A stretch of DNA of 64,000 nt, taken from the NCBI GenBank assembly GCA_964016885.1, contig OZ024743.1:172718226-172782225 (forward strand), in the 5' to 3' direction. Both the position numbers and the translations under genes were made by a program. Source of the DNA: Eledone cirrhosa. Lineage: Eukaryota; Mollusca; Cephalopoda; Octopoda; Eledonidae. Below the pieces are notes generated by a model, which ran no database searches, was not told where the DNA came from, and saw nothing but the letters and a program-made list of their open reading frames with translations. Below are positions 1 to 64,000 of the stretch, one piece after another (position 1 is the stretch's first letter; each line of letters begins with the position of its first letter).

Positions 1-535
1 GTATTTTTTTAAATTAGAAATATGGTAACAAAAAGTTTAATGAGCCACAGAATTTCTTTCCAATTCATCTCAAGTTGTTGTTGAGACAAATTCAAATACG
101 CAAAATTAAAACAAAGAATATTTATAAGAGGAGAAATATTCTTAATAGGTTTGGAGATACAGCATACATATTCCTTTGCTGTCTTAGAATTTGGATCTAT
201 TCTTGGGTATATTTGAGCTACTGATTACCAAAATGGCATCAGTTTTGCCATATCATCTCTAATTAATTATGATCATGAATCCAAAACTCTAACCACTAGG
301 CTATGCTCCTCATTCATGATGAAATGATTCTTAAAAAAGTTTTGTCAAATGTTCAGTTCAACTCTTTATTTGGATCCTGAATGCAATTTGATCTCACCTT
401 GTCAACCATGGGTATAATGCACTAACTCTGAGGCCAATATATCTATTTCCTCAAGCAATACATGCAACCTATATCCTTTTATCTGCCTCTGTCAGTATTT
501 CAGCAGCTCTCCCTGTCCACCAACTGTCTTTCATT
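1..535. other. Unannotated AT-rich stretch
   Basis: I see no gene, repeat match within the window or tandem array here. Open frames are short and unremarkable. Confidence 0.6.
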
Positions 536-639
536 AAATTTAAGCTTGTGTTGTAGGTTCCCTTTCACAGGAGCAAACTCTACTCCCAGCACATACTTTC
601 TGAGCCATAGGGATATCTGATTGCAGAGGTTTAGCAAAG

Positions 640-965
640 AAATTGTTCTTTTTTTTTTTTGTACATTGCTTCAACTTCAATGTCATTATCTTCAAACCAG
701 TCTTGGTAAAGTTTGTTTCTTGAGTGAAAACAAGATACATAACCCCACAAGATCAGCCATTTCAGTGTTGTCATAGCCCCCCATGGAGATGTTAAGCAAT
801 GGGTCTCCTTCATTTTTACAGTAGAAATGGTCATGGTATAACAATGACTAACGGGCATTCATTGCTATTCTGATATCAAGGTTGTTGATGGGCACAAATT
901 GCTTCCCAAAGTCTAGGTCTTGTAGGACGATAATGTTTAAGATGGTTGGATAACAGTCCACAATA
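640..965 (-). pseudogene. Possible reverse transcriptase remnant
   Basis: Read on the minus strand, this stretch gives broken frames with a run like SLLYH, then GYDNTEMADLVGL, then LYQDW. That order resembles a reverse transcriptase type I recall from cnidarian and mollusc predictions, in which a GS(F/Y)DGAE(V/T)CELVG block precedes YRDDGL. Here the catalytic box would be degraded (YQDW). At least one stop and an A-rich frameshift interrupt it. The assignment rests on pattern recall only, and the element type is unknown. Confidence 0.25.
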
Positions 966-969
966 TCAA

Positions 970-1345
970 ATTCAGTGTACTCTCGAGTCTCAAATAATTG
1001 CCCATCCCCTATTATTTTTCAGATTTTTCCACCACCCGCCGCTTACTAAATTTTGCTAATCTATCTCCAGTGAAATTACATTTTAAGTGGTAGCATTATT
1101 CCTACAACAATTAATTTTTTTTAGACACTAAAAAACATTATGCATGACAAAATATATATATATATTACAAGAAATCTCATACATTAAAAAATAAATAGAA
1201 TGTGTTTAGGTCTCAATATGTAAACTAAATTACTAATTCTGGTTTTTAAAACAAATCAACGGAGACAACCTAGAAAAATTACCGATTTTCAAACTACCTC
1301 GCTTATTCCACCCCACCCCCTGTATTAGGGTTACATAGGCTGTAT
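970..1345 (+). mobile_element. Short non-autonomous DNA-transposon-like repeat, copy 1
   Basis: This segment matches 50932-51250 over most of its length. Shared blocks include the start CTCGAGTCTCAAATAA, an internal TTTTAAGTGGTAGCATT, GGTCTCAATATGTAAACT and GAGACAACCTAGAAA. The left end carries the inverted-terminal-repeat sequence seen in the better copy, but the right end is eroded. No coding capacity is visible. A small TIR element is the likeliest explanation. Confidence 0.5.
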
Positions 1346-1740
1346 TAGTCAACCCCCAAACATGTGTCAAAGAAGAAGAATGTATCTATAAAAACATTTG
1401 AAAAATTAAGCAAATATAAAGGCCTGGAAATAGAGATTGGAAAAATGTGGATGGAAGTTGAGAATTAAAACAATACCAGAGGTTGTAGGCACTCTAGGAA
1501 TGATACCTAAAGGGTCTAATGATCACTTATCCCAAATCCCAGGAAACCCGTACAAAAGATAGTACTAATGGGAACTGCCCATATACTAAGGAAGATTCTG
1601 TCAATATAAGTAAATCACAATGTAAACACCTAAAGATACATGTGTATGTGTGTTTTTTTTTTCTTGAACATGGCAGACCTTGTTGTCTCTTGAAGTCACT
1701 GGTTGTGACTTGGTGATAACTCGTATGAACATTAAGCAAG
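1346..1740. other. Unannotated stretch
   Basis: No recognisable gene or repeat was found. It ends with the 15-bp target sequence that flanks the SINEs on its right. Confidence 0.5.
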
Positions 1741-1754
1741 ATAAATGAAATGAT

Positions 1755-1943
1755 AATTGTTTCTACTTTAGGCACAAGGCCAGCAATTATCCCAGTGTAT
1801 TACTGGTACTTTATTTTATCAACCCTGTAAGGATGAAAGGCAAAGTCAACCTCGGCAGGATTTGAACTCAGATCGTAAAGGGACGTAACTATGCTGGAAA
1901 GCATGGCGTCCGACCCTCTACCGATACTGCCAATCCACCGCCC
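1755..1943 (-). mobile_element. tRNA-derived SINE, family 1, copy a
   Basis: On the minus strand it begins GGGCGGTGGATTGGCAG. It has a B-box-like GAGTTCAAATCC, a body with CTTTCATCCTTACAGGG, and a 3' end AAAGTAGAAACAATT. It is flanked by copies of a target sequence (ATAAATGAAATGATA on the left, an A-for-G variant on the right). Such elements are transcribed by RNA polymerase III and moved by a partner LINE. I recall close relatives as very common in cephalopods. Confidence 0.85.
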
Positions 1944-1962
1944 TTAAATAAATGAAATAATA

Positions 1963-2149
1963 ATTGTTTCTACTTTAGGCACAAGGCCAGCAATTACCCA
2001 GTGCATTACTGGTACTTTATTTTATCGACCCCGTAAGGATGAAAGGTAAAGTCAACCTCGACGGGATTTGAATTCAGATCGTAAAGGGACGTAACTATGC
2101 TGGAAAGCATGGCGTCCGACCCTCTACCGATACTGCCAATCCACCGCCC
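1963..2149 (-). mobile_element. tRNA-derived SINE, family 1, copy b
   Basis: This is a second near-identical SINE directly after copy a, separated only by the target sequence TAAATAAATGAAATAAT, which also follows it at 2150. About eight substitutions or small indels separate the two. Three copies of one target flanking two elements mean either two insertions at one site or a tandem duplication of element plus target. Confidence 0.85.
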
Positions 2150-2244
2150 TTAAATAAATGAAATAATAATAGGACTTGATAAGAGTTGTATATACAGGTA
2201 TATATAAACCTGTAGAACAAATATATATTATTAGTACAGATCAA

Positions 2245-2415
2245 AAGTTTAAGCAAAGAATTTCTGCTTTCAGCTAAAGCAGGATCTTCTGAAACTGAGA
2301 AAAATCAATCTGTAGGTGCAGAAGTAAATATTTCAAAAACATTATGACCAAATATTGCCTTTAAGACATAACGGTAGTACATGAGGACGTTCTCTTGAGA
2401 TGAGCAAAATGTATG
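2245..2415 (+). repeat. Dispersed repeat family C, partial copy
   Basis: It matches 17895-18460 (reverse), 39275-39720 and 62409-62770 in the block TTTAAGCAAAGAAT ... GGATCTTCTGAAACT ... AAGTAAATATTTC. It is non-coding. On the minus strand it contains the hammerhead-like arrangement described for the 18.3 kb copy. Confidence 0.7.
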
Positions 2416-3390
2416 CAAAGAGAATTACATAATTACATAATGATGTGGAGCAGGAATTCTTGCTATGGAAAAATCAGGAAACTAATATTCTTTTTTAGAA
2501 TAGCCAGATAATTTCCAGCTACCATATATGGAAAATCTGTACACCTTCTAAAAATACCTAAGTAAACTATACTCATTGATGGTTTTCATAGCATTGTTCT
2601 AACTGACAACTATAATATGCATACTATATATTATATAGTAAGACCCATTCTACCGAGTACCTAAGGAAACTACAATCGCCACTCCTTTCTGCCATTTCCA
2701 TCAGTAATGTAAACAAACAGCCAGTGGTGCCACCAACCACATGCAGCCCACTGTGACACTTTACTATATGACTATAAAGATTCATATTACACACCCACTC
2801 TATAAGTCAACCCTTAGTTTTAGAGAGATTTTTTCAGGCATAAAACATTGACTTTAAACTCTGCAATTTATAGTAGATACAACTCTACTCTTATGTTTAC
2901 TGAAACATGGATTGCACACATCTTGGAAACCTGAGATGAAAATATTTTTGAATATGAATTGATATGTCAAATGATGTTCCTATTTCTAGTGCTCATTAGA
3001 TTTTGGCTAGGAATATTTTTATGTACTAAAAACCCCAGCTAAAGTGTTGAATATTATTTTCACAATGAGAGAGAGAGAGATGCTACAACTGATTCCTCTT
3101 ATATCTAGGTTTTTACCTTTCCAGAATTAATATTTGAAAACCCTCCGCTTCCTTTGATGCAACATCACACTTTTATGCACAAACATTCTTTGAGGGAGGA
3201 ACCATTAGTTGCCAACAAAGGTAATAGTTACTTGAACTTATTCTAACAACTATGCTTTTGAAATAGTCACCTACATAACAAAAACTATCAAAGTATTTAT
3301 AACAATATTTTTGGGCTCTGTACCTAACATAGAGCGCTCTTTTCCCTTTATCTATTCTACAGAAACTCTGGACACTATATATATTTATAG
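2416..3390. other. Unannotated AT-rich stretch
   Basis: No gene, RNA or shared repeat was recognised. It contains a short (GA)n run near 3067. Confidence 0.5.
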
Positions 3391-3444
3391 TCTCCCGCAC
3401 ACTTCATATATATATATATATATAAATATGAAGTGTGCGGGAGA
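3391..3444. repeat. Inverted repeat across an AT run at a LINE 5' junction
   Basis: The 19 bases at 3391-3409 (TCTCCCGCACACTTCATAT) are an exact inverted copy of 3426-3444. A 16-base TA-rich loop separates them. The right arm is the first sequence of the truncated LINE that follows, so the left arm is a snap-back copy of the LINE 5' end. Confidence 0.9.
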
Positions 3445-3715
3445 GAAGACTGCAAAGGTATGGACATGTGATGCGCATGGAGAATGACCGCTGGGTAAAG
3501 AAGTGTCAAAAAATCCCAGTAGAAGGAAGAGGCATTAGAGGAAGACCTCAAAAAACATGGGCGGAGGTGGTAAGAGCAGACCTCAGATCACTGATGCTCA
3601 CAGAGGAGATGACGAAGGACCGTGACAAGTGGAGAGATGCTGTGCTGAATAGGACCTGTCCCACCCTTGCAAGCAAGGAAAAGCGGACGTAAAATGATGG
3701 TGATGATGATATATA
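3428..3715 (+). mobile_element. RTE-type LINE, 3' end only (ORF2 C-terminus)
   Basis: An 85-residue open frame (3435-3692) begins RERRLQRYGHVMRMENDRW and continues with GRPQKTWAEVVRADLRSL. This C-terminal tail is typical of RTE-like LINE polyproteins after the reverse transcriptase. It closely matches the tail at 45486-45791. The element ends in TAAAATGATGGTGATGATG, the short TGATGA-type tail used by this subfamily, followed by (TA)n and (GA)n. It is a severely 5'-truncated, inactive copy. Confidence 0.85.
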
Positions 3716-4924
3716 TATATAGAGAGAGAGAGAGAGACAGATGTACCATTCAGCTGACTAATTTGCAGGATTTAAAAAAAATTATTATTTTGTCAATCCT
3801 TCCAAGTGAATGAAAACTGTGTTATTGAATTTAGATTTTTTTTTCATACACATATTTTTTTCATACACATATTTTTTTTTCATATACATTTTTTTTTCGT
3901 ACACACACCATAAAATTATAGTACATTTTGTTTGCATAAATGTTTGTCGATATGTGGAATGTGCCATTGAGAAGAAGCAAGTTGAATTCAGGATATGCCT
4001 TGGTTTCGATTCACAGTAGGCATAAGTTCACATTTCTTAGAATGCTAATAGTTCTGGAAAAGGAATGAATGTCACAATATCTCCTTTTGTTCTTCCAAAA
4101 CATAGTTTAGTTGTTTTGCCTTGTTCGAAGAGGAAACAGAGAGTACAAGTCATTGATAAGGTCACAGACTGTGATGAAAGAGCTTTATTAATTAATTCAT
4201 TAATTAAGTGGATAATAATAAAAACTGAAATGAAACTCAATCGGTGCATGTGTTTTAATTGGCAACATGACTCTCCCAAAGTACAATATCTATTCAACAC
4301 ACAATTTCACATCAAGCAAATCATTCAAAATATGCAACATCATGCAAAATAAATACGAAAATGAAAATTTGATGTCTATCTCCATTTGTCTTGCGCATTT
4401 GTTAGCAGACGATAACTTATAAAATCAGTGTTCTTGTTTTTTAACCCCATGTCGATCTAGACGTCTTTTTGAACCATCTTAAACTAAATCCTACCATGTA
4501 TCCTTCCTGTTTTGAAGACAGTACATTTGTTTTAAGAGAGATTTAGTTGCTCTTTCTAAACAAGTTAATCAACCTCATAGAGGTCCCCTTGTTTGTCCAA
4601 GTCAGCAGCAATCAAACAAATGTATGATTAAAAACGTTTCAGTTGTTACTGCTTTACATTTTAAAAAATGTGAGTTATTTCAGTGAGATATATTTCTAAC
4701 AAGTCAAATGACCATGTAGAAGCTTTTGGGAAGGGAAGTGTGGGAGGGGGGACAAGGGGTAGAGAGAGTAGCTACTAGAGTGGAATGGTGAGGATATCTA
4801 AGTTCTTTAGAGGGGGTAGTAGTTAAGGAGTGGTTCTGGAGGGAACAGTAGTGGTGAGGATAGATGGTGGGAGTGCTAGTGGGAGGAAGGGAGGAGGAGT
4901 GGCTTATGGATAGGTCAGGCCATA
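3716..4924. other. Unannotated stretch
   Basis: The region holds T-rich runs with ATACACAT spacers (3837-3900) and a G-rich stretch (4730-4910). Open frames of 60-95 codons have no recognisable domain and no shared copy in the window. I assign no gene. Confidence 0.45.
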
Positions 4925-5805
4925 TTGTGTGCTTCTTGCGTATTATATGCCAAGTTTTTCTCTCAGTTCACTTATGCTACGTCGTTCATGCACAGTAACA
5001 TTACACATCCATCAGAACATACTCACTTCCTTTCTCTCCAGCCTTCACAGGTCTTCAGCAGTTAAGGCCCATGTCTCACAGTCATGTAGCAATGCAGTTC
5101 ACATGCAGGCATCATACTGTCTCCCCTTCGCACTGACCAAGAAGCCCTTTGTTGACAACAGAGGTATCAACCCTCTAAACTTCCAGCCTGTTCTGATCCT
5201 GGCTATCACACTTTCAGTGCATCCTCCCTCAGTGCTAATTTGATTGCCAAAGTAACAAAAGTTGTTGACAACTTCTAAGGAGCCTCCCCAGCAGCTGAAG
5301 GAATCTTACTTCTGTGCATCTGCCACATACAAAGACTATATTTTTTGTTAATCTGCTTGCAATCCCACAACATCTTTTGTGCCTCCATAGATTGCACTGT
5401 GTGCACCTTTTATATTTCTTTCTGACTACCCCTTTCTGACATTGAACAAGGCCATTTCCCTGATGATATCACCCTCCAAGCTTCTTCTTCCGTGTTTAAA
5501 ATCTTGTCGCTAACTCTCCTATTGATTCAGCAGGACTAGGTCATCAGCATATAAGTGCCTTCATGGAGTGCCAGTTTTAAACTCCTCAGTGATGGCCTGA
5601 ATAACAATGATAAACAGGAGTGAACTGAGGACTGATCCCTGATGGTCACCCACCTGCACTTCAAATTGATCACTGTTCTCGCTTCTAAACCTCACCTTGC
5701 TGGTTGCTCCTTTATACAAGCCTACACAACCTTTACAAGCCATTCATCTACACCTAGCTTCCTAAGTGTCCACCAGATTACAGAGTATGGGACCCTGTCA
5801 ACGGC
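4925..5805 (-). mobile_element. RTE-type LINE fragment, internal
   Basis: Read on the minus strand from 5805, broken frames give VPYSVIWWTLRKLGVDEWL, then HQGSVLS (near 5640), LYADDLV (near 5550, the reverse transcriptase catalytic box), then SGKWPCS leading into a PHD-like finger with KRCCGI and CGRC (5470-5330). A C-terminal part with STEGGCTES follows (near 5215). The segment stops near 4935, before the WYGHVMRM block, so it is truncated at both ends. Several frameshifts and stops make it a dead fragment. Confidence 0.8.
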
Positions 5806-6115
5806 ACCGGGTACACTCTGTGTGGGTAGTTGGCAACAGGAAGGGCACCTCACTGTAGAAACCACGCCTAAAAAGGTTGAGAGGACCCTTCAGCTGTGTC
5901 AAAGACATGATAAATGCACCCAGCACATACTGTAAAGTGGTTGATAGGAAGCATCCAGCCATAGAAAGCTTGCCAAACAAAGGTTGCGAGGATCCTTTAG
6001 TTATAGCAAGGGCATGAAACCTTCCCTAGTGCTGGTGTTCTACACATTGAAAGTACACAGTACATGATGTAAAGTGGTTGGTATCAGGAAGGGCATCCAG
6101 CTACAACTTCGATTT
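5806..6115 (+). repeat. Degraded LINE/SINE 3' modules
   Basis: Three weak tandem versions of the module AAGCACCCAG ... TGTAAAGTGGTTGG ... GGAAGGGCATCCAGC occur near 5820-5860, 5915-5960 and 6050-6105. The same module forms the 3' UTR of RTE LINEs elsewhere in the window. It lies on the opposite strand to the adjacent RTE fragment, so it is a separate insertion. Confidence 0.6.
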
Positions 6116-6119
6116 ATAC

Positions 6120-7012
6120 CTATTATTATTATTATTCTCCTAGTTTCATATAATTAACTAGCTGAATCATATGTATATGTGTAGATGTGTGTGTTTTTAA
6201 TAACATACCTATCAAATGCACAAACACACACTCACAGACACATACATATACAAAATGTGATGTCGTTGTGTTGTTTTAATGCAAATGAAAATAAAAATGA
6301 TCACACATACACTCACACATACATACACTCTCACACACACATACACATAGACTTTCACATACATATACTAAGACAGAACAACATAGACTCTCACATACTA
6401 AGACAGAAACACACAGACATACATTCACCACACCTATTACTTGTCAGTCATCACTTATGTATCTGTATGTGTAGATGTGTGTGTGTGTGATTAATTCTCT
6501 GAGGCCTAACGTTAAAATAAAAATTATCACATACACTCATACACACATACACTCTCACATACACCCACACACACATACATATACTGAGACAGACACACAC
6601 AGACATGCATTCACACACACCTATTACTTGTCAGTCAGCACATATGTATATGTATGTGTAGATGTGTGCGTGTGTGTTTAATTCTCTGAAGCTTAACAAA
6701 CGTGATACGTAACAAACTCGCAAACACACACACACTCACAGACACAGACACACACACACTCACAGACACAGACACACTCATATACAAAATGTGACGTGGT
6801 GGTAGTGGTGGTGGTTTTCTATAGTTGACTATAGAAATATTATTTTAAATAAAATGTTATATTGTTTAATCTAAATGAAAATAAAAATTACATGTTGACA
6901 CTACCGGGGAGGGGTCTAATACTATTATCTTGAAACATTTTATTTGATTTGGTCCAGCTGTTTGAGAATGCATAGGAACAGACAGACAGAATTATATATA
7001 GAGAGAGATTAA
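6120..7012 (-). repeat. CA/GT-rich dispersed repeat ending in a Helitron-like 5' terminus
   Basis: Roughly 150-bp units rich in ACACAC and GTGTGT recur at 6165-6320, 6455-6560 and 6640-6800, with a relative at 57800-57960. The right part (6830-7012) matches 63330-63492. On the minus strand it begins TCTCTCTATATATAATTCTG then CTGTCTGTT, like the 5' ends of the Helitron-type elements in this window. No coding sequence was found. Confidence 0.45.
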
Positions 7013-7498
7013 TAACATGTTAGTTATTTTTTGTTTATAAATGTTAGTCGATATCTCTTCTTTGAGGCTGTGAAAATTTCTTTGTTCACACCCAGAATAT
7101 GCCCGCGAAAGGTTGGCCAATTTGACTTTCCTCTTTTGAAAAAAGTTACGTGATTACACAGGCGAATTTACTACTACGGTAAACTGCCTCACTGACTCCA
7201 GACTGGACTATGTTGGATCATATTGAACGAATATCTGCTGATGAAGGGATATTCCAATTCCATCGCTAGATGCATCTATGACTTGCATGTGCATTGTGCA
7301 ACTTGTTATGCTTCTATCCAGAGTCTCCAAAACTTATCAAAGATTTTTATCAATTTCTATTGATTCCTATCTATTTGAGATGGTCCAGGTTAGTCTCAGA
7401 CCTGTTTGTATTTATCGTTGTCATGTATAAATATAGCCACATGCATTTGGTCGCTTTATTCATGGTGTCACACTTTCTTTACTTTATATATATATATT
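7013..7498. other. Unannotated stretch
   Basis: A 68-codon open frame (7294-7500) has no recognisable domain. Nothing else is supportable here. Confidence 0.4.
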
Positions 7499-8537
7499 AG
7501 CAGCAGGACCCAGTGTTGCACGGGTAGGAAACGTGAAATGGCAACATTCATTGCAAAGATTGAACTGTGTACTTGTTGAATTCCCTTATTCTCAGCGAAT
7601 GATTGTTCATCTGGAAACGTAGAACACCAGCAGGCCCGAATTGTGAAACATCTGCATGCATGTGCAAAATCTGAAGAAAATCAGCTGGATACTCTTTAAG
7701 CGTACACAATTTTAGAGTATGATTTTTCTTCCATTTGGAGAAAATCGGTTAGGTACTTTTCAAATTTTATAGATTCGCACCCAGTCATCCGGACAGACAT
7801 CATCAGTTATGTCTATTGCACCTGCATGCATACTGTACAGAGTAAAGCCTGCAATGCTTGAGTAAGACATGTCATGCAACCACACAGCATGTTGGGCCTT
7901 CCTCACAGTAGAGCATAGCCTCTTCGTAAATCTACCCAATCTGTTATATCGGATGCTGAACGCTTTGGAGTTACTATTGGGGTCACCATCAACAGGCCGC
8001 CGACAAAAATTTTAAGGGCCTCCTCATTTCCTCAATTCCCCGAAAATGGTCCTGCTTAAAAGTAAGTGTTGTGTCCTCTGTTAAATAAACCAAATTTTTA
8101 ACGAAATATTATATGCTACATACGATGTTTAAGTAGCATTTATATTGAAAATGAAAATGGCATGTAATGCCCAATGCTAATTTGTAAATTTCCTAGAAAC
8201 CATTAATGGAATCGGAATTTTTTTTTTCTCCACAGCAATGTGAGGGGACTAACTAATGTGTGCTGCAACTTTCGAGGAAATCGGCTGGATTATCTTTAAC
8301 TTACGCCTCAAAATAGCCTAAAAAATGCGGTATTTCGCCTAATGCAGGCCCTAGGGCAGAAAAAGCCCATTCTACTTCAAGAAATATAAGTAGCGCATGT
8401 GTAAAGTTTGAAAAAAATCAGTCAGGTACTTCTCGAGTTTTAGGGATTTACACAGACAGACATCCTCTGTTTTAAAAATCGGTTGGGTACTTCTCGAGTT
8501 TTAGGGATTTACATCCTCTGTTTTATATATAGAGAGA
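7499..8537 (-). mobile_element. Non-autonomous Helitron-like element
   Basis: On the minus strand it starts TCTATATATAAAACAGAGG near 8537. It ends with a short hairpin (ACCCGTGCAACACTGGGT) shortly before CTGCTAA and an AT-rich flank at 7499. A TC start, a hairpin near the 3' end and a CTRR terminus (here CTAA) are Helitron hallmarks. The interior has no Rep or helicase. Short direct duplications of GGTACTTCTCGAGTTTTAGG lie near the 5' end. The family is inferred from termini only. Confidence 0.6.
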
Positions 8538-9240
8538 GATATGTACACGCCTTTGTCAAGGCCAATGTTTCATCCTTAGGGCAGGCGTCCATTCCAAGTG
8601 TGCCGAAGGATGCCACAACCCCTGCTCTTGGGTGCTTCCAATCCTCCACACCTGAGGCCAGCGCCAAGCGTGGACTCTTCCTGACTCCACCCGCTTTCCT
8701 GTCACCACAGTGCCGGCCGCCTTCCACCTCATGCTGCCCTCAACGAGGTCATTAAGCATGGCTTGGACGCTGCAGGCTTCCCCTCCCAGCTCGAGCCGGT
8801 GGCGCTGGACCGAGGGGATGGCAAAAGATCACACGGTATGACCATCTTCCCATTCCACGGTGGCAAACCCCTCGTCTGGGATGCCACTTGCAGCGACACT
8901 TCTCCAGCCGCAACCTGGTGCAGTCTGCGACTAACCCAGGTGCTGCTGCACGTTGGGCTGAGGAGGTCAAACTCTTCAAGTACCGGTCGCTCTCTGACAG
9001 GTTCACGGTCGTACCCTTGGCAGTGGAGACTTCTGGTGTCCTTGACCCTAGGGCTACCTCCCTATTCACCACCATAGGTAGAGCTAGCCAGCCGCAGGTG
9101 TGAGCCTCACGAGTTGGAATGGCTCTTCCAGCGCATCTCCCTTACCATCCTCCGGGGAAACGCCTTCTCGTCCTGTCTGCCGGGACTGTGGGGAGGCCAG
9201 CACGTGGGACCCCATTTGCTCACCATACGGATTAATAAGC
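8536..9240 (+). mobile_element. Endonuclease-type LINE, internally deleted copy
   Basis: Bases about 8545-8670 match 52405-52520, the N-terminal linker of the fuller element. Bases 8671-9240 match 54380-54930, its C-terminal endonuclease region. About 1.86 kb containing the whole reverse transcriptase is missing between them. The C-terminal part still reads LDRGDGK and LVWDATC, but the usual RPDG motif is RSHG, so the catalytic PD is lost. The copy starts directly after a TATATATAGAGAGAG run and has no complete frame. Confidence 0.85.
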
Positions 9241-9838
9241 AAAGTTATAAACTATTGTAATAATTGTTAGGTTCTTCACAAACACACATACTATATATAA
9301 ATCTATGACACTCCAAAATGGAAAATACTCTTTCTCTCCGTTTGTATACGTATATGTATGTGTTCTTATACATAGAGAGGCTGACAAATAAATTACCAAG
9401 ACACCATTAATACTGATTATTTTTAATTTATTACCAAGAGAATGCAATTATTTAGTTTACTATGTCATGAGTTTTATTCTATAACAAATGCGTAGTTGAA
9501 CAACAGAATGTATGTGGGGAGAGAGCAAGACAGAGACAACTTGGTCATTTTCCAGGTCAGGTCAATCCTTAATGATATTCCCAATGTAGTAAACAGTTCT
9601 CTCTTTCCCCTCACCTCTTTTTCTTTCCCTCACTCTCTCACCATCCTCCCTTTCTTTCTTTGTTTACATCTCTCTCAATGCTCTTTCTAATGGAATGATG
9701 ATTGATTAGATTAGCCTAAGTTGATGTCAATGGAAAATAAAATATCTAAATATAACGAAATGTTGTTTTTTTTAATCAGCGTAGATAGAAGCATTAATTT
9801 TTTCTAATACACACACACGTTTCCAAGTGTGTTCTTTT
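9241..9838. other. Unannotated stretch
   Basis: AT-rich sequence with a pyrimidine-rich segment at 9600-9690. No gene or shared repeat was recognised. Confidence 0.45.
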
Positions 9839-9839
9839 T

Positions 9840-10816
9840 TAACATTACAAATAAGTTGTTTATTCACAGTTGTGTAAAAAGAAATATAATTCAATGCTTA
9901 CAGAATGGAAGCACAAATTACGTGTGTATGTCAAAACAATGTATAATGACACAAAAATATAAAATCATGAACAAAAATGATAAAGGAAAGAAAGGGAAAA
10001 GAAAGAAAAAAGGGGGGAGGGGAATTCACCACCAAGCGTGTCAATCGGCAACACCTCACACCTTGAGGGTTAATTGTACACTTTCAGGCAGGCCAACGCG
10101 CTCGCAGCATTACTATGGGTAATGTCGAGGCTAAGGCACTGAAATAATCCGGCACCCTCACAGGCATACCCTGGCACCTCAGTAAGGCGAGCTGCCAGTG
10201 AAGACAAGAACTTCGTTGTCAGCGGCCCAACTCCACCGAACATTGTGAACGACACAGGCTGGAAAAAATAATTGTTTGATATATGCTGGTATTTCCGAAT
10301 TTTATTCCGTTCGGCAGCGGAAGCAGTGACTCCCGCATTCACCGCGGCGTCTATGATGTGGGAGGGGGCAAAAGAGTCACAGACTGTGACATCCCATATG
10401 AGACATCTAACTCTCACCCAGGGACAAAGTGTAAGACATCTGGTCTCTTCCCATCACTTCTGGATAAACCAGCCAGCTCCAGAACTATGGGGATATTTAC
10501 CCAAGCCAGGGCCCATTTGATGATCAGGTTTAGCTCGGTGTGATGGGCAAAATGACCAGCATTCAGGTGGCAGGACAAACCATGTAAACCAGTGAAGTTG
10601 AGGGATCTACCACAGTGGCATCTAAGACCCCAATAGACGTTGGGATATGAAGCTGGGTGGTTGAGGAGCCAGAGCTCGTATTTGGAGCTGTTGATGTGAA
10701 GGCCTCTACGGCCTTCACAGTTGCACGGACCTTGTCTGGAGGACCCACCAAGCAAGCATCATCCATATACCAGGCATTCAGATCCAGGTCAGCTCCCAAT
10801 AAACCTGTTATATAAA
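9840..10816 (-). mobile_element. Endonuclease-type LINE, subfamily 2, 3' part
   Basis: On the minus strand it reads GADLDLNAWYMDDACLVG (near 10800-10735, reverse transcriptase box YMDD). A deletion then joins directly to a zinc-knuckle-like CHCGRSLNFTGLHGLSCH and SRSDGKRPD (10640-10415), followed by LIWDVTVCDSFAPSH (10400-10350). This is the same C-terminal zinc plus PD-(D/E)XK-like endonuclease order as the copy at 52-55 kb. The thumb region, over 200 residues, is missing. A 3' UTR with a C-run and poly-purine tract extends to about 9840. Upstream it is cut by the Helitron end at 10817. Confidence 0.8.
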
Positions 10817-10829
10817 CTAGCAGAAGAAC

Positions 10830-11329
10830 AGCCCTTCGGGTGGTTTTCTGCTGGCATATGTAGTGTGATATCATACTCAAATATATATGCATATAGCTAT
10901 GATACGAGAATTGAAAAGTAAATTGACAATATGCACATAAACTGAACAAAGACTGTGTTACACTTACTTCTGTTAATCAGTAAAGTAATCCATGATACAT
11001 TTAAAAAAGGTGATAACGAAGATGGAAAAGCGATGAAACTGTTGACAGAAAATGTTCATGAATCTTCACTTGAGAATGTCGATGGGAAGCTTCAAGCAGT
11101 GAATTTGAAAATAGATGCTGCCGGTGGAAATGAATGAATTATATCTACCAATATGAAGAGTTGACCTTCGCTATATTGTTGTTTTACTGTATTCACATAT
11201 CGTCATCTTCTTAAGTTTTTGTAGTGTCCCTTTTGTAGTAATTAAAAAGAAACTGAAATGCATTTCAACTAAAAGAGAGTGATAGCTGTTTCATATCACT
11301 GTTTCAGCAAACAGACCCTTTCATTTAAT
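10830..11329 (-). other. Helitron 1 3' non-coding region
   Basis: This lies between the helicase C-terminus and the 3' terminal hairpin. Small frames (for example 10955-11137 on the plus strand) have no recognisable domain. Confidence 0.4.
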
Positions 11330-13370
11330 ATTTTAATATTTTCTTTGTTTGTAACTCTTGATAATGCAACATACATCTGACCATGTGAGAAGAATTGTGT
11401 TGGTAGATATACACCTATCTTTTCAAATGCCTGCCCTTGTGCCTTGTTGCATGTAAGGGCAAAGGCTGGATTGACAGGAAATTGCTTGCGAGTAAAGGTG
11501 AAAGAGAACTCAAGCTCTTGAGATTAGTGGTATCCTTGGGATTAGCAACCTTGTTCCAGTATTGGGACCCAATGCCACTTCAGCTTCAATTACATGATTA
11601 TGTAAACTGATGATGATGTAGCATGTACCATTGCAATGTCCATTTAGAGGATCCAGATTTCTCAGAAGCATGATGCAACTGCCTTTCTTCAGTTTAAGAA
11701 TGTGTGTTGGGAAGCCTAATGGGGTAGGTTTTGTTGATGAACTCAATTGGATATTGCAGTTCATTATCTACTGTATCAGAGGGTGGTGGATTGGCAGTAT
11801 CGGTAGAGGGTCGGATGCCATGCTTTGACGTATAGAGATACGGCCCTTGCCATTCTGAGTTCAAATCCCGCCGAGGTTAACTTTGCCTTTCATCCTTACG
11901 GGGTCGATAAAATAAAGTACCAGTAATACTCTGGGTATTTGCTGGCCTTGTGCCAAAAGTAGAAACAATTATCTACTGTATCAGAGCTTCTGTAGATTAT
12001 TTCATGACCAGGGAACTTGATGACCATGAACTCATTCACCAATCTTGCTGCATCATTTGTTGGAATGATAATGGCTCTATTTACAAGCCATAGTGGGTTT
12101 GTGTAGTTTCCTGGAAGATTTGTATACACAAAATCACACAGTCCAGACACATTACCATATTCCAGGCAAGTTCATTTGGCAGAGGAATTGTGAATGCACC
12201 TAAAGTCAGTACAGTTGGAATGTTACCATTTCCAACATCAAGAAGGTAGTTTGCAAACTGTCTTTCATCAGAATCCTCTGCATTAAGTAACTGTTGATTG
12301 GTTGTCATCTCTATGGTTTCCATATAGTCCTAGAGATAAGATCTCTTGATGGTTGCCTCAACTATTTGTGGTCTAGCACCATGACGTACACCTGGAAGAA
12401 TTTGCTTCTAGTCACCAGATAATAGTACTGTTAGACCACCAAATGGCTTTTTGCAATCTCGAACATCTTTGAAGCTCCTGTCAAGGCATTCGAAGATATG
12501 CTTATGTCCCATACTTATCTCATCAATGATTAGTAGGTCATTTTGCTGCATAAGTTTACCTGTGGCATCCCTCTTTGTGAAGGAGCAAGTTAATTCAGCA
12601 GTCACATTGAGAGGAATCTTGCACTTGGAATGAAGAGTTCTGTGAAGCAAAGTGGCTGCTATTCCAGATAGGGCAGTAGCAAGTGCAATCTTTTTTAGAG
12701 ATCAGGGGTAATCCAAAATGATATTGATGACATAGGTCTTTCCTGTGCCTGCATTTGCATTCAAGCAGGAAATTCTACCTTCATTTTCATTTACAGAGGT
12801 GATTACTTTGTGAAATATAACCAGGTGTTCAGGATTCAATGTTGGTAGAAGTTCATTTATGTTTGCTTGCAATAGGCAGGTATTGAAATCAATTTCTGCC
12901 ATAAGAACCCAGTCGATTTCTGGTATGGCAACAATAGTTGGGTCTGGCCGAGGAAGTCCATAGCTGACATGAATGTCCAAGCCATCATGTTGAAGTCTTT
13001 GTTGGATCTCCTGTAGAACAATCTGCACAGTTTGCTTGGACATGACTTGCTCATGACGTTCATGCTTGATATCCTCTGCAAAACAATTTTTCCATTTTTC
13101 CCAAAAGCCTCTGGATGAGGCCTCTTCCATATCTTTGTCTTTTTCTCCATCTTCATCCAACAGACCAAATTTCCTGCATGCTTCTTGGAATGTTGGAAAT
13201 TCAACTCCTTCAATTGTCCTCAAATCCTTGTATGAAGTTAGCCTAGCCTTGTAATGTAGGATCATTCTGAGGTAATATAATTCAGGAATGCGTCCAAGAG
13301 ATTCACCCATGAATTGTTGATCACCATCCACATGTCCCTTTTTCTTCTTTGCCACTTTTTGTTTGTCCAA
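11330..13370 (-). pseudogene. Helitron 1 Pif1-like helicase region
   Basis: The helicase unwinds DNA during transposition. The 222-residue frame 13370-12702 ends in Walker A, ANAGTGKTYV. The next frame (12650-12408) has Walker B, LLIIDEISMGHKH, and ends LLSGD. The next codons contain a stop where SGDFRQ is usual, then ILPGVRHGARPQIVEATI, and another stop. Later blocks are VNRAIIIPTND (12080-12040) and CIMLLRNLDP. The C-terminus around 11450-11350 reads FALTCNKAQGQAFEKIGVYL and SHGQMYVALSRV over several frames. A SINE at 11782-11967 interrupts it. Function is lost. Confidence 0.85.
11782..11967 (+). mobile_element. tRNA-derived SINE, family 1, nested in Helitron helicase
   Basis: A complete family 1 SINE runs from GGTGGTGGATTGGCAG to AAAGTAGAAACAA. 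The 19 bases ATTATCTACTGTATCAGAG occur exactly on both sides (11763-11781 and 11968-11986), a perfect target-site duplication. Removing the insert would rejoin the helicase frame on the minus strand, so the SINE is younger than the Helitron. Confidence 0.93.
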
Positions 13371-13455
13371 GTGAAATATTTAGGAATATCAATATACAAT
13401 ATGTTTTATGCCAGTGGGTCTCTAATATTTAGTTGAAAATATTCTATCATGTTAG

Positions 13456-15228
13456 TCATTGGCTGTCCCTTAGAAACAACAATTTCTTCCTACCCTCGCA
13501 CATACACGACCATTTGTTCCCCAAGTAAATGGCAAGGCAACTTTTCAACTGGCAGTTTCCAATGATGTAACGGAAATTTATAGATTCTCCAGAATGCTTC
13601 ACCGGCTGAGATCTACCGTGCATTGATATAGGTCTCAATCTCATTTTGGGCATGGACACAATTTCCTTGATCATCCTTAATAGTTAAAAGTGATCTTGTC
13701 TGATCCTTTTGTAATGTACTTATATAAATACTTAACAGCCTTGACACTGTGGACAACCTCACAATTGATGTGGCACTGATATCTCAATGAGAGGAAATGG
13801 TTGTATGGAACAATCCAACGATTATCAACAGTAAATTCTTGACCTTTAAATTGGATGGTGTGACCACCATGCTGTCTATCTCTCCTTATATACTCCGGAA
13901 AGGAATTTTCGGCAACAAATGTGGTTTGTCTGAATGCCTTAGGATAACCTTTTGAGCAATGGCGTTGTTGTCCTAGCCCTTCCATACATGAACGCATATT
14001 AGCTTGTCCACATGGGTCATAAATTAAATGTTGTAGGATGTGATGATCTTATGCAGAACTGGATTGGTCTCTTTATCAGGAATTTCACAGTACACTACAT
14101 GGTCAATGTCATCAGCAGTTTTGGGCTTGTTATCTTCTGCCATTTTCAGCTGAATATGAGCATGGTGAGGCTTCGTTTCTGCCACTCTATTGTAGCAGAT
14201 GAGCCACAACTTTTCCTAGGACATTTCTTTTCAGTATGTCATCCATGATGCTGTCATACTTGATCTTGAAAACTCGGGCACAAATATCAAGATGGTCCCT
14301 AAGTTCTTCACTAAGGTGCAGACTATTTTTTATTTCAGCCCAGTTAGGGTTAGTTGTTACTGTGATGAAATAAGATGGCTTTCCCATATGTCAAACCATA
14401 GTCATCGAATTCTGGAAGCACTCACTGTAGAAGCGAGGGGAACCATAGATTAAAGGAAGAAGAACCATTCTCCGGCCTGCATTTACTGAATCTCCTTCAG
14501 CCACAGCATCATACAAACCCTCATACTTTTCAGCTTGTATCATTGTTTGATTGTTGTGGGCCCATTTGAGGCAACAATGTTTTATTTTTGCCTGGGCATC
14601 TATCGCATATTGCTGCATCAGCCGCCTGCTCTTCATGATAATGTTACAGTCACCTTGCCTAACCTGAAACCGATAACAGTAGAAATCAGTGGGTCTGAGC
14701 GTGTGGTTGTTGTCAATCCTATTCAAACCAACCTGAAACCCATCATTCCCCCAAGGAAACAGTAGCACATAATGCAGAGGATCATAAGAATAATGCAACT
14801 GATGAATCCTCTGAAGACGACCATCTCTTTTATGAATGATGACATCCAAGAGACCTAACGCTGTATCAGGTTGAATAACAGCAATCTCAGATGCCATGAG
14901 AAGATTATATGTGTGACAATGAAAATCAGTGGGGTTTACTTTGTCAGCATGTAGGACAATATTCACATTTTCAGAGACTAGCATTTCAATGACTGCCTTG
15001 AAGCTTCTTATATAGGTGTTGCAGTTGTGGAAGTCATCTTGCAGGTTTTGCAGGACAACAGCATCTAAATTAGCATGATGCAAGCGATTCTGAAGCTCAT
15101 GATCTGTATCATAGAAGTAAAGCTGCGCAAACTTGGGTGAAGCATCATTTGGAAGTAGTGATCCAATAAATGTGGGACTCTTTGCAACCAATTGAAGCTA
15201 AGGCAAGCACATTGTTATATGCAGCAAT
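13456..15228 (-). pseudogene. Helitron 1 Rep (HUH rolling-circle initiator) region
   Basis: The Rep part nicks and joins DNA during rolling-circle transposition. A 266-residue frame (15191-14391) has the family's upstream block with FAQLYFYDTDHELQNRL and LRPTDFYCYR. Next comes GKPSYFITVTTNPNWAEI (14387-14330), the start of the Helitron-like N domain. The HUH motif is visible as KPHHAHIQL (14160-14190), with PDKETNP after it. The tyrosine-bearing motif appears as VKYLYKYITKG (near 13720), preceded by NRWIVPYNHFL. These motifs lie in five separate frames, so no functional Rep can be made. Confidence 0.85.
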
Positions 15229-16462
15229 GGGAAATATAAACATTATGAAAGAACGATGGAAATATATGAACGTTTATATATATAATGATATATAAGCGAT
15301 GTGATAAAGTGATGTGATAAAATTATAGCATACATATTACCACTTAAGAATGTGTGAATGTATATTTTTGTAAGTGGTTATATTTATATAGTTATATTTA
15401 TATAGTCATACATATAAATGTATGATCGCTGCTATTTCTTACATTAGACATAAACAGAGAGGAGTAGTATGAGGTAGTCATAACAACAGTGGTAGCAGTA
15501 CAATGCGCAGCTGCCGAATGAAATCTTTTCTCAAGCCAAATCTCTGCATTTGCTCTATCTCTCTTTCATGTTTGCAGGCTCTGTACACATCATATCTCCA
15601 CACAGATATCAAGAAGTGTAGAAACTTTGCATATTTTCACTCGTTATAATTCTGTAACACAAACACCTTGGAGTTCATTATATTGCTGATTCAAGTTATA
15701 ATTATTCTTGTTAACACAAATTGAGGAATAAGTTTTTATTCAATAAATGCCTTCATTTTTCTCTTTTCACTTTTCCTCACTATCAAAATTGATAGCGTAT
15801 AAATGAAATTTTGATGAAGACTTAAAACATGCTAACCTTGTGTTCTTGGGTATAACACAATTTATCCATATCAACTTCACTTCAACCAAATCCTCATAAT
15901 AACTCATATTGAATCACACATATACATATATTCAATCTAACAACCATATATGTCTTCTCTCACATCATATTCATTGAAACACACATATATATGTGAGATG
16001 AAATTTTACTTTTAGCTTGATCAACAAGCATGATGAGCAGATTGATGCTGGAATCGAGCCTATAACACAAATATGGACCTTGTGCCAATCATTTGTGAAA
16101 CATGCGTAACTGGTCAATAATCAATAAAAACATTCACATGAGACTCCAACATGTGCTTTTTCAAAAAAAAAAAAAAAAAAAAATTTCCTGTTCTGTCCTC
16201 TTCTCACTTTCTATCTTTTATTCTTTTATTTCTCATTCTATCTTCTGATGACTAGTGTCTGAAATGCTAACACTTTTTTCCTACTATATCATATATTCTT
16301 TTCTTGGTTTCAGTCATTTGATTGTAGCCATGCTGGTGCACCAACTTCAAATCAATCTTATCAACACGACTTATTTTCTCATGCCTGGTACTTATTTTAT
16401 CTATATCTTTTTGTTGAACTGTTGTGTTACGGGACAAAATAACATGTAGACGCACACGCACC
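15229..16462. other. Unannotated AT-rich stretch
   Basis: No gene or within-window repeat was recognised, and no Helitron 5' end. It contains an A-run at 16165-16182 and a short T-rich segment around 16250. Confidence 0.45.
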
Positions 16463-16662
16463 AGTAATGTACTGGGCTTGTGCCAAAAGTAGAAACAATT
16501 ATAATTGTTTCTACTTTATTTTATCGACCCCGTAAGGATGAAAGGCAAAGTTAACCTCGGCGGGATTTGAACTCAGACCGTAAAGAGACGTATCTATGCT
16601 GGAAAGCATGGCGTCCGACTCTCTACCAATACTGCCAATTCACCGCCTGTAGAAACAATTAT
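16463..16662 (-). mobile_element. tRNA-derived SINE, family 1, with inverted 3' segment
   Basis: The body at about 16503-16648 is on the minus strand. The SINE's own 3' third (ACTGGGCTTGTGCCAAAAGT then AGAAACAATTAT) lies to its left in plus orientation at 16463-16502, meeting the body tail to tail. The junction is the palindrome GTTTCTAC beside GTAGAAAC. The same 3' third is missing from the body. This is an inversion of part of the SINE, as produced by twin priming or a later rearrangement. A short GTAGAAACAATTATAAT follows on the right. Confidence 0.8.
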
Positions 16663-17034
16663 AATAAAACACTATCATGTGACAGCCAATTTGTCTGGGA
16701 AGTGGTAATGAGAGCCTGTACTTTAATGTCTTCCTCGCTTCCTTTCTTTCATACACATATATCATGAGAGCAAACAATATACAGTAAGTGCTCACCTTAC
16801 AAACATCCTACTTACGAACTTCTGCAGATACGAAGTCTCACGAAGAAAAAAAAAATTGTTTTATTGTTTTCTTTGGGATAGGTTCGTTTTTGTGGGCTCT
16901 TTCAGGCCCTGGATACCTTCTTTTGCAGCATAAAAACAAACTGAAATCGTACTTATGGCATGGGATACCATTTGGTTTTAGCAGAATTCAAAAAGTACTT
17001 TTTTTCTTTAACAAAATTACATATTATATATACT

Positions 17035-17066
<32 letters not shown>

Positions 17067-17512
17067 AATGAAAGGTACAGAAAACATTGTAGCAAAAAGC
17101 CAACAGTATTCCATAATATATAAATGACTATAGCGTCAAAATGTGAAAAATAGTTAACGTAAGATGTGGGAAAAATAATTCAAACTCATCTCAAAGAGAA
17201 TCAGGATATAGATTCATCCACAGAATTTAGTGAAATCCAGGGAAAAATCAATAGAGCCTTAACTCATGGTAAAATAAAGTTTAAAATACTCATCCTTCAA
17301 TTTGGAAAAACTTCAAATGCTCTGTATAGTCCTAAAGACTATTTCACGAAAACTTTCAGTGGAGATGGTCACGGTTGGAATTAGATCCTCAGCAGAGCTC
17401 AACTCGATACCCAAAATTCTCACAGATTAATATGCCAAAAAGGGAATTTAAAACAGGCTAGTTCACCATCATGCGTGATTATGAAAAATAAAACGCACAT
17501 GAGGAAAGACAG

Positions 17513-17516
<4 letters not shown>
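16663..17516. other. Unannotated stretch
   Basis: It has short open frames, (CT)n and (TA)n runs at 17035-17066, and no recognisable domain. Confidence 0.45.

Positions 17517-17552
<36 letters not shown>
17517..17552. repeat. (TA)n microsatellite
   Basis: About 17 TA units, immediately upstream of the hammerhead-bearing repeat. Confidence 0.95.
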
Positions 17553-17556
<4 letters not shown>

Positions 17557-17707
17557 AAGTAATTCCGTCGGAAAAGTCCAGGAAAAAAGAGTGCTCTATG
17601 TAGGTAACAGAGCTTAATAGTTATGTAATAAACAACATAAGGCAATTATTCCATTTACCAGTGGTTTCTTAAAAGCAAAAAATTTTGCTTTCAATCCTCA
17701 GAATGAA
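17553..17707 (-). repeat. Hammerhead-bearing dispersed repeat, copy A
   Basis: It matches 26045-26205. Shared blocks are AGAGTGCTCTATGTAGG, ACAGAGCTT, AACAACATAAG and TTTACCAGTGGTTTCTT. The copy ends at the ribozyme core. Beyond it lies a snap-back palindrome unrelated in sequence to that of copy B. Confidence 0.8.
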
Positions 17708-17712
17708 AAAAT
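17641..17712 (-). ncRNA. Hammerhead ribozyme, type I, copy A
   Basis: Read on the minus strand. Core CUGAGGA is at 17701-17695 (position 7 may be any base). Stem II runs 17694-17669 as a 12-bp hairpin including a G-U pair. GAAA is at 17668-17665. Stem III is ACC-ACU-GGU (17665-17657). The cleavage triplet is GUA, after 17656. Stem I pairs 17702-17712 with 17655-17645, ten of eleven positions. Copy B at 26.2 kb has the same stem III and GAAA but a quite different, still paired stem II. This strongly supports a real self-cleaving RNA in a retroelement repeat. Confidence 0.85.
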
Positions 17713-17891
17713 CCTGGTCTGTTTATTGAATTTGGATTTTAAAATCCAAATTCAATAAACAGACCAGGATTTTTTAATAGAAACAAATAAATACATTATA
17801 TGTGCGTGGTTTTGTATACCCATGGTAAGGTTTTGCGTATACTTGTGTATGTACGTATCTGTTTGCGTGTATGTATTTATTTGTTTCTATT
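17707..17891. repeat. Two nested palindromes
   Basis: 17707-17776 is a near-perfect inverted repeat with arms of about 33 bp around AATTTGGATTTTAAAATCC. Immediately outside it, ATAGAAACAAATAAATACAT (17777-17797) is the inverse of 17871-17890. Such stacked snap-backs suggest template switching during reverse transcription or replication. Confidence 0.85.
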
Positions 17892-17894
17892 ACT

Positions 17895-18460
17895 TCTGTA
17901 TTGTATTTATTTACTTTGTTCTTAACTCTGTAGCCGAGATTCATTTGGTCTCCTAGTTAGAATTTTAGTCTACGATTTCTGCTATACCATTTACGTGGTT
18001 TTGTCTTTTCATGCTATTGTTCTCCACGCTCCACATATGACTTATTATCTTCGTTTTTTCATTCATTGCCAGAGAATGTCTCTATGCACCACCTAAGAGA
18101 ACATTAGTCTACGACCTCTTTTATACCATAAACGTGGTTTTGTCTTTGCGCGTAATTGTTTTTCACCGTTCCTATTAATGACGTATTATTCGTTTTTTCC
18201 CGTTCTTTGCCAGCGAACGTTACCACGAACCAAAGTATCGTCTTCCTGTATTCCTCCAGTTGCAACGTTTTTTTAAATATCCAGTTCTGCATTTACAGAT
18301 TGACTTTGTTAGTTTCAGAAGATCCCGTTAAGGGTGAAAGCAGCGATTCTTTGCTTAAACTTTAATCTGTTATTTTAATAAATATTTGCTCTACGGTTCT
18401 TATATATTTGATATATATTTTCCTTATCGAGCCCTCTTTGGATTTTAGTCTTCAATTTTA
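17895..18460 (-). repeat. Dispersed repeat family C, longest copy
   Basis: It is non-coding and matches 39275-39720 and 62409-62770 along most of their length. Part of the repeat is tandemly duplicated inside it. Blocks with GTCTACGA ... TATACCAT ... ACGTGGTTTTGTCTTT occur near both 17970-18020 and 18110-18140. The plus strand at 18311-18361 has a hammerhead-like fold with CAGAAGA in place of CUGANGA. Confidence 0.75.
18311..18362 (+). ncRNA. Hammerhead-like motif with altered core
   Basis: Stem I pairs AGTTT (18311-18315) with AAACT (18357-18361). The core position reads CAGAAGA (18316-18322) instead of CUGANGA. Stem II is CCC/GGG, GAAA is at 18336-18339, and stem III pairs GCA with UGC around a 9-base loop. 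The next base would be the cleavage site. All four family C copies keep CAGAAGA. U4 is a conserved hammerhead base, so activity is doubtful. It may be a degenerate master copy or a different RNA element. Confidence 0.4.
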
Positions 18461-18489
18461 TTATTATTACTATATATATATATATATAT

Positions 18490-18670
18490 ATACATATACA
18501 ATATATTAACAAATAGAAATTATATTTATAAAACCATTTTATTATACATATTTCAAGGGCCACTTGATTATATGTATAATAAAATAAATATGGTTTTATA
18601 AATATAGTTTCCATATTGTATATTTACTCCACTAATCAGTTGAGTGCTTTATATCAGTTATAAAAATTAA
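18490..18670 (+). repeat. Dispersed repeat family D, snap-back copy
   Basis: It shares AAATATGGTTTTATAAATAT, AGTTTCCA and GTGCTTTATATCAGTTATAA with 22315-22495 (reverse) and 25920-26020. The left half is an inverted copy of the right half (AACCATTTTATTATACATAT against its complement), meeting at TTCAAGGGCCACTTGA. Only the 3' half of the ribozyme (GAAA onward, minus strand) survives. Confidence 0.75.
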
Positions 18671-18680
18671 ATATAACCTC

Positions 18681-18683
<3 letters not shown>

Positions 18684-18734
<51 letters not shown>
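18684..18734. repeat. (TA)n microsatellite
   Basis: About 25 TA units, abutting the 3' terminus of Helitron 2. Confidence 0.95.
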
Positions 18735-18735
<1 letters not shown>

Positions 18736-19048
18736 TAGCAGTTTAGGCCGGCGTTGCTTGGGTTTGCTCATTTCCTATGAAAAGTTACATACAGGTAAAC
18801 GTGGCTTGAAAGCGAATAAGCTTATCAATTAAGTGCATAAAGCAGTTGAACCAGTTATTAAAAGTTACGAGCCAATTAGCATTTTGGACAATCAATGATG
18901 GGTTAATAATCTTCCAATAGCGAATTTAGTAGACCAAAGTTGCAAGATGGTGGCCCTGATGCCGCTGGGTGTCAGATCTGTCCGCCATGGGTGACCCTAC
19001 CAGGAAATAGTTTTCCAGACAGCATAGCTCCAACACCTGCACCAACAT

Positions 19049-19620
19049 CTATAGCACCTCTTTGTAGACGATATTGCGTGTCATCGCTTGAGGAGTGTAA
19101 GCAAAAAATCCATTCCTGCTCCTTACGCGGAACAGGCAACATAAAGTTGGCCATGGGAGAAGCATGGCTCCCCCAAATGGATGCCCGCCACCGACAATGT
19201 TTGCCCTTGTGACTTGTTAATGGACATGGCAAAACATGGTCTCACCGCGAATTGGGATCGCCGGAAATCGAATGGGATATCTGACGCCGAGGGGAAAAGG
19301 TTCATCCTTGGAATGAAAACATTATCCCCTCTCCCGCACCCCGTTACAATGGTGGCCTCAATCAAGTGGGGCGTCAGTGACTTGACGACCATGCGAGTAC
19401 CGTTGCACTTCTTTGGTGGACGCAAGCTCCTTATTTGCATAATGGGACAGCCAACTCTAAGCTTAATGTGAGGTGGGAGCCCTGGGGGCTCAAGGGAATT
19501 TAATAACTCAACCGGATAATTAACGATATTGTCGGGGTCTGACGCCTGGTCGATAGATTTGAAGATGTGCTCTTTACCGGGAATCTTCTCAATCAGCTGC
19601 TCGTTAATAAAATTAACCAT
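19049..19620 (-). pseudogene. Helitron 2 helicase C-terminus
   Basis: A 165-residue frame (19620-19123) contains LEPPGLPPHIKLRVGCPIM, KCNGTRMVVKSL, DNVFIPRMNLFPSA and FAMSINKSQGQTLSVAGIHL, then SHGQLYVACS. A one-base change of frame continues as VRSRNGFFAYTPQAMTRNIV, then YKEVL and a natural stop at 19049. The last block is the usual Helitron helicase C-terminal end. It is separated from the main frame by a break around 19620-19700. Confidence 0.85.
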
Positions 19621-19699
19621 GGTATTTTTCGGAGCAAGGATGGCTCTTTCACTGAGCCAATCGAGGTTTTTAAAGTTAGATGAAGGTCAGAAGGGCTGC

Positions 19700-21178
19700 T
19701 CACAGGGAATCGATTGCTATATTGCCCTTGTAGTCGGCAGGGACCTTGCCCTCACCAAGTGCTAAAATGTTCTGAGCAAATGCTGCAGACATGTTGTCAC
19801 CATGCGAATGAGCATGCATATTTGTGCTCAGGTACAAACTCTTCACCTGGAGCCACAACATGGACGACTTAAGGCAGGCACGCACTTCATCAGCTCTTGT
19901 CCCTTTGGGGATGAGAGGCAGCATTTGCCGAAAATCCCCTGATAGCAGAAGGGTTACACCACCCATAGGAGCCGTATAATCCCTAATGTCTTTCAGGGTT
20001 CTGTCCAATGCCTCAAGGGCACCTTTGTGTGCCATTATGCACTCATCCCAAACAATGAGGCAACATTTTTTGAGAACCAGAGCTTCGTGTGAACTCTTGC
20101 TGATATTGCATGTTGGTGTCTCAGTTTTTACTAAATCCAAGAGGAGTTTAAAGGTTGAATGTGCTGTCCTGCCTCCCGGCAGCAAAGTAGCAGCGATCCC
20201 GGACGATGCACTGGCCAACGCAATTTTTTTCTCCTGACGAATCTTAGCGAGAATCAATTTCGTTACAGAAGATTTTCTGGTATCCCCAGGAGCATCGAGA
20301 AAGTAAATACCCCCAGTCTGATTTTGAACTGCGTCAATGATAGTTAAATAGGCCAACCTTTGATCCAACAGAAGTTTGGGCTCATTTTCCTCTAAGTATT
20401 GGGAAAGAGATTCGATGTCATATGCTGTTTCCCGCAACAAATCCGGGGCCAACGTGTTAGCTTCCTCTCTGACGGTTGACAGCAAGCCATATGTCGCCAA
20501 CTCACTCCCACCCATGTCGAGGAGGGCGTCCTCGATATCAATGAGTGCCCTGTTGTAGATAATGTCACTGTAATCAACTTCCACTGAAGGATACGGCAGA
20601 TGAACCAGGCGTAGGAAGTCCTCAGACATGAAGTCTCTGTACTTGACCCATAAAGATTTGGGATCACCCAATTCACACTTTTGAAGCAAAATGGCAAAGA
20701 GTTCCCGTAGACCTTTAGGTGATTTCAACAAAGCACCCTCTGCTAAAGTGGATTCCCATTGCGAATCATCTTCCAAAAGACCACGCTTAAAGCAGGCTTC
20801 CCGGTACGTATCACATATTTCTCCATCAACAGTTTTGAGGTCCTGAAAACTTTGTGGGCCTACAACTTCATGCAGAAGAAGGCGGAGATGAAAGCATTCA
20901 TGCTGACTTGGGGGCACAGTGTAAACCCTTCCAAGACAGCTGTCAAATTTTACACCAGGATGTCTTTCAACAGCCTGACCTGACTTTCTTCGCACCCAAG
21001 TGTTTTTTGACCATATAAAGCAGGATGAAACCTGGGGGTACACAATTGTTTGCGCAAATGTATCGAACTGGTAAAGTTTGAAGAAATCCGTCAGAGTGAT
21101 CTCTTTCGGATCGGCGGCCAACTTGGCAGCGGTTTGGTCCGTAAAGTAAACCCTTTGCCCATTTTCCAAATGTACCAC
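19700..21178 (-). pseudogene. Helitron 2 Pif1-like helicase, main open frame (492 codons)
   Basis: This is the longest intact helicase frame in the window. Upstream blocks are FDTFAQTIVYPQV and RVYTVPPSQHECFHLRLLLHEVVGP. Walker A, near residue 300, reads APGDTRKSS where APGGTGKT(F) is usual. The lysine remains but two invariant glycines are replaced. Walker B is CCLIVWDECIMAHK, followed by LEALDRTLKDIRD, LLLSGDFRQMLPLI and STNMHA. The frame breaks at 19700 before the C-terminal part. Family role: superfamily 1 helicase of the Rep/Hel transposase. The altered P-loop predicts no ATPase activity. Confidence 0.85.
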
Positions 21179-21339
21179 AAGCTGTACGATGGCGGGGTGC
21201 TGTTGGTGTAGGGGTAAACCAAAAAAGCTTCATTGCTATTGATGTACCGCCCTGCCAGGTATTCTGTGACCTCGTCCCTGCTATTTTCAGCTTTCAAGCG
21301 AACATTGCGGCATCAGAGCCCTTATTTACATATTTGCAT

Positions 21340-21960
21340 ATGTATTTTATCGACTTGACGGAGTTGCAAAACTCAACGTTGATGTGGGAGTTGAACATCT
21401 TCAAGAGAAGCGGGAAGTAAGGGACCACCCATCTATTGTCGACTTGAGCCCCCTTTACTGTTGTGGTGAAGCCACCATTCTCGAGCCGTCTCCGCCTGTA
21501 CAGGGGGTACCCTTCGCCACCAGTCTGAGTCTAGTCAACAAATTTTTTGGGGTATCCCTTACTGCACGACCCCTCCTTTCAGACACGTGTGATGCTCATT
21601 AGGACCCGACGCACACGGACCATGAATCATGTTAGCTTTGATGATGTCATGTAATTCCTGGTCAGTTGCTGGGTTAGGGATTTCAGCCGAAATGAAGCTG
21701 TCTATGGCATTTGAATTGATTTTATCAGCTCACCAAATCAAAATGTGAGCATGTGGCAGCCCTCGTTTTTGCCATTCGACGGTGAACATGTCACATTTTA
21801 CAGCCCCAAATACCTGACCCTTTTTGATTAAAGCCATGAGTTTAGCCAGTTTCAATCTGAATACTCTGGCAATGAGGTTGTGTCTGTTCGAATAATTTTG
21901 CCCAGAAAAAATTCACGGGTTACATTCTGATTCATATGTCTATAGCATTAATCTGTTATA
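21340..21960 (-). pseudogene. Helitron 2 Rep, C-terminal part
   Basis: Broken minus-strand frames read LIARVFRLKLAKLMALIKKG (near 21880-21830), then QKRGLPHAHILIW (21771-21733). The latter is the HUH metal-binding motif of rolling-circle Rep. NPATDQELHDIIKANMIHGPC follows near 21680-21620. Upstream Rep sequence, including the FIT..NP.W block, is absent. Several stops and frame changes follow. Confidence 0.8.
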
Positions 21961-22314
21961 TGAAGTGTTATTTTGCGGGTTATTTGCAATAAGCCGATTG
22001 AAAATGCCCCAGATAAGCCGTATGTCAATACAGAACGCTCCACTGTAGTGTTGTCATATAGGGAGTGAAGAGCGACAGAGAGAGTAAAGCAGTTAAATTA
22101 TAGAGAGAGGGAATGATCATGATCGATTTTTGCCCTTATTGTTGATGGATTTGAAATTTGTTTGCCTCATGACCTTTTCCTGACCAAAAGCAATAATTGT
22201 TCCGATTTTGAATAGAACCCGTTGGAAATTGTGGACATGAATCCGTTACAAACCTTAACACACACATCCTCAGATTTATATATATATATATATGTAAAGT
22301 TATATTTAAAATTG

Positions 22315-22495
22315 TTGGGTTACAACTAGTAAATATTTATAACTGATATAAAAGCACTCGACAAATATTTGAAGTATATTTACAATATTAAATAAATGGA
22401 AAACTATATTTATAAAACCATATTTATTTCATTATATATATTTCGGGGATATCATATTAACAATATGCTATGCCTTCATCAGACAAAATACAATA
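22315..22495 (-). repeat. Dispersed repeat family D with hammerhead ribozyme
   Basis: It matches 25920-26020 (plus) and 18490-18670. The minus strand runs ribozyme, then AAATATGGTTTTATAAATAT, then GTGCTTTTATATCAGTTATA. No coding sequence was found. The small size and a ribozyme at one end fit a non-autonomous retroelement. Confidence 0.75.
22421..22493 (-). ncRNA. Hammerhead ribozyme, type I, copy D1
   Basis: On the minus strand the core CUGAUGA is at 22482-22476. Stem II (22475-22445) is an imperfect 11-bp hairpin. GAAA is at 22444-22441. Stem III is a 2-bp stem with loop AUAU (22441-22434). The cleavage triplet is AUA, after 22433. Stem I pairs 22483-22490 with 22432-22425 over eight consecutive positions, two of them G-U. 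Copy D2 differs at three of these positions and still pairs. Confidence 0.8.
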
Positions 22496-22839
22496 TAAAC
22501 AGTTTTATAGATAAATATATTCGACATACCGTAATAAACATCAACTTCATTTGAAGAGGTTTACGCTAGCAGTGAAAATACAGAGAGAAAGAAAGAGAGA
22601 AAGAAAAGAGGGAAAAAAGAAAGAAAGACAAAACGAAGAAAAGGAAGAAAAAGAAAAAGAAGAAATGCATGGAACAAAATAGAGAGATGGAAAAATAGAT
22701 AAAGCGAAGAGCTTCATGTAAAGAGACAGAAAGAGATATATATATATAGAGAGAGAGGAAATAGAGATAGATACATATATATATAGAGAGAAAATTAGGT
22801 AGTGGGAGGTCATTTTGAGTAAGTGTATCAATGATACAT

Positions 22840-22874
<35 letters not shown>

Positions 22875-22980
22875 GCTCAAGTATTAATGTAAGGGAGAGA
22901 GATATAGAGATATAGAGAGAGAATATGGCAATATATTGTCAATATATGAATATGGCAATATATTGTCAATTAACTTTGAA
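22496..22980. repeat. Purine-rich low-complexity region
   Basis: GA-rich runs occupy 22575-22800. (TTTA)n is at 22838-22874 and another GA run at 22890-22922. No gene was found. Confidence 0.8.
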
Positions 22981-22984
22981 GGTT

Positions 22985-23068
22985 TATTTTTATTTTCATT
23001 TTTATTTTTATTTTTATTTTTATTTTTATTTTTATTTTTATTTTTATTTTTATTTTTATTCTTTTAGT
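22985..23068. repeat. (TATTTT)n microsatellite
   Basis: About 13 six-base units, mostly perfect. Confidence 0.95.
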
Positions 23069-23689
23069 ATTGTAGTATTCTATAATATTTTTATTTTTTA
23101 TTTTATTTTTAATATTTTTATATGTAAATTTTTAATACGTAATATTTTTTAATACGTAGTATTTTTAATATGCAATATTTTTATTATATAATATTCTTTC
23201 GTAATATTTTTTTAGTTTTCTATTCTATATTTTTATATATTTTTACTTATTATTATTATTATTGTTATCTTTGTTTATAATATAATATATATTTTCGATT
23301 AGTATATTGAAATCTGCTCTCTATTTCTGCTTGATAGATAATCTTGTAGAGTAATCGCAAGAATAATAATACGCTCAAATTTTTATACCACATTGAGAAT
23401 GTTTTCCGGTAACCTAGAGTTTGCGGAGTGAATCAGTTGGATTCACATTGATGTTTGTAGCTGTCACATAAACATATGAATTTTTTAAAACTAAACATAA
23501 GATAATGAATTTTCACACATTGTGAATACTTGTTTCATTCAGGAATACTGATATTTACAATATAGTGTAAGTTTTATAAATACTAATACATTAAAACATA
23601 GGGTTTTCTACGCCTCGAATATGTCTGGCTATTTTTTTTTTTTTTTTTTTTTTTCTCTCTCTATATCTCTCTATATCTCTCTCTCTCTA
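23069..23689. other. AT-rich, no gene seen
   Basis: T-rich and A-rich sequence including a T-run at 23631-23654 and a (CT)n run. No recognisable feature. Confidence 0.5.
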
Positions 23690-23690
23690 T

Positions 23691-23776
<86 letters not shown>
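23690..23776. repeat. Long (TA)n microsatellite
   Basis: About 40 TA units with one interruption. The plus and minus frames through it are meaningless Tyr-Ile repeats. Confidence 0.95.
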
Positions 23777-23782
<6 letters not shown>

Positions 23783-24110
23783 TATATGTGGCGAAGGGTA
23801 ACCTGGAAAGTAGAGCATGCAGTCCAATCGCCATGGCAGAAAGTGGGGCTGTGCAGACCCCCCCCCCCAATTCTCTCTAAATGACCCTCCCATTCAAAGC
23901 CGGATGTAGTGTTATCTAGTGTGTGTCTACCTTTAGTAATCAGTCAAAATTCTGCTTGCCCCTGTGTGTGTGTGTGTGCATGTGTGTTATCTTTTTTTGT
24001 GTCTATACGTTTTAGTAAGCAGCCAAAATGCTTGCTTCAACCGATGCAATTGATCAACTCGAGATTCTATAACGCATGCACGGACCCTTCGCCCCTGATA
24101 TATATATATA
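23777..24110. other. Unannotated stretch between microsatellites
   Basis: It includes a C-run at 23861-23869 and a (GT)n run at 23963-23980. No gene was found. Confidence 0.5.
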
Positions 24111-24111
24111 T

Positions 24112-24170
<59 letters not shown>

Positions 24171-24187
24171 AAGATATATATATATCC
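24112..24187. repeat. (TA)n microsatellite with TATCCAAG end
   Basis: The array ends in a 20-base sequence (TATCCAAG plus TA units) that recurs at 25825-25847, on the other side of the adjacent LINE fragment. Confidence 0.85.
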
Positions 24188-24224
24188 AACACAGTTTTTA
24201 TATAATAATAATGTTTGCTTTACA

Positions 24225-25825
24225 TCATAGAGCAAAGGCTCTCCACTCTCCAGGCCCAGAAACAAGGAAGGTGTCCACTATTTCTATAGAACCATCTGGG
24301 CAATGGAATGAGCTAGTATTCTGTGGGCATTTGCTGCTACTTATTGCACCAGAGCACCGGCCACATATAAAATCTATATTCTTAGTTAGCTTACCTGTGA
24401 TCCCACTACATCTTTTATGCACCCATACTTTGCATTTGGGACATAAAATGGAGTTTCTGCCTACTCCTTTCCTACACACTGAGCATGGTCATTTCCCAGA
24501 TGGGACCAGTGCCCTATTCTCCTTCCTACATATTAGGACTTTAGTCTTAGACAAGTTAACTTTAAGGCCTTTTGATTCTAGGCCATGCTTCCATGTTTGG
24601 AATTTCTTCTCTAGTTCAGCCATTGATTCGGCTATGAGCGTTAGATCATCTGCGTATAGAAGTTCCCATGGGCAGCCGGTCTTGAACTCCTCCGTTATAG
24701 CTTGGAAGGCGATAATAAATAGGAGGGGGCTAAACTCTTCACTATATTCGTTGTTAATTCTAACCTTGCTGACTGTTTCTTTATACATGGCTTGTATAGC
24801 TCTCACAAGCCATTCATCTACACCTAGTTTTCTAAGAGCCCACCAGATAATGGAGCGGGGGACTGTCAAAGGCTTTCTCCAGGTCTACAAAAGCTAAGTA
24901 TAGGGGTTTACTTTTAGCTAGGTACTTCTCCTGTAGTTGTCGTACAATGAAAAGAGCGTCTGTGGTACTTTTACTTGACACAAACCCGAACTGCATTTCA
25001 TCTAGATTAATTCGCTCTCTGATTAGTTGCGCTATTACTTTTTCTGTGACCTCCATGACCTGGTCAATTAATTTAATGCCTCTATAGTTTCCCCTATCTA
25101 GGGCGTCTCCTTTACCCTTGTAACAGTTGATGATGCTGCTACGCCAGTCCTTTGGTATGACCCCATTCTGTATAACTTGGTTTACTATCCCGGTGACCAT
25201 AGTGTGTCCCACCATTCCAGATGCTTTCAGCATTTCAGCAACTATTTTCGAAGGCCCAGCCGCCTTGCCCGTCTTCATATCTTTGATTGCCTTACTTATT
25301 ATACTACCTTCAACTTGAACTGCTGGTCCCTCTATTGGATTGATGTGGGGGAGGCTGTCTTTCTCCCATTTATTCTCCTCATTTAGTAGCCTTTCGTAGT
25401 GACACTTCCAAGCTACCTTCTTATCAGCGTCAGTGATGGCCAGTACGCCATCATCATTACGAACACACTTCTCCCCGACAATATCACGGTTCTCCTTGAC
25501 ACATTGTCTAGCAATCCTGAACACCTCACGTTTTTGGTCCTCGCGTTGTAGAACATGCTTTAACTTTCTTTCCTCTGCTTCTTTTTTTACAAAGTACACT
25601 TGTCTCCTAGCTTCCCTCCTGGCTACTTGATAGTCTTCTCTACTTCCCCAATCCCGCCATACTTTCCAAGCCTGCTTTTTGGCCTTGATCGACTACTCCA
25701 CCTTACTGTTCCACCACCAAGTTACTCTCCTCCTGCCTATAGGTCTGCTCCAGCCACAGATTTCATCTGTCGTCTTCAGCAGGTTAGCTTTCAGGAATCC
25801 CACTGTTCCTCTATATTGTACGACT
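24225..25825 (-). mobile_element. RTE-type LINE fragment, truncated at both ends
   Basis: It is closely related to the copy at 58.9-62.0 kb. Minus-strand frames are 25599-24832 (linker and first half of reverse transcriptase: GKAAGPSKIVAEML, YRGIKL, FGFVSSKST), 24869-24489 (LGVDEWLVRAIQ, LLYADDLTLIAES) and 24479-24225 (PHD-like finger CRKGVG..CPKCKVWVHKRC). A 2-base deletion shifts frame at FDR/VP. A 36-base in-frame deletion removes the GVHQGS motif. TGG before the finger is TGA. The C-terminal RNA-binding tail and 3' UTR are absent, which is odd for a LINE. Confidence 0.88.
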
Positions 25826-25919
25826 ATCCAAGATATATATATATATCTATATATCCAAGAAAAACTTGAACTGTTAAGGTATCTTTTCTTGGTTATGTCA
25901 AAATTCATAAAACAAACTT

Positions 25920-26020
25920 TGTATTTTATCTGATGAAAGCGTACCAAAGTTTTGGTACCCTTGAAATATATATAATAGAATAAATATGGTTTTATAAATA
26001 TAGTTTCCATTTATTAAATA
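25920..26020 (+). repeat. Dispersed repeat family D, plus-strand copy
   Basis: Ribozyme followed by AATAAATATGGTTTTATAAA and TAGTTTCCATTTATTAAATA, cut off by a (TA)n run at 26028. Confidence 0.75.
25921..25984 (+). ncRNA. Hammerhead ribozyme, type I, copy D2
   Basis: Core CUGAUGA is at 25930-25936. Stem II (25937-25962) pairs 10 of 11 positions around loop AGUU. GAAA is at 25963-25966. Stem III is 2 bp with loop AUAU. The cleavage triplet is AUA, after 25974. Stem I pairs 25922-25929 with 25975-25982 over eight positions. Compared with D1, stem I positions 2, 3 and 4 change but stay paired, and stem II is a different helix of similar length. Confidence 0.82.
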
Positions 26021-26044
26021 TCATTGTATATATATATATATATA

Positions 26045-26330
26045 TATAAATGAAGTATTTCTGTAGGAAAGGTAAAGGAAAAGAGAGTGCTCTATGTAGG
26101 CTACAGAGCTTTTTAGTTATGTTATAAACAACATAAGATAATTATTTCATTTACCAGTGGTTTCTTGAGGAGAGATATTTATATCTGTCTTCAGTCATCA
26201 GAAAGAATAGTAAGGAAATTCCTTACTATTCTTTCTGATGACTGAAGACAGCTTCTCGCAACCAATTACTTACTTCCCTGCTAATGAAATAATTATCTTA
26301 TGTTGTTTATTACATAACTATATATATATA
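26045..26330 (-). repeat. Fold-back copy of hammerhead-bearing repeat (copy B)
   Basis: 26045-26205 matches the repeat at 17.6 kb. The right half, 26219-26325, is an inverted copy. CTGTCTTCAGTCATCAGAAA (26185-26204) and AACAACATAAGATAATTATT (26128-26147) recur inverted at 26232-26252 and 26288-26308. The right arm carries one unit of the 39-bp minisatellite (GCTTCTCGCAACCAATTACT near 26252) where the left arm has the ribozyme's 3' part. Confidence 0.8.
26144..26209 (-). ncRNA. Hammerhead ribozyme, type I, copy B
   Basis: On the minus strand the core CUGAUGA is at 26201-26195. Stem II (26194-26165) pairs 11 of 14 positions. GAAA is at 26164-26161. Stem III is ACC-ACU-GGU, identical to copy A. 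The cleavage triplet is GUA, after 26152. Stem I pairs UU, C and UU of 26202-26207 with 26151-26146, with one U-U mismatch. Stem II differs almost completely from copy A but remains a helix. Confidence 0.82.
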
Positions 26331-26412
26331 TATATATCATCATCATGATATATATATATATATATTGGAAACGTAAACAACAACAAGAAGGAGTACAGTT
26401 ACGAAAGGTGTT

Positions 26413-26459
<47 letters not shown>

Positions 26460-26499
26460 AACACCTTTTCCAATATATCATGATGATGATGATATATAA

Positions 26500-26570
<71 letters not shown>

Positions 26571-26660
26571 AATATATAATATATATATATATATATATAT
26601 TCGAAAAGTAAACAACAAGAAGGAGTACAGTTACGAAAGGTGTTAGGTATTAGGTTCACA
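26320..26660. repeat. (TA)n arrays interspersed with a 46-bp repeat
   Basis: TA arrays at 26320-26365, 26417-26458 and 26486-26600 alternate with two copies (26371-26416 and 26603-26649) of a unit containing GAAGGAGTACAGTTACGAAA and GGTGTTAGGTAT. A shorter relative occurs at 26458-26475. Confidence 0.85.
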
Positions 26661-27330
26661 CTTGAGAGTGGGGGCTGGGGGACGTTTCGGGCATAAGCTC
26701 TTCATCAGGAGAAAGGTGGGAAGGAGAGGAGTTCTGAGAGGGTGTGAAGGGGGAGTGGTGGAAAACATTAAAATAACAGGAAATAAATTAAAATGAAGTG
26801 AAAAAAATAAAAATAAAACGAGTGGGACAATAAGTTGAAAACAAGTGGTGAAAGGGTGTGAGGCGTGTAGGTGGTGGTGGATGGAAGGGGAGGGAGAGGG
26901 GAGGGAGAGGGGAGAAGGAAATTGGGGGTCCGAGTGGGGAGGGCGGAAGGTGATGTGTGTAGCTGTACGTGTGTGTGTATGCGTGGATGTGAGTGTGAGA
27001 GTTTGGGGGAGAACTGGGTTCCATGCTCAGGTATTAGGAAAACCAGTGTGTACATGGGGTGGGGTGTAAGTCTGTGTGTGTGTGAATGGAGAGGGGTTGG
27101 AAGGTGTGGTGGAAAGGGAGCATGTGGAGTCCGGAAGAAGAGTGGGTGTATGTGAGGATATGGACGTGTGTGTGTTTTTGTGTTCCTGAATGTTTTTTCG
27201 GTGAGTGTGTGGACAGATGGGTATAATCTCGTAGATATTCTGAGAGTGTGACCAAAGGTGTCAAGTTGGGGACTTACTGTATATGTATATGTGTGTGCAT
27301 GCAGATGTGAGTGTGTATCTGGATCTTTCT
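26661..27330. other. G-rich unannotated stretch
   Basis: It is strongly strand-asymmetric and G-rich, with GGGGAGGGAGAGG-like and GTGTGT runs. On the minus strand near 26712-26685, CTGATGAAGAGC...GCCCGAAACG resembles a hammerhead core, but no stem I is evident. No gene was recognised. Confidence 0.5.
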
Positions 27331-27555
27331 TTATAACAACAACAAAGACCCTCTAGATAGCCAGTGTTATTACAACAGCTATCCCCCTATGTATCTAGCT
27401 ATCTTCAGACAAAAACATCCCTTGCTCATATATATATATATAATAGTAGAACACTGGAGGGTTATATCTGTAGTAGTAGTAGAACACTCAGTCCATGGGA
27501 CGAGTTTGGTAGAAATAGTTCCACAACAGTTAGTACACAAGGACTCATGCCTCCC

Positions 27556-27984
27556 TGCTAACAGTGGCTTCTCGCAACCAATTACTTACTTCAATGCTAA
27601 CAGTGGCTTCTCGCAACCAATTACTTACTTCACTGCTAACAGTGGCTTCTCGCAACCAATTACTTACTTCACTGCTAACAGTGGCTTCTCGCAACCAATT
27701 ACTTACTTCAATGCTAACAGTGGCTTCTCGCAACCAATTACTTACTTCACTGCTAACAGTGGCTTCTCGCAACCAATTACTTACTTCACTGCGAACAGTG
27801 GCTTCTCGCAACCAATTACTTACTTCACTGCTAACAGTGGCTTCTCGCAACCAATTACTTACTTCACTGCGAACAGTGGCTTCTCGCAACCAATTACTTA
27901 CTTCACTGCTAACAGTGGCTTCTCGCAACCAATTACTTACTTCAATGCTAACAGTGGCTTCTCGCAACCAATTACTTACTTCAC
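27556..27984. repeat. 39-bp minisatellite, 11 units
   Basis: Eleven tandem 39-base units start at 27556. Each reads TGCTAACAGTGGCTTCTCGC and then AACCAATTACTTACTTCAM. Only two positions vary (final A/C and TGCTAA/TGCGAA). Because 39 is divisible by three and no unit contains a stop, one plus frame runs 27311-28231 (306 codons) with a 13-residue repeat ANSGFSQPITYFT. Two other frames are also open across the array. There is no evidence of translation. Confidence 0.97.
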
Positions 27985-28700
27985 TGCTAACACCAACAGC
28001 AATAAGAAAAGAAATTGTGTTAATAGAAAAACTATCTGGTTCTCTTCCCCCTTCTCACTCAACGTTAAAACTAATGTAAGAAAAAAAATCTTAGCACACT
28101 TAGATAGACACAAATACTGCTCCATCTTTAACAGACACAGGGTGAAACTAGGATACTCCTGTGCTAAGAATATGAAGGCCCACATCACCAACAGCCTTAA
28201 GAGCAGCACCCCACCAGGATGCTGTTGCTGAAAGACTGAAGCTTGTCCCCTTCAACAACAATGCAACACATCCACTGTAATATACGAAGCTGTGGTCATT
28301 TCCAACCAACCAAATCAACAACAAGAAGTTAAATCCTATGTAGGTATGGTGGAGGGCTGGTTTAAGGAACGCTTCCTGAACCATCAGTCGATATTTAGAT
28401 ACCCGGACAAATAATCGTCCATGAAACTCATGAGCCATGTATGGTCCCTCAAAGACTCAGGCATAGACTACTCCATCCAATGGAAAGCTATCACTAAGTT
28501 AAAGCCATAAGCAAAGGGAAATCCATTTTGTGGACCCGTGCATTGAATCAACATCCTGAGAAGATTATGCAATAACAATTGCCTAAATTCAAAGAATGAA
28601 CTTTTTTTATGTTGTCCGCACATCTGGATACACCTTTTGAATAATTACAAAGCTCCAGATGGAATAACATCAACATTCTATTATTCTGAACAACTCGAAT
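27985..28700 (+). pseudogene. Penelope-like element remnant (linker and GIY-YIG region)
   Basis: Downstream of the minisatellite the frame reads IWFSSPFSLNVKTNVRKKIL, then IFNRHRVKLGYSCAKNMK, the block that follows the reverse transcriptase in Penelope-like proteins. After a stop at 28230 the sequence continues with CPLQQQC, VIYEAVV and SYVGMVEGWFKERFLNH, which matches the PLE GIY-YIG endonuclease layout (VIY...YVG...R..NH). WSLKDSGIDYSIQWK follows near 28445-28490. Several stops make it a pseudogene. No reverse transcriptase core is visible; the minisatellite occupies the position where it would be expected. Confidence 0.75.
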
Positions 28701-28825
28701 AATTTATTCCGGGCATCCACCGTTATCTCCCTTACACCATTCGAATGCGGGAATACATTGCCCAGGAGAAGTGACCATTTCTGCGTATGCATATTCATAC
28801 CGTTCTTTTTCCTTTTCCTTTCAAC

Positions 28826-28886
28826 TTCACTCAGACCGAGCTGAAGATCCGCATAAGATGAAACATTTGTTCTCGGTATGGTGAAC
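28826..28886 (+). ncRNA. Hammerhead ribozyme downstream of the PLE remnant
   Basis: Core CUGAAGA is at 28841-28847, GAAA at 28860-28863. Stem III is AC-AUUU-GU (28863-28870) with H17 = U at 28871. Stem I has 6 bp next to the core (ACCGAG with CUCGGU), a small internal loop, and 6 more bp (UUCACU with GGUGAA). Stem II (28848-28859) is weak and looks decayed. Same strand and downstream of PLE coding sequence, as reported for PLE-associated hammerheads. Confidence 0.7.
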
Positions 28887-28900
28887 TAACTGTTGTGGAA

Positions 28901-28910
<10 letters not shown>

Positions 28911-28940
<30 letters not shown>
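28911..28940. repeat. (TA)n then (GA)n microsatellite
   Basis: About 15 TA units followed by a GA run to 28960. The RTE LINE copy begins directly after. Confidence 0.95.
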
Positions 28941-28945
<5 letters not shown>

Positions 28946-28964
28946 GAGAGAGAGAGAGGGGAGC

Positions 28965-31512
28965 AGTAAGAATTCCTGAAAGATAACCTACCGAATCTGA
29001 CAAACGAAATCTGTGGTTGGAGCAAACCTTTTGGAAGAAGGAGAGTTACTTGGTGGTGGAACAGTAGAGTGGGGGGAGACACTTAAGGCCAAAAGACGTG
29101 CTTGGAAAGAATGGCGGGATGGGGGAAGTAGAGAACACTACCAGGTAGCTAGAAGAGAAACTAGGCAACAAGTGTACTTTGCAAAAATGGAAAGAGAAGA
29201 TAAACAATTTAAGCATGTTCTGCAATGCAAGGACCACAGGTGTGAGGTGTTCAGGATTGCAAGGCAATGTGTCTGGAAAAATTTTAATATTGTTATGGAG
29301 AAGTGTGTCCACAATGATAATGGAGTACTTGCCCTCACTGATGCTGAAAAGAAGATAGCATGGAAGTGCCACTATGAAAGACTGCTAATTGAGGAGAATG
29401 AATGGGGTGAAGATAGTTTGCCACAAGTTGACCCAACAGAGGGACCAGCTGTGCAAGTTAGAAGTAGTATAGTAAATAAGGCAATCAAAGATAAGAAGAC
29501 AGGGAAGGCAGCTGGACCTTCGGGAATAGTTGCTGAGATGCTGAAAACATCTGGGATGGTAGGAAACAACATAGTCACATGTATTGTGAACCAAGTAATA
29601 CAAAATGAAGTCATAATCAATGACTGGCGTAGCAGCATCATAATCAACTGCTACAAGGGTAAAGGAGATGTTGTAGACAGAAAAAATTATAGAGGCATTA
29701 AGTTGGTTGACCAAGTCATGAAGGTCACAGAAATAATTATTGCACAGCTGATTAGGGACCGAATTAAACTTGACGAAATGCAATTTAGATTTGTACCAGG
29801 TAAAAGCACCATGGATGCTCTCTTCCTCGTAAGGCAACTACATAAGAAGTACTTAGCTAAAAGTAAACCCCTCTACTTAGCTTTGTTGACTTGGAGAAAG
29901 CCTTTTACAGAGTCTCCTGCTCCATTATCTGGTGGGCTCTTAGAAAACTAGGAGTAGATGAGTGGCTTGTGAAAGCTGTACAAGCCATGTATAGAGGAAC
30001 AGTCAGCAAGGTTAGAATTAACAACGACTATAGTGAAGAATTCAGTGTACAAGTAGGTGTTCACCAAGGTTATGTCCTTAACCCCCTCCTGTTTATTATT
30101 GCCCTATAGGCTATAACAGAGGAGTTTAAGACTGGCTGCCCATGGGAACTTCTGTATGCAGATGATCTAACTCTGATAGATGAAAGTATGGCAGATTTAG
30201 AGAAGAGATTCCAAATCTGGAAGCATAGCCTAGAATCAAATGGTCTTAAAGTTAACTTGTCAAAGACTAACGTCCTAGTATGTAGAAAGGAAAATAGGAC
30301 CCAGATTCCCTCTGGGAAATGGCCTTGCTCAGTGTGCAGGAAAGGAGGAGGCAGAAATTCCATTCTATGTCCCAAATGCAAGCTATGGGTACATAAAAGA
30401 TGCTCTGGGATCACAGGCAGGCTATCAAAGAATGTAGGTTTTATATGCAGCCAATGCACAGGTGCAGTAAGTAGCAAGAGCCCACAGGATACTAGCTCCT
30501 TCAAAAGCCCAGATGGTTTTGTAAAAATAGTTGACATTACCTGGGTGATGAAATCAGCAGTGGAGGAGGGTTTTGAGGGTGTTCTTAAAGTACAGTAGCC
30601 AGAGTAAGAATGGAATTGAGAAAGTATAGAGAGCTACCTTCACTGTTTGCTACAAAATCTTGTTCCTTTAAAAGGAAGGGCAGATTGTACGATGCATTTA
30701 TACAAACAGCAGTGTTAGATAGCAGTGAGACCTGGGCACTGTGTGCAGAGGACCTGCAAAGATTGGAAAGAAATGAAGCATGCATGCTTTGATGGATATG
30801 TAAGAGTAATATACATGAACGGCAAAACATAATGAACTGAGAGAAATTAGCCATAAGAGGGATCAGATACAGTATGCTAGAGAGGCGAATGCGCTGGTAT
30901 GGTCATGTGATGCGTATGAAGGACGACAGTTGTATCAAAAGGTGCAGGGTGATCAAAATTGATGGAAGTTGTGAAGTAGGAAGACCCAGGAAGAAATGGG
31001 GTGAGGTGATAAAAGCTGACCTTGCACAATTGCACCTCTCAAAGGCGACACAGGATCAAGATCTTTGGCATTATGCAGTAATACAGAAAAGAAACGTTCC
31101 CATGCACATGGACTCAAAAACACATCTTGTAGGCACTTCTTAACCACTATACCCCTTCCATACATGACCAACCCACCCATCCACTTCTGTCTACACCACA
31201 ATTACATAATGTTATGTTGGTATCACAACAAAAAAGTATTCAGCCCACAATGTGAAGTGGTTGCGTAGGTCTCATGACAACAGCACCCCGCCCACACAGT
31301 AAAGTAGTCGTGTAGGTGTCATGACAAAAAGCACCCAGCACACAGTGTAAATGTGGTTGGCATTAGGAAGAGCATCCAGCCATAGAAACCTAGCCAGAAA
31401 CAGTTCTATATGAACAAGAAATGGTCACCTGACCCGACTTGCCTCTAATGGGACATCTCGTCTAACCCATATTAGCATGGAAAATGAACATTAAATGATG
31501 ATGATATATATA
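28965..31512 (+). mobile_element. RTE-type LINE, 5'-truncated copy with complete 3' end
   Basis: Frames in order are 29013-29951 (linker AKRRAWKEWRDGGSREHYQV, then GKAAGPSGIVAEML, YRGIKLVDQVMKV, FVPGKSTMD), 29891-30109 (LGVDEWLVKAVQAMYRG, HQGYVLNPLLF), YADDLTLI in another frame at about 30157, 30188-30598 (KENRTQIPSGKWPCSVCRKG then CPKCKLWVHKRCSGI, a PHD-like finger) and 30874-31143 (RRMRWYGHVMRMKDDSC, GRPRKKWGEVIKADL). The 3' UTR has GTTGGCATTAGGAAGAGCAT and ends AAATGATGATGATA. The endonuclease is absent. At least four frame breaks; inactive. Confidence 0.9.
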
Positions 31513-31530
31513 TTTACATACATATATATA

Positions 31531-32170
31531 TATTAGTATTGGTACTCTAAAATAGTGATGTATACATGAATGTATGTATTTGGCAATATACAGTATGTTT
31601 GATTAAAAACATTTAGAAGACCATTCGCTATGAGTTTTAAAGTAGTGACTATGTCACTTATTCTCAGCAAAAACAACAGAGAGTGATTGACAGACAGTCT
31701 GTTTCTCACTTGTTAGTGTTTATCAAGACTACACACTCCCTTGCCTTTGCCAAGAATTATACAAGCTGTGTTCTTATAGAATTCCAGTAATATTTAAGAG
31801 CTGATTAAACAGAGCGATTGCCGGTCCAGAAAAAATTAGGTATTAGTATTGGTGCTCTAAAATAGCGATGTATACATGAATGTATGTATAGTATGTTTGG
31901 CAATATACAGTATGTTTAACCTAATTTTTTCTGGACCGGCAATCGCTCTGTTTAATCAGCTCTTAAATATTACTGGAATTCTATAAGAACACAGCTTGTA
32001 TAATTCTTGGCAAAGGCAAGGGAGTGTGTAGTCTTGATAAACACTAACAAGTGAGAAACAGACTGTCTGTCAATCACTCTCTGTTGTTTTTGCCGAGAAT
32101 AAGTGACATAGTCACTACTTTAAAACTCATAGCGAATGGTCTTCTAAATGTTTTTTATTAAGCATACAGT
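31531..32170. repeat. Large inverted repeat, about 250-bp arms
   Basis: 31591-31841 and 31919-32170 are inverted copies at about 98 percent identity by eye, separated by a 77-base loop. The loop (31842-31917) is itself a direct repeat of the sequence just left of the left arm (31531-31602, starting ATTAGTATTGGTACTC). The order is therefore A, B, A', B-inverted. No coding sequence was found. A further inverted copy of part of A lies at 33399-33436. The transcript would form a very long hairpin. Confidence 0.93.
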
Positions 32171-32640
32171 GAGTGTATATATTTATTATATATAGTGTCT
32201 ATGTGTGTATATATATATATATGTGTGTGGGGTGTATATATTTATTATATATAGTGTGTCTATGTGTGTGCATATATATATATATATATATGTGTGTGGG
32301 GTGTATGTGTGGGGGTGTATATATTTATTATATATAGTGTGTCTATGTGTGCATATATATATATATATATGTGTGTGAGGGGTGTATATATTTATTATAT
32401 ATAGTGTGTATATATATGTGTGTGTGGGGGTGTATATATTTATTATATATAGTGTGTCTATGTGTGTGTGTATATATATATATATATATGTGTGTGGGGG
32501 TGTATTAATATATGTGTGTGTGGGGGTGTATATATTTATTATATATAGTGTGTCTATGTGTGTGTATATATATATATATATGTGTGTGTGTGGGGATGTA
32601 TATATTTATTATATATAGGAGTGTATATATATATATATGT
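32171..32640. repeat. TG/TA-rich minisatellite
   Basis: Seven or so irregular units of about 60-80 bases, each containing GTGTATATATTTATTATATA and TAGTGTGTCTATGTGTGTG with variable TA runs. Confidence 0.9.
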
Positions 32641-32642
32641 AT

Positions 32643-33050
32643 ATGTCACATTCATTGGCAATAGCCGGCTGTGGTTGGAGTTTATGTACTTTTGCATGTC
32701 GTTTGAGCCCTCCTGCTGATTTACATTCTCTACCACGTTTGGCAAGCATGCACTGGTAGTCAACCACTGGTCTTACTTTATGACTGCGAAGATGACTTTC
32801 GAGTCCAGCTTTGCTTAGGCAGAGTCTCACACAGACGCTGCATGTCAGCACCATAGGAGGACCTTCGCCGTGTCTGGAAGTGCAACAGCAATGCCCTTCC
32901 TCACATCCCTCTTTACTTTCTCGTATGCGATTCGAGATGCCTCAAAGGCAACTTTTCCCTCATATACAGTCTTTCTCCATTTATTACATTTCCCCATGTA
33001 TCAGCAGAGCTGTTAGCATCTTTCAAAGAGGCTTTCACCCTACTATATAT
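32643..33050 (-). pseudogene. LINE C-terminal remnant with C2H2 zinc fingers
   Basis: Minus-strand frames read KASLKDANSSADTWGNVING and then, after frame changes, LTCSVCVRLCLSKAGLESHL with RSH, and CKSAGGLKRHAKVHK. The first is a regular C2H2 finger (C-x2-C-x12-H-x3-H). The second is degraded at its first cysteines. Such fingers end some APE-type LINE polyproteins after the reverse transcriptase. A solitary host zinc-finger gene is less likely, because the piece is short, broken and bounded by (TA)n on both sides. Confidence 0.55.
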
Positions 33051-33056
33051 ATATAT

Positions 33057-33400
33057 AGTGGCACATGGCTTAGTGGTTAGAGCATTGGCCTTGCAATCAA
33101 AAGGTTGTCAGTTCAATTCTCAGACCGAGTGATGTGTTGTTTCCTTGAGCGAGACACTTTATTTCACATTGCTCCAGTTTACTCAGCTGTAGAAATGAGA
33201 TGATAGGGACTGGGGTCCCTATCATTCCACTGCAAAGTGGACGTGTAGGCGCCACGGCAAAAAAGCACCCAGCACTCACTGTAAATGAGGTTGGTGTTAG
33301 GAAGGGCATCCAGCTGTAGAAATCAAGCCAAAATCAGTTCCCATCCCACCCTTGCAAGCAGGGAAAAGCGGACGTAAAATGAAATGATGATGATGATGAC
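33057..33400 (+). mobile_element. tRNA-derived SINE, family 2
   Basis: The tRNA-like head has A box TGGCTTAGTGG (33066-33076) and B box GTTCAATTC (33110-33118). A body with CTTGAGCGAGACACTTTATT follows, then the module AAAGCACCCAG...GTTAGGAAGGGCATCCAGC. The last about 45 bases (CCCACCCTTGCAAGCAGGG, GCGGACGTAAAATG, TGATGA) equal the 3' end of the RTE subfamily at 45.7-45.8 kb. Shared 3' ends are how a SINE recruits its LINE partner. The 5' end lies directly in a (TA)n run. Confidence 0.9.
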
Positions 33401-33440
33401 AGTATATTGCCAAATATACTATACATACATTCATATATAT

Positions 33441-33854
33441 ATATATGATGGCTGCCCTCTCGTTATCGAGTATGGCCATTGCACGATATAACATTTTAAT
33501 AATTATTAATTAATGCTATCGTGCAATGCCTGTGCATGAAGATTTTTTTATAGTGAGGAAAGATTGTGCACTAGGCCAATCCCACTCTCTGAGCGACAGT
33601 AGCTATAACTCGAAAAGAAGAAAAGATCTATATTATCGGCAACTACTGAGCCGCAGGTTTTATGTCGGAGTTATCCCAGTTTCCTGAGTTGTCTTCTCCT
33701 AGAATAATGCCCTGACAAAAGCTAGGGGTCCTTCACTCCCAATGGTTTAACCGCGCGATCGAGTATTCGGCCTGATTATTTCTATGTCCCCGCACATATA
33801 CATACACATGCATACATGTATATACATATATATACATATATACATATATATATA
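33441..33854. other. Unannotated stretch
   Basis: No recognisable gene. TA/CA-rich at 33795-33858. Confidence 0.45.
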
Positions 33855-34456
33855 TACAAAATATTAAAACAATCAAATCTTAGTTTAATACATTTAATTG
33901 TTGACAATTGTTTCTTCCAGACGAACGTCTGGAATCATCAGAGCATAGAGAATGTTTAAACAGGTAATTAAAATCTTAGTCTTCACAACATTTAGAGGGA
34001 CACATAACTATTGACAAGATACAATAAAAAAAAGATGTAAGATAAGATAGATAAAAGATATCATAGCATTGGAAATCGGGTAATGTTAAGGGTATATAAT
34101 GCAAAAGTTAATAAAATTAATAAAGGCATGCATGAGGTAAAGGTTATATAATAAATGAAACAAGCATATTTCATGTAGAATGTAAAAACATGTTAAAAGT
34201 GTTAGAAATGTTTAAAATTTTTTAAATGGCATGCAATGTGGTAGAGAGATGTGTGGTGATAAAATGGATAGATGTTGTGTAAAGTATAATGCAAAAAACG
34301 TGATTCAATTAGATAGGTAATTTTCATTCAAGAATGTTTATATTAGAGTTTGTATATAGATGTATATGTTGGGTATAACACAAATGTATTAACCATGGAA
34401 TTTTCTTAGTTTTAGATGTAATGTTTTTGAGATGTGTATAGTTTAAAAATATAGTT

Positions 34457-34465
<9 letters not shown>
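33855..34465 (-). repeat. AT-rich element ending in a hammerhead ribozyme
   Basis: The minus strand has about 500 bases of AT-rich non-coding sequence upstream of the ribozyme, then some 40 bases, then a (TA)n run. There is no second copy in the window, so the limits are guesses. The layout resembles a retroelement 3' region. Confidence 0.4.
33884..33960 (-). ncRNA. Hammerhead ribozyme, type I, with 8-bp stem II
   Basis: On the minus strand the core CUGAUGA is at 33941-33935. Stem II is a perfect 8-bp helix, UUCCAGAC/GUCUGGAA, with loop GUUC (33934-33915). GAAA is at 33914-33911. Stem III is AC-AAUU-GU. The cleavage triplet is GUC, after 33903. Stem I is interrupted near the core, then pairs 33951-33960 with 33894-33884 (10 bp with one bulged A), giving the internal loop typical of natural hammerheads. 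All conserved core bases are present. Confidence 0.85.

Positions 34466-34504
<39 letters not shown>
34466..34504. repeat. (TA)n microsatellite
   Basis: Interrupted TA array directly before the 5' end of an RTE LINE copy. Confidence 0.9.
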
Positions 34505-34505
<1 letters not shown>

Positions 34506-35655
34506 TAGAGAAGAAATTCCAAACTTGGAAGCAGGGACTAGAAAGAAAGGGTCTCAAAGTCAACATGACAAAGACTAAGGTCCTTGTAAGTAGACGAGAA
34601 AACAGAACCCAGATCCCCTCAGGGAAATGGCCTTGCTCAGTATGTAGGAAAGGTGTAGGTAGGAACTCCATTCTCTGCCCCAAATGCAAACAATGGGTAC
34701 ACAAGAGTTGTAGTGGGATCTCAGGAAGCTTAATTAAGAATGTAGGCTGGGATAGCAAGCAGCAAACAGCCACAGGAAACAAGTACCATCAATCTCTGGG
34801 AGGGCTCTGTAGAAACAGTAGACAGCTTCTGCTACCTAGGTGACCGAATTAGCAGTGGAGGTGGGTGTTCAGAAAGTACAATAACTAGGGTAAGAACAGG
34901 ATGGAAGAAGTTCAGGGAACTACTGCCACTGCTAGCTGCAAAAGGCTTCTCCCTCAAAATGAAAGGCAGACTGTATGATGAGTGTATCCGAACAGCAATG
35001 TTACATGGTAGTGAGGTGGAAGACTTACGTAGATTAGAAAGAAACGAAGCATGCTCCGATGGATGTGTAATAGTAATATACACGAACGGCAAAGCATAAA
35101 TGGAGAGAGAGACTGAGCATAAGAGGAATCAAATGCTGTATGCAGGAGAGGCGGTTGCGTTGGTATGGATATGTAATGCGTATGAAGGAAGACAGCTGCA
35201 TAAAAAGGTGCAGAGCACTAGAAGTCAATGGAAACTGCGGAGTGGGGAGACCCAAGAAGACCTGGAATAGGTGATAAAAGCCGACCTTACCCAATTACAC
35301 CTCTCAAAGGCGATGACACACGACCGTCACCTCTGGTGTCACGCAGTAATACAGAGTACCCGATCTCCCATGGGTACAAGCTGAAGCATATAGACAATAT
35401 GCCCCCACACCCTCCCACTGCAAAGTGGAAGTGGAGGTGCCACGGCAAAAAAAGCACCCAGCCCACACTGTAAAGTGGACATGTAGGCGCCATGGAAAAA
35501 AGCACCCAGCACTCACTGTAAATGAGATTGGTGTTAGGAAGGGCATCCAGCTGTAGAAATCAAGCCAAAATCAGTTCCTGTATGAGCAAGACAAGGTCAG
35601 CTGACCAGACACTGCCCACAACAGGACAACCCATCTAACCCATGCTAGCATGGAA
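34505..35655 (+). mobile_element. RTE-type LINE, 5'-truncated, lacking the terminal tail
   Basis: It begins within the late reverse transcriptase (EKKFQTWKQGLERKGLKVN). It continues through SGKWPCSVCRKGVGRNSILC with KQWVHKSC (34620-34720), then VDSFCYLGDRISSGGGCSES and GWKKFRELLPLLAAKGFSL (34820-34950) and the RRLRWYGYVMRMKEDSC block (near 35150). Two 3' UTR modules follow (35420-35560). The copy stops at CATGCTAGCATGG (35655), missing the ACGGACGTAAA and TGATGA tail. CR1 sequence follows on the opposite strand. Confidence 0.88.
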
Positions 35656-35852
35656 ACTTTGTTGGTGTTTACCAAGTCCATTGTCAGACGGAGTTTCAAT
35701 GAATCCATGCCCAGGGAAGCAAGGCGTTCAGAGTATGGTAGGTGTCTGATGGAGGGTATGCACTTGGTTGCACGTCTCTGAACAGTTTCCAGGAGGTCAA
35801 TGTTCTGAACAAAATAGGGGTTACAGACTGATGATGCGAATTCCAAGTGTGG

Positions 35853-37370
35853 TCATACCATAGCTGTATACAGCTTTAAATAGATGGCTGGAGAGCGGCT
35901 AACAAAGGTCTTGCTGAGTGATGCCAAGACACCCTCGGCCTTCTTGACAATCTTAGGGACGTGCTTTGTCCAACGCAAATCGTTGCTGACAGTAATGCCC
36001 AGGTCACGTTCACAAGAGGACTTCTTGATATCAGTGTTGTGGAGGGAGTATGTGGACGCTAGGTTTTTCCTCCCAAAATGCATGATGGTACACTTGTCCA
36101 CAGCCAGCTTCAGTTGCCAGTCTGTGATCCATTGCTGCATTGTGTCCAGGTCTGATTGTAGGAAAGAGTTGTATATTTCAGGATCTGTCCTTTTGATTTC
36201 AAGGTACAGCTTGATATCATCTGCATATTTCAGTACCGTGGCATTCTTTAAGTTGGCATCTATGTCATTAATATATGCTACAAACAAAAGGGGACCAAGA
36301 ACAGATCCCTGTGGTACACCAGATGACATCTCATATGGTGAAGAATGCTGTCCTAGAACCGTGACTACCTCTTTTCGGCTGAGAATGAAGGATTTCAACC
36401 AGTTAAAAAGATCATCCATCAAACCCATTGCAGAGAGTTTCGCCATAAGTCTTTTGTGTGGCACAGAATTAAAAGCCTTAGCGAAGTCAAGGTAAGCAAC
36501 ATCCACCCATGAACCGCTGTCAGTGATCCGGGTGATGTCTTCAAGAAACTCAATAAGTTGATCACAGCAGCTGGAGTTGGGGATAAATCCAAATTGCGAG
36601 GGCCGGATGAGGCTGTGAGAGCTCCAGAAGTTCCAAAGTGTTTCTCTGACACAGGATTCCATCCGTTTGGCAATACGGCTAGTAAGACTGACTGGACGAT
36701 AGTTGACAGGTGACGTGCGGTCGCCATTTTTGAACAGGGGAATGATACTGGCAGTTTTCCACTGCTCCGGAGTAGCACCATTGTTGAGACAGTATTGAAA
36801 GAAGAAAGAAAGCTGGTGCAAAAGGAAGTACCCGCCACATTTGAGAAGCAGATATGTAATACCATCAAGACCAGGGGAGGCATAATTGCGCTTATTCTTA
36901 AGGTGACGTCGCAGCATTGCAGGTGTAAATTCCATAGTTGTTATGGAATTTGATGTTAGAGATGGTGTAGATGGTACATTCTGGTTTTCAACAGTAAAAA
37001 TGCTTGCATAGCACTCAGCAATGAGTTCTGCGCATTCTTTGGGATCGTCAGTGATCTGGCTTGTGTGGGGATTGCGAAGAGGACCAACTGGAGAGTGAGG
37101 TCTCTGCTTTGAATGTACATATTTCCAGAACACCTTACTGTCAGGATTGGTTGCTATGCACTGTTCAAATTCAAGCACTGCCTTTTTTGTCACTTGCTTG
37201 AGATGGTTGAAAGATTTATTCCGCTTTTTTCTGTTGGCATCTGATTTATGCAGTTTATATTCCCGTTCAGCATTCCGACGTTGTTTCCTGGCAAGTTGGA
37301 CTGCTGAAGGGTCCAAAACTGCACTTTTGGGGTGGGGGTTTTTTCTGCTTACATGGCACTGATGCTGCAC
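35853..37370 (-). pseudogene. CR1-like reverse transcriptase, 505-codon open frame
   Basis: This is the longest uninterrupted reverse transcriptase frame on this element. N-terminal linker QLARKQRRNAEREYKLHKSD, then FWKYVHSKQR; then SPGLDGITYLLLK near residue 165; WKTASIIPLFKNGDRTSPVN and YRPVSLTS near 205; VAYLDFAKAFNSVPH near 290 (motif A aspartate); SGVPQGSVLGPLLFVAYIND near 345; LKYADDIKLYLE near 378 (YADD); CERDLGITVSNDL near 455. All core motifs are intact. It would be RNA-directed DNA polymerase for target-primed insertion, but the surrounding element is broken. Confidence 0.88.
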
Positions 37371-37476
37371 ACGCTATCCATATTGAGTCCAGGATGCCCT
37401 GGAGTATAGTGTTCACATCTCCATAGTTATAGAACTCATGCCAGTTTGGGCGCTGTAGCTCAGTGCAGTACAAGTT

Positions 37477-38130
37477 CTAATCGGCTTTCTTCCAATCAAA
37501 GCAAGCAGATTGGAGATGGTTCTGGTTTTTGTTGCTGCCCGCAAGAGCCAGATTGGCAATGATCATAGCATGATCAGAGTCGCCTAGAGGTTCCTCAGTA
37601 GTACAACTGATAACCACTTCAGGAGTAGTGGTGAAGATCAGGTCTAAAGTGTTGTCACCTCTTGTTGGAGAAGTGACTACTTGTGACCAGTTTGAGTCCA
37701 GCACTAGCTCAAGGAAATCGTTTGCACTTTGTGGCCAACGAAAGGTTTCCCAATCGATCTCAGGATGATTGAAGTCACTTGCAATAAACACATAAGTGGC
37801 TGTTTTCCTGGCAGCATCTCTGAGGATATCGCAAAGCTGTGTGTCTTGATGGTAACTTGGGGGGGGGGGGGCGATAAACAACATCAAGCAGAAGTGTTGA
37901 CATGGTCATACGTATGTCACAGAAAAAAACTTCTTGTGATTCGTTCAAATCAACGCAAGGAATTACCGAAAAGTTTAACGAACGTAGACCATCACACCAC
38001 CACCTACGGCGATTAATGCGGTCCTTGCAGAACAGGTTGTACCCAGTAATGCAGAAAACCCCATCACAGAGTAAGGAATGTGCCCATGTTTCCGTGACTG
38101 TGATGAAGTCAGGTTCGATGCTTCTGACGT
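37477..38130 (-). pseudogene. CR1-like APE endonuclease region
   Basis: Two overlapping minus frames give SYVRSIEPDFITVTETWAH (the E of the TETW motif), GGGVMVYVRSLNFS in a third frame, LLLDVVYRPP, then FIASDFNHPEIDWETFRWP (DFN motif), NTLDLIFTTTPE and LGDSDHAMI (SDH motif). These are the catalytic motifs of the apurinic-type endonuclease that nicks target DNA. A run of ten G/C bases at 37861-37870 has slipped and splits the frame in the YRPPPP segment. Confidence 0.85.
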
Positions 38131-38134
38131 AGGA

Positions 38135-38652
38135 GTTGTGATGCGTATGAAGGATGACAGCTGCATAAAAAGGTGCAGAGTTGATGGAAGCTGCGGAGTG
38201 GGGAGACTCAAGAAGACCTGGGATGAGGTGATAAAAGCCGACCTTACCCAATCGCACCTCTCAAGGGCGATGACACACGACCGTGGCCTCTGGCGTCACG
38301 CAGTAATACAGAAGACCCGAACCCCCACAGGTACAAGACAAAGCTGAAGCATATAGACAATATGCCCCCACACCCTCCCACTGCAAAGTGGTCGTGGAGG
38401 TGCCACGACAAAAAGCACCCAGCCCGCACTGTAAAGTGGACGTGTAGGCGCCACTGAAAGAAATCACCCAGCACTCACTGTAAATGAGCTTGGTGTTAGG
38501 AAGGGCATCCAGCTGTAGAAATCAAACCAGAATCAGTTCCTGTATGAGCAAGACAAGGTCAGCCGACTGGACACTGCCCACAACAGGACAACCCGTCTAA
38601 CCCATGCTAGCGTGGAAGAACGGACGTAAAACAGTAATGATGATGATGATAT
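38135..38652 (+). mobile_element. RTE-type LINE 3' end
   Basis: It starts inside the C-terminal block (VMRMKDDSCIKRC), continues VGRLKKTWDEVIKADLTQSH, then two 3' UTR modules (38380-38520) and the full terminus (CTAACCCATGCTAGCGTGG, GACGTAAAAC, TGATGATGATG). It is the same subfamily as 34505-35655, from which it differs by scattered substitutions. Confidence 0.88.
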
Positions 38653-38653
38653 A

Positions 38654-39242
38654 CTAGCCAAATTACCCACGCCTTGCGTTTCACGCATTTTTTTTGTAAG
38701 AAAATGTAATGCATGAAAAATTGGAAAACATTTTTCGTAATATATCAAATCAAAATTACATTATTAAATCTTATTCTTAATATTGTTTCTTGTAAATAAT
38801 TTTTTTTTAAATATCAATTCAAAACTTTTGTGAATAGGCATCGTATCTTGTCATTTACCTAGGGTTTAAATTTCATATAAATCAAAGGGAAAAAATTTTC
38901 AGGGGGGGTTTGCACCTCAGGGGAACCCTAATAGGGGTTTAACCCTCATTAGGGTGTCTTATTATTATTGAAATTTGCTAAAATTTTGTGAATAGGCATC
39001 ATATCTTGTTATTTACCTATGGTTTAAATTTCATATAAATCGAAGGGAAAAGATTTTCAGCAGGGGTTTTGTGCTCCCGGGGAACCCTTTGATTAAAATG
39101 AAATATACTTATCCAAGTACCCTGGGCAATGTAGTTTCAGAATATATATGGTTATGGGGGGGGGGGGGGTCTATCTCCAGAACCATAGGAGGAGTTCGTG
39201 AACAAACAAACAAACAGACAGGAACACAACTTTATATATAGA
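38654..39242 (-). mobile_element. Non-autonomous Helitron, both ends visible
   Basis: On the minus strand it starts TCTATATATAAAGTTGTG at 39242, preceded by A. It ends with GCAAGGCGTGGGTAATTTGG, then CTAG at 38654, followed by T. It is 589 bases with no Rep or helicase. The interior has two similar halves with GGCATCRTATCTTGT and TTTCATATAAATC. It lies directly after the TGATGA tail of an RTE copy. Confidence 0.75.
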
Positions 39243-39274
39243 TATATTAATAGTAATAATAATAAATGTGAAGA

Positions 39275-39720
39275 CTAAAATCCAAAGAGGGCTCGATATG
39301 GATAAATATATATCAAATATATAAGAACCCTAGAGCAAATATTTATTAAAATGACAGATTAAAGTTTAAGCAACGAATCGCTGCCTTCACCCTTAGCGGG
39401 ATCTTCTGAAACTAAAAAATATCAATCTGTGAACGCAGAAGTAAATATTTCGAAAAACGTTGCAACCAAAGGAAAACAGGAAGACGATATTTTGGTTCGT
39501 GAAGACGTTCCCTGGCAATGAACGGAAAAAAGCGAAGATAATACATCGTTATGTGGTGCGATGAGAACAAAAGACACGCAAAGACAAAGCCACGTTTATA
39601 CCATAAATGGAGTCGTAGACTAATATTCTATTTAGGAAACTGAATGATTCTCAGCTTCGGAGTTAATAATGTAAATAAATTAGTAGAACGAAAATGACAG
39701 AGATTATTAAAATTATAAAA
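39275..39720 (+). repeat. Dispersed repeat family C
   Basis: A full-length looking copy, colinear with the reverse of 17895-18460 without its internal duplication. It includes AAAGAGGGCTCGATATGG, TTTAAGCAACGAATCGCTGC and GGTTCGTGAAGACGTTCCC. Non-coding. Confidence 0.75.
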
Positions 39721-40465
39721 GTAATAATAATTAAATATATACATACACACATCTATATACGTACATACACGTGCATACGCGAAAACACCCGCCATGCATG
39801 CATATACATGCATGTACACATAAACACGCGAACACGTACATAAACCTGCGCGACACATGTACCCACACACATACAAACATATACACCAAATACACATAAA
39901 AAATGTGTGTGTGTATACATATAGTTATATAAAGGTATATAAATATACACGCATAAATACGTATATAACGCACACACATACCTACAGGTAAATATACATA
40001 TGTTCACCAAACGTACGTATACCAAAACTCAATGTACACATATAGACACCTTACATAAGTGCAAACACACACAAACACAAAATACACATAACCATATACA
40101 CACATACCAGCATATATAATATATACACCTATAACAAATACAAGCATATATACGTACGAGAAATTATATGTACCTCCACAAACATATGGGTAAGGTATAC
40201 TTACCTATATAAACAAGTAGAGGTATAAACATAAAATATACTTAGCTACCACATAAAGACATAAATTATCCGCGTATTGTTCGTACTATCTGTTAGGGTA
40301 TAATATGGGGCTGTAATACAGGAACGTTTTATGCAATTTGCGTTTACAAACCGAAATTGCCTCAGATTTTTTTTAAGATGTGACCATTGGCGTAGGGTAT
40401 TTCCAGGGCTTCAGCGGTGCAAAGATTGCATGGTCTTTTGTTTCTGTTATACGATCTAGATTTAG
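39721..40465. other. CA/TA-rich unannotated stretch
   Basis: Loosely repetitive ATACACAC-type sequence at 39735-40240, then about 200 bases with no recognised feature. Confidence 0.5.
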
Positions 40466-40825
40466 CTAGGATCTCCCAGTGTAACCTATATTGGTGTGAT
40501 TGTCTTTTAGACTCCAGATATAAGCTGAAAGTGACGTCACATTCCTTCTTAAAGGGTTAAGAAAAGAATGGGTGTGCATGTAAAGACGCTGCTTGAATCT
40601 ATTGCCGGTTAACCCTATGTAGGCTCTACTAGACATGGGTGTTTCGACCTTACATTTGTAGAATATGTTACTGGAGAGGCATTTCCCGGATAGAGGGCAA
40701 TCAACCCGATTCCTACAATTACAGTTAGTACTAGCTACAGGGTTGCACGTATTCCTACGGCTAGGTAATTTAGTTAAATTTGAAGCAGTGATATTATGTG
40801 CAAATTTAGGAGTTGTGATATATAT
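40466..40825 (-). pseudogene. Penelope-like element GIY-YIG region, second copy
   Basis: A 129-codon minus-strand frame contains CNCRNRVDCPLSGKCLSSNI, FYKCKVETP and AYIGLTGNRFKQRLYMHTHS, followed by SAYIWSLKDNHTNIGYT. The cysteine cluster followed by IFYK...YIGLT...FKQR..MH is the PLE GIY-YIG endonuclease, which makes the cut used to prime integration. It is isolated from any reverse transcriptase and fades into non-coding sequence at 40470. Confidence 0.75.
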
Positions 40826-41336
40826 ATATATACTCATATATACACATGCATACATGTATATACATATTTACACACTCTTATGAGTTCTTCCGCCCTTTGT
40901 CAGGTTTTGTTTTTTGTCCTGCTGGGTGTTCGTGAACCGATTTGTTTATGATGAAGCATTTGTGAAGCGAGGTTCCACTGTATATGTAATTATTACATGT
41001 ATGTATATAGTATGTATATGTATATATAAGCTGTGAAAGCTACAGAAATATTCCATATATTCTTCCAGAGCAATCTCTATTTAAAAATTTACATTTTACG
41101 CTTACTTGTCCGCCATTGCAAAAGGCCATAAATTCAAATTTTGAAAAGAGAGGAAAAGAGACAAGTGAACTATGAACTTGTACATCTCAATGCCCCCCCC
41201 CCCCCCCCCCCGCCACCACAATAACAATAATGTCTACACTCGTTCCCCATCATCACCACATAACTCATTACTCTATCTAAGCTGGCTGACCTGTTGACTG
41301 TTGACATACTGCTAACTCCTTTGATGTATGTATGTG

Positions 41337-41371
<35 letters not shown>

Positions 41372-41420
41372 GTATATATGTATGTATGCATATGTATATC
41401 TCAGTGGATGCAACCAGATT
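40826..41420. other. Unannotated stretch
   Basis: TA/GT-rich runs and a C-run at 41192-41211. No gene was recognised. Confidence 0.5.
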
Positions 41421-41424
41421 TCAA

Positions 41425-42175
41425 CACAGCAACAACTACAACAACAACTACAACAACAGCGACAGCAACAACAATAACAACAGCAGCAACAACACCATTG
41501 TCTGTGTTGAATATGTGTGTATGTATGTATTTATATATATGCGACTACAATAACAGCAACAACACCATTTTCTGCAGCAGCAGCAGTGAAATGAAGAACA
41601 ACAATGACAGCAGCAGCAACAACAACAGCAACTACAACAGCGACAACAACAGCAACAACAAAACCATTTTCTGTGTTGAATGTGTGTGTATGTATGTATT
41701 TATATATATGCAACTATAATAACAGCAACAGCACCATTGTCTGCAGCAACAGCATCGGTGAAATGAAGAACAGCAACAACAGCGGCGGCGGTGGCAGCAG
41801 CAGCAGCAGCGACGACGACAACAACAACAACAACACTGAACATCCACCACCATCCACCACCTTCACCACCACCATCACTGGCACCATCCACCACCACCGC
41901 CATCCACCACCACAACCACCACCATCACTGCACCATCCACCACCACCGCCATCACCACCAACACCATCCACCACTTTCACCACTACTACCACCGCCACCA
42001 TCACTAGCACCATCCACCACCACCACCATCAATCACCATCCACCACCACCACCATCACCATCACTGACACCATCCACCACCTCTACCACTACCACCACCA
42101 TCACCATCACTGACACCATCCACCACCACCACCACTGACACCATCCACCACCACCACCACCATTACCAGCATAAA
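41425..42175. repeat. CAN-trinucleotide-rich region
   Basis: CAA/CAG/CAC/CAT triplets run for 750 bases. 41490-41780 holds two to three tandem units of about 180 bases (TGTGTTGAATRTGTGTGTAT, ATATATGCAACTA, CAACAGCAAC). From about 41840 the sequence is almost pure CAC/CAT/ATC. Open frames encode poly-Thr/Asn or poly-His/Pro and are composition artefacts. Confidence 0.9.
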
Positions 42176-42204
42176 GCAAACAATTATTATTATTATATAA
42201 AAAC

Positions 42205-42325
42205 TTTACGATCTGAGTTCAAATCCCGCTGAGGTTGACTTTGCCTTTCATCCTTACGGGGTCGATAAAATAAAGTACCAGTAATGCACTGGGTAATTGC
42301 TGGCCTTGTGCCTAAAGTAGAAACA
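42205..42325 (+). mobile_element. tRNA-derived SINE, family 1, 5'-truncated
   Basis: It starts at the B-box side (TTTACGATCTGAGTTC) and ends AAAGTAGAAACA. A 13-base target duplication, ATTATATAAAAAC, flanks it at 42192-42204 and 42326-42338. Confidence 0.9.
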
Positions 42326-42752
42326 ATTATATAAAAACGGAACTGGACTGGGAAAAGTCAACAGTTGACATGATTTTGATTTTGTATCAGTACTGCCGGT
42401 AATATATATATATATGTGTGTATGTGAGTGGTGTGTGTGTTTGTATGCATGAATGAGTGTTGGTGTGTGAGTGGCGTGTGTTTGTAGTTTGTATGCATAA
42501 GTGTTGGTGTGTGAGTGTGTGTGTGTGCGTGTCGTGTCACTAAGTGGTTTTTTTTTTTATGACCATGCTGTAAAATGAAGGGGTAGAAAGGGCCCTTGAG
42601 TCTAGTAAGACATCTTCTCTAGTGCTGGTGGCACAAATAAAAGCACCCAGTCCATGCTGTAAAGTGGTGCTGGTGTTAGGAAGGGCATCCAACCAGTGTA
42701 TCAATGCCAAAACACTTATCAGCACAGCAACAAATAGGAACAAAAACAAAAT

Positions 42753-43500
42753 ATGAAGACGTCGCATCTCAGAGTTGCAACACTTAATGTTGGCACTCTC
42801 AGAGGTAGATCTGCTGAAATAACGGAGATGCTGGAGAGAAGGCATGTGGATGTGTGCTGCGTGCAAGAGGTGAGATGGAGAGGTGCCTCTGCGAGACTAG
42901 TCGTAGGCAAACATCTTAGCTATAAGCTTTTCTGGGTAGGTAAGGATGATGGGTTAGGGGGAGTAAGCATTTTCCTGGCTGAGAGATGGATCAATAAGAC
43001 AATAGAGGTAGTTCAAGTTAGTAATCGAATAATTAAGCTTAGATTAGTTGTAGGCAGGAGACTACTGACAATCATCTCTGCCTCTGCTCCCCAAGCAGGC
43101 CAAGGCAAAGATGAGAAAGACTGCTTTTACAAACAACCGCAATGACAGAGGACGGAGACATCGTTATGCTAGCAGGGGACTTCAATGGACATGTTGGACA
43201 GCTCCAGGATGGTTACACTGGGGTACATGGTGGGCACGGTTACGGCTCAAGAAATGAAGAAGGAGTGAGACCTCTTGAATTTTGTGATGCAAGTACTCTG
43301 ACTATTTGCAACACAAACTTCCAGAAACCTGCCAATCATCTAATAACCTACAAATCTGGCGAGCACATAAGCCAGATTGACTTTTTACTAGTTAGGCAGT
43401 GGGACAGGCAGATAGTGTCTAATACCAAGGCACTACTGGGGAAGAATGTACCCCACAGCATAGGTTAGTCGTTAGTGATATCTCAGTAAGCAAGAGATGG
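42753..43500 (+). pseudogene. RTE APE-type endonuclease
   Basis: The 131-codon frame 42753-43145 reads LRVATLNVGTLRGRSAEITE, VDVCCVQEVRWRG (catalytic Glu), GVSIFLAERW. The second frame (43142-43468) reads IVMLAGDFNGHVGQ (Asp and Asn), LTICNTNFQKP, HISQIDFLLVRQWDRQ (Asp). The final SDH-like motif is in a third frame near 43470. It nicks target DNA to prime reverse transcription. A frameshift separates the first two pieces near 43140, so no full enzyme is encoded. Confidence 0.88.
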
Positions 43501-44049
43501 AATGAGACATACAGGAAGGTGTGGAGAAGAAAGGTCTGGAAGCTAAAAGACCTTTCACTAAAATACAAATTTAGGAAACCCCTTCAAGATGTATATGACG
43601 AAAAAGAAGACGATTTAGAGACGTATGACATAAATAACTGGAATTTCTTACGTGACAATTTGTTGCAGGCTACTGATGAAACTTGTGGCTGGAGCAGAGC
43701 TCCAACCAGACAGAGAGCGACCTGGTGGTGGAACAGCACAGTAGATAAGGCCATTAGAGACAAAAGACTAGCATGGAAGGCTTGGAAAAAGGGTGGGAGT
43801 AGGGAAGAATATACAGCCGCTAAGAGAGAAGCTAGACGGCAGGGAGGCTGAGAGTAGGAGGTTTGCCAATGTTCTGCGACGGGAAGATCAGAGGCGTGCG
43901 GTGTTCCACATTGCAAGGCAAATCAGGATGTTGTTGTCAATGCAAATCAGGGTGTTGTTGGAGATAAATGTATCCGGAATGATGCCGGTGTACTTAGTGT
44001 CACGAATGATCAGAAAAAGGAGGCCTGGAAATGTCATTATGAGAGACTG

Positions 44050-45015
44050 ATGAATGTGGAGAATGAATGGTTGAGAGAGAAATTACCCTTAGTAGATCCG
44101 ACAGAGGGACCAGATATTGAGATTGACGAATATAGGGTCCAAGAGGCGATTAAGGAAATGAAAAATGGTAAGGCTGCTGGACCATCGGGAATAGTTGCTG
44201 AGATGCTGAAGGCATCAGGGGACATAGGCACTAAACTGGTTGCACGCATCATCAATCAGGCTATATATGCTGGTGTCATACCCAAAGACTGGTGCAGCAG
44301 TATTCTCATAAATTGCTACAAAGGTAAAGGGGATGCTCTGGAGAGGAGAAATTATAGGGGTATAAAACTGATGGATCAGGTTATGAAAGTGGCAGAAAGG
44401 ATATTAGCACAACTAATTAGAGAAAGGGTCAAACTAGATGAGATGCAGTTTGGTTTTGTGCCTGGAAAGAGTACAACGGATGCCCGCTTCTTGGTGAGAC
44501 AATTGCAAGAGAGGTTCTTAGAGAAAAATAAGCCACTATACATAGCCTTTGTTGACCTAGAGAAGGCCTTTGATAGGGTACCCCGATCTGTCATCTGGTG
44601 GTCCCTAAGGAAACTAGGTGTTGAGGAATGGCTTCTGAGGACAGTGCAAACTTTGTACAGAGGTACTCTCAGTAAAGTCAGGGTAGGAATGGAGTTTAGT
44701 GAGGAATTCCAGATACAAGTAGGAGTACATCAAGGTTCGCTCCTCAGCCCGCTCTTGTTCATTATAGTCCTCCAAGCCATAACAGAGGAGTTTAAGACTG
44801 GCTGTCCATGGGAACTTCTCTATGCTGACGATCTGGTTCTTATAGCAGAATCAGTAGAGGAGCTACAGAATAAATTCTGGCTATGGAAACAGCAGTTGGA
44901 AGCAAGAGGACTGGGAGTGAACCTAGCTAAGACAAAAGTGTTGATGAGTAGAAAAGAGGACAAAACTCTGATTCTGTCAGGCCATGTTCGATATGCAGAA
45001 AAGGAACTGGCATAA
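44050..45015 (+). pseudogene. RTE reverse transcriptase, 321-codon open frame
   Basis: Intact core: GKAAGPSGIVAEML near residue 43, NYRGIKLMDQVMKV near 100, FGFVPGKSTTD near 137, AFVDLEKAFDRVP at 166-178 (motif A), VGVHQGSLLSPLLF near 226, LLYADDLVLIAES near 256 (catalytic YADD). The frame is lost just after LSG, where seven bases including the Lys-Trp codons seen in other copies are missing. The downstream finger (CRKGTG, CTQCRSWVHKRC) is therefore out of frame. An upstream stop separates it from the linker. Confidence 0.9.
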
Positions 45016-45164
45016 ATTCTATAAAATGCACACAATGCAGATCCTGGGTACACAAGAGATGTAACGGGATAGCAGGCAAACTAACAGGTAGGGAGAAATA
45101 TGTATGCAGTAGATGTACAGGGAAATTAGACAGTAGAAGTCACATTGATAGACACATTTTTCAA

Positions 45165-45791
45165 ATGCAGGAGGGTGCTATAGAAGTGGTGGATAGCTTC
45201 CGGTACCTAGGAGATCAGATTAGCATGGGAGGAGGGTGTTCCGAGGCCATAGTATCTAGAATAAGGACGGGTTGGAAGAAGTTTAGGGAGCTGCTTCCTC
45301 TGCTGACGAAGAAGTGTTTCTCCCTGCGTACAAAAGACCGGTTATATGATGCTTGTGTGAGGAGCACGATGCTGCATGGTAGTGAGACATGGGCAGTAAC
45401 TACAGAGGATATGCAACGGCTGGAGAGAAATGAGGCAAGCATGCTCCGTTGGATGTGCAGTGTGAATGTGCGTGAATGACCCAGCATGAATGTGTTGAGA
45501 GAGAAACTGTGTCTGAGAGGGATAGAATGTAGTGTACGGGAGAGGAGACTGAGGTGGTATGGACATGTGATGCGCATGGAGGATGACCGATGGGTGAAGA
45601 AGTGCCAGGAAATGCCAGTTGAAGGAAGACGTGGTAGAGGTAGACCACGAAAAACATGGGCAGAGGTGGTGAGAACAGACCTCAGATCGTTGAAGCTCAC
45701 GGTGGAGATGACGAAGGACCGTGACGAGTGGAGAGATGCTGTGCTGAATAAGACCCGTCCCACCCTTGCGAGCAGAGAAGAGCGGATGTAA
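45165..45791 (+). pseudogene. RTE ORF2 C-terminal tail
   Basis: Two frames separated by one TGA codon at 45477 (45165-45479 and 45486-45791). The first has VVDSFRYLGDQISMGGGCSE, GWKKFRELLPLLTKKCFSL, LYDACVRSTMLHGSETWAV. The second has RRLRWYGHVMRMEDDRWVKK and GRGRPRKTWAEVVRTDLRSL, then the 3' terminal SREERM. Resembles the template-binding region after the reverse transcriptase. It matches the 3.4 kb fragment. Confidence 0.85.
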
Positions 45792-45821
45792 AATGATGAT
45801 GATGACGATGATGATGATGAT

Positions 45822-46515
45822 ATACATGAAGCATGCATGCTCCGATGAATGTGTAATACACAAACGGCAAAACGTAAATGAACTAAGTGAGAAATTAGGC
45901 ATAAGAGGGATCAGATGCAGTTTACTTGAGAGGAGATTACGTTGGTACGGTCATATGATATGTATGAAGGACTACAGCTGTATAAAAAAGTGCAGAGCGA
46001 TCAAAATTGATGGCATCTATGGAGTAGGAAGACCCAGAAAAACCTGGGACAAGGTGATAAAAGCTGACCTTGCACACTTGTACCTCTCTAAGACAATGTC
46101 ACAGGATCAAAATCTTTGGTGTTATGCAGTAATACAGAAGACCCGCCTTCCCTTACGTACGAACAGTCAGTAGGCACCTCTTAACCCAATATACAACCCC
46201 CCATTTCTGCCCACACCACCCTTTCTCTGTAAAGTTATGTTGGTACCACAGAACATCCAGCCCACACTAAAGTGGTCGTGTAGGTGTCACAACAAGAAGC
46301 ACCCAGTCCACACTGTAAAGTGGTTGTGTAGGAGACAAAATAAAAAGCACCCAGCACACACTGTAAATGTGGTTGGGGCTAGGAAGGGCATCAAGCCCTA
46401 GAAAACCAGCCATGAGCAAGACATGGTCACCCAACCCAACTTGCCTTAAGTGGGACAAACCTGTCTAACCCATGCTAGTGTGGAATGGAAGATAGACGTT
46501 AAATGATGATGATAC
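45822..46515 (+). mobile_element. RTE-type LINE 3' fragment inserted in another LINE's tail
   Basis: It begins EACMLR-like (ATGAAGCATGCATGCTCCG), then RRLRWYGHMICMKDYSCIKK, VGRPRKTWDKVIKADLAHLY. The 3' UTR has three modules (46215-46400), and the end is CTAACCCATGCTAGTGTGG with AAATGATGATGAT. It belongs to the subfamily of 28965-31512, not to that of its upstream neighbour, and starts right in the (GATGAT)n tail of the latter. Confidence 0.88.
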
Positions 46516-46784
46516 ATACATATATATATACATATATAACAGACATATATATATATAACAGCATCAACAGTGAGTTTACACACTATTTTGGTGTTGTTGC
46601 TAATGATTTTGGTTCATCATACTGAGGACATTCAATTTGAAAATAAACATCAACTGTGATGGTCACAACAACTGCATGGCCCACACATCCATCTTACATA
46701 CCCATCTGATGGTAAATTTAATGGCCAGTTAAAAGAAAAATGTCACCAATTAGATCTAAAGCTAAATTAATTTAAGTTACAGGA
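46516..46784. other. Unannotated stretch
   Basis: Short TA/CA-rich run then unrecognised sequence. Confidence 0.4.
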
Positions 46785-48755
46785 TCATGTGTCGAGTGAC
46801 CAGGAGACCCACATGGTTAAATGATTTTGTAACATCCTATCAGCCTTCATCCTTCCATTCCCCACCAGTTCCACCTCATTTAGGGGAGCTAACTTGTATT
46901 CCTCTATCTCCCCCTCCCCCTTTATTGTCAAATTCAGTCAAAATTAGCCCTGTTCATCCCCTTATTGACCCCACCACTCCCACAACATCTAGTCTGCCTA
47001 CAGAGTTAATGTTGTTCACCCAGTTCTTCCCTCTACCTCCATCACCTATCTACCCCCTCTGTCATCTCCTTCGCTGTTTGAATTCTAATTCTAATGTTGA
47101 CCCCCTTGATGCTGCCAATTCCCAACCACATTGTGCTCTTTGGGCCCATACAAGTCACTAATTTCACTTGTGTGGCCTAAGCTATCACAGGAGCTGCGTG
47201 GGTATTACTAAGGTTCAAGCCAAAAGTTTTTCAAACTGGACGTGTAACCAATGCCACTTCAGCTCTGACATACTTCACAGGTCAGAACCTTGCTCTGACA
47301 TCCAGATACCTGTTGAGGATTCTGCCACTGCCCTCCAGGACATGTCTAAGTTGAAGCTCATCAACTGGATCCCAAAAGGAGCTTGAACTTGTTTCGCCTG
47401 TGCTCTCTTGAAGCTGTTGAAGAATGTCTGCTTATCCAAAAACACCTCAGATTGGCAGAAACTATTCTTATTCCCCTTAGTTTCTCTCCAAATGACTAAT
47501 GCAAAGAAAACAGATCTTTCACATCTTCCCTAAAATGACAATTCCAACTATTTCAGTCCACTCCAACTACTGTTCATCTTAGGTCAGTGATCAACTCAGT
47601 TCTGAACAATGGATGATCACCAAACTTAAAGAAGGCTGTTAATGGCAAATTCAACGAATTTGACATAAAAAGGGTGTTTGCCTCCTCCCCTCTTTGTCTT
47701 CCATCACCTATTGCACTACAGATTCCCTCAGTTGACTGAAGGAGAAACATCCTCCAGCCCCTCCAGATGACCACTTACTCTGGCCTGACCCAACAGGTTA
47801 TCTTCACCTCAGACATCAGGAAGGCAATTCTATCCTTTTCTGCAGTTTCTGGCACAAGGATTAATGGTCTGTGATTTCAGCACCTCAGTGATGTCGGCCT
47901 TGAGCTCTTGGAGAACCTAACCCAGTTTGTTAACATGTTCTTGTCCGAGAGTGTCCATGCTTACATTTTCCCCCTGTTCTTTGAGGCTAAATGTTTGGCC
48001 TCACAAAGCCCAACGGTGACCTCCACATCATAGCAGTTGGGTGTACTCTGCGACGGCTCACAGCGAAAGTATTTCTGCCCTTGATTTCAGACTGTCTGTC
48101 TGCCAAATTTTTCCCTATTCAGCAAGGTATGGGTACCAAGCTAGGTTGTGAGGTTGCTGCTCACACCACTAAAGCTTTTACCAACTTACCTTCTGAGACC
48201 TCCTCAAACTAGATCTCAGGAACGTCTTCAATTCCACCAGTTGGGATGTCATCCTCCATTCAGTAAAGGAGAAGCCCCCACAGCTCTACCGCTTCATGTG
48301 ACCATTTAATCTTATCTGCCTCAGGGGTCCAACAGCGTGACCCGCTCAGGCCTGCTCTTTTTGCACATGGTATCGATGACGTTACCAAGATAGGAACTGA
48401 CCTAGATTTGAATGTTAGGTATCTGGATGATGCTTATTTTTTGGGGGGGAGGGGGGGGGGCCTCCAGAGAAGATCCTTGCAACCGCGAGGACAATGACTG
48501 AGGAACTAGGTTGTTGGGGCCTTCACATCAACAGTTCCAAAAGCCAGCTCTGACTCCTCAACAGCTTCACATCAGCAGACTGTAAACCTGTTTACAGATT
48601 CCTTCCCAGATATCATAGTTCCTCCCTCATTAGTGTGGTGCTTCCTTATAGCTCCAATTACTGACTGAGCTTTCAAGTCCATCTTTCAATCCAAGTTGGC
48701 TAACTTTACTCTTTAGTGAACTTGAATGCTTGGTTCCTAGCAATAATTAATTGTA
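46785..48755 (+). mobile_element. Endonuclease-type LINE, subfamily 2, 5' part
   Basis: A proline-rich N-terminus (46850-47090) precedes a PHD-like finger, CGLSYHRSCVGI...SNWTCNQC (47168-47260). Next come FTSDIRKAILSFSAVSG near 47810, FGLTKPNGDLHIIAVG and LRRLTAKVFLPLI (47991-48090), FPIQQGMGTKLGCEVAAHTT, and in another frame LFAHGIDDVTKIG with LDLNVRYLDDAYF (48355-48440), the catalytic box. Sequence fades near 48755 and the endonuclease is missing. Many frame breaks. It is closer to the 9.8-10.8 kb copy (DLDLN before Y(L/M)DD) than to the 52 kb copy. Confidence 0.82.
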
Positions 48756-48822
48756 TATACTAAAAAAAGTTAGAAATTCCAATCTAAAACAACATCTATA
48801 TATTTGAGAGTATATACATGTA

Positions 48823-49524
48823 TAACGGAATACTCCTATGTTTTACCAGCGAAGATTCGAAATCGAATCTGAGGTTTCTCGCCTCTGGGACCATCTATCA
48901 TTGGAGGTTCCCACCATTGACTTGTCAAAGACAATGATAATAAACGTACATGCTACTTGACCTCTGATCCCAGCTTCCTGGGAGACGATAGCCACATGGC
49001 TGATAATAAATCAACCTCATATACACATCCTTCTAACTATAGCACTATTATAAATACAAGGAGTTAAGATTCTAAGCAGTCTGTGTTAAGGTTAACGATG
49101 TAGCCAACCTTTCACTCTATCTCTCTCTCCTGGCCTCACTGGTTATCACCTTCTCGGCCACAGACACAGCCAGCCATACCTGCCTGACAGATTGACCACT
49201 ACTACTATGACAATAACGTATACTAAGAATACACACACACAAACATAGAATGAGTGTAGAATGTAAACAATATGAATTACTTCCTGTCATATTGTATCTG
49301 TAAGATACAACATAACTTTTACTATATCGTTTTCTGTGATACATGCATTTATGCTAACTCATAGCAGCTAGCCAGTAATCAATGTAGGGATAGTTCATGT
49401 CATAAATATTATTACTCGATGTTCAAAGTGAATACTGTTGTTATAAAATAAACGTTAACAATTCAATCATGGCATTATTCCTTTTGTCAAACACCCACAC
49501 TCTGAATTACATCTATCCGCTACA
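48823..49524 (+). mobile_element. Putative solo LTR
   Basis: It starts TGTATAACGGAATACTCC and ends CTATCCGCTACA, giving TG...CA ends. It contains a TATA-like TATTATAAATACAAG (49048) and an AATAAA-type signal (49447). The first 420 bases match 55738-56155, which starts TGTAACGGAAGACTCC. No primer-binding site, gag-pol or clear target duplication is visible. I infer an LTR from the ends and signals; another repeat type is possible. Confidence 0.45.
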
Positions 49525-49850
49525 CATGTATGCATCCAAAAGGCTCCTAAACAGTGCAGCCTAGAGAATAACAGATTTAATTTTCGACATCTGCATCCCA
49601 AGAGGAATGTTTTTGGTTATTAAAATTCCAAAAACATAATTTGCTAAGAGAAATAACTGGATTTCAAGATCTCCAAAACCGAATGTCACAGAAACCGCCA
49701 TCATTTCTATCAACAAAAATATCCATTAATGCATGGAGTGAAAAGGTGACAGATAGTCAATTAGATTGGTAAATGTTTTTTCATTGTCCGTCAAAACACT
49801 CTTTTCTTCTGTTGGTCTTTCGATTTCATATTGTTTATGACTTTTCGTTG
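49525..49850. other. Unannotated stretch
   Basis: No recognisable gene or repeat. Confidence 0.45.
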
Positions 49851-49851
49851 C

Positions 49852-49975
49852 AGTGTAGCTTAGTGGTTAAGGCATCATAAGGTTGTGAGTTTGATTCCCA
49901 GCAGTGCGTTGTATCCTTGAGCAAGACACTTTATTTCACATTACTCCACTTTCCATAGAAACCACCTTGGGGACG
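49852..49975 (+). mobile_element. tRNA-derived SINE, family 2, fragment
   Basis: A-box-like TAGCTTAGTGG and B-box-like GTTTGATTCCC are followed by CTTGAGCAAGACACTTTATT, as in the family 2 SINE. The module and LINE-like 3' tail are absent. Confidence 0.75.
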
Positions 49976-50042
49976 ATTGATGATTCACGGGGATGGCCAA
50001 TGGGGAATAAGTAACGGGAAATAATAAAAAAGAGATATGGTG

Positions 50043-50110
50043 TGACATAGAATTTAAAAAATTGAAAGGCATTCTATGGTGAAAATTGACCAGCAGCGAC
50101 AGACTACTAG
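50043..50110 (+). repeat. Short direct repeat flanking the Helitron fragment, left
   Basis: TTTAAAAAATTGAAAGGCAT ... GTGAAAATTG recurs at 51885-51950. The pair brackets the Helitron tail, TIR element and SINE. Confidence 0.7.
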
Positions 50111-50119
50111 AATTGACGA

Positions 50120-50925
50120 AATCTGAGCTTGTTTGAAAAACTCAACACTTTGGAGTTCAAAGTTTTCAAGGTCTCTACAAACATGAGGGTATATCTTGGT
50201 GGAGACGAACAGACAGGGCACTTAGCACAAAATCTCTTAATGCTTAGAGATGGAAGACTTTCTGTAGTTAGCAAGGGAGCTATTGATATAAGTCCCATAG
50301 ACATGATGGGTAGAATCCATACTCGATCTCTTAGAAAAGGTATTCCCTAATGTTGTAGATCTGTTCACAAGTCACATGTGACTCAGTTAAAGGGCTATAC
50401 TGACTCCATAAATATGCCAGTGAAATTGATAAATCAAGAGCTGTTAAAAAGAATTCCAGTGGTTTCGAAGCTCTATGGGTCTGTCAACACTGTGGTCAAA
50501 CAGTTGGAATCTATCAATTACCTGACAGAGTTACCCAACTCTTTTGAACCATCAGGAGTACCTCCACATGTCCTTCACCTTAAAGAAGGAGCACCTCTCA
50601 TGTTATTGAGGTATTTGGACCCACATAGGCTATGCAATGGCACTCGATTGATTGTGAAAAAAATTTATCCACACATGATTCAAGCTACCATTTCAACAGG
50701 ATGTAGTAAGGGAGAGGATGTGTTCATCCCAAGAATTCCTTTGATCCCTACTGATATCTCATTTAGATTCAAACGTCTTCGATTTCCAATGTATCTTAGT
50801 TTTGCCATGATCATCAACAAATTGCAAGGGCAAACATTTTCAGTCGCTGGTTTAAAGCTTGAAAAACGCTGCTTCACCCATGGTCAGCTTTACATCAGAT
50901 GTTCCAGAGTAGAAAGATAAAGAAT
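50120..50925 (+). pseudogene. Helitron helicase C-terminal region, copy 3
   Basis: Frame 50129-50350 has FKVSTNMRVYLGGDEQTGHL (the NMR motif), then a stop. Frame 50378-50920 (180 codons) has LINQELLKRIPV, LPNSFEPSGVPPHVLHLKEG, APLMLLRYLDPHRLCNGTRL, GEDVFIPRIPLIPTD, FAMIINKLQGQTFSVAGLKL and THGQLYIRCSRV. This is the last third of a Pif1-like Helitron helicase. The N-terminal ATPase and Rep are absent. It matches Helitron 2 in layout but is a different lineage. Confidence 0.85.
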
Positions 50926-50931
50926 GTTTAC

Positions 50932-51250
50932 ATCAACTCTCGGGTCTCAAATAACCCCACCATCACCACCATTAATTTTTCAGATTCCTCACCCCTACCC
51001 GCTTATTGAATTTTGTTTTAAGTGGTAGCATTCCTGCAACAATTTATTTTCTTTAGACATTAAAAAACATACATAACAAAAAAAGGTCATTACTAGAAAT
51101 CCGATACGTCATAAAATAAATAGGGTGGGTTGGGTCTCAATATGTAAACTAGACTAATTCTGGTTTTTAAAAAATCAACAGAGACAACCTAGAAATTACC
51201 GTTTTTCCAACACCGCCGCTTATTCCAACCCCACTATTATTTGGGACCCG
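50932..51250 (+). mobile_element. Short TIR element, copy 2
   Basis: The ends are inverted: left ACTCTCGGGTCTCAAATAA (from 50934), right the complement of ACCCTCGGGTCCCAAATAA (to 51252), two mismatches in 19. CATCA occurs just outside both ends, but the right one is also part of a SINE tail, so the target duplication is uncertain. About 315 bases, non-coding. It matches 970-1345. Confidence 0.65.
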
Positions 51251-51252
51251 AG

Positions 51253-51603
51253 GGTCATCATCATCATCATTTTACGTCCACTTTTCCCTGCTTGCAAGGG
51301 TGGGACAGGAACTGATTCTGGCTTGATTTCTACAGCTGAATGCCCTTCCTAACACCAACCTCATTTACAGTGAGTGCTGGATGCTTTTTTTTTTTTTTTT
51401 ACCATTGCACCTACACGTCCACTTTACAGTGGAATGATATGGACCCCAGTCCTATCATCTAATTTCTACAGCTGAGTAAACTGGAGCAATGTGAAATAAA
51501 GTGTCTTGCTCAAGGAAACAACACATCACCCCGGTCTGAGAATTGAACTCACAACCTTTCAATTGCAAGGCCAATGCTCTAACCACTAAGCCATGTGCCT
51601 CCA
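51253..51603 (-). mobile_element. tRNA-derived SINE, family 2, full length
   Basis: It is the reverse complement of the 33.06-33.40 kb element. The minus strand starts GGAGGCACATGGCTTAGTGG, B box GAGTTCAATTCTC, body, module GTTAGGAAGGGCATTCAGC, and the 3' tail CCTTGCAAGCAGGGAAAAG with TGATGA. A T-run of about 17 at 51385-51401 lies inside the module. Confidence 0.9.
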
Positions 51604-51985
51604 CTGTATGTACCAAACGAAAAAGAAAAAAACCGTCCTGATTCAGAGACCTATTTATCGAAGAAGACCTTACTGAAGAAGAAAGAAAAGAATTCCTTTT
51701 GTGTCTAAATCTGGATATTTGTACTTCTAATAAATCAGCTTTACCTTACTATTTGTTTTTCTAATTTAGCTTTATTTTTTCCATGTTCTTCTTATCCAAC
51801 CCACCATATAAACAATGCAATGTCAGTGTTGGTGAAATCTCTACCCTAATACGTTAACAGGAGAGACATGGTCTGACAGTGAATGTTTTAAAAAATTGAA
51901 AGAAAGGCATTCCATAGTGAAAATTGCCAGGCAACGACGCAGGCTACTCTGCTAATAATGAATAAAAAAAATTATTTAAATGAGG
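51604..51985. other. Unannotated stretch with right flanking repeat
   Basis: 51885-51950 is the second copy of the short repeat at 50043. Nothing else was recognised. Confidence 0.5.
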
Positions 51986-51995
51986 AAACATCGGT

Positions 51996-52538
51996 TTGCC
52001 AAGGGGCCGGAACTGTTTGGGGTGCGGCTGCTTCCACCACTTCACCTGCGTTGACTTGACTCGTCGAGCTTCCAATGCCCTCACAGTGTGGAGGTGCAGG
52101 AGCTGCTTCTTCCCCACGTCTTCCCAGCCACGGCCGTCTGTCACACCACCAGATGGGACAGTGAGCTTGCCTGACGCACAAGCCTCGCTGGTCAACATCG
52201 CTCGGCTCAGGCGGCTCTGGAAGATCCCACTCAGGATCCCGAGAGCGGCACGGGTGCCGGTAGCCAATGCCCTCGCTTCCTCGATTGAGAGCACCCTGCA
52301 TTCCAATCGAGCCAGTGACTGGGAGCGGCTGTTCTATTTCACCCCACTCGTTCTCGGCCTCCTCAGCTCTGGCGCTGACCGGGGTGGCCGGTCAACAGCA
52401 GCCTTCGTCAAGGCCAATGTCTCGTCCTTTGGGCGAGCGCCCAAACCAAGCGTGCCCAGGGATGCCACACACCCCACCCTCAGGTACCCCCTAACTCCAC
52501 CCCCGAGGCCAGCGCCAAGCATTTGCGTGACCAGGTAA
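51996..52538 (+). pseudogene. PHD-like finger and N-terminal linker of subfamily 1 LINE
   Basis: A 180-codon frame starts in a cysteine/histidine-rich finger (C-x2-C-x-C-x2-H-x2-C ... C-x2-C). The first metal pair may be missing because of 5' truncation. It continues LVNIARLRRLWKIPLRIPRA and FVKANVSSFGRAPKPSVP. The real continuation moves to the frame with VNAKLIMIDVLAAVRVVASE (52523-52690). The finger is presumably for nucleic-acid or chromatin binding; this is inference. Confidence 0.65.
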
Positions 52539-52556
52539 ACGCCAAGCTTATCATGA

Positions 52557-54296
52557 TTGATGTTTTGGCCGCAGTCAGAGTTGTTGCCTCAGAGGACACT
52601 GTCCTCCAACCCACCGAGGAGGTCCTGGCTGCTCTGCGACTCAATCACCCTGAACCACCCACTGATCTCAGACCCATACCCCCACTTGCTCCTTGTGGCT
52701 TCTGATGCAGACATCATGTCCGCCATCAGGTCCTTCCCAGCTAGCAGCTGCGGAGGTGTTGATGGTCTCCGACCAGGCCACCTCGAGGAGTTGACATCCC
52801 CCCTCTTCACTGAGGCCGAGCACCGCCTTCTGAGTGCAATTGTGGCACTCACCAATAGGCTCATCCATAGTGCCCTGGACACTTACGCCCGAGGCCTCTT
52901 TATTTTGGCCAGCCTCACCGTTCTCATGAAGAAAGAGGGTGGCATAGGCCCGATTGTTGTGGGCAATGTCTTCCGGAGGCTGGCTACAAAGGTGATCTGC
53001 AAGTCCGTAACACACGAACTGGGTGAGGAGTTGAGTCCGGTGCAACTGGGTGTTGGCGTGTCCGATGGCTGTGAGGGGGCCGCTCATGCAACCAGGCAGT
53101 TCTTCAACAGTTGCCCATCGGAACCAGCATCCAGGGACTCCAGGCACCTCATTGTCAAGCTTGACATGAGGAATGCCTTCAACTCTTTACGCTGGGATCA
53201 TCTGCTCGAGGTCTGCCTCAGCCGAGCTCCCTCTGCCTACCCGCTGACCTACCTGTCATATGGAGCCCCGAGCATGCTCCTTGCTGCTGGTACGGTCATA
53301 CCCTCAGCTACTGGGGTCAAACAGGGCGACTCTTTGGGACCCCTCCTGTTCGCCCTTGGTATTGACCACATCGCCCGGAGTATCGCGGCCCCTCTCAACG
53401 TTTGGTATCTGGATGATGCTACGTTCGGTGGGCCCGTACGGACAGTCTGCCATGATCTTCAATCGTGGGTTCCATCCCTGGCGGGAATCGACCTCCAGGT
53501 GAACTCGGCCAATTCGGAGGTGGTGAATGTCAGCCTCAATGCTGCGAACTTTGCAGCCTCCGTCTTGGACGTGTGGTCCATTCTCTATGACGTTCAGGTG
53601 ACCCCCAAAGAGGATGTCCTCATCCTCAGGTCACCGATCCACCCACCGGCCATCCGCTCCACCATCAGGTCCAGGCTTCAACAGCTCCAGACTCTCATGA
53701 GCCGACTGGGCTTGATTGACGGCCACCCAGCTCTCTTTCTGCTGAGGAACTGCTTCGCCATGCCAAAGCTCCTCCATACACTCCACAGCGCTCCATGCTA
53801 CACCCAGACATCTCTCCTCGCTGACCTCGATACTTGTATCCGAGAAGCAGCCGAGGAGATATGTAACGTCAAGTTTGACGACATAGGGTGGCAACAGGCC
53901 ACTTTACCTGTCAGGTATGGCGGCCTTGGCCTCCGGTGCCCGATCTCAATAGCTTTGCTGGCGTATCTTTCGTCGGTAACCTTGTGCCGCATCCTCATCA
54001 GCAGGGTTCTTCAAAACACAACAGAACCCTCTGTGTTCAGAGAACGTGAGGCCGCCTGTGAGACGTGGGGCCGGCTGGGACTTAGCCCAGTAGACGTCCC
54101 TCCTCCTTCTCCCCCTGTTGACGTCAAGTTCCCCCCCCCCCAGCGCACTTGGGATGCCATCCAGTGCAGCCTGGCCTCAGACATGCTCACGCGCCAGCTC
54201 GACCAGCATGCCTTTCTTGTTTTCGTGTGGCCTCTAAACCCCACAGTGGTGCCTGGCTCCATGCCCTGCCCTCCTTCTCCACTGGCACGCAGCTAG
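52557..54296 (+). pseudogene. Subfamily 1 LINE reverse transcriptase, 579-codon open frame
   Basis: The first about 40 codons are out of the true frame. From VASDADIMSAIRSFPASSCG it reads GGVDGLRPGHLEELTS, LMKKEGGIGPIVVGNVFRRL and ATKVICKSV, SPVQLGVGVSDGCEGAAHAT, LIVKLDMRNAFNSLRWDHLL near residue 201 (motif A), GVKQGDSLGPLLFALGIDHI near 256 (motif B) and LNVWYLDDATFGG near 282 (YLDD in place of YADD). Thumb-like FLLRNCFAMPKLLH and LPVRYGGLGLRCP follow. Open for over 500 codons, so relatively young or GC-protected. Confidence 0.87.
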
Positions 54297-54931
54297 ACAA
54301 CCATAGCCTGCGCATCGGCGTTTCCCTGAGGCTCGGCCTCCGGATCTGCGAGCCACACCAATGTCGTTGCAGTTCCACCGTGGACTCTTTCGGCCTCCAC
54401 CCGCTTTCCTGTTGCCACAGTGCTGGCCGCATTCCACGCCATGCTGCCCTCAACGAGGTCATTAAGCATGGCTTGGACGCTGCAGGCTTCCCTTCCCAGC
54501 TCAAGCCGGTGGGGCTGGATCGAGGGGACGGCAAAAGGCCAGATGGCATGACCATCTTCCCGTTCCGCGGTGGCAAACCCCTCGTCTGGGATGCCACTTG
54601 CACCGACACTTTCTGCAGCCGCAACCTGGTGCAGTCTGTGACTGACCCAGGTTCTGCTGCACGTCGGGCTGAGGGGGCCAAACTCCTCAAATACCAGTCA
54701 TTCTCCGACAGGTTTGCGGTCGTACCCCTGGCAGTGGAGACTTCTGGTGTCCTCGGTCCCAGAGCTACCTCCTTACTCACCACCATAGGCGCTGAGCTAG
54801 CCAGCCGCAGGTGTGAACCCTGCGAGTTGGAGTGGCTTTTCCAGCGCATCTCCCTTGCCGTCCTCCGGGGAAATGCCTTCTCCATTCTGTCTGCCAGAGC
54901 TGTGGGAGGGCCCCATCGCATGCTATTGTAG
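54149..54931 (+). pseudogene. Zinc knuckle plus restriction-like endonuclease domain
   Basis: A 260-codon frame. In coding phase from SGAWLHALPSFSTGTQLDNH it has a cysteine/histidine cluster (C67, C72, C74, H83, C87, C88, H98: CRCSSTVDSFGLHPLSC). Next are GDGKRPDG (P121-D122), PLVWDATCTDT (D138) and PLAVETSG (E187), an arrangement like PD-(D/E)XK nucleases that cut target DNA in R2-type elements. It ends naturally at 54931. The first about 30 codons overlap the previous frame and are spurious. Confidence 0.75.
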
Positions 54932-54934
54932 TTG

Positions 54935-55240
54935 TTGTATACAGATGTTCAACAATATTCACAACATCGGTGACATCATAAAGAAAGCAAGTCGTTCGAA
55001 TCCCTTAAATACACACGCATCAAAAGATATTTCGCACATACAAATTTCAAATTTATAATTGTATTCAGTTGTATAAATAATATTACAAATTGTTCACAAT
55101 TCTTTCAGAATGAAAATATAAACACTAATATAAACATATAATAAATACAAGAACCTTACAAATACAACACACCAAAATATACGACCAAAGCGAGAAAAAA
55201 AAAAAAGGAAAACAAAAACGACCATTGTATATCAGATAAT
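54935..55240 (+). other. 3' non-coding tail of the subfamily 1 LINE
   Basis: AT-rich with an A-run at 55196-55206. Phrases such as AATATTACAAATTGTTCAC resemble the 3' UTRs of the subfamily 2 copies at 63500-63650, so this is probably the LINE 3' UTR. Confidence 0.5.
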
Positions 55241-55422
55241 TGTTTCCACTTTTGGCACAAGGCCATCAATTACCCAGTACATTACTGGTACTTTATTTTA
55301 TCGACCCCGTAAGGATGAAAGGCAAAGTTAACCTCAGCGGGATTTGAACTCAGACTGTAGAGGGACGTAACTATGCTGGAAAGCATGGCGTCCAACCCTC
55401 TACCGATACTGCCAATCCACTG
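55241..55422 (-). mobile_element. tRNA-derived SINE, family 1
   Basis: Complete minus-strand copy. CAGATAAT occurs on both sides (55233-55240 and 55423-55430), an 8-base target duplication. Confidence 0.88.
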
Positions 55423-55430
55423 CAGATAAT

Positions 55431-55737
55431 GGTGTCTAGAATACACTATGTCTGAATATTTAATGTTTATGTCATTTGTGTGAAATAATATATTATCGGA
55501 CACTACCACAGTCATGGGGGTAATTGCCCCGGGGGTCCCTGCAGTTGGGGGTCCCACGAGCGACGGCCATAACAATTTATTTGTGCCCTCAGCAGAGCTT
55601 TTTAGTTTTAGGCTGGTTACAAATTTTGAATTTAATCCTTGTATGTATAACTTTTCAATTCCAATTATTTGCGCCAAACTATCTTTCATATGTAAAATTG
55701 GGGGGTTTACTATGTATTCTAATTTTTTGTGTATGAG
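55431..55737. other. Unannotated stretch
   Basis: Small frames only, no recognisable domain. Confidence 0.45.
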
Positions 55738-56155
55738 CGTGTAACGGAAGACTCCTATGTTTTACCTGGGGAAGATTCAAAACCGAATCTGAGGGTTCTC
55801 GCCTCTAAAACCACCTATTGTTGGGAGTTCCCACCAGTGTCCTGTCAAGAGATAACTATGATAAACGTACATACCACTTGATTTGTGACCCCAGGTTCTT
55901 GACTGATGAAACACACATGGCTGCTCCTAAATCAAGCTGTATACATATCCTTATAGCTGTAGGGTTATTATAAATACAAGTACTTAGAGAGTTCACCAGA
56001 GAGACCACGAAGCAGCAGTCTGTGAGAGGTTAACGATGTAGCCCATTCACTATCTACAGACCTCTCTCTCTCTCTCTCCTGGCTCTACAGGCTCTCACAT
56101 TTCATACCAGCTCGGCAGATTGACCAACTATGTATGCTAAGGATAGACACACACA
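55738..56155 (+). repeat. Putative LTR fragment, copy 2
   Basis: Starts TGTAACGGAAGACTCC and matches 48823-49245, including CGAATCTGAGG, TCTCGCCTCT, TATTATAAATACAAG and GGTTAACGATGTAGCC. Homology ends near 56155. Downstream sequence has no recognisable gag-pol. Confidence 0.45.
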
Positions 56156-57219
56156 GTAAGGTCTAAATCCAACAACTAGCCACAGTCAATAAACAGACAT
56201 AAACACGATGAGTCCCTAGATGTATTCACGCGTCATGCTAGAAGTTGATCCTACACGCAACCATCTTAAGTTAGGGCATAGATACACCTAAAAAGGGATC
56301 GTGAATCTTGTGACTAAATTAGAAACCATTAATTAGATGGCAGTGGAGGGGACAGAACCCACCTACTTAGCAGAGCCTGCCAGATTTCAGAAATAGATGC
56401 AGTTAATGCTCAGTTATTATAAATACATAAGACAATAGACTGGAATGTCTTTGATCGGCAATCTCCACAATCAGAGTTGGTCTGACACGAGCTTTAACGT
56501 GGGCCTCTATGCAGCCATTCAACCAGCTGAAAATGACAGCCAATCTCCCGTTAAATCACACCATACCATCTTAAAAATAGAGGGGCAAGTTGGATAATGT
56601 AGTCATAGATTTACTATGTATGGGGAAAAAAAGAAAAAAACGGGATCAGTTTGCTCGATCAAACCTGGCCTAGGATAACAACATAGGTAAAAAGGGAAAT
56701 TCCAAGGAACTTGGATCTGCAAGATCAAAGGAGTTTGGTCAGAACAGGGGCGGAGGAAGCATTTCTGAATTGGGGGTGGTCAATTTAGTTGTAGTGATTG
56801 ATTAGTTTAGCTCATTGCACTCTAAATTGGTCAGAAAATGTAATTTGCTTTCAAGCAGGTCATATTACATTTGCAGCTTTCAATAATTGTAAAGTGATTT
56901 TAGCAAAAAGGCCTATGAAATCTGTCTCTGAATACACATACTAGCAATTGGCAAATAGTGATATGTGGAGAAAAAGTTATGACATGACAAAAACATTTAC
57001 TATGAAGGTTAACAATATATTATCAAATATCAACCAAGATATAAAAAAAACTTTGATATGCGATAAACATAACATATACATAAATTGAAGCGTATATACA
57101 AATATATGTGTGTTTTGGTGGTTAGGAGAGAAAAATATTATTATTCCACCGCCCCTGCAAAAAGTTTAGTGTCTGTTGAGGGATGATGACACAATAGGGG
57201 GTTTGCAAGGAAGAGTGAA
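56156..57219. other. Unannotated stretch
   Basis: I looked for primer-binding-site and gag-like sequence after the LTR-like repeat and found nothing convincing. No other feature was recognised. Confidence 0.45.
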
Positions 57220-57450
57220 CTTCCATAATCCTTTTGAGAAACGTGGACCTGCCACGTCTATGCAATGGCACACATTTTACAGTCAGGCGGATGAGGAACC
57301 ATCTCTAAGAGGTCACTATTCTTGGAGGCAATCATCAATGAGAAAATGCATTTATTCCCAAGATTCCTCTTATCCCTTCCTCTACCGAGCTGCTGTTCTC
57401 GAGACGTCAGTTCCCAGTTATGACCATGCATAAAGTTCAGGCTCAAAGTC
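57220..57450 (+). pseudogene. Helitron helicase C-terminal scrap, copy 4
   Basis: Over several frames it reads ILLRNVDLPRLCNGTHFTVR, then ENAFIPKIPLIPSST and SRRQFPV. This matches the CNGTR ... VFIPRIPLIP ... FRRxQFPV series of Helitron helicases. Two stops lie within 60 codons. Old and short. Confidence 0.7.
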
Positions 57451-57976
57451 TGTAAGTTGTAGAATTGAATATCAGATAATCGGTTTTTACCCATGGACAG
57501 TTATATGTAGATTGTTCACGAGTAGGAACACCTAGAAATCTTCATACACTACGCACTAACAATAAAATGAAGAATCTGGTGTATCTGGAAGATTTTTTAC
57601 TGTTTTTTGTTTTGTTACACACACCACGGTTTGGCCTTATACAGTAAACCAAACATCCAATACAGTCATTTTCTCTTCTACTTGTCTACTCTTATCTGTT
57701 TACCGAAATGGGTACATCAGCGAGTTGTATATAAATGTGTGAGTCTGCGCGCGTGTGTGTATATGTTTGTTTGTGTGTGTAAACCAGCATTTGAATCAGA
57801 GACGTATATGTATGTGTAGATGTGTGTGCATGTTTAATTCTTTTGTCTGTGTATCTGATTAAGTATTTACGTAAAGATGTGTGTGTATGTAATTTACCAA
57901 AGCGTGACGTACATAAAGAATGCGCAAACACACACACTCATATACAAAATATGACGTCGTCATCTACTTATATATA
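57451..57976. other. GT/CA-rich stretch
   Basis: 57800-57960 matches the CA/GT-rich repeat at 6640-6800. Otherwise unrecognised. Confidence 0.5.
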
Positions 57977-58492
57977 TAACCAGCAATTTCTCAGTCTGTC
58001 TGTCCGACAGTGGAAACACGTGCATAGAGAGAGAGTGAGAGTGAAAGAAAGAGACAGACTACGAGAGGGGGATAGCGGTAGGGAGAGAGGGAGAGAGAGA
58101 GAGAGTGAATAGACGCTAAAACACGTGCTACAGAAACATTACCTTCCCCTCTCCACTGACTTTGGTCACTGAGGCCGAGGGAATCGCGCTGAGCGCGTCA
58201 TAATGACGTAATGCAGACAGCCAGACATACAGACAGATATTATAAGGGCGCAACGTTATATTTATGTATCTATCTAAAAAGAAAGACTAAGAATTATATA
58301 GAGAGAACGCTAAATCGCCTAATGCGGTCCCTAGGGCATTGAAAATTTGAAATAATTTTTGCTCAAAACACTTACAGGACCATAAGTATTACATGTCTAA
58401 AGTTTGAAAACAATCGGTTGGATGGTTCTCAAGTTTTAGTGAGCTGACAGACAGACAGACATTCTCTGTTTTAGATATATAGACTAGCAGAA
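57977..58492 (-). mobile_element. Possible non-autonomous Helitron
   Basis: On the minus strand it begins TCTATATATCTAAAACAGAG near 58492, like other Helitron 5' ends here. It may end GAAATTGCTGG (CTGG, a CTRR terminus) at 57977. Its 5' part matches 8330-8537. The 3' hairpin is weak, so the left limit is uncertain. Confidence 0.45.
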
Positions 58493-58536
58493 AACCACCC
58501 GGTGGGTGGTTTTCTGCTAGTCTATATATCTAAAAC
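58462..58536. repeat. Perfect palindrome of Helitron ends
   Basis: About 35-base arms: TTTTAGATATATAGACTAGC and AGAAAACCACCC, then their complement. Inside is the hairpin and CTGCTAG of a Helitron 3' end. On both outer sides are Helitron-like 5' starts, TCTATATATCTAAAAC, pointing away from each other. Confidence 0.9.
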
Positions 58537-58935
58537 TGATGTTGTCTGTGTGTGAGTCCTCATTTTTGCAAAGTCTATACTAATCCACATTTCTACTCCG
58601 ATTGACTTCAAACTTGCATTTATATATTCCTTGCGGTCTAAAGATACTAACTGCTGCTTTTATTTTTCAATTTTCTGTTGTTAGGTGCTGGTTATCAATC
58701 ACCGTCGAGCCCTTATAGTATCTGTCTGTATGTCTGTTTGTCTGCATAATGACATTCTGATGAACACATCATTCAAACACACACACACAGACACACATAC
58801 ATATATACTTATATATACATATATATACACACACATATACATATATATATATATATACAAACATATACACATATATAGATATACACATATACAAATATAC
58901 ACATAAAAATATATGTATACATACACACACACACA
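58526..58935 (+). mobile_element. Possible Helitron 5' part, plus strand
   Basis: It starts TCTATATATCTAAAACTG directly after CTAG. No coding sequence is visible and no 3' end is found before the (CATCAT) tail of the next LINE. Positions 58780-58935 are CA/TA microsatellite. Confidence 0.4.
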
Positions 58936-59447
58936 TATATCATCATCATCATCATCATCATCAGGTTTAGCGTCCGTGTTCCACGCTTGCATGGGTTTGG
59001 ACGGGGGTTTTCCCACTTGAGGCAAGAGTGGTTGTCTTGCTCGCATAGGACTGTCTGGCGGGTTTTCTACAGTTGGATGCCTTTCCTAACACCAACCACA
59101 TTTACAGTGTGGGGCTGGGAGGTTTTTACCGTGTTGCCTACACGGCCACATTACAGCGTGGACTGTCTGGCGGGTTTTCTACAGCTGGATGCCCTTCCTA
59201 ACACCAACCACATTTACAGTGTGGGGCTGGGAGGTTTTTACCGTGTTGCCTACACGGCCACATTTACAGCGTGGACTGTGTGTTTTTTGTCGTGACACCT
59301 ACACGATCTCATTTGTTTCGGCCTGGATGTTGTGGGACCAACATTACTTTACATTGAAAGGGGCGGTGTGGGTGGGGTGGAGGTGGTGGGATGGGGGTGT
59401 GTTTTGATAGAGATGCCTACTGACTGTAGTGGGTTTTTACTTTGTAT

Positions 59448-60227
59448 TTAGGTAAGGCGGGTCTTCTCTATTACTGAGTACCGCCAAAGGTCTCGGTCCA
59501 GTGACATTGTCTTGGAGAGGTGTAAGCGTGTGAGGTCGGAATTTATCAGCTCGTCCCATGTTTTTCTGGGTCTGCCTACTCCGTGGCTACCGTCTATCTT
59601 TATTGCCCTGCACTTTGTTATACAGCTGTCGTCTTTCATGCGCATCACGTGACCGTACCAACGTAGCCTTCTCTCGAGTAAACAACATCTGATCCCTCTT
59701 ATTTCTAATTTTTTCCTTAGTTCGTTTATGCTTTGCCGTTCACGTATATTACTATTGCACATCCAGCGGAGCATGCAAGCTTCGTTCCTCTCTAGTCTGC
59801 GTATATCCTCTGCACACAATGCCCAGGTCTCACTGCCATGCAGCATTGCTGTTCGTATGCAGGCATCGTATAACCTGCCTTTCATTTTTAGGGAGAACCC
59901 TCTAGCGGCTAATAGTGGTATAAGCTCTCTGAACTTTTTCCATCCAGTTCTGACTCTAGCTACTGTACTTTCAGAGCACCCTCCCCCACTGCTGATTTTG
60001 TCACCCAGATAACGGAAGCTGTCCACTATTTCTATAGAACCCTCTGCGCAGTTGAAGGAGCTAGTATTTTGTGGGCACTTGCTGCTACTTATTGCACCAG
60101 AGCACCGGCCACATGTAAAATCTATGTTCTTAGTTAGCTTACCTGTGATCCCACTACATCTTTTATGCACCCATACTTTGCATTTGGGACATAAAATGGA
60201 GTTTCTACCTACGCCTTTCCTACACAC
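59448..60227 (-). pseudogene. RTE PHD-like finger and C-terminal tail, 259 codons
   Basis: Starts CRKGVGRNSILCPKCKVWVH then KRCSGI ... CGRC, a Cys4-His-Cys3-like zinc finger inserted between reverse transcriptase and tail. Then VDSFRYLGDKISSGGGCSES, GWKKFRELIPLLAARGFSL, LYDACIRTAMLHGSETWAL, RRLRWYGHVMRMKDDSCITK and GRPRKTWDELINSDLTRLH. It is the best preserved copy of this region in the window and ends in a natural stop. Confidence 0.88.
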
Positions 60228-60236
60228 TGAGCATGG

Positions 60237-61067
60237 CTATTTCCCAGATGGGACCGCCGCCTTATTTTCTTTCCTACAAACTAGAACTTTAGTCTTAGCC
60301 AGGTTAATTTTAAGGCCTTTTGATTCTAGGCCGTGCTTCCATGTTTGGAATTTCTTCTCTAGTTCGGTCATTGATTCAGCTATGAGCGTTAGATCATCTG
60401 CGTATAGGAGTTCCCATGGGCAGCCAGTCTTGAACTCCTCTGTTATAGCCTGAAGGGCAATAATAAATAGTAGGGGGCTAAGAACAGAGCCCTGATGGAC
60501 ACCAACTTTTACGCTAAACTCTTCACTATATTCGTTGTTAATTCTAACCTTACTGACTGTTTCTTTATACATGGCTTGTATAGCTCTCACAAGCCATTCG
60601 TCAACACCTAGTTTTCTAAGAGACCACCAGATAATGGAACGGGGGACTCTGTCGAAGGCTATCTCCAAGTCGACGAAAGCTAAGTATAGGGGTTTACTTT
60701 TAGCTAGGTACTTCTCCTGTAGTTGTCGTACAATGAAAAGAGCGTCTGTGGTACTTTTGCCTGACACAAACCCGAACTGCATTTCATCTAGATCAATTCT
60801 CTCTCTGATTAGTTGCGCTATTACTTTTTCCGTGACCTTCATGACCTGGTTGATTAATTTAATGCCTCTATAGTTACTCCTATCTAGGGCATCTCCTTTT
60901 CCCTTATAGCAGTTAACGATGATGCTGCTACGCCAGTCCTTCGGAACAACCCCATTCTGTATGACTTGGTTAACTATCCGGGTGACCATGGTGTGTCCTA
61001 CCGAACCAGATGCCTTCAGCATCTCAGCAACTATTTCCGAAGGCCCAGCCGCCTTACCCGTCTTCAT
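60237..61067 (-). pseudogene. RTE reverse transcriptase, 276-codon open frame
   Basis: It begins KTGKAAGPSEIVAEML. It has NYRGIKLINQVMKV, FGFVSGKSTTD, YLAFVDLEIAFDRVP (motif A), LGVDEWLVRAIQAMYKE, VGVHQGSVLSPLLF (motif B) and LLYADDLTLIAES (YADD), all intact. It ends at a TAG in place of the Trp codon of SGKWPC, cutting off the finger and tail. The upstream part is in another frame because of the deletion near 61085. Confidence 0.9.
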
Positions 61068-61084
61068 ATCTTTGATTGCCTTAC

Positions 61085-61975
61085 TTATCTACCTTCAACT
61101 AACACTGCTGGTCCCTCTATTGGATCGATCTGGGGGAGACTGTGTTTCTCCCATTTGTTCTCCTCATTTAGAAGCCTTTCGTAGTGACACTTCCAAGCTA
61201 CCTTCTTATCAGCGTCGGTGATGGCAAGTATGCCATCATCGTTAAGTACACACTTCTCCCCGACAATATCACGGTTTTCCTTGACACATTGCCTGGCAAT
61301 CCTGAACACCTCACGTTTTTGGTCCTCACGTTGTAGAACATGCTTGAACTTTCTTTCCTCTGCTTCCCTTCTTGCGAAGTACACTTGTCTCCTAGCTTCC
61401 CTCCTGGCCACTTGATAGTCTTCTCTACTTCCCCCATCCCGCCATACTTTCCAAGCCTGCTTTTTGGCCTTAATTGACTCCTCCACCTTACTGTTCCACC
61501 ACCAAGTTACTCTCCTCCTACCTACAGGCCTACTCCAGCCACAGACTTCGTCTGCCGCCGTCAGCAGGTTTGCTCTCAGGAATTCCCACTGTTCCTCTAT
61601 ATTATACGACTCTAATTGCTCTTCCTTACTGTCGAAAGCGTCAAGTAATATGCTTTGAAATTTATTTCTGGCTATGGGGTCCTTTAGCTTCCATATTTTT
61701 CTCCTGAGGATAGTCCTCTTCCGCTGTCTAGTACGTCTCGTCCTGACTATGAGGTCGCTAATTATCAGTCTATGTTGGGAGGTGAATTCTTCATGAGGGA
61801 GGGATTTAGTGTTAACAACAGACACTCTGTCACGTCTTCTGGTAAGGATATAATCTACCTGGCTTGTGTGTTCCCCCGATCTATAGGTGATCAAGTGATT
61901 GTCTCGTTTTTTGAAGTTAGTGTTACAGATAGTTAAGTTATTTGCGTCGCAGAATTCCAGGATTCTGGAGTATAT
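61085..61975 (-). pseudogene. RTE endonuclease C-terminus and linker
   Basis: One open frame from the (TA)n junction. FCDANNLTICNTNFKKRD, HTSQVDYILTRRRDR, then SQHRLIISDLIV (SD of the SDH-type motif). The linker has VCGWSRPVGRRRVTWWWNSK and KQAWKVWRDGGSREDYQVAR. It ends in a 4-base deletion relative to the 24-26 kb copy. The first Met-containing codons come from the microsatellite and are not coding. Confidence 0.85.
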
Positions 61976-62003
61976 ATATATATATACATACATACACATA
62001 CAT

Positions 62004-62037
<34 letters not shown>

Positions 62038-62062
62038 CTGTGTGTATATATATATATATATA
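61976..62062. repeat. (TA)n/(TACA)n microsatellite
   Basis: Mixed TA and ATACATAC array marking the 5' junction of the LINE. Confidence 0.95.
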
Positions 62063-62338
62063 GATACATTGTAGGTTGCTTTAACCCGTCTTTTATTATT
62101 CAAAAAACTTCTTGCCAATTAACCCTTTGTGCGCCATTCATCTAACGGTAAACCAACAAATACCAAAATATGGAGCGTTGACAAGAACGATGGCGAATGA
62201 ATCTTCGAGGTAAGCAGTTTCCTCCCGAGCTGTTAGTTCACGCAGGATTCTCTGCTACACCTTTTCGTAATAATACCGAACAACGTACTACTGGTCACTC
62301 CTTCCTGCAAAAGCCGTACAAAGCATCTCTCTCTCTCT

Positions 62339-62340
<2 letters not shown>
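62063..62340. other. Unannotated stretch
   Basis: No recognisable feature. Ends in (CT)n. Confidence 0.45.

Positions 62341-62408
<68 letters not shown>
62341..62408. repeat. (TA)n microsatellite
   Basis: About 33 TA units with one CA interruption. Confidence 0.95.
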
Positions 62409-62770
62409 GTTATAAGAACAGATTAAAGTTTAAGCAAAGAATCGCTGCTTTCAACATTAACGGGATCTTCTGAAACTAAAAAATTTAATCTGTGAACGCA
62501 GAAGTAAATATTTCGAGAAACATTGCAACCGAAGGAAGATGATATTTTGGTTCGTGAAGACGTTCCCTAGCAATGAACGGAAAAAAAAGCAAGGATAATA
62601 CGTCGTTATGTGGACCGAGAAGAACAATTTCATGCAAAGACAAGACCAAGTTTATGGTATAAATGGAGTCGTTAGACTAATATTCTATTTAAAATAACCG
62701 AATGATTTCCAACCCCGGAATTTAAGAAGGATGTAAATAAAATTGAAAACGAAAATGACAGAGGTTATTT
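62409..62770 (+). repeat. Dispersed repeat family C
   Basis: Colinear with 39345-39720: TTTAAGCAAAGAATCGCTGC, GGATCTTCTGAAACTAAAAA, TTGGTTCGTGAAGACGTTCC and GGAGTCGTTAGACTAATATT. Its left edge is a (TA)n run. Confidence 0.75.
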
Positions 62771-62774
62771 AAAT

Positions 62775-63302
62775 AGTAAAAGTAAATAGTGAAGATATAG
62801 GCCAGTACATAGGTATGCGCCGATGGACATACACATACATATACATACGCACACACAAATACACACATACGCGCGCATGCACAAGCCTTATGCATTTCTA
62901 CAGTATTTTCACCAAACTTAAGACATAGATTACTTATGTACTCCGGATGGTCATGGGCACTTTCATTTTTCCAGATATTGATTATAGGGCCTCCCGGCAG
63001 ATAACCCCCTTCAACCGCTTCCTTGGAGTCGACTGAAGCACTGCAGTGAAATGCAACAAAACGTCATAACTTCTGGAGTTCGCAACCGATTTTCACAAAA
63101 CTTGACACATGGGCTACGTTTATTCTACAGATGAATGTGAATTGGCACATATTGAGTAGGGGACCCCTGGGGGCAGGAACCCCCTTGGGAAAATGCCGAT
63201 GATTTTGTAAAAGTATAGTTTTCGAAGCAGCACTGAAGTATTGACATAAATGGTATACATAACTGCTATTTAATACCCGAGCAACGCCGGGTACCTGCTA
63301 GC
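62775..63302 (+). mobile_element. Helitron-type 3' region
   Basis: The right end, TACCCGAGCAACGCCGGGTA then CCTGCTAG at 63302, is a textbook Helitron 3' end: a GC hairpin (ACCCGAG...CGGGT-like) followed by CTAG. No Rep or helicase lies upstream. The 5' limit is not recognised. Confidence 0.65.
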
Positions 63303-63329
63303 TGTATCATAAAATATCTGTTTACTTAT

Positions 63330-63492
63330 AGCTGTCTATAGTAGATCATTTTAAATAAAGTGTTATATTGTTTTAATCCAAATGAAAATAAAAATTATAT
63401 GTTGTAAAATTTGATTTGATTTGGTAGAGCCGTTTGGTAATGCATAAGGAAAAGACAGACAGAAAGGCAAAGAATTTTGTAGAGAGAGATTG
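63330..63492 (-). repeat. Dispersed repeat with Helitron-like 5' terminus, copy 2
   Basis: It matches 6830-7012 (AAATGAAAATAAAAATTA, ATTTGATTTGGT, GAATGCATA/TAATGCATAA, GACAGACAGA). Minus-strand start TCTCTCTACAAAATTC. Confidence 0.55.
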
Positions 63493-64000
63493 TATAAATT
63501 TACAGTTGAATAACATTACAAATGTTTTAAATATATACATAAATAACATTACAAATGCATGAATAACATCATAAATGGCTCGCAATTCATTCAGAAGAAT
63601 ATTACAAATATGATAATATAATTCATTGAACAATAATGAGATAGGAAATAAGAAAAAAAAAGGGGGGGGGGGTGCAATTCACCAAGTGCGACAATTGACC
63701 GCACCTCACACCTTAGGGATTAACTACACACTTTGAGGCAACCTAACGCGCTCGCAGCATTTCCACGGGCTAAGGCGCTGAATAACCAGGCACCCTCGCG
63801 GGCATCACCTAACACCTCAGTAAGGTGAGCCGCCAGTGATCACAAGAACTTCGCTGCCAGCGGCCCAACTCCACCGAACGTCTAGACCGCCACAAGCTGA
63901 AAAAAATAATTATTTGATAAGTCCTCGTATTTCCGATTTTTATTCAGTTCGGCAGCCAAAGCAGTAACCCCAACATTCACTGCAGCGTCCATGATGTGGG
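63493..64000 (-). mobile_element. Endonuclease-type LINE, subfamily 2, 3' end, cut by window edge
   Basis: 63660-64000 closely matches 10015-10350: a G-run, CACCTCACACCTTAG.GATTAA, CGCTCGCAGCATT, CACCTCAGTAAGG, GCGGCCCAACTCCACCGAAC. On the minus strand it encodes the end of the endonuclease domain with frame breaks. Coding sequence should continue beyond 64000. Confidence 0.8.

Follow-up and report, generated by a model that had tools for sequence, protein, structure and literature searches.

A predicted type I hammerhead fold in the 3' region of an abundant, very probably Penelope-like element family of Eledone cirrhosa

The stretch of Eledone cirrhosa DNA analysed here (64,000 nucleotides; the window) carries two copies of a hammerhead-like motif on the minus strand, each within an insertion (Table 1). 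In copy 1 the core CTGAGGA (17701-17695) is followed by stem II (17694-17669) and GAAACC-ACT-GGTA (17668-17656); the corresponding parts of copy 2 are CTGATGA (26201-26195), stem II (26194-26165) and GAAACC-ACT-GGTA (26164-26152). Re-reading the sequence confirms what a first-pass annotation had described, namely two minus-strand copies with GAAA, a stem III of ACC-ACU-GGU and the GUA triplet, cores that both satisfy CTGANGA, and the same placement of the predicted cleavage sites. The annotation had also called the stem II sequences of the two copies unrelated. These do differ, but they are not wholly unrelated, as UGAA comes right after the first base in both copies. Copy 1 looks intact, with a hammerhead fold of -11.9 kcal/mol against an MFE of -12.4 kcal/mol. 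Copy 2 looks partly decayed: the 3' strand of stem II has decayed, there is one mismatch in stem I and the MFE lies 2.7 kcal/mol below the hammerhead fold. Because of this decay, copy 2 is weak evidence by itself.

Table 1. Features of the window. Bit scores for copies 1 and 2 are from a family model whose training set included both copies.
Feature	Position	Strand	Remarks
Insertion 1, 5'-truncated Penelope-like end (hammerhead and long tail) with inverted partial arm	17555..17775	-	
Long end of insertion 1, tail of about 66 nt	17555..17620	-	Hairpin GCTCT..AGAGC (by eye); ends TTACTTCA, then TA repeat
Hammerhead fold, copy 1	17640..17715	-	CTGAGGA / UUGAAAGCAAAA stem II / GAAACC-ACU-GGUA; 99.2 bits
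Predicted cleavage site, copy 1	17655..17656	-	After A17 at 17656; from sequence
Head-to-head junction of two element arms, forming a perfect palindrome (35 + 35 bp)	17706..17775	.	
Insertion 2, head-to-head pair	26051..26320	-	Long end at 26051 side, short end at 26320 side; TA repeats flank both
Hammerhead fold, copy 2	26136..26215	-	CTGATGA / CUGAAGACAGAUAU stem II form; partly decayed; 73.1 bits
Predicted cleavage site, copy 2	26151..26152	-	After A17 at 26152; from sequence
Head-to-head junction of copy 2, inverted arms of 32 + 32 bp around a single central base	26186..26250	.	By eye
Junction filler	26251..26284	+	33/34 bases identical to unit of 39-bp minisatellite 27555-27992
Short arm, insertion 2	26283..26320	+	Starts within about 3 nt of predicted hammerhead cleavage position
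Third hammerhead-like motif, sister form	33888..33955	-	CTGATGA / UUCCAGACG..CGUCUGGAA / GAAACAAUUGUC; stem I broken by one C-A; 27.0 bits, E 0.0019; not among the sequences that trained the model (for comparison, the inverted arm of copy 2 itself scores 25.0 bits)
GIY-YIG fragment, other Penelope-like element family	40466..40867	-	

The two copies belong to one dispersed repeat, as had been proposed. They have in common the 17-mer GAAACCACTGGTAAATG, which occurs 5,592 times (2816 + 2776) in 2.98 Gb of genome, whereas its reversal, used as a control, does not occur (0 + 0). There are two exact occurrences in the window, and two matches at up to three mismatches were seen in one of 100 shuffles. 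A strict general hammerhead descriptor matches copy 1 only in the window (copy 2 fails) and gave no match in 40 shuffled windows. These controls rule out a chance match.

Because the right-half 17-mer served to select most genome copies, it is partly circular that GAAA, stem III and the cleavage triplet are conserved. There is a CTGANGA with at most one mismatch upstream of 74 of the 85 distinct right halves (exact in 61 of the 85). Positions C3, U4, G5, A6, G8 and A9 played no part in copy selection; they are conserved, while N7 is free, all four bases being present in the 74 copies (T, 35; G, 17; C, 15; and A, 7). The earlier claim that the helices are kept while their sequence changes is borne out: at least three different stem II sequences, each self-pairing, were found among the fetched copies, and a further form picked up by the general descriptor has changed in both stems I and II. 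Intact relatives that carry other stem II forms than copy 1 include L013:489-567 (minus), L087:42-130 (plus) and L056:905-1010 (plus). The paired fraction exceeds that in 2000 partner swaps for stem II (0.847; swaps, mean 0.787 and maximum 0.816) and for stem I (0.875; swaps, mean 0.856 and maximum 0.873). In 46 aligned copies 93.2% of cells were paired in the named structure, compared with 36-56% with the partners slid. Two of five covariation measures were no better than shuffles (both-side pair changes, 5 versus 4.2; further pair types, 14 versus 14.2), and stem III is nearly invariant and thus gives no covariation evidence. With stem II forms assigned by a crude rule, the 5' strand of form B and the 3' strand of form C still pair at 8.2 of 10 positions, while form C's own strands reach only 6.5. 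RNAalifold recovered stem II from the alignment and paired the stem III/I region differently. Among the 58 copies with an exact core, the hammerhead fold lies a median of 0.5 kcal/mol above the MFE (worst case 25.9).

The first-pass annotation had proposed a covariance-model search and named the lack of a hit above threshold as grounds for refutation; on this point the result, read literally, went against it. Rfam gave no hammerhead in the window at the gathering threshold, nor at E up to 10 in any part or relative tried, in runs made without a positive control. We retain the hammerhead reading despite this, because we attach greater weight to the family model and to the way in which the helices change from copy to copy in the genome. 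As far as sequence can tell, the motif is a type I hammerhead fold of three helices, with an open stem I, a long, variable and capped stem II, a 3-bp stem III capped by a triloop, and a GUA cleavage triplet.

The link to a Penelope-like element that had been suggested is upheld by two loci, L057 and L066. These are collinear over 3.0 kb, from inside an ORF to the ribozyme (two overlapping blocks, 83% and 79% identity), and in both there is an RT and GIY-YIG frame about 2.0 kb upstream of the ribozyme on the same strand. Since the loci are collinear from this frame into the ribozyme, the host element is taken to be Penelope-like. The L057 frame runs for 583 aa from stop to stop. It is identified by alignment with its relatives, of which there are 784 (E up to 0.001), and by motif, through YRDD, CxC..CPL..C and YVG..R..H blocks that are read as YRDD and GIY-YIG-type. 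In Pfam no family matched it (E up to 0.01), and so neither an RT nor a GIY-YIG domain, and a profile of its family found no relative among solved structures. L029 was ruled out as a full-length element by other ORF fragments between its ribozymes. The GIY-YIG fragment elsewhere in the window belongs to another Penelope-like family, whose 20 loci (L030-L049) contain no close ribozyme copy and only four weak model matches; these loci span 1.5 kb on each side, and a ribozyme 2 kb off would be missed.

The same linkage bears on the alternative that the repeat is a small non-autonomous retrozyme, meaning tandem hammerhead repeats that move as circular RNA, and not a Penelope-like element. According to PMC7229834, most classical animal type I hammerheads sit in retrozymes; the animal non-LTR retrozymes resemble the Eledone family in hammerhead type and high copy number, a mollusc example is known, and most Eledone copies that were read are short and non-coding. 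However, retrozymes are described there as tandem non-coding units without an RT, and the copies read are arranged otherwise: none is a tandem non-coding hammerhead unit, and each is either a head-to-head pair or a single end with its tail, often in TA repeats. With the RT and GIY-YIG frame joined to the ribozyme in L057 and L066, a retrozyme is therefore disfavoured and we consider it quite improbable. The short copies are possibly a non-autonomous derivative mobilised by the element's protein. We are highly confident that both sites in the window mark 3' ends of a single abundant Penelope-like family with a type I hammerhead in its 3' region, a reading that includes the putative steps of cutting and two-cDNA insertion considered below. 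Inverted end copies, a tail and an AT-rich target are all present, as expected of a Penelope-like element.

The insertions have a regular layout. There is one short and one long end in all 27 head-to-head insertions scored (25 automatically and 2 by eye). In the sample, insertions stop either about 40 nt or about 100 nt beyond the cleavage position on its 3' side, and the two ends are about 63 nt apart; both search patterns need letters past the cleavage position, so copies made from cut RNA would escape this sample. The arms are unequal, by at least 6 nt, in 15 of 24 insertions, five of the 29 rows having been dropped (a second, spurious L011 row, L062, the window row and L079, none of which measures a single insertion, and L017, which duplicates L016). 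Arm lengths in L020, L021 and L077 are lower bounds, as 264, 40 and 388 nt are unaligned, and without L020 and L077 the count is 13 of 22. Paired inverted ends, often within TA repeats, could also point to a MITE or other terminal-inverted-repeat DNA transposon with ends that resemble a ribozyme by chance. Such an element is rejected, and in our view has only the slightest chance of being correct: the ends are unlike in every pair scored, the arms often end at different points, the ends adjoin an RT/EN frame, and CTGANGA is retained together with stems I and II in which both strands have changed.

A single cDNA copying back on itself predicts like ends and equal arms, and is thus rejected as the sole way in which the palindromes arise. 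The pairing of one short with one long end and the unequal arms suggest instead two separately primed cDNAs. One could go further and propose two reverse transcriptions, one for either side of the break, which begin at two different fixed RNA sites about 63 nt apart, usually one site per side, with the 3' ends joined head to head; the hammerhead would lie just upstream of both sites, uncut in the templates of the copies seen, and the two kinds of tail, long and short, would be the trace left by a priming complex of two parts. We regard this model as evenly balanced between being right and being wrong.

Known Penelope-like elements show parts of this arrangement. According to PMC3846280, those of Adineta vaga likewise have head-to-head inverted pLTRs, junction palindromes and an optional tail on one inverted pLTR, together with short target duplications; in contrast with that system, the Eledone copy number allows the long and short pattern to be counted. 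In PAc, the Poseidon element of Anolis (PMC11167929), a hammerhead likewise precedes two RT start sites by which the tail is defined, and the target is AT-rich. The PAc ribozyme overlaps the start of the ORF, whereas in Eledone there are stops in the sequence after the cleavage position, and the spacing of the two Eledone ends sets them apart from PAc. Minimal type I hammerheads have been reported in Penelope-like elements (Cervera and de la Pena, 2014; Lunse et al., 2017; via PMC7761336 and PMC6155905). According to those two articles, they too are type I, lie in a terminal repeat region and have thousands of dispersed copies, but usually are without helix III, whereas the Eledone form keeps stem III and its triloop, has a long stem II of several sequences and gives no match in Rfam.

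Some features argue against strong cleavage activity, although cleavage is predicted. The sampled copies extend past the cleavage position, so their templates were uncut there, and arms starting at this position are not enriched (2 of 85). Position 17 is A in 71 of the 74 copies, a count that is partly circular by selection, and G, which is expected to be non-cleaving, in 3. A G-C pair at 10.1/11.1 is favoured in hammerheads, as an activity preference and not as a strictly defining feature. It occurs in 0 of the 74 copies, where the bases are U-A (34), C-A (25), A-A (7), G-U (4), C-U (3) and U-U (1), and any standard pair is present in 38. The extent of the sampled copies, the arm starts and the lack of G-C at 10.1/11.1 speak for the reading that the hammerhead fold is genuine but has ceased to be a ribozyme and serves the element as a protein-binding or RT-start structure, with the reservation that the sample would miss copies of cut templates; in addition, insertion of the anole element in vitro was unaffected by ribozyme mutants (PMC11167929). 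The conserved core positions with N7 free are, however, the pattern that selection for cleavage would leave, and we think loss of the ribozyme unlikely, though less so than the other alternatives. As an active ribozyme of the Penelope-like element, the hammerhead would leave a 5' end at AAUG by cutting read-through or multimeric transcripts, and cutting would probably be slow, or helped by the element's protein. The element would insert into TA/CA repeats by way of two separately primed cDNAs joined head to head.

Hammerheads in Penelope-like elements are already published, and the Eledone family adds to them. What it contributes is a very common retrotransposon whose hammerhead fold has survived several changes in the sequence of its helices. 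As the standard RNA library was silent on every form tried, Rfam-based censuses may undercount such ribozymes. The regular two-ended insertion pattern is of additional interest and makes the two-site priming model testable: the thousands of copies are an in-genome record of Penelope-like insertion, in which the pairing of long and short ends, the unequal arms and the filler junction argue for two separately primed cDNAs.

Both hammerhead motifs named in the first-pass annotation are present on the minus strand (copy 1 and copy 2; see table). They have GAAACCACTGGTAAATG in common. The window holds this sequence twice and the surrounding 2.98 Gb genome 2816 + 2776 times; the reversed GAAACCACTGGTAAATG, used as a control, has 0 occurrences in that genome. 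The copies that we read come from the first-listed places, all on contig C1, plus the two in the window, and the letters 5' of GAAA played no part in their selection. The CTGANGA core described upstream of GAAA is kept in the genome copies, with at most one mismatch in 74 of 85 distinct right halves and exactly in 61. Its free position (N7) is T in 35 of the 74, G in 17, C in 15 and A in 7; several of the 11 core-less right halves look like arms cut off within the motif.

Features of the window and of loci from the same genome (L numbers)
Feature	Position	Strand	Basis
Hammerhead copy 1	17715-17640	minus	sequence reading
Hammerhead copy 2	26215-26136	minus	sequence reading
Hammerhead-like motif (33.9 kb)	33955-33888	minus	family model
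Tail-like GGCTCTGTACCTAACATAGAGC	3313-3340	plus	
Filler on short side of copy 2 junction	26251-26284		
39-bp minisatellite	27555-27992		
GIY-YIG fragment	40466-40867	minus	
LINE-type frame (presumed)	24489-25692		
LINE-type frame (presumed)	29001-30598		
LINE-type frame (presumed)	43858-45479		
LINE-type frame (presumed)	59448-62080		
Diverged hammerhead	L056:905-1000	plus	general descriptor
Degenerate sister form	L044:436-503		
Subfamily copy	L029:2783		
Subfamily copy	L050:5452		
Subfamily copy	L061:2127-2202		

Stem II occurs in three self-pairing forms, UUGAAAGC..GCUUUUAA, CUGAAGACAG..CUGUCUUCAA and CCGAAGUCAGACG..CGUCUGUCUUCGU. The proposal that this helix has changed and still pairs therefore stands, but the helices are not wholly unrelated, because the first two forms share their first pairs. 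Over 2000 partner swaps, stem II pairing is 0.847 against a swapped mean of 0.787 (maximum 0.816) and stem I pairing is 0.875 against 0.856 (maximum 0.873); stem III varies too little for this comparison. Swaps between forms, which were assigned by a crude rule, partly keep pairing (form B 5' with form C 3', 8.2/10), and form C paired with itself reaches merely 6.5/10 because its few copies are worn. In an alignment of 46 copies, which omits the minus-strand copy at L021 (one of 47 core-bearing copies) and seven core-less copies, 93.2% of cells are paired under the named structure, compared with 36-56% when its partners are slid. Two of five covariation measures on this alignment (pairs changed on both sides and further pair types) are not above shuffles, and RNAalifold recovers stem II and not stems I and III. 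Among 58 exact-core copies with A17, the letter before the predicted cleavage, the hammerhead fold exceeds the minimum free energy by a median of 0.5 kcal/mol and at worst by 25.9 kcal/mol. The fold and the minimum are at -11.9 and -12.4 kcal/mol, respectively, in copy 1 and at -3.6 and -6.3 kcal/mol in copy 2.

A family model built from the 46 copies scores copies 1 and 2 at 99.2 and 73.1 bits, both being in the training set. The third window motif, outside that set, scores 27.0 bits (E 0.0019), and the next-best window match is the inverted arm of copy 2 (25.0 bits). The third motif is hammerhead-like; its triplet is GUC and its stem II differs. About 1 kb upstream of a GIY-YIG match, L044 holds a degenerate sister form of it (20.9 bits, E 0.057). 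A general descriptor (core, stems I, II and III, and triplet), with 0 matches in 40 shuffled windows, finds the L056 form, a diverged hammerhead in which stems I and II have both changed, with the same GAAACC-N3-GGTA and then a recognisable tail. The subfamily copies have N7 = A and G17, from which cleavage would not be expected.

Locus L057 has a 583-aa stop-to-stop frame in which we recognise, by our own reading, YRDD among its RT blocks and a GIY-YIG-type block. Pfam gives nothing for this frame at E up to 0.01. The protein has 784 relatives with an E-value of at most 0.001, and PF26215, which we take to be a domain of Penelope-like elements, is marked on many of the best 120; the octopod Argonauta hians is the source named for one relative among the matches listed. 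L057 and L066 align collinearly, starting within the frame and running through a 3' region of about 2.0 kb and the ribozyme to the end (two overlapping alignment blocks, 83% and 79% identity). In L053 the ribozyme likewise has pieces of RT and GIY-YIG on its upstream side. This arrangement makes the predicted ribozyme the 3' part of a Penelope-like element, and the frame-to-ribozyme collinearity of L057 and L066 bears out one of the two suggested identities of the repeat family. The window also holds a GIY-YIG fragment of another Penelope-like family (76,298 genome candidates at first look; 150 scored, matching) and four frames that are presumably LINE-type reverse transcriptase-like, several in pieces.

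Copies terminate in two ways. The short end is ACATAACTA, often before a TA repeat; the long end has an extra tail of about 65 nt with a GCTCT..AGAGC hairpin, and stops at TTACTTCA, with TA or CA repeats following. There are 53 short and 38 long ends; of the 31 long tails measured, 23 are 66 nt long, counting from the shared end. By a strict cut, flanks are TA-rich at 28/53 short and 13/31 long ends, many remaining long flanks being CA then TA repeats. The tail-like GGCTCTGTACCTAACATAGAGC, some distance before a TA repeat, may be the terminus of an old relative of the element that lacks the ribozyme.

Pair scoring covered 27 head-to-head pairs with a spacing of at most 1.6 kb. Automatically, 25 were mixed (one short and one long end), L070 was long-long and L080 was unscored. 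By eye, L070 has a short left end, beyond whose TA repeat lies another small insertion, and L080 has the start of a tail at its right end, so that all 27 are mixed; randomly dealing 27 short and 27 long labels would give this with a probability of 7e-8. The copy 2 insertion is a mixed pair too. Its junction has a one-base centre, and 33 of 34 filler bases match the unit of the nearby minisatellite (about 11 copies). Copy 1, although it carries a perfect palindrome of 35 bp, is not a complete pair, since its other side has no end motif. The two arms differ in length by at least 6 nt in 15 of 24 insertions; in the other nine they match to within 2 nt. Among the 20 loci L050-L069, mostly picked for having no near partner and some read incompletely, 14 show just one end within about 7 kb, five a mixed pair (L050, L053, L055, L060 and L065), and L061 is ambiguous.

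The templates of the sampled copies ran about 40 or 100 nt past the predicted cleavage position and were therefore uncut at this 3' ribozyme, a statement limited to these copies because both search patterns require letters past that position and would miss copies from cut RNA. Only 2/85 arms start at the predicted position, which gives no indication that a cut RNA end is where most cDNAs stop. Cleavage of upstream units or of read-through RNA would create a 5' end. The element protein would cut both strands within a TA/CA repeat, two cDNAs would each begin from one of two start sites, and their 3' ends would be joined at a short self-complementary sequence or by filler.

A covariance-model match had been proposed as a check, but Rfam 15, run without a positive control, gives no hammerhead across the whole window at the gathering threshold. 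The same holds at E up to 10 for 17500-28100, for short segments spanning copy 1 and the 33.9 kb motif, for 14 relatives and for the L056 form. At position 10.1/11.1, 38/74 copies have a standard pair and none has G-C, and G17 is present in 3/74. These data argue for activity that is weak, protein-assisted or lost in some copies. The ribozyme of an anole element does not cut unless protein is added (PMC11167929).

That element has two RT start sites, comparable to the two end types here. In the excerpts available, PMC3846280 already describes Penelope elements with head-to-head pLTRs and junction palindromes, as here, and also, comparable to our one long end, inverted pLTRs of which one bears a tail. 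Hammerheads within Penelope-like elements are likewise known (PMC7761336, citing Cervera and de la Pena 2014 and Lunse et al. 2017, and PMC6155905, both as excerpted). The accessible portion of PMC6962438 reports 235 hammerhead type 1 loci in the giant squid genome and gives no element link; PMC13282606 and PMC8967140, on octopus and cephalopod repeats, name Penelope elements but no ribozyme. We found no published account of this element family or its end rule in a search mostly confined to non-subscription journals. What this analysis adds is the count of one short and one long end, and its regularity.
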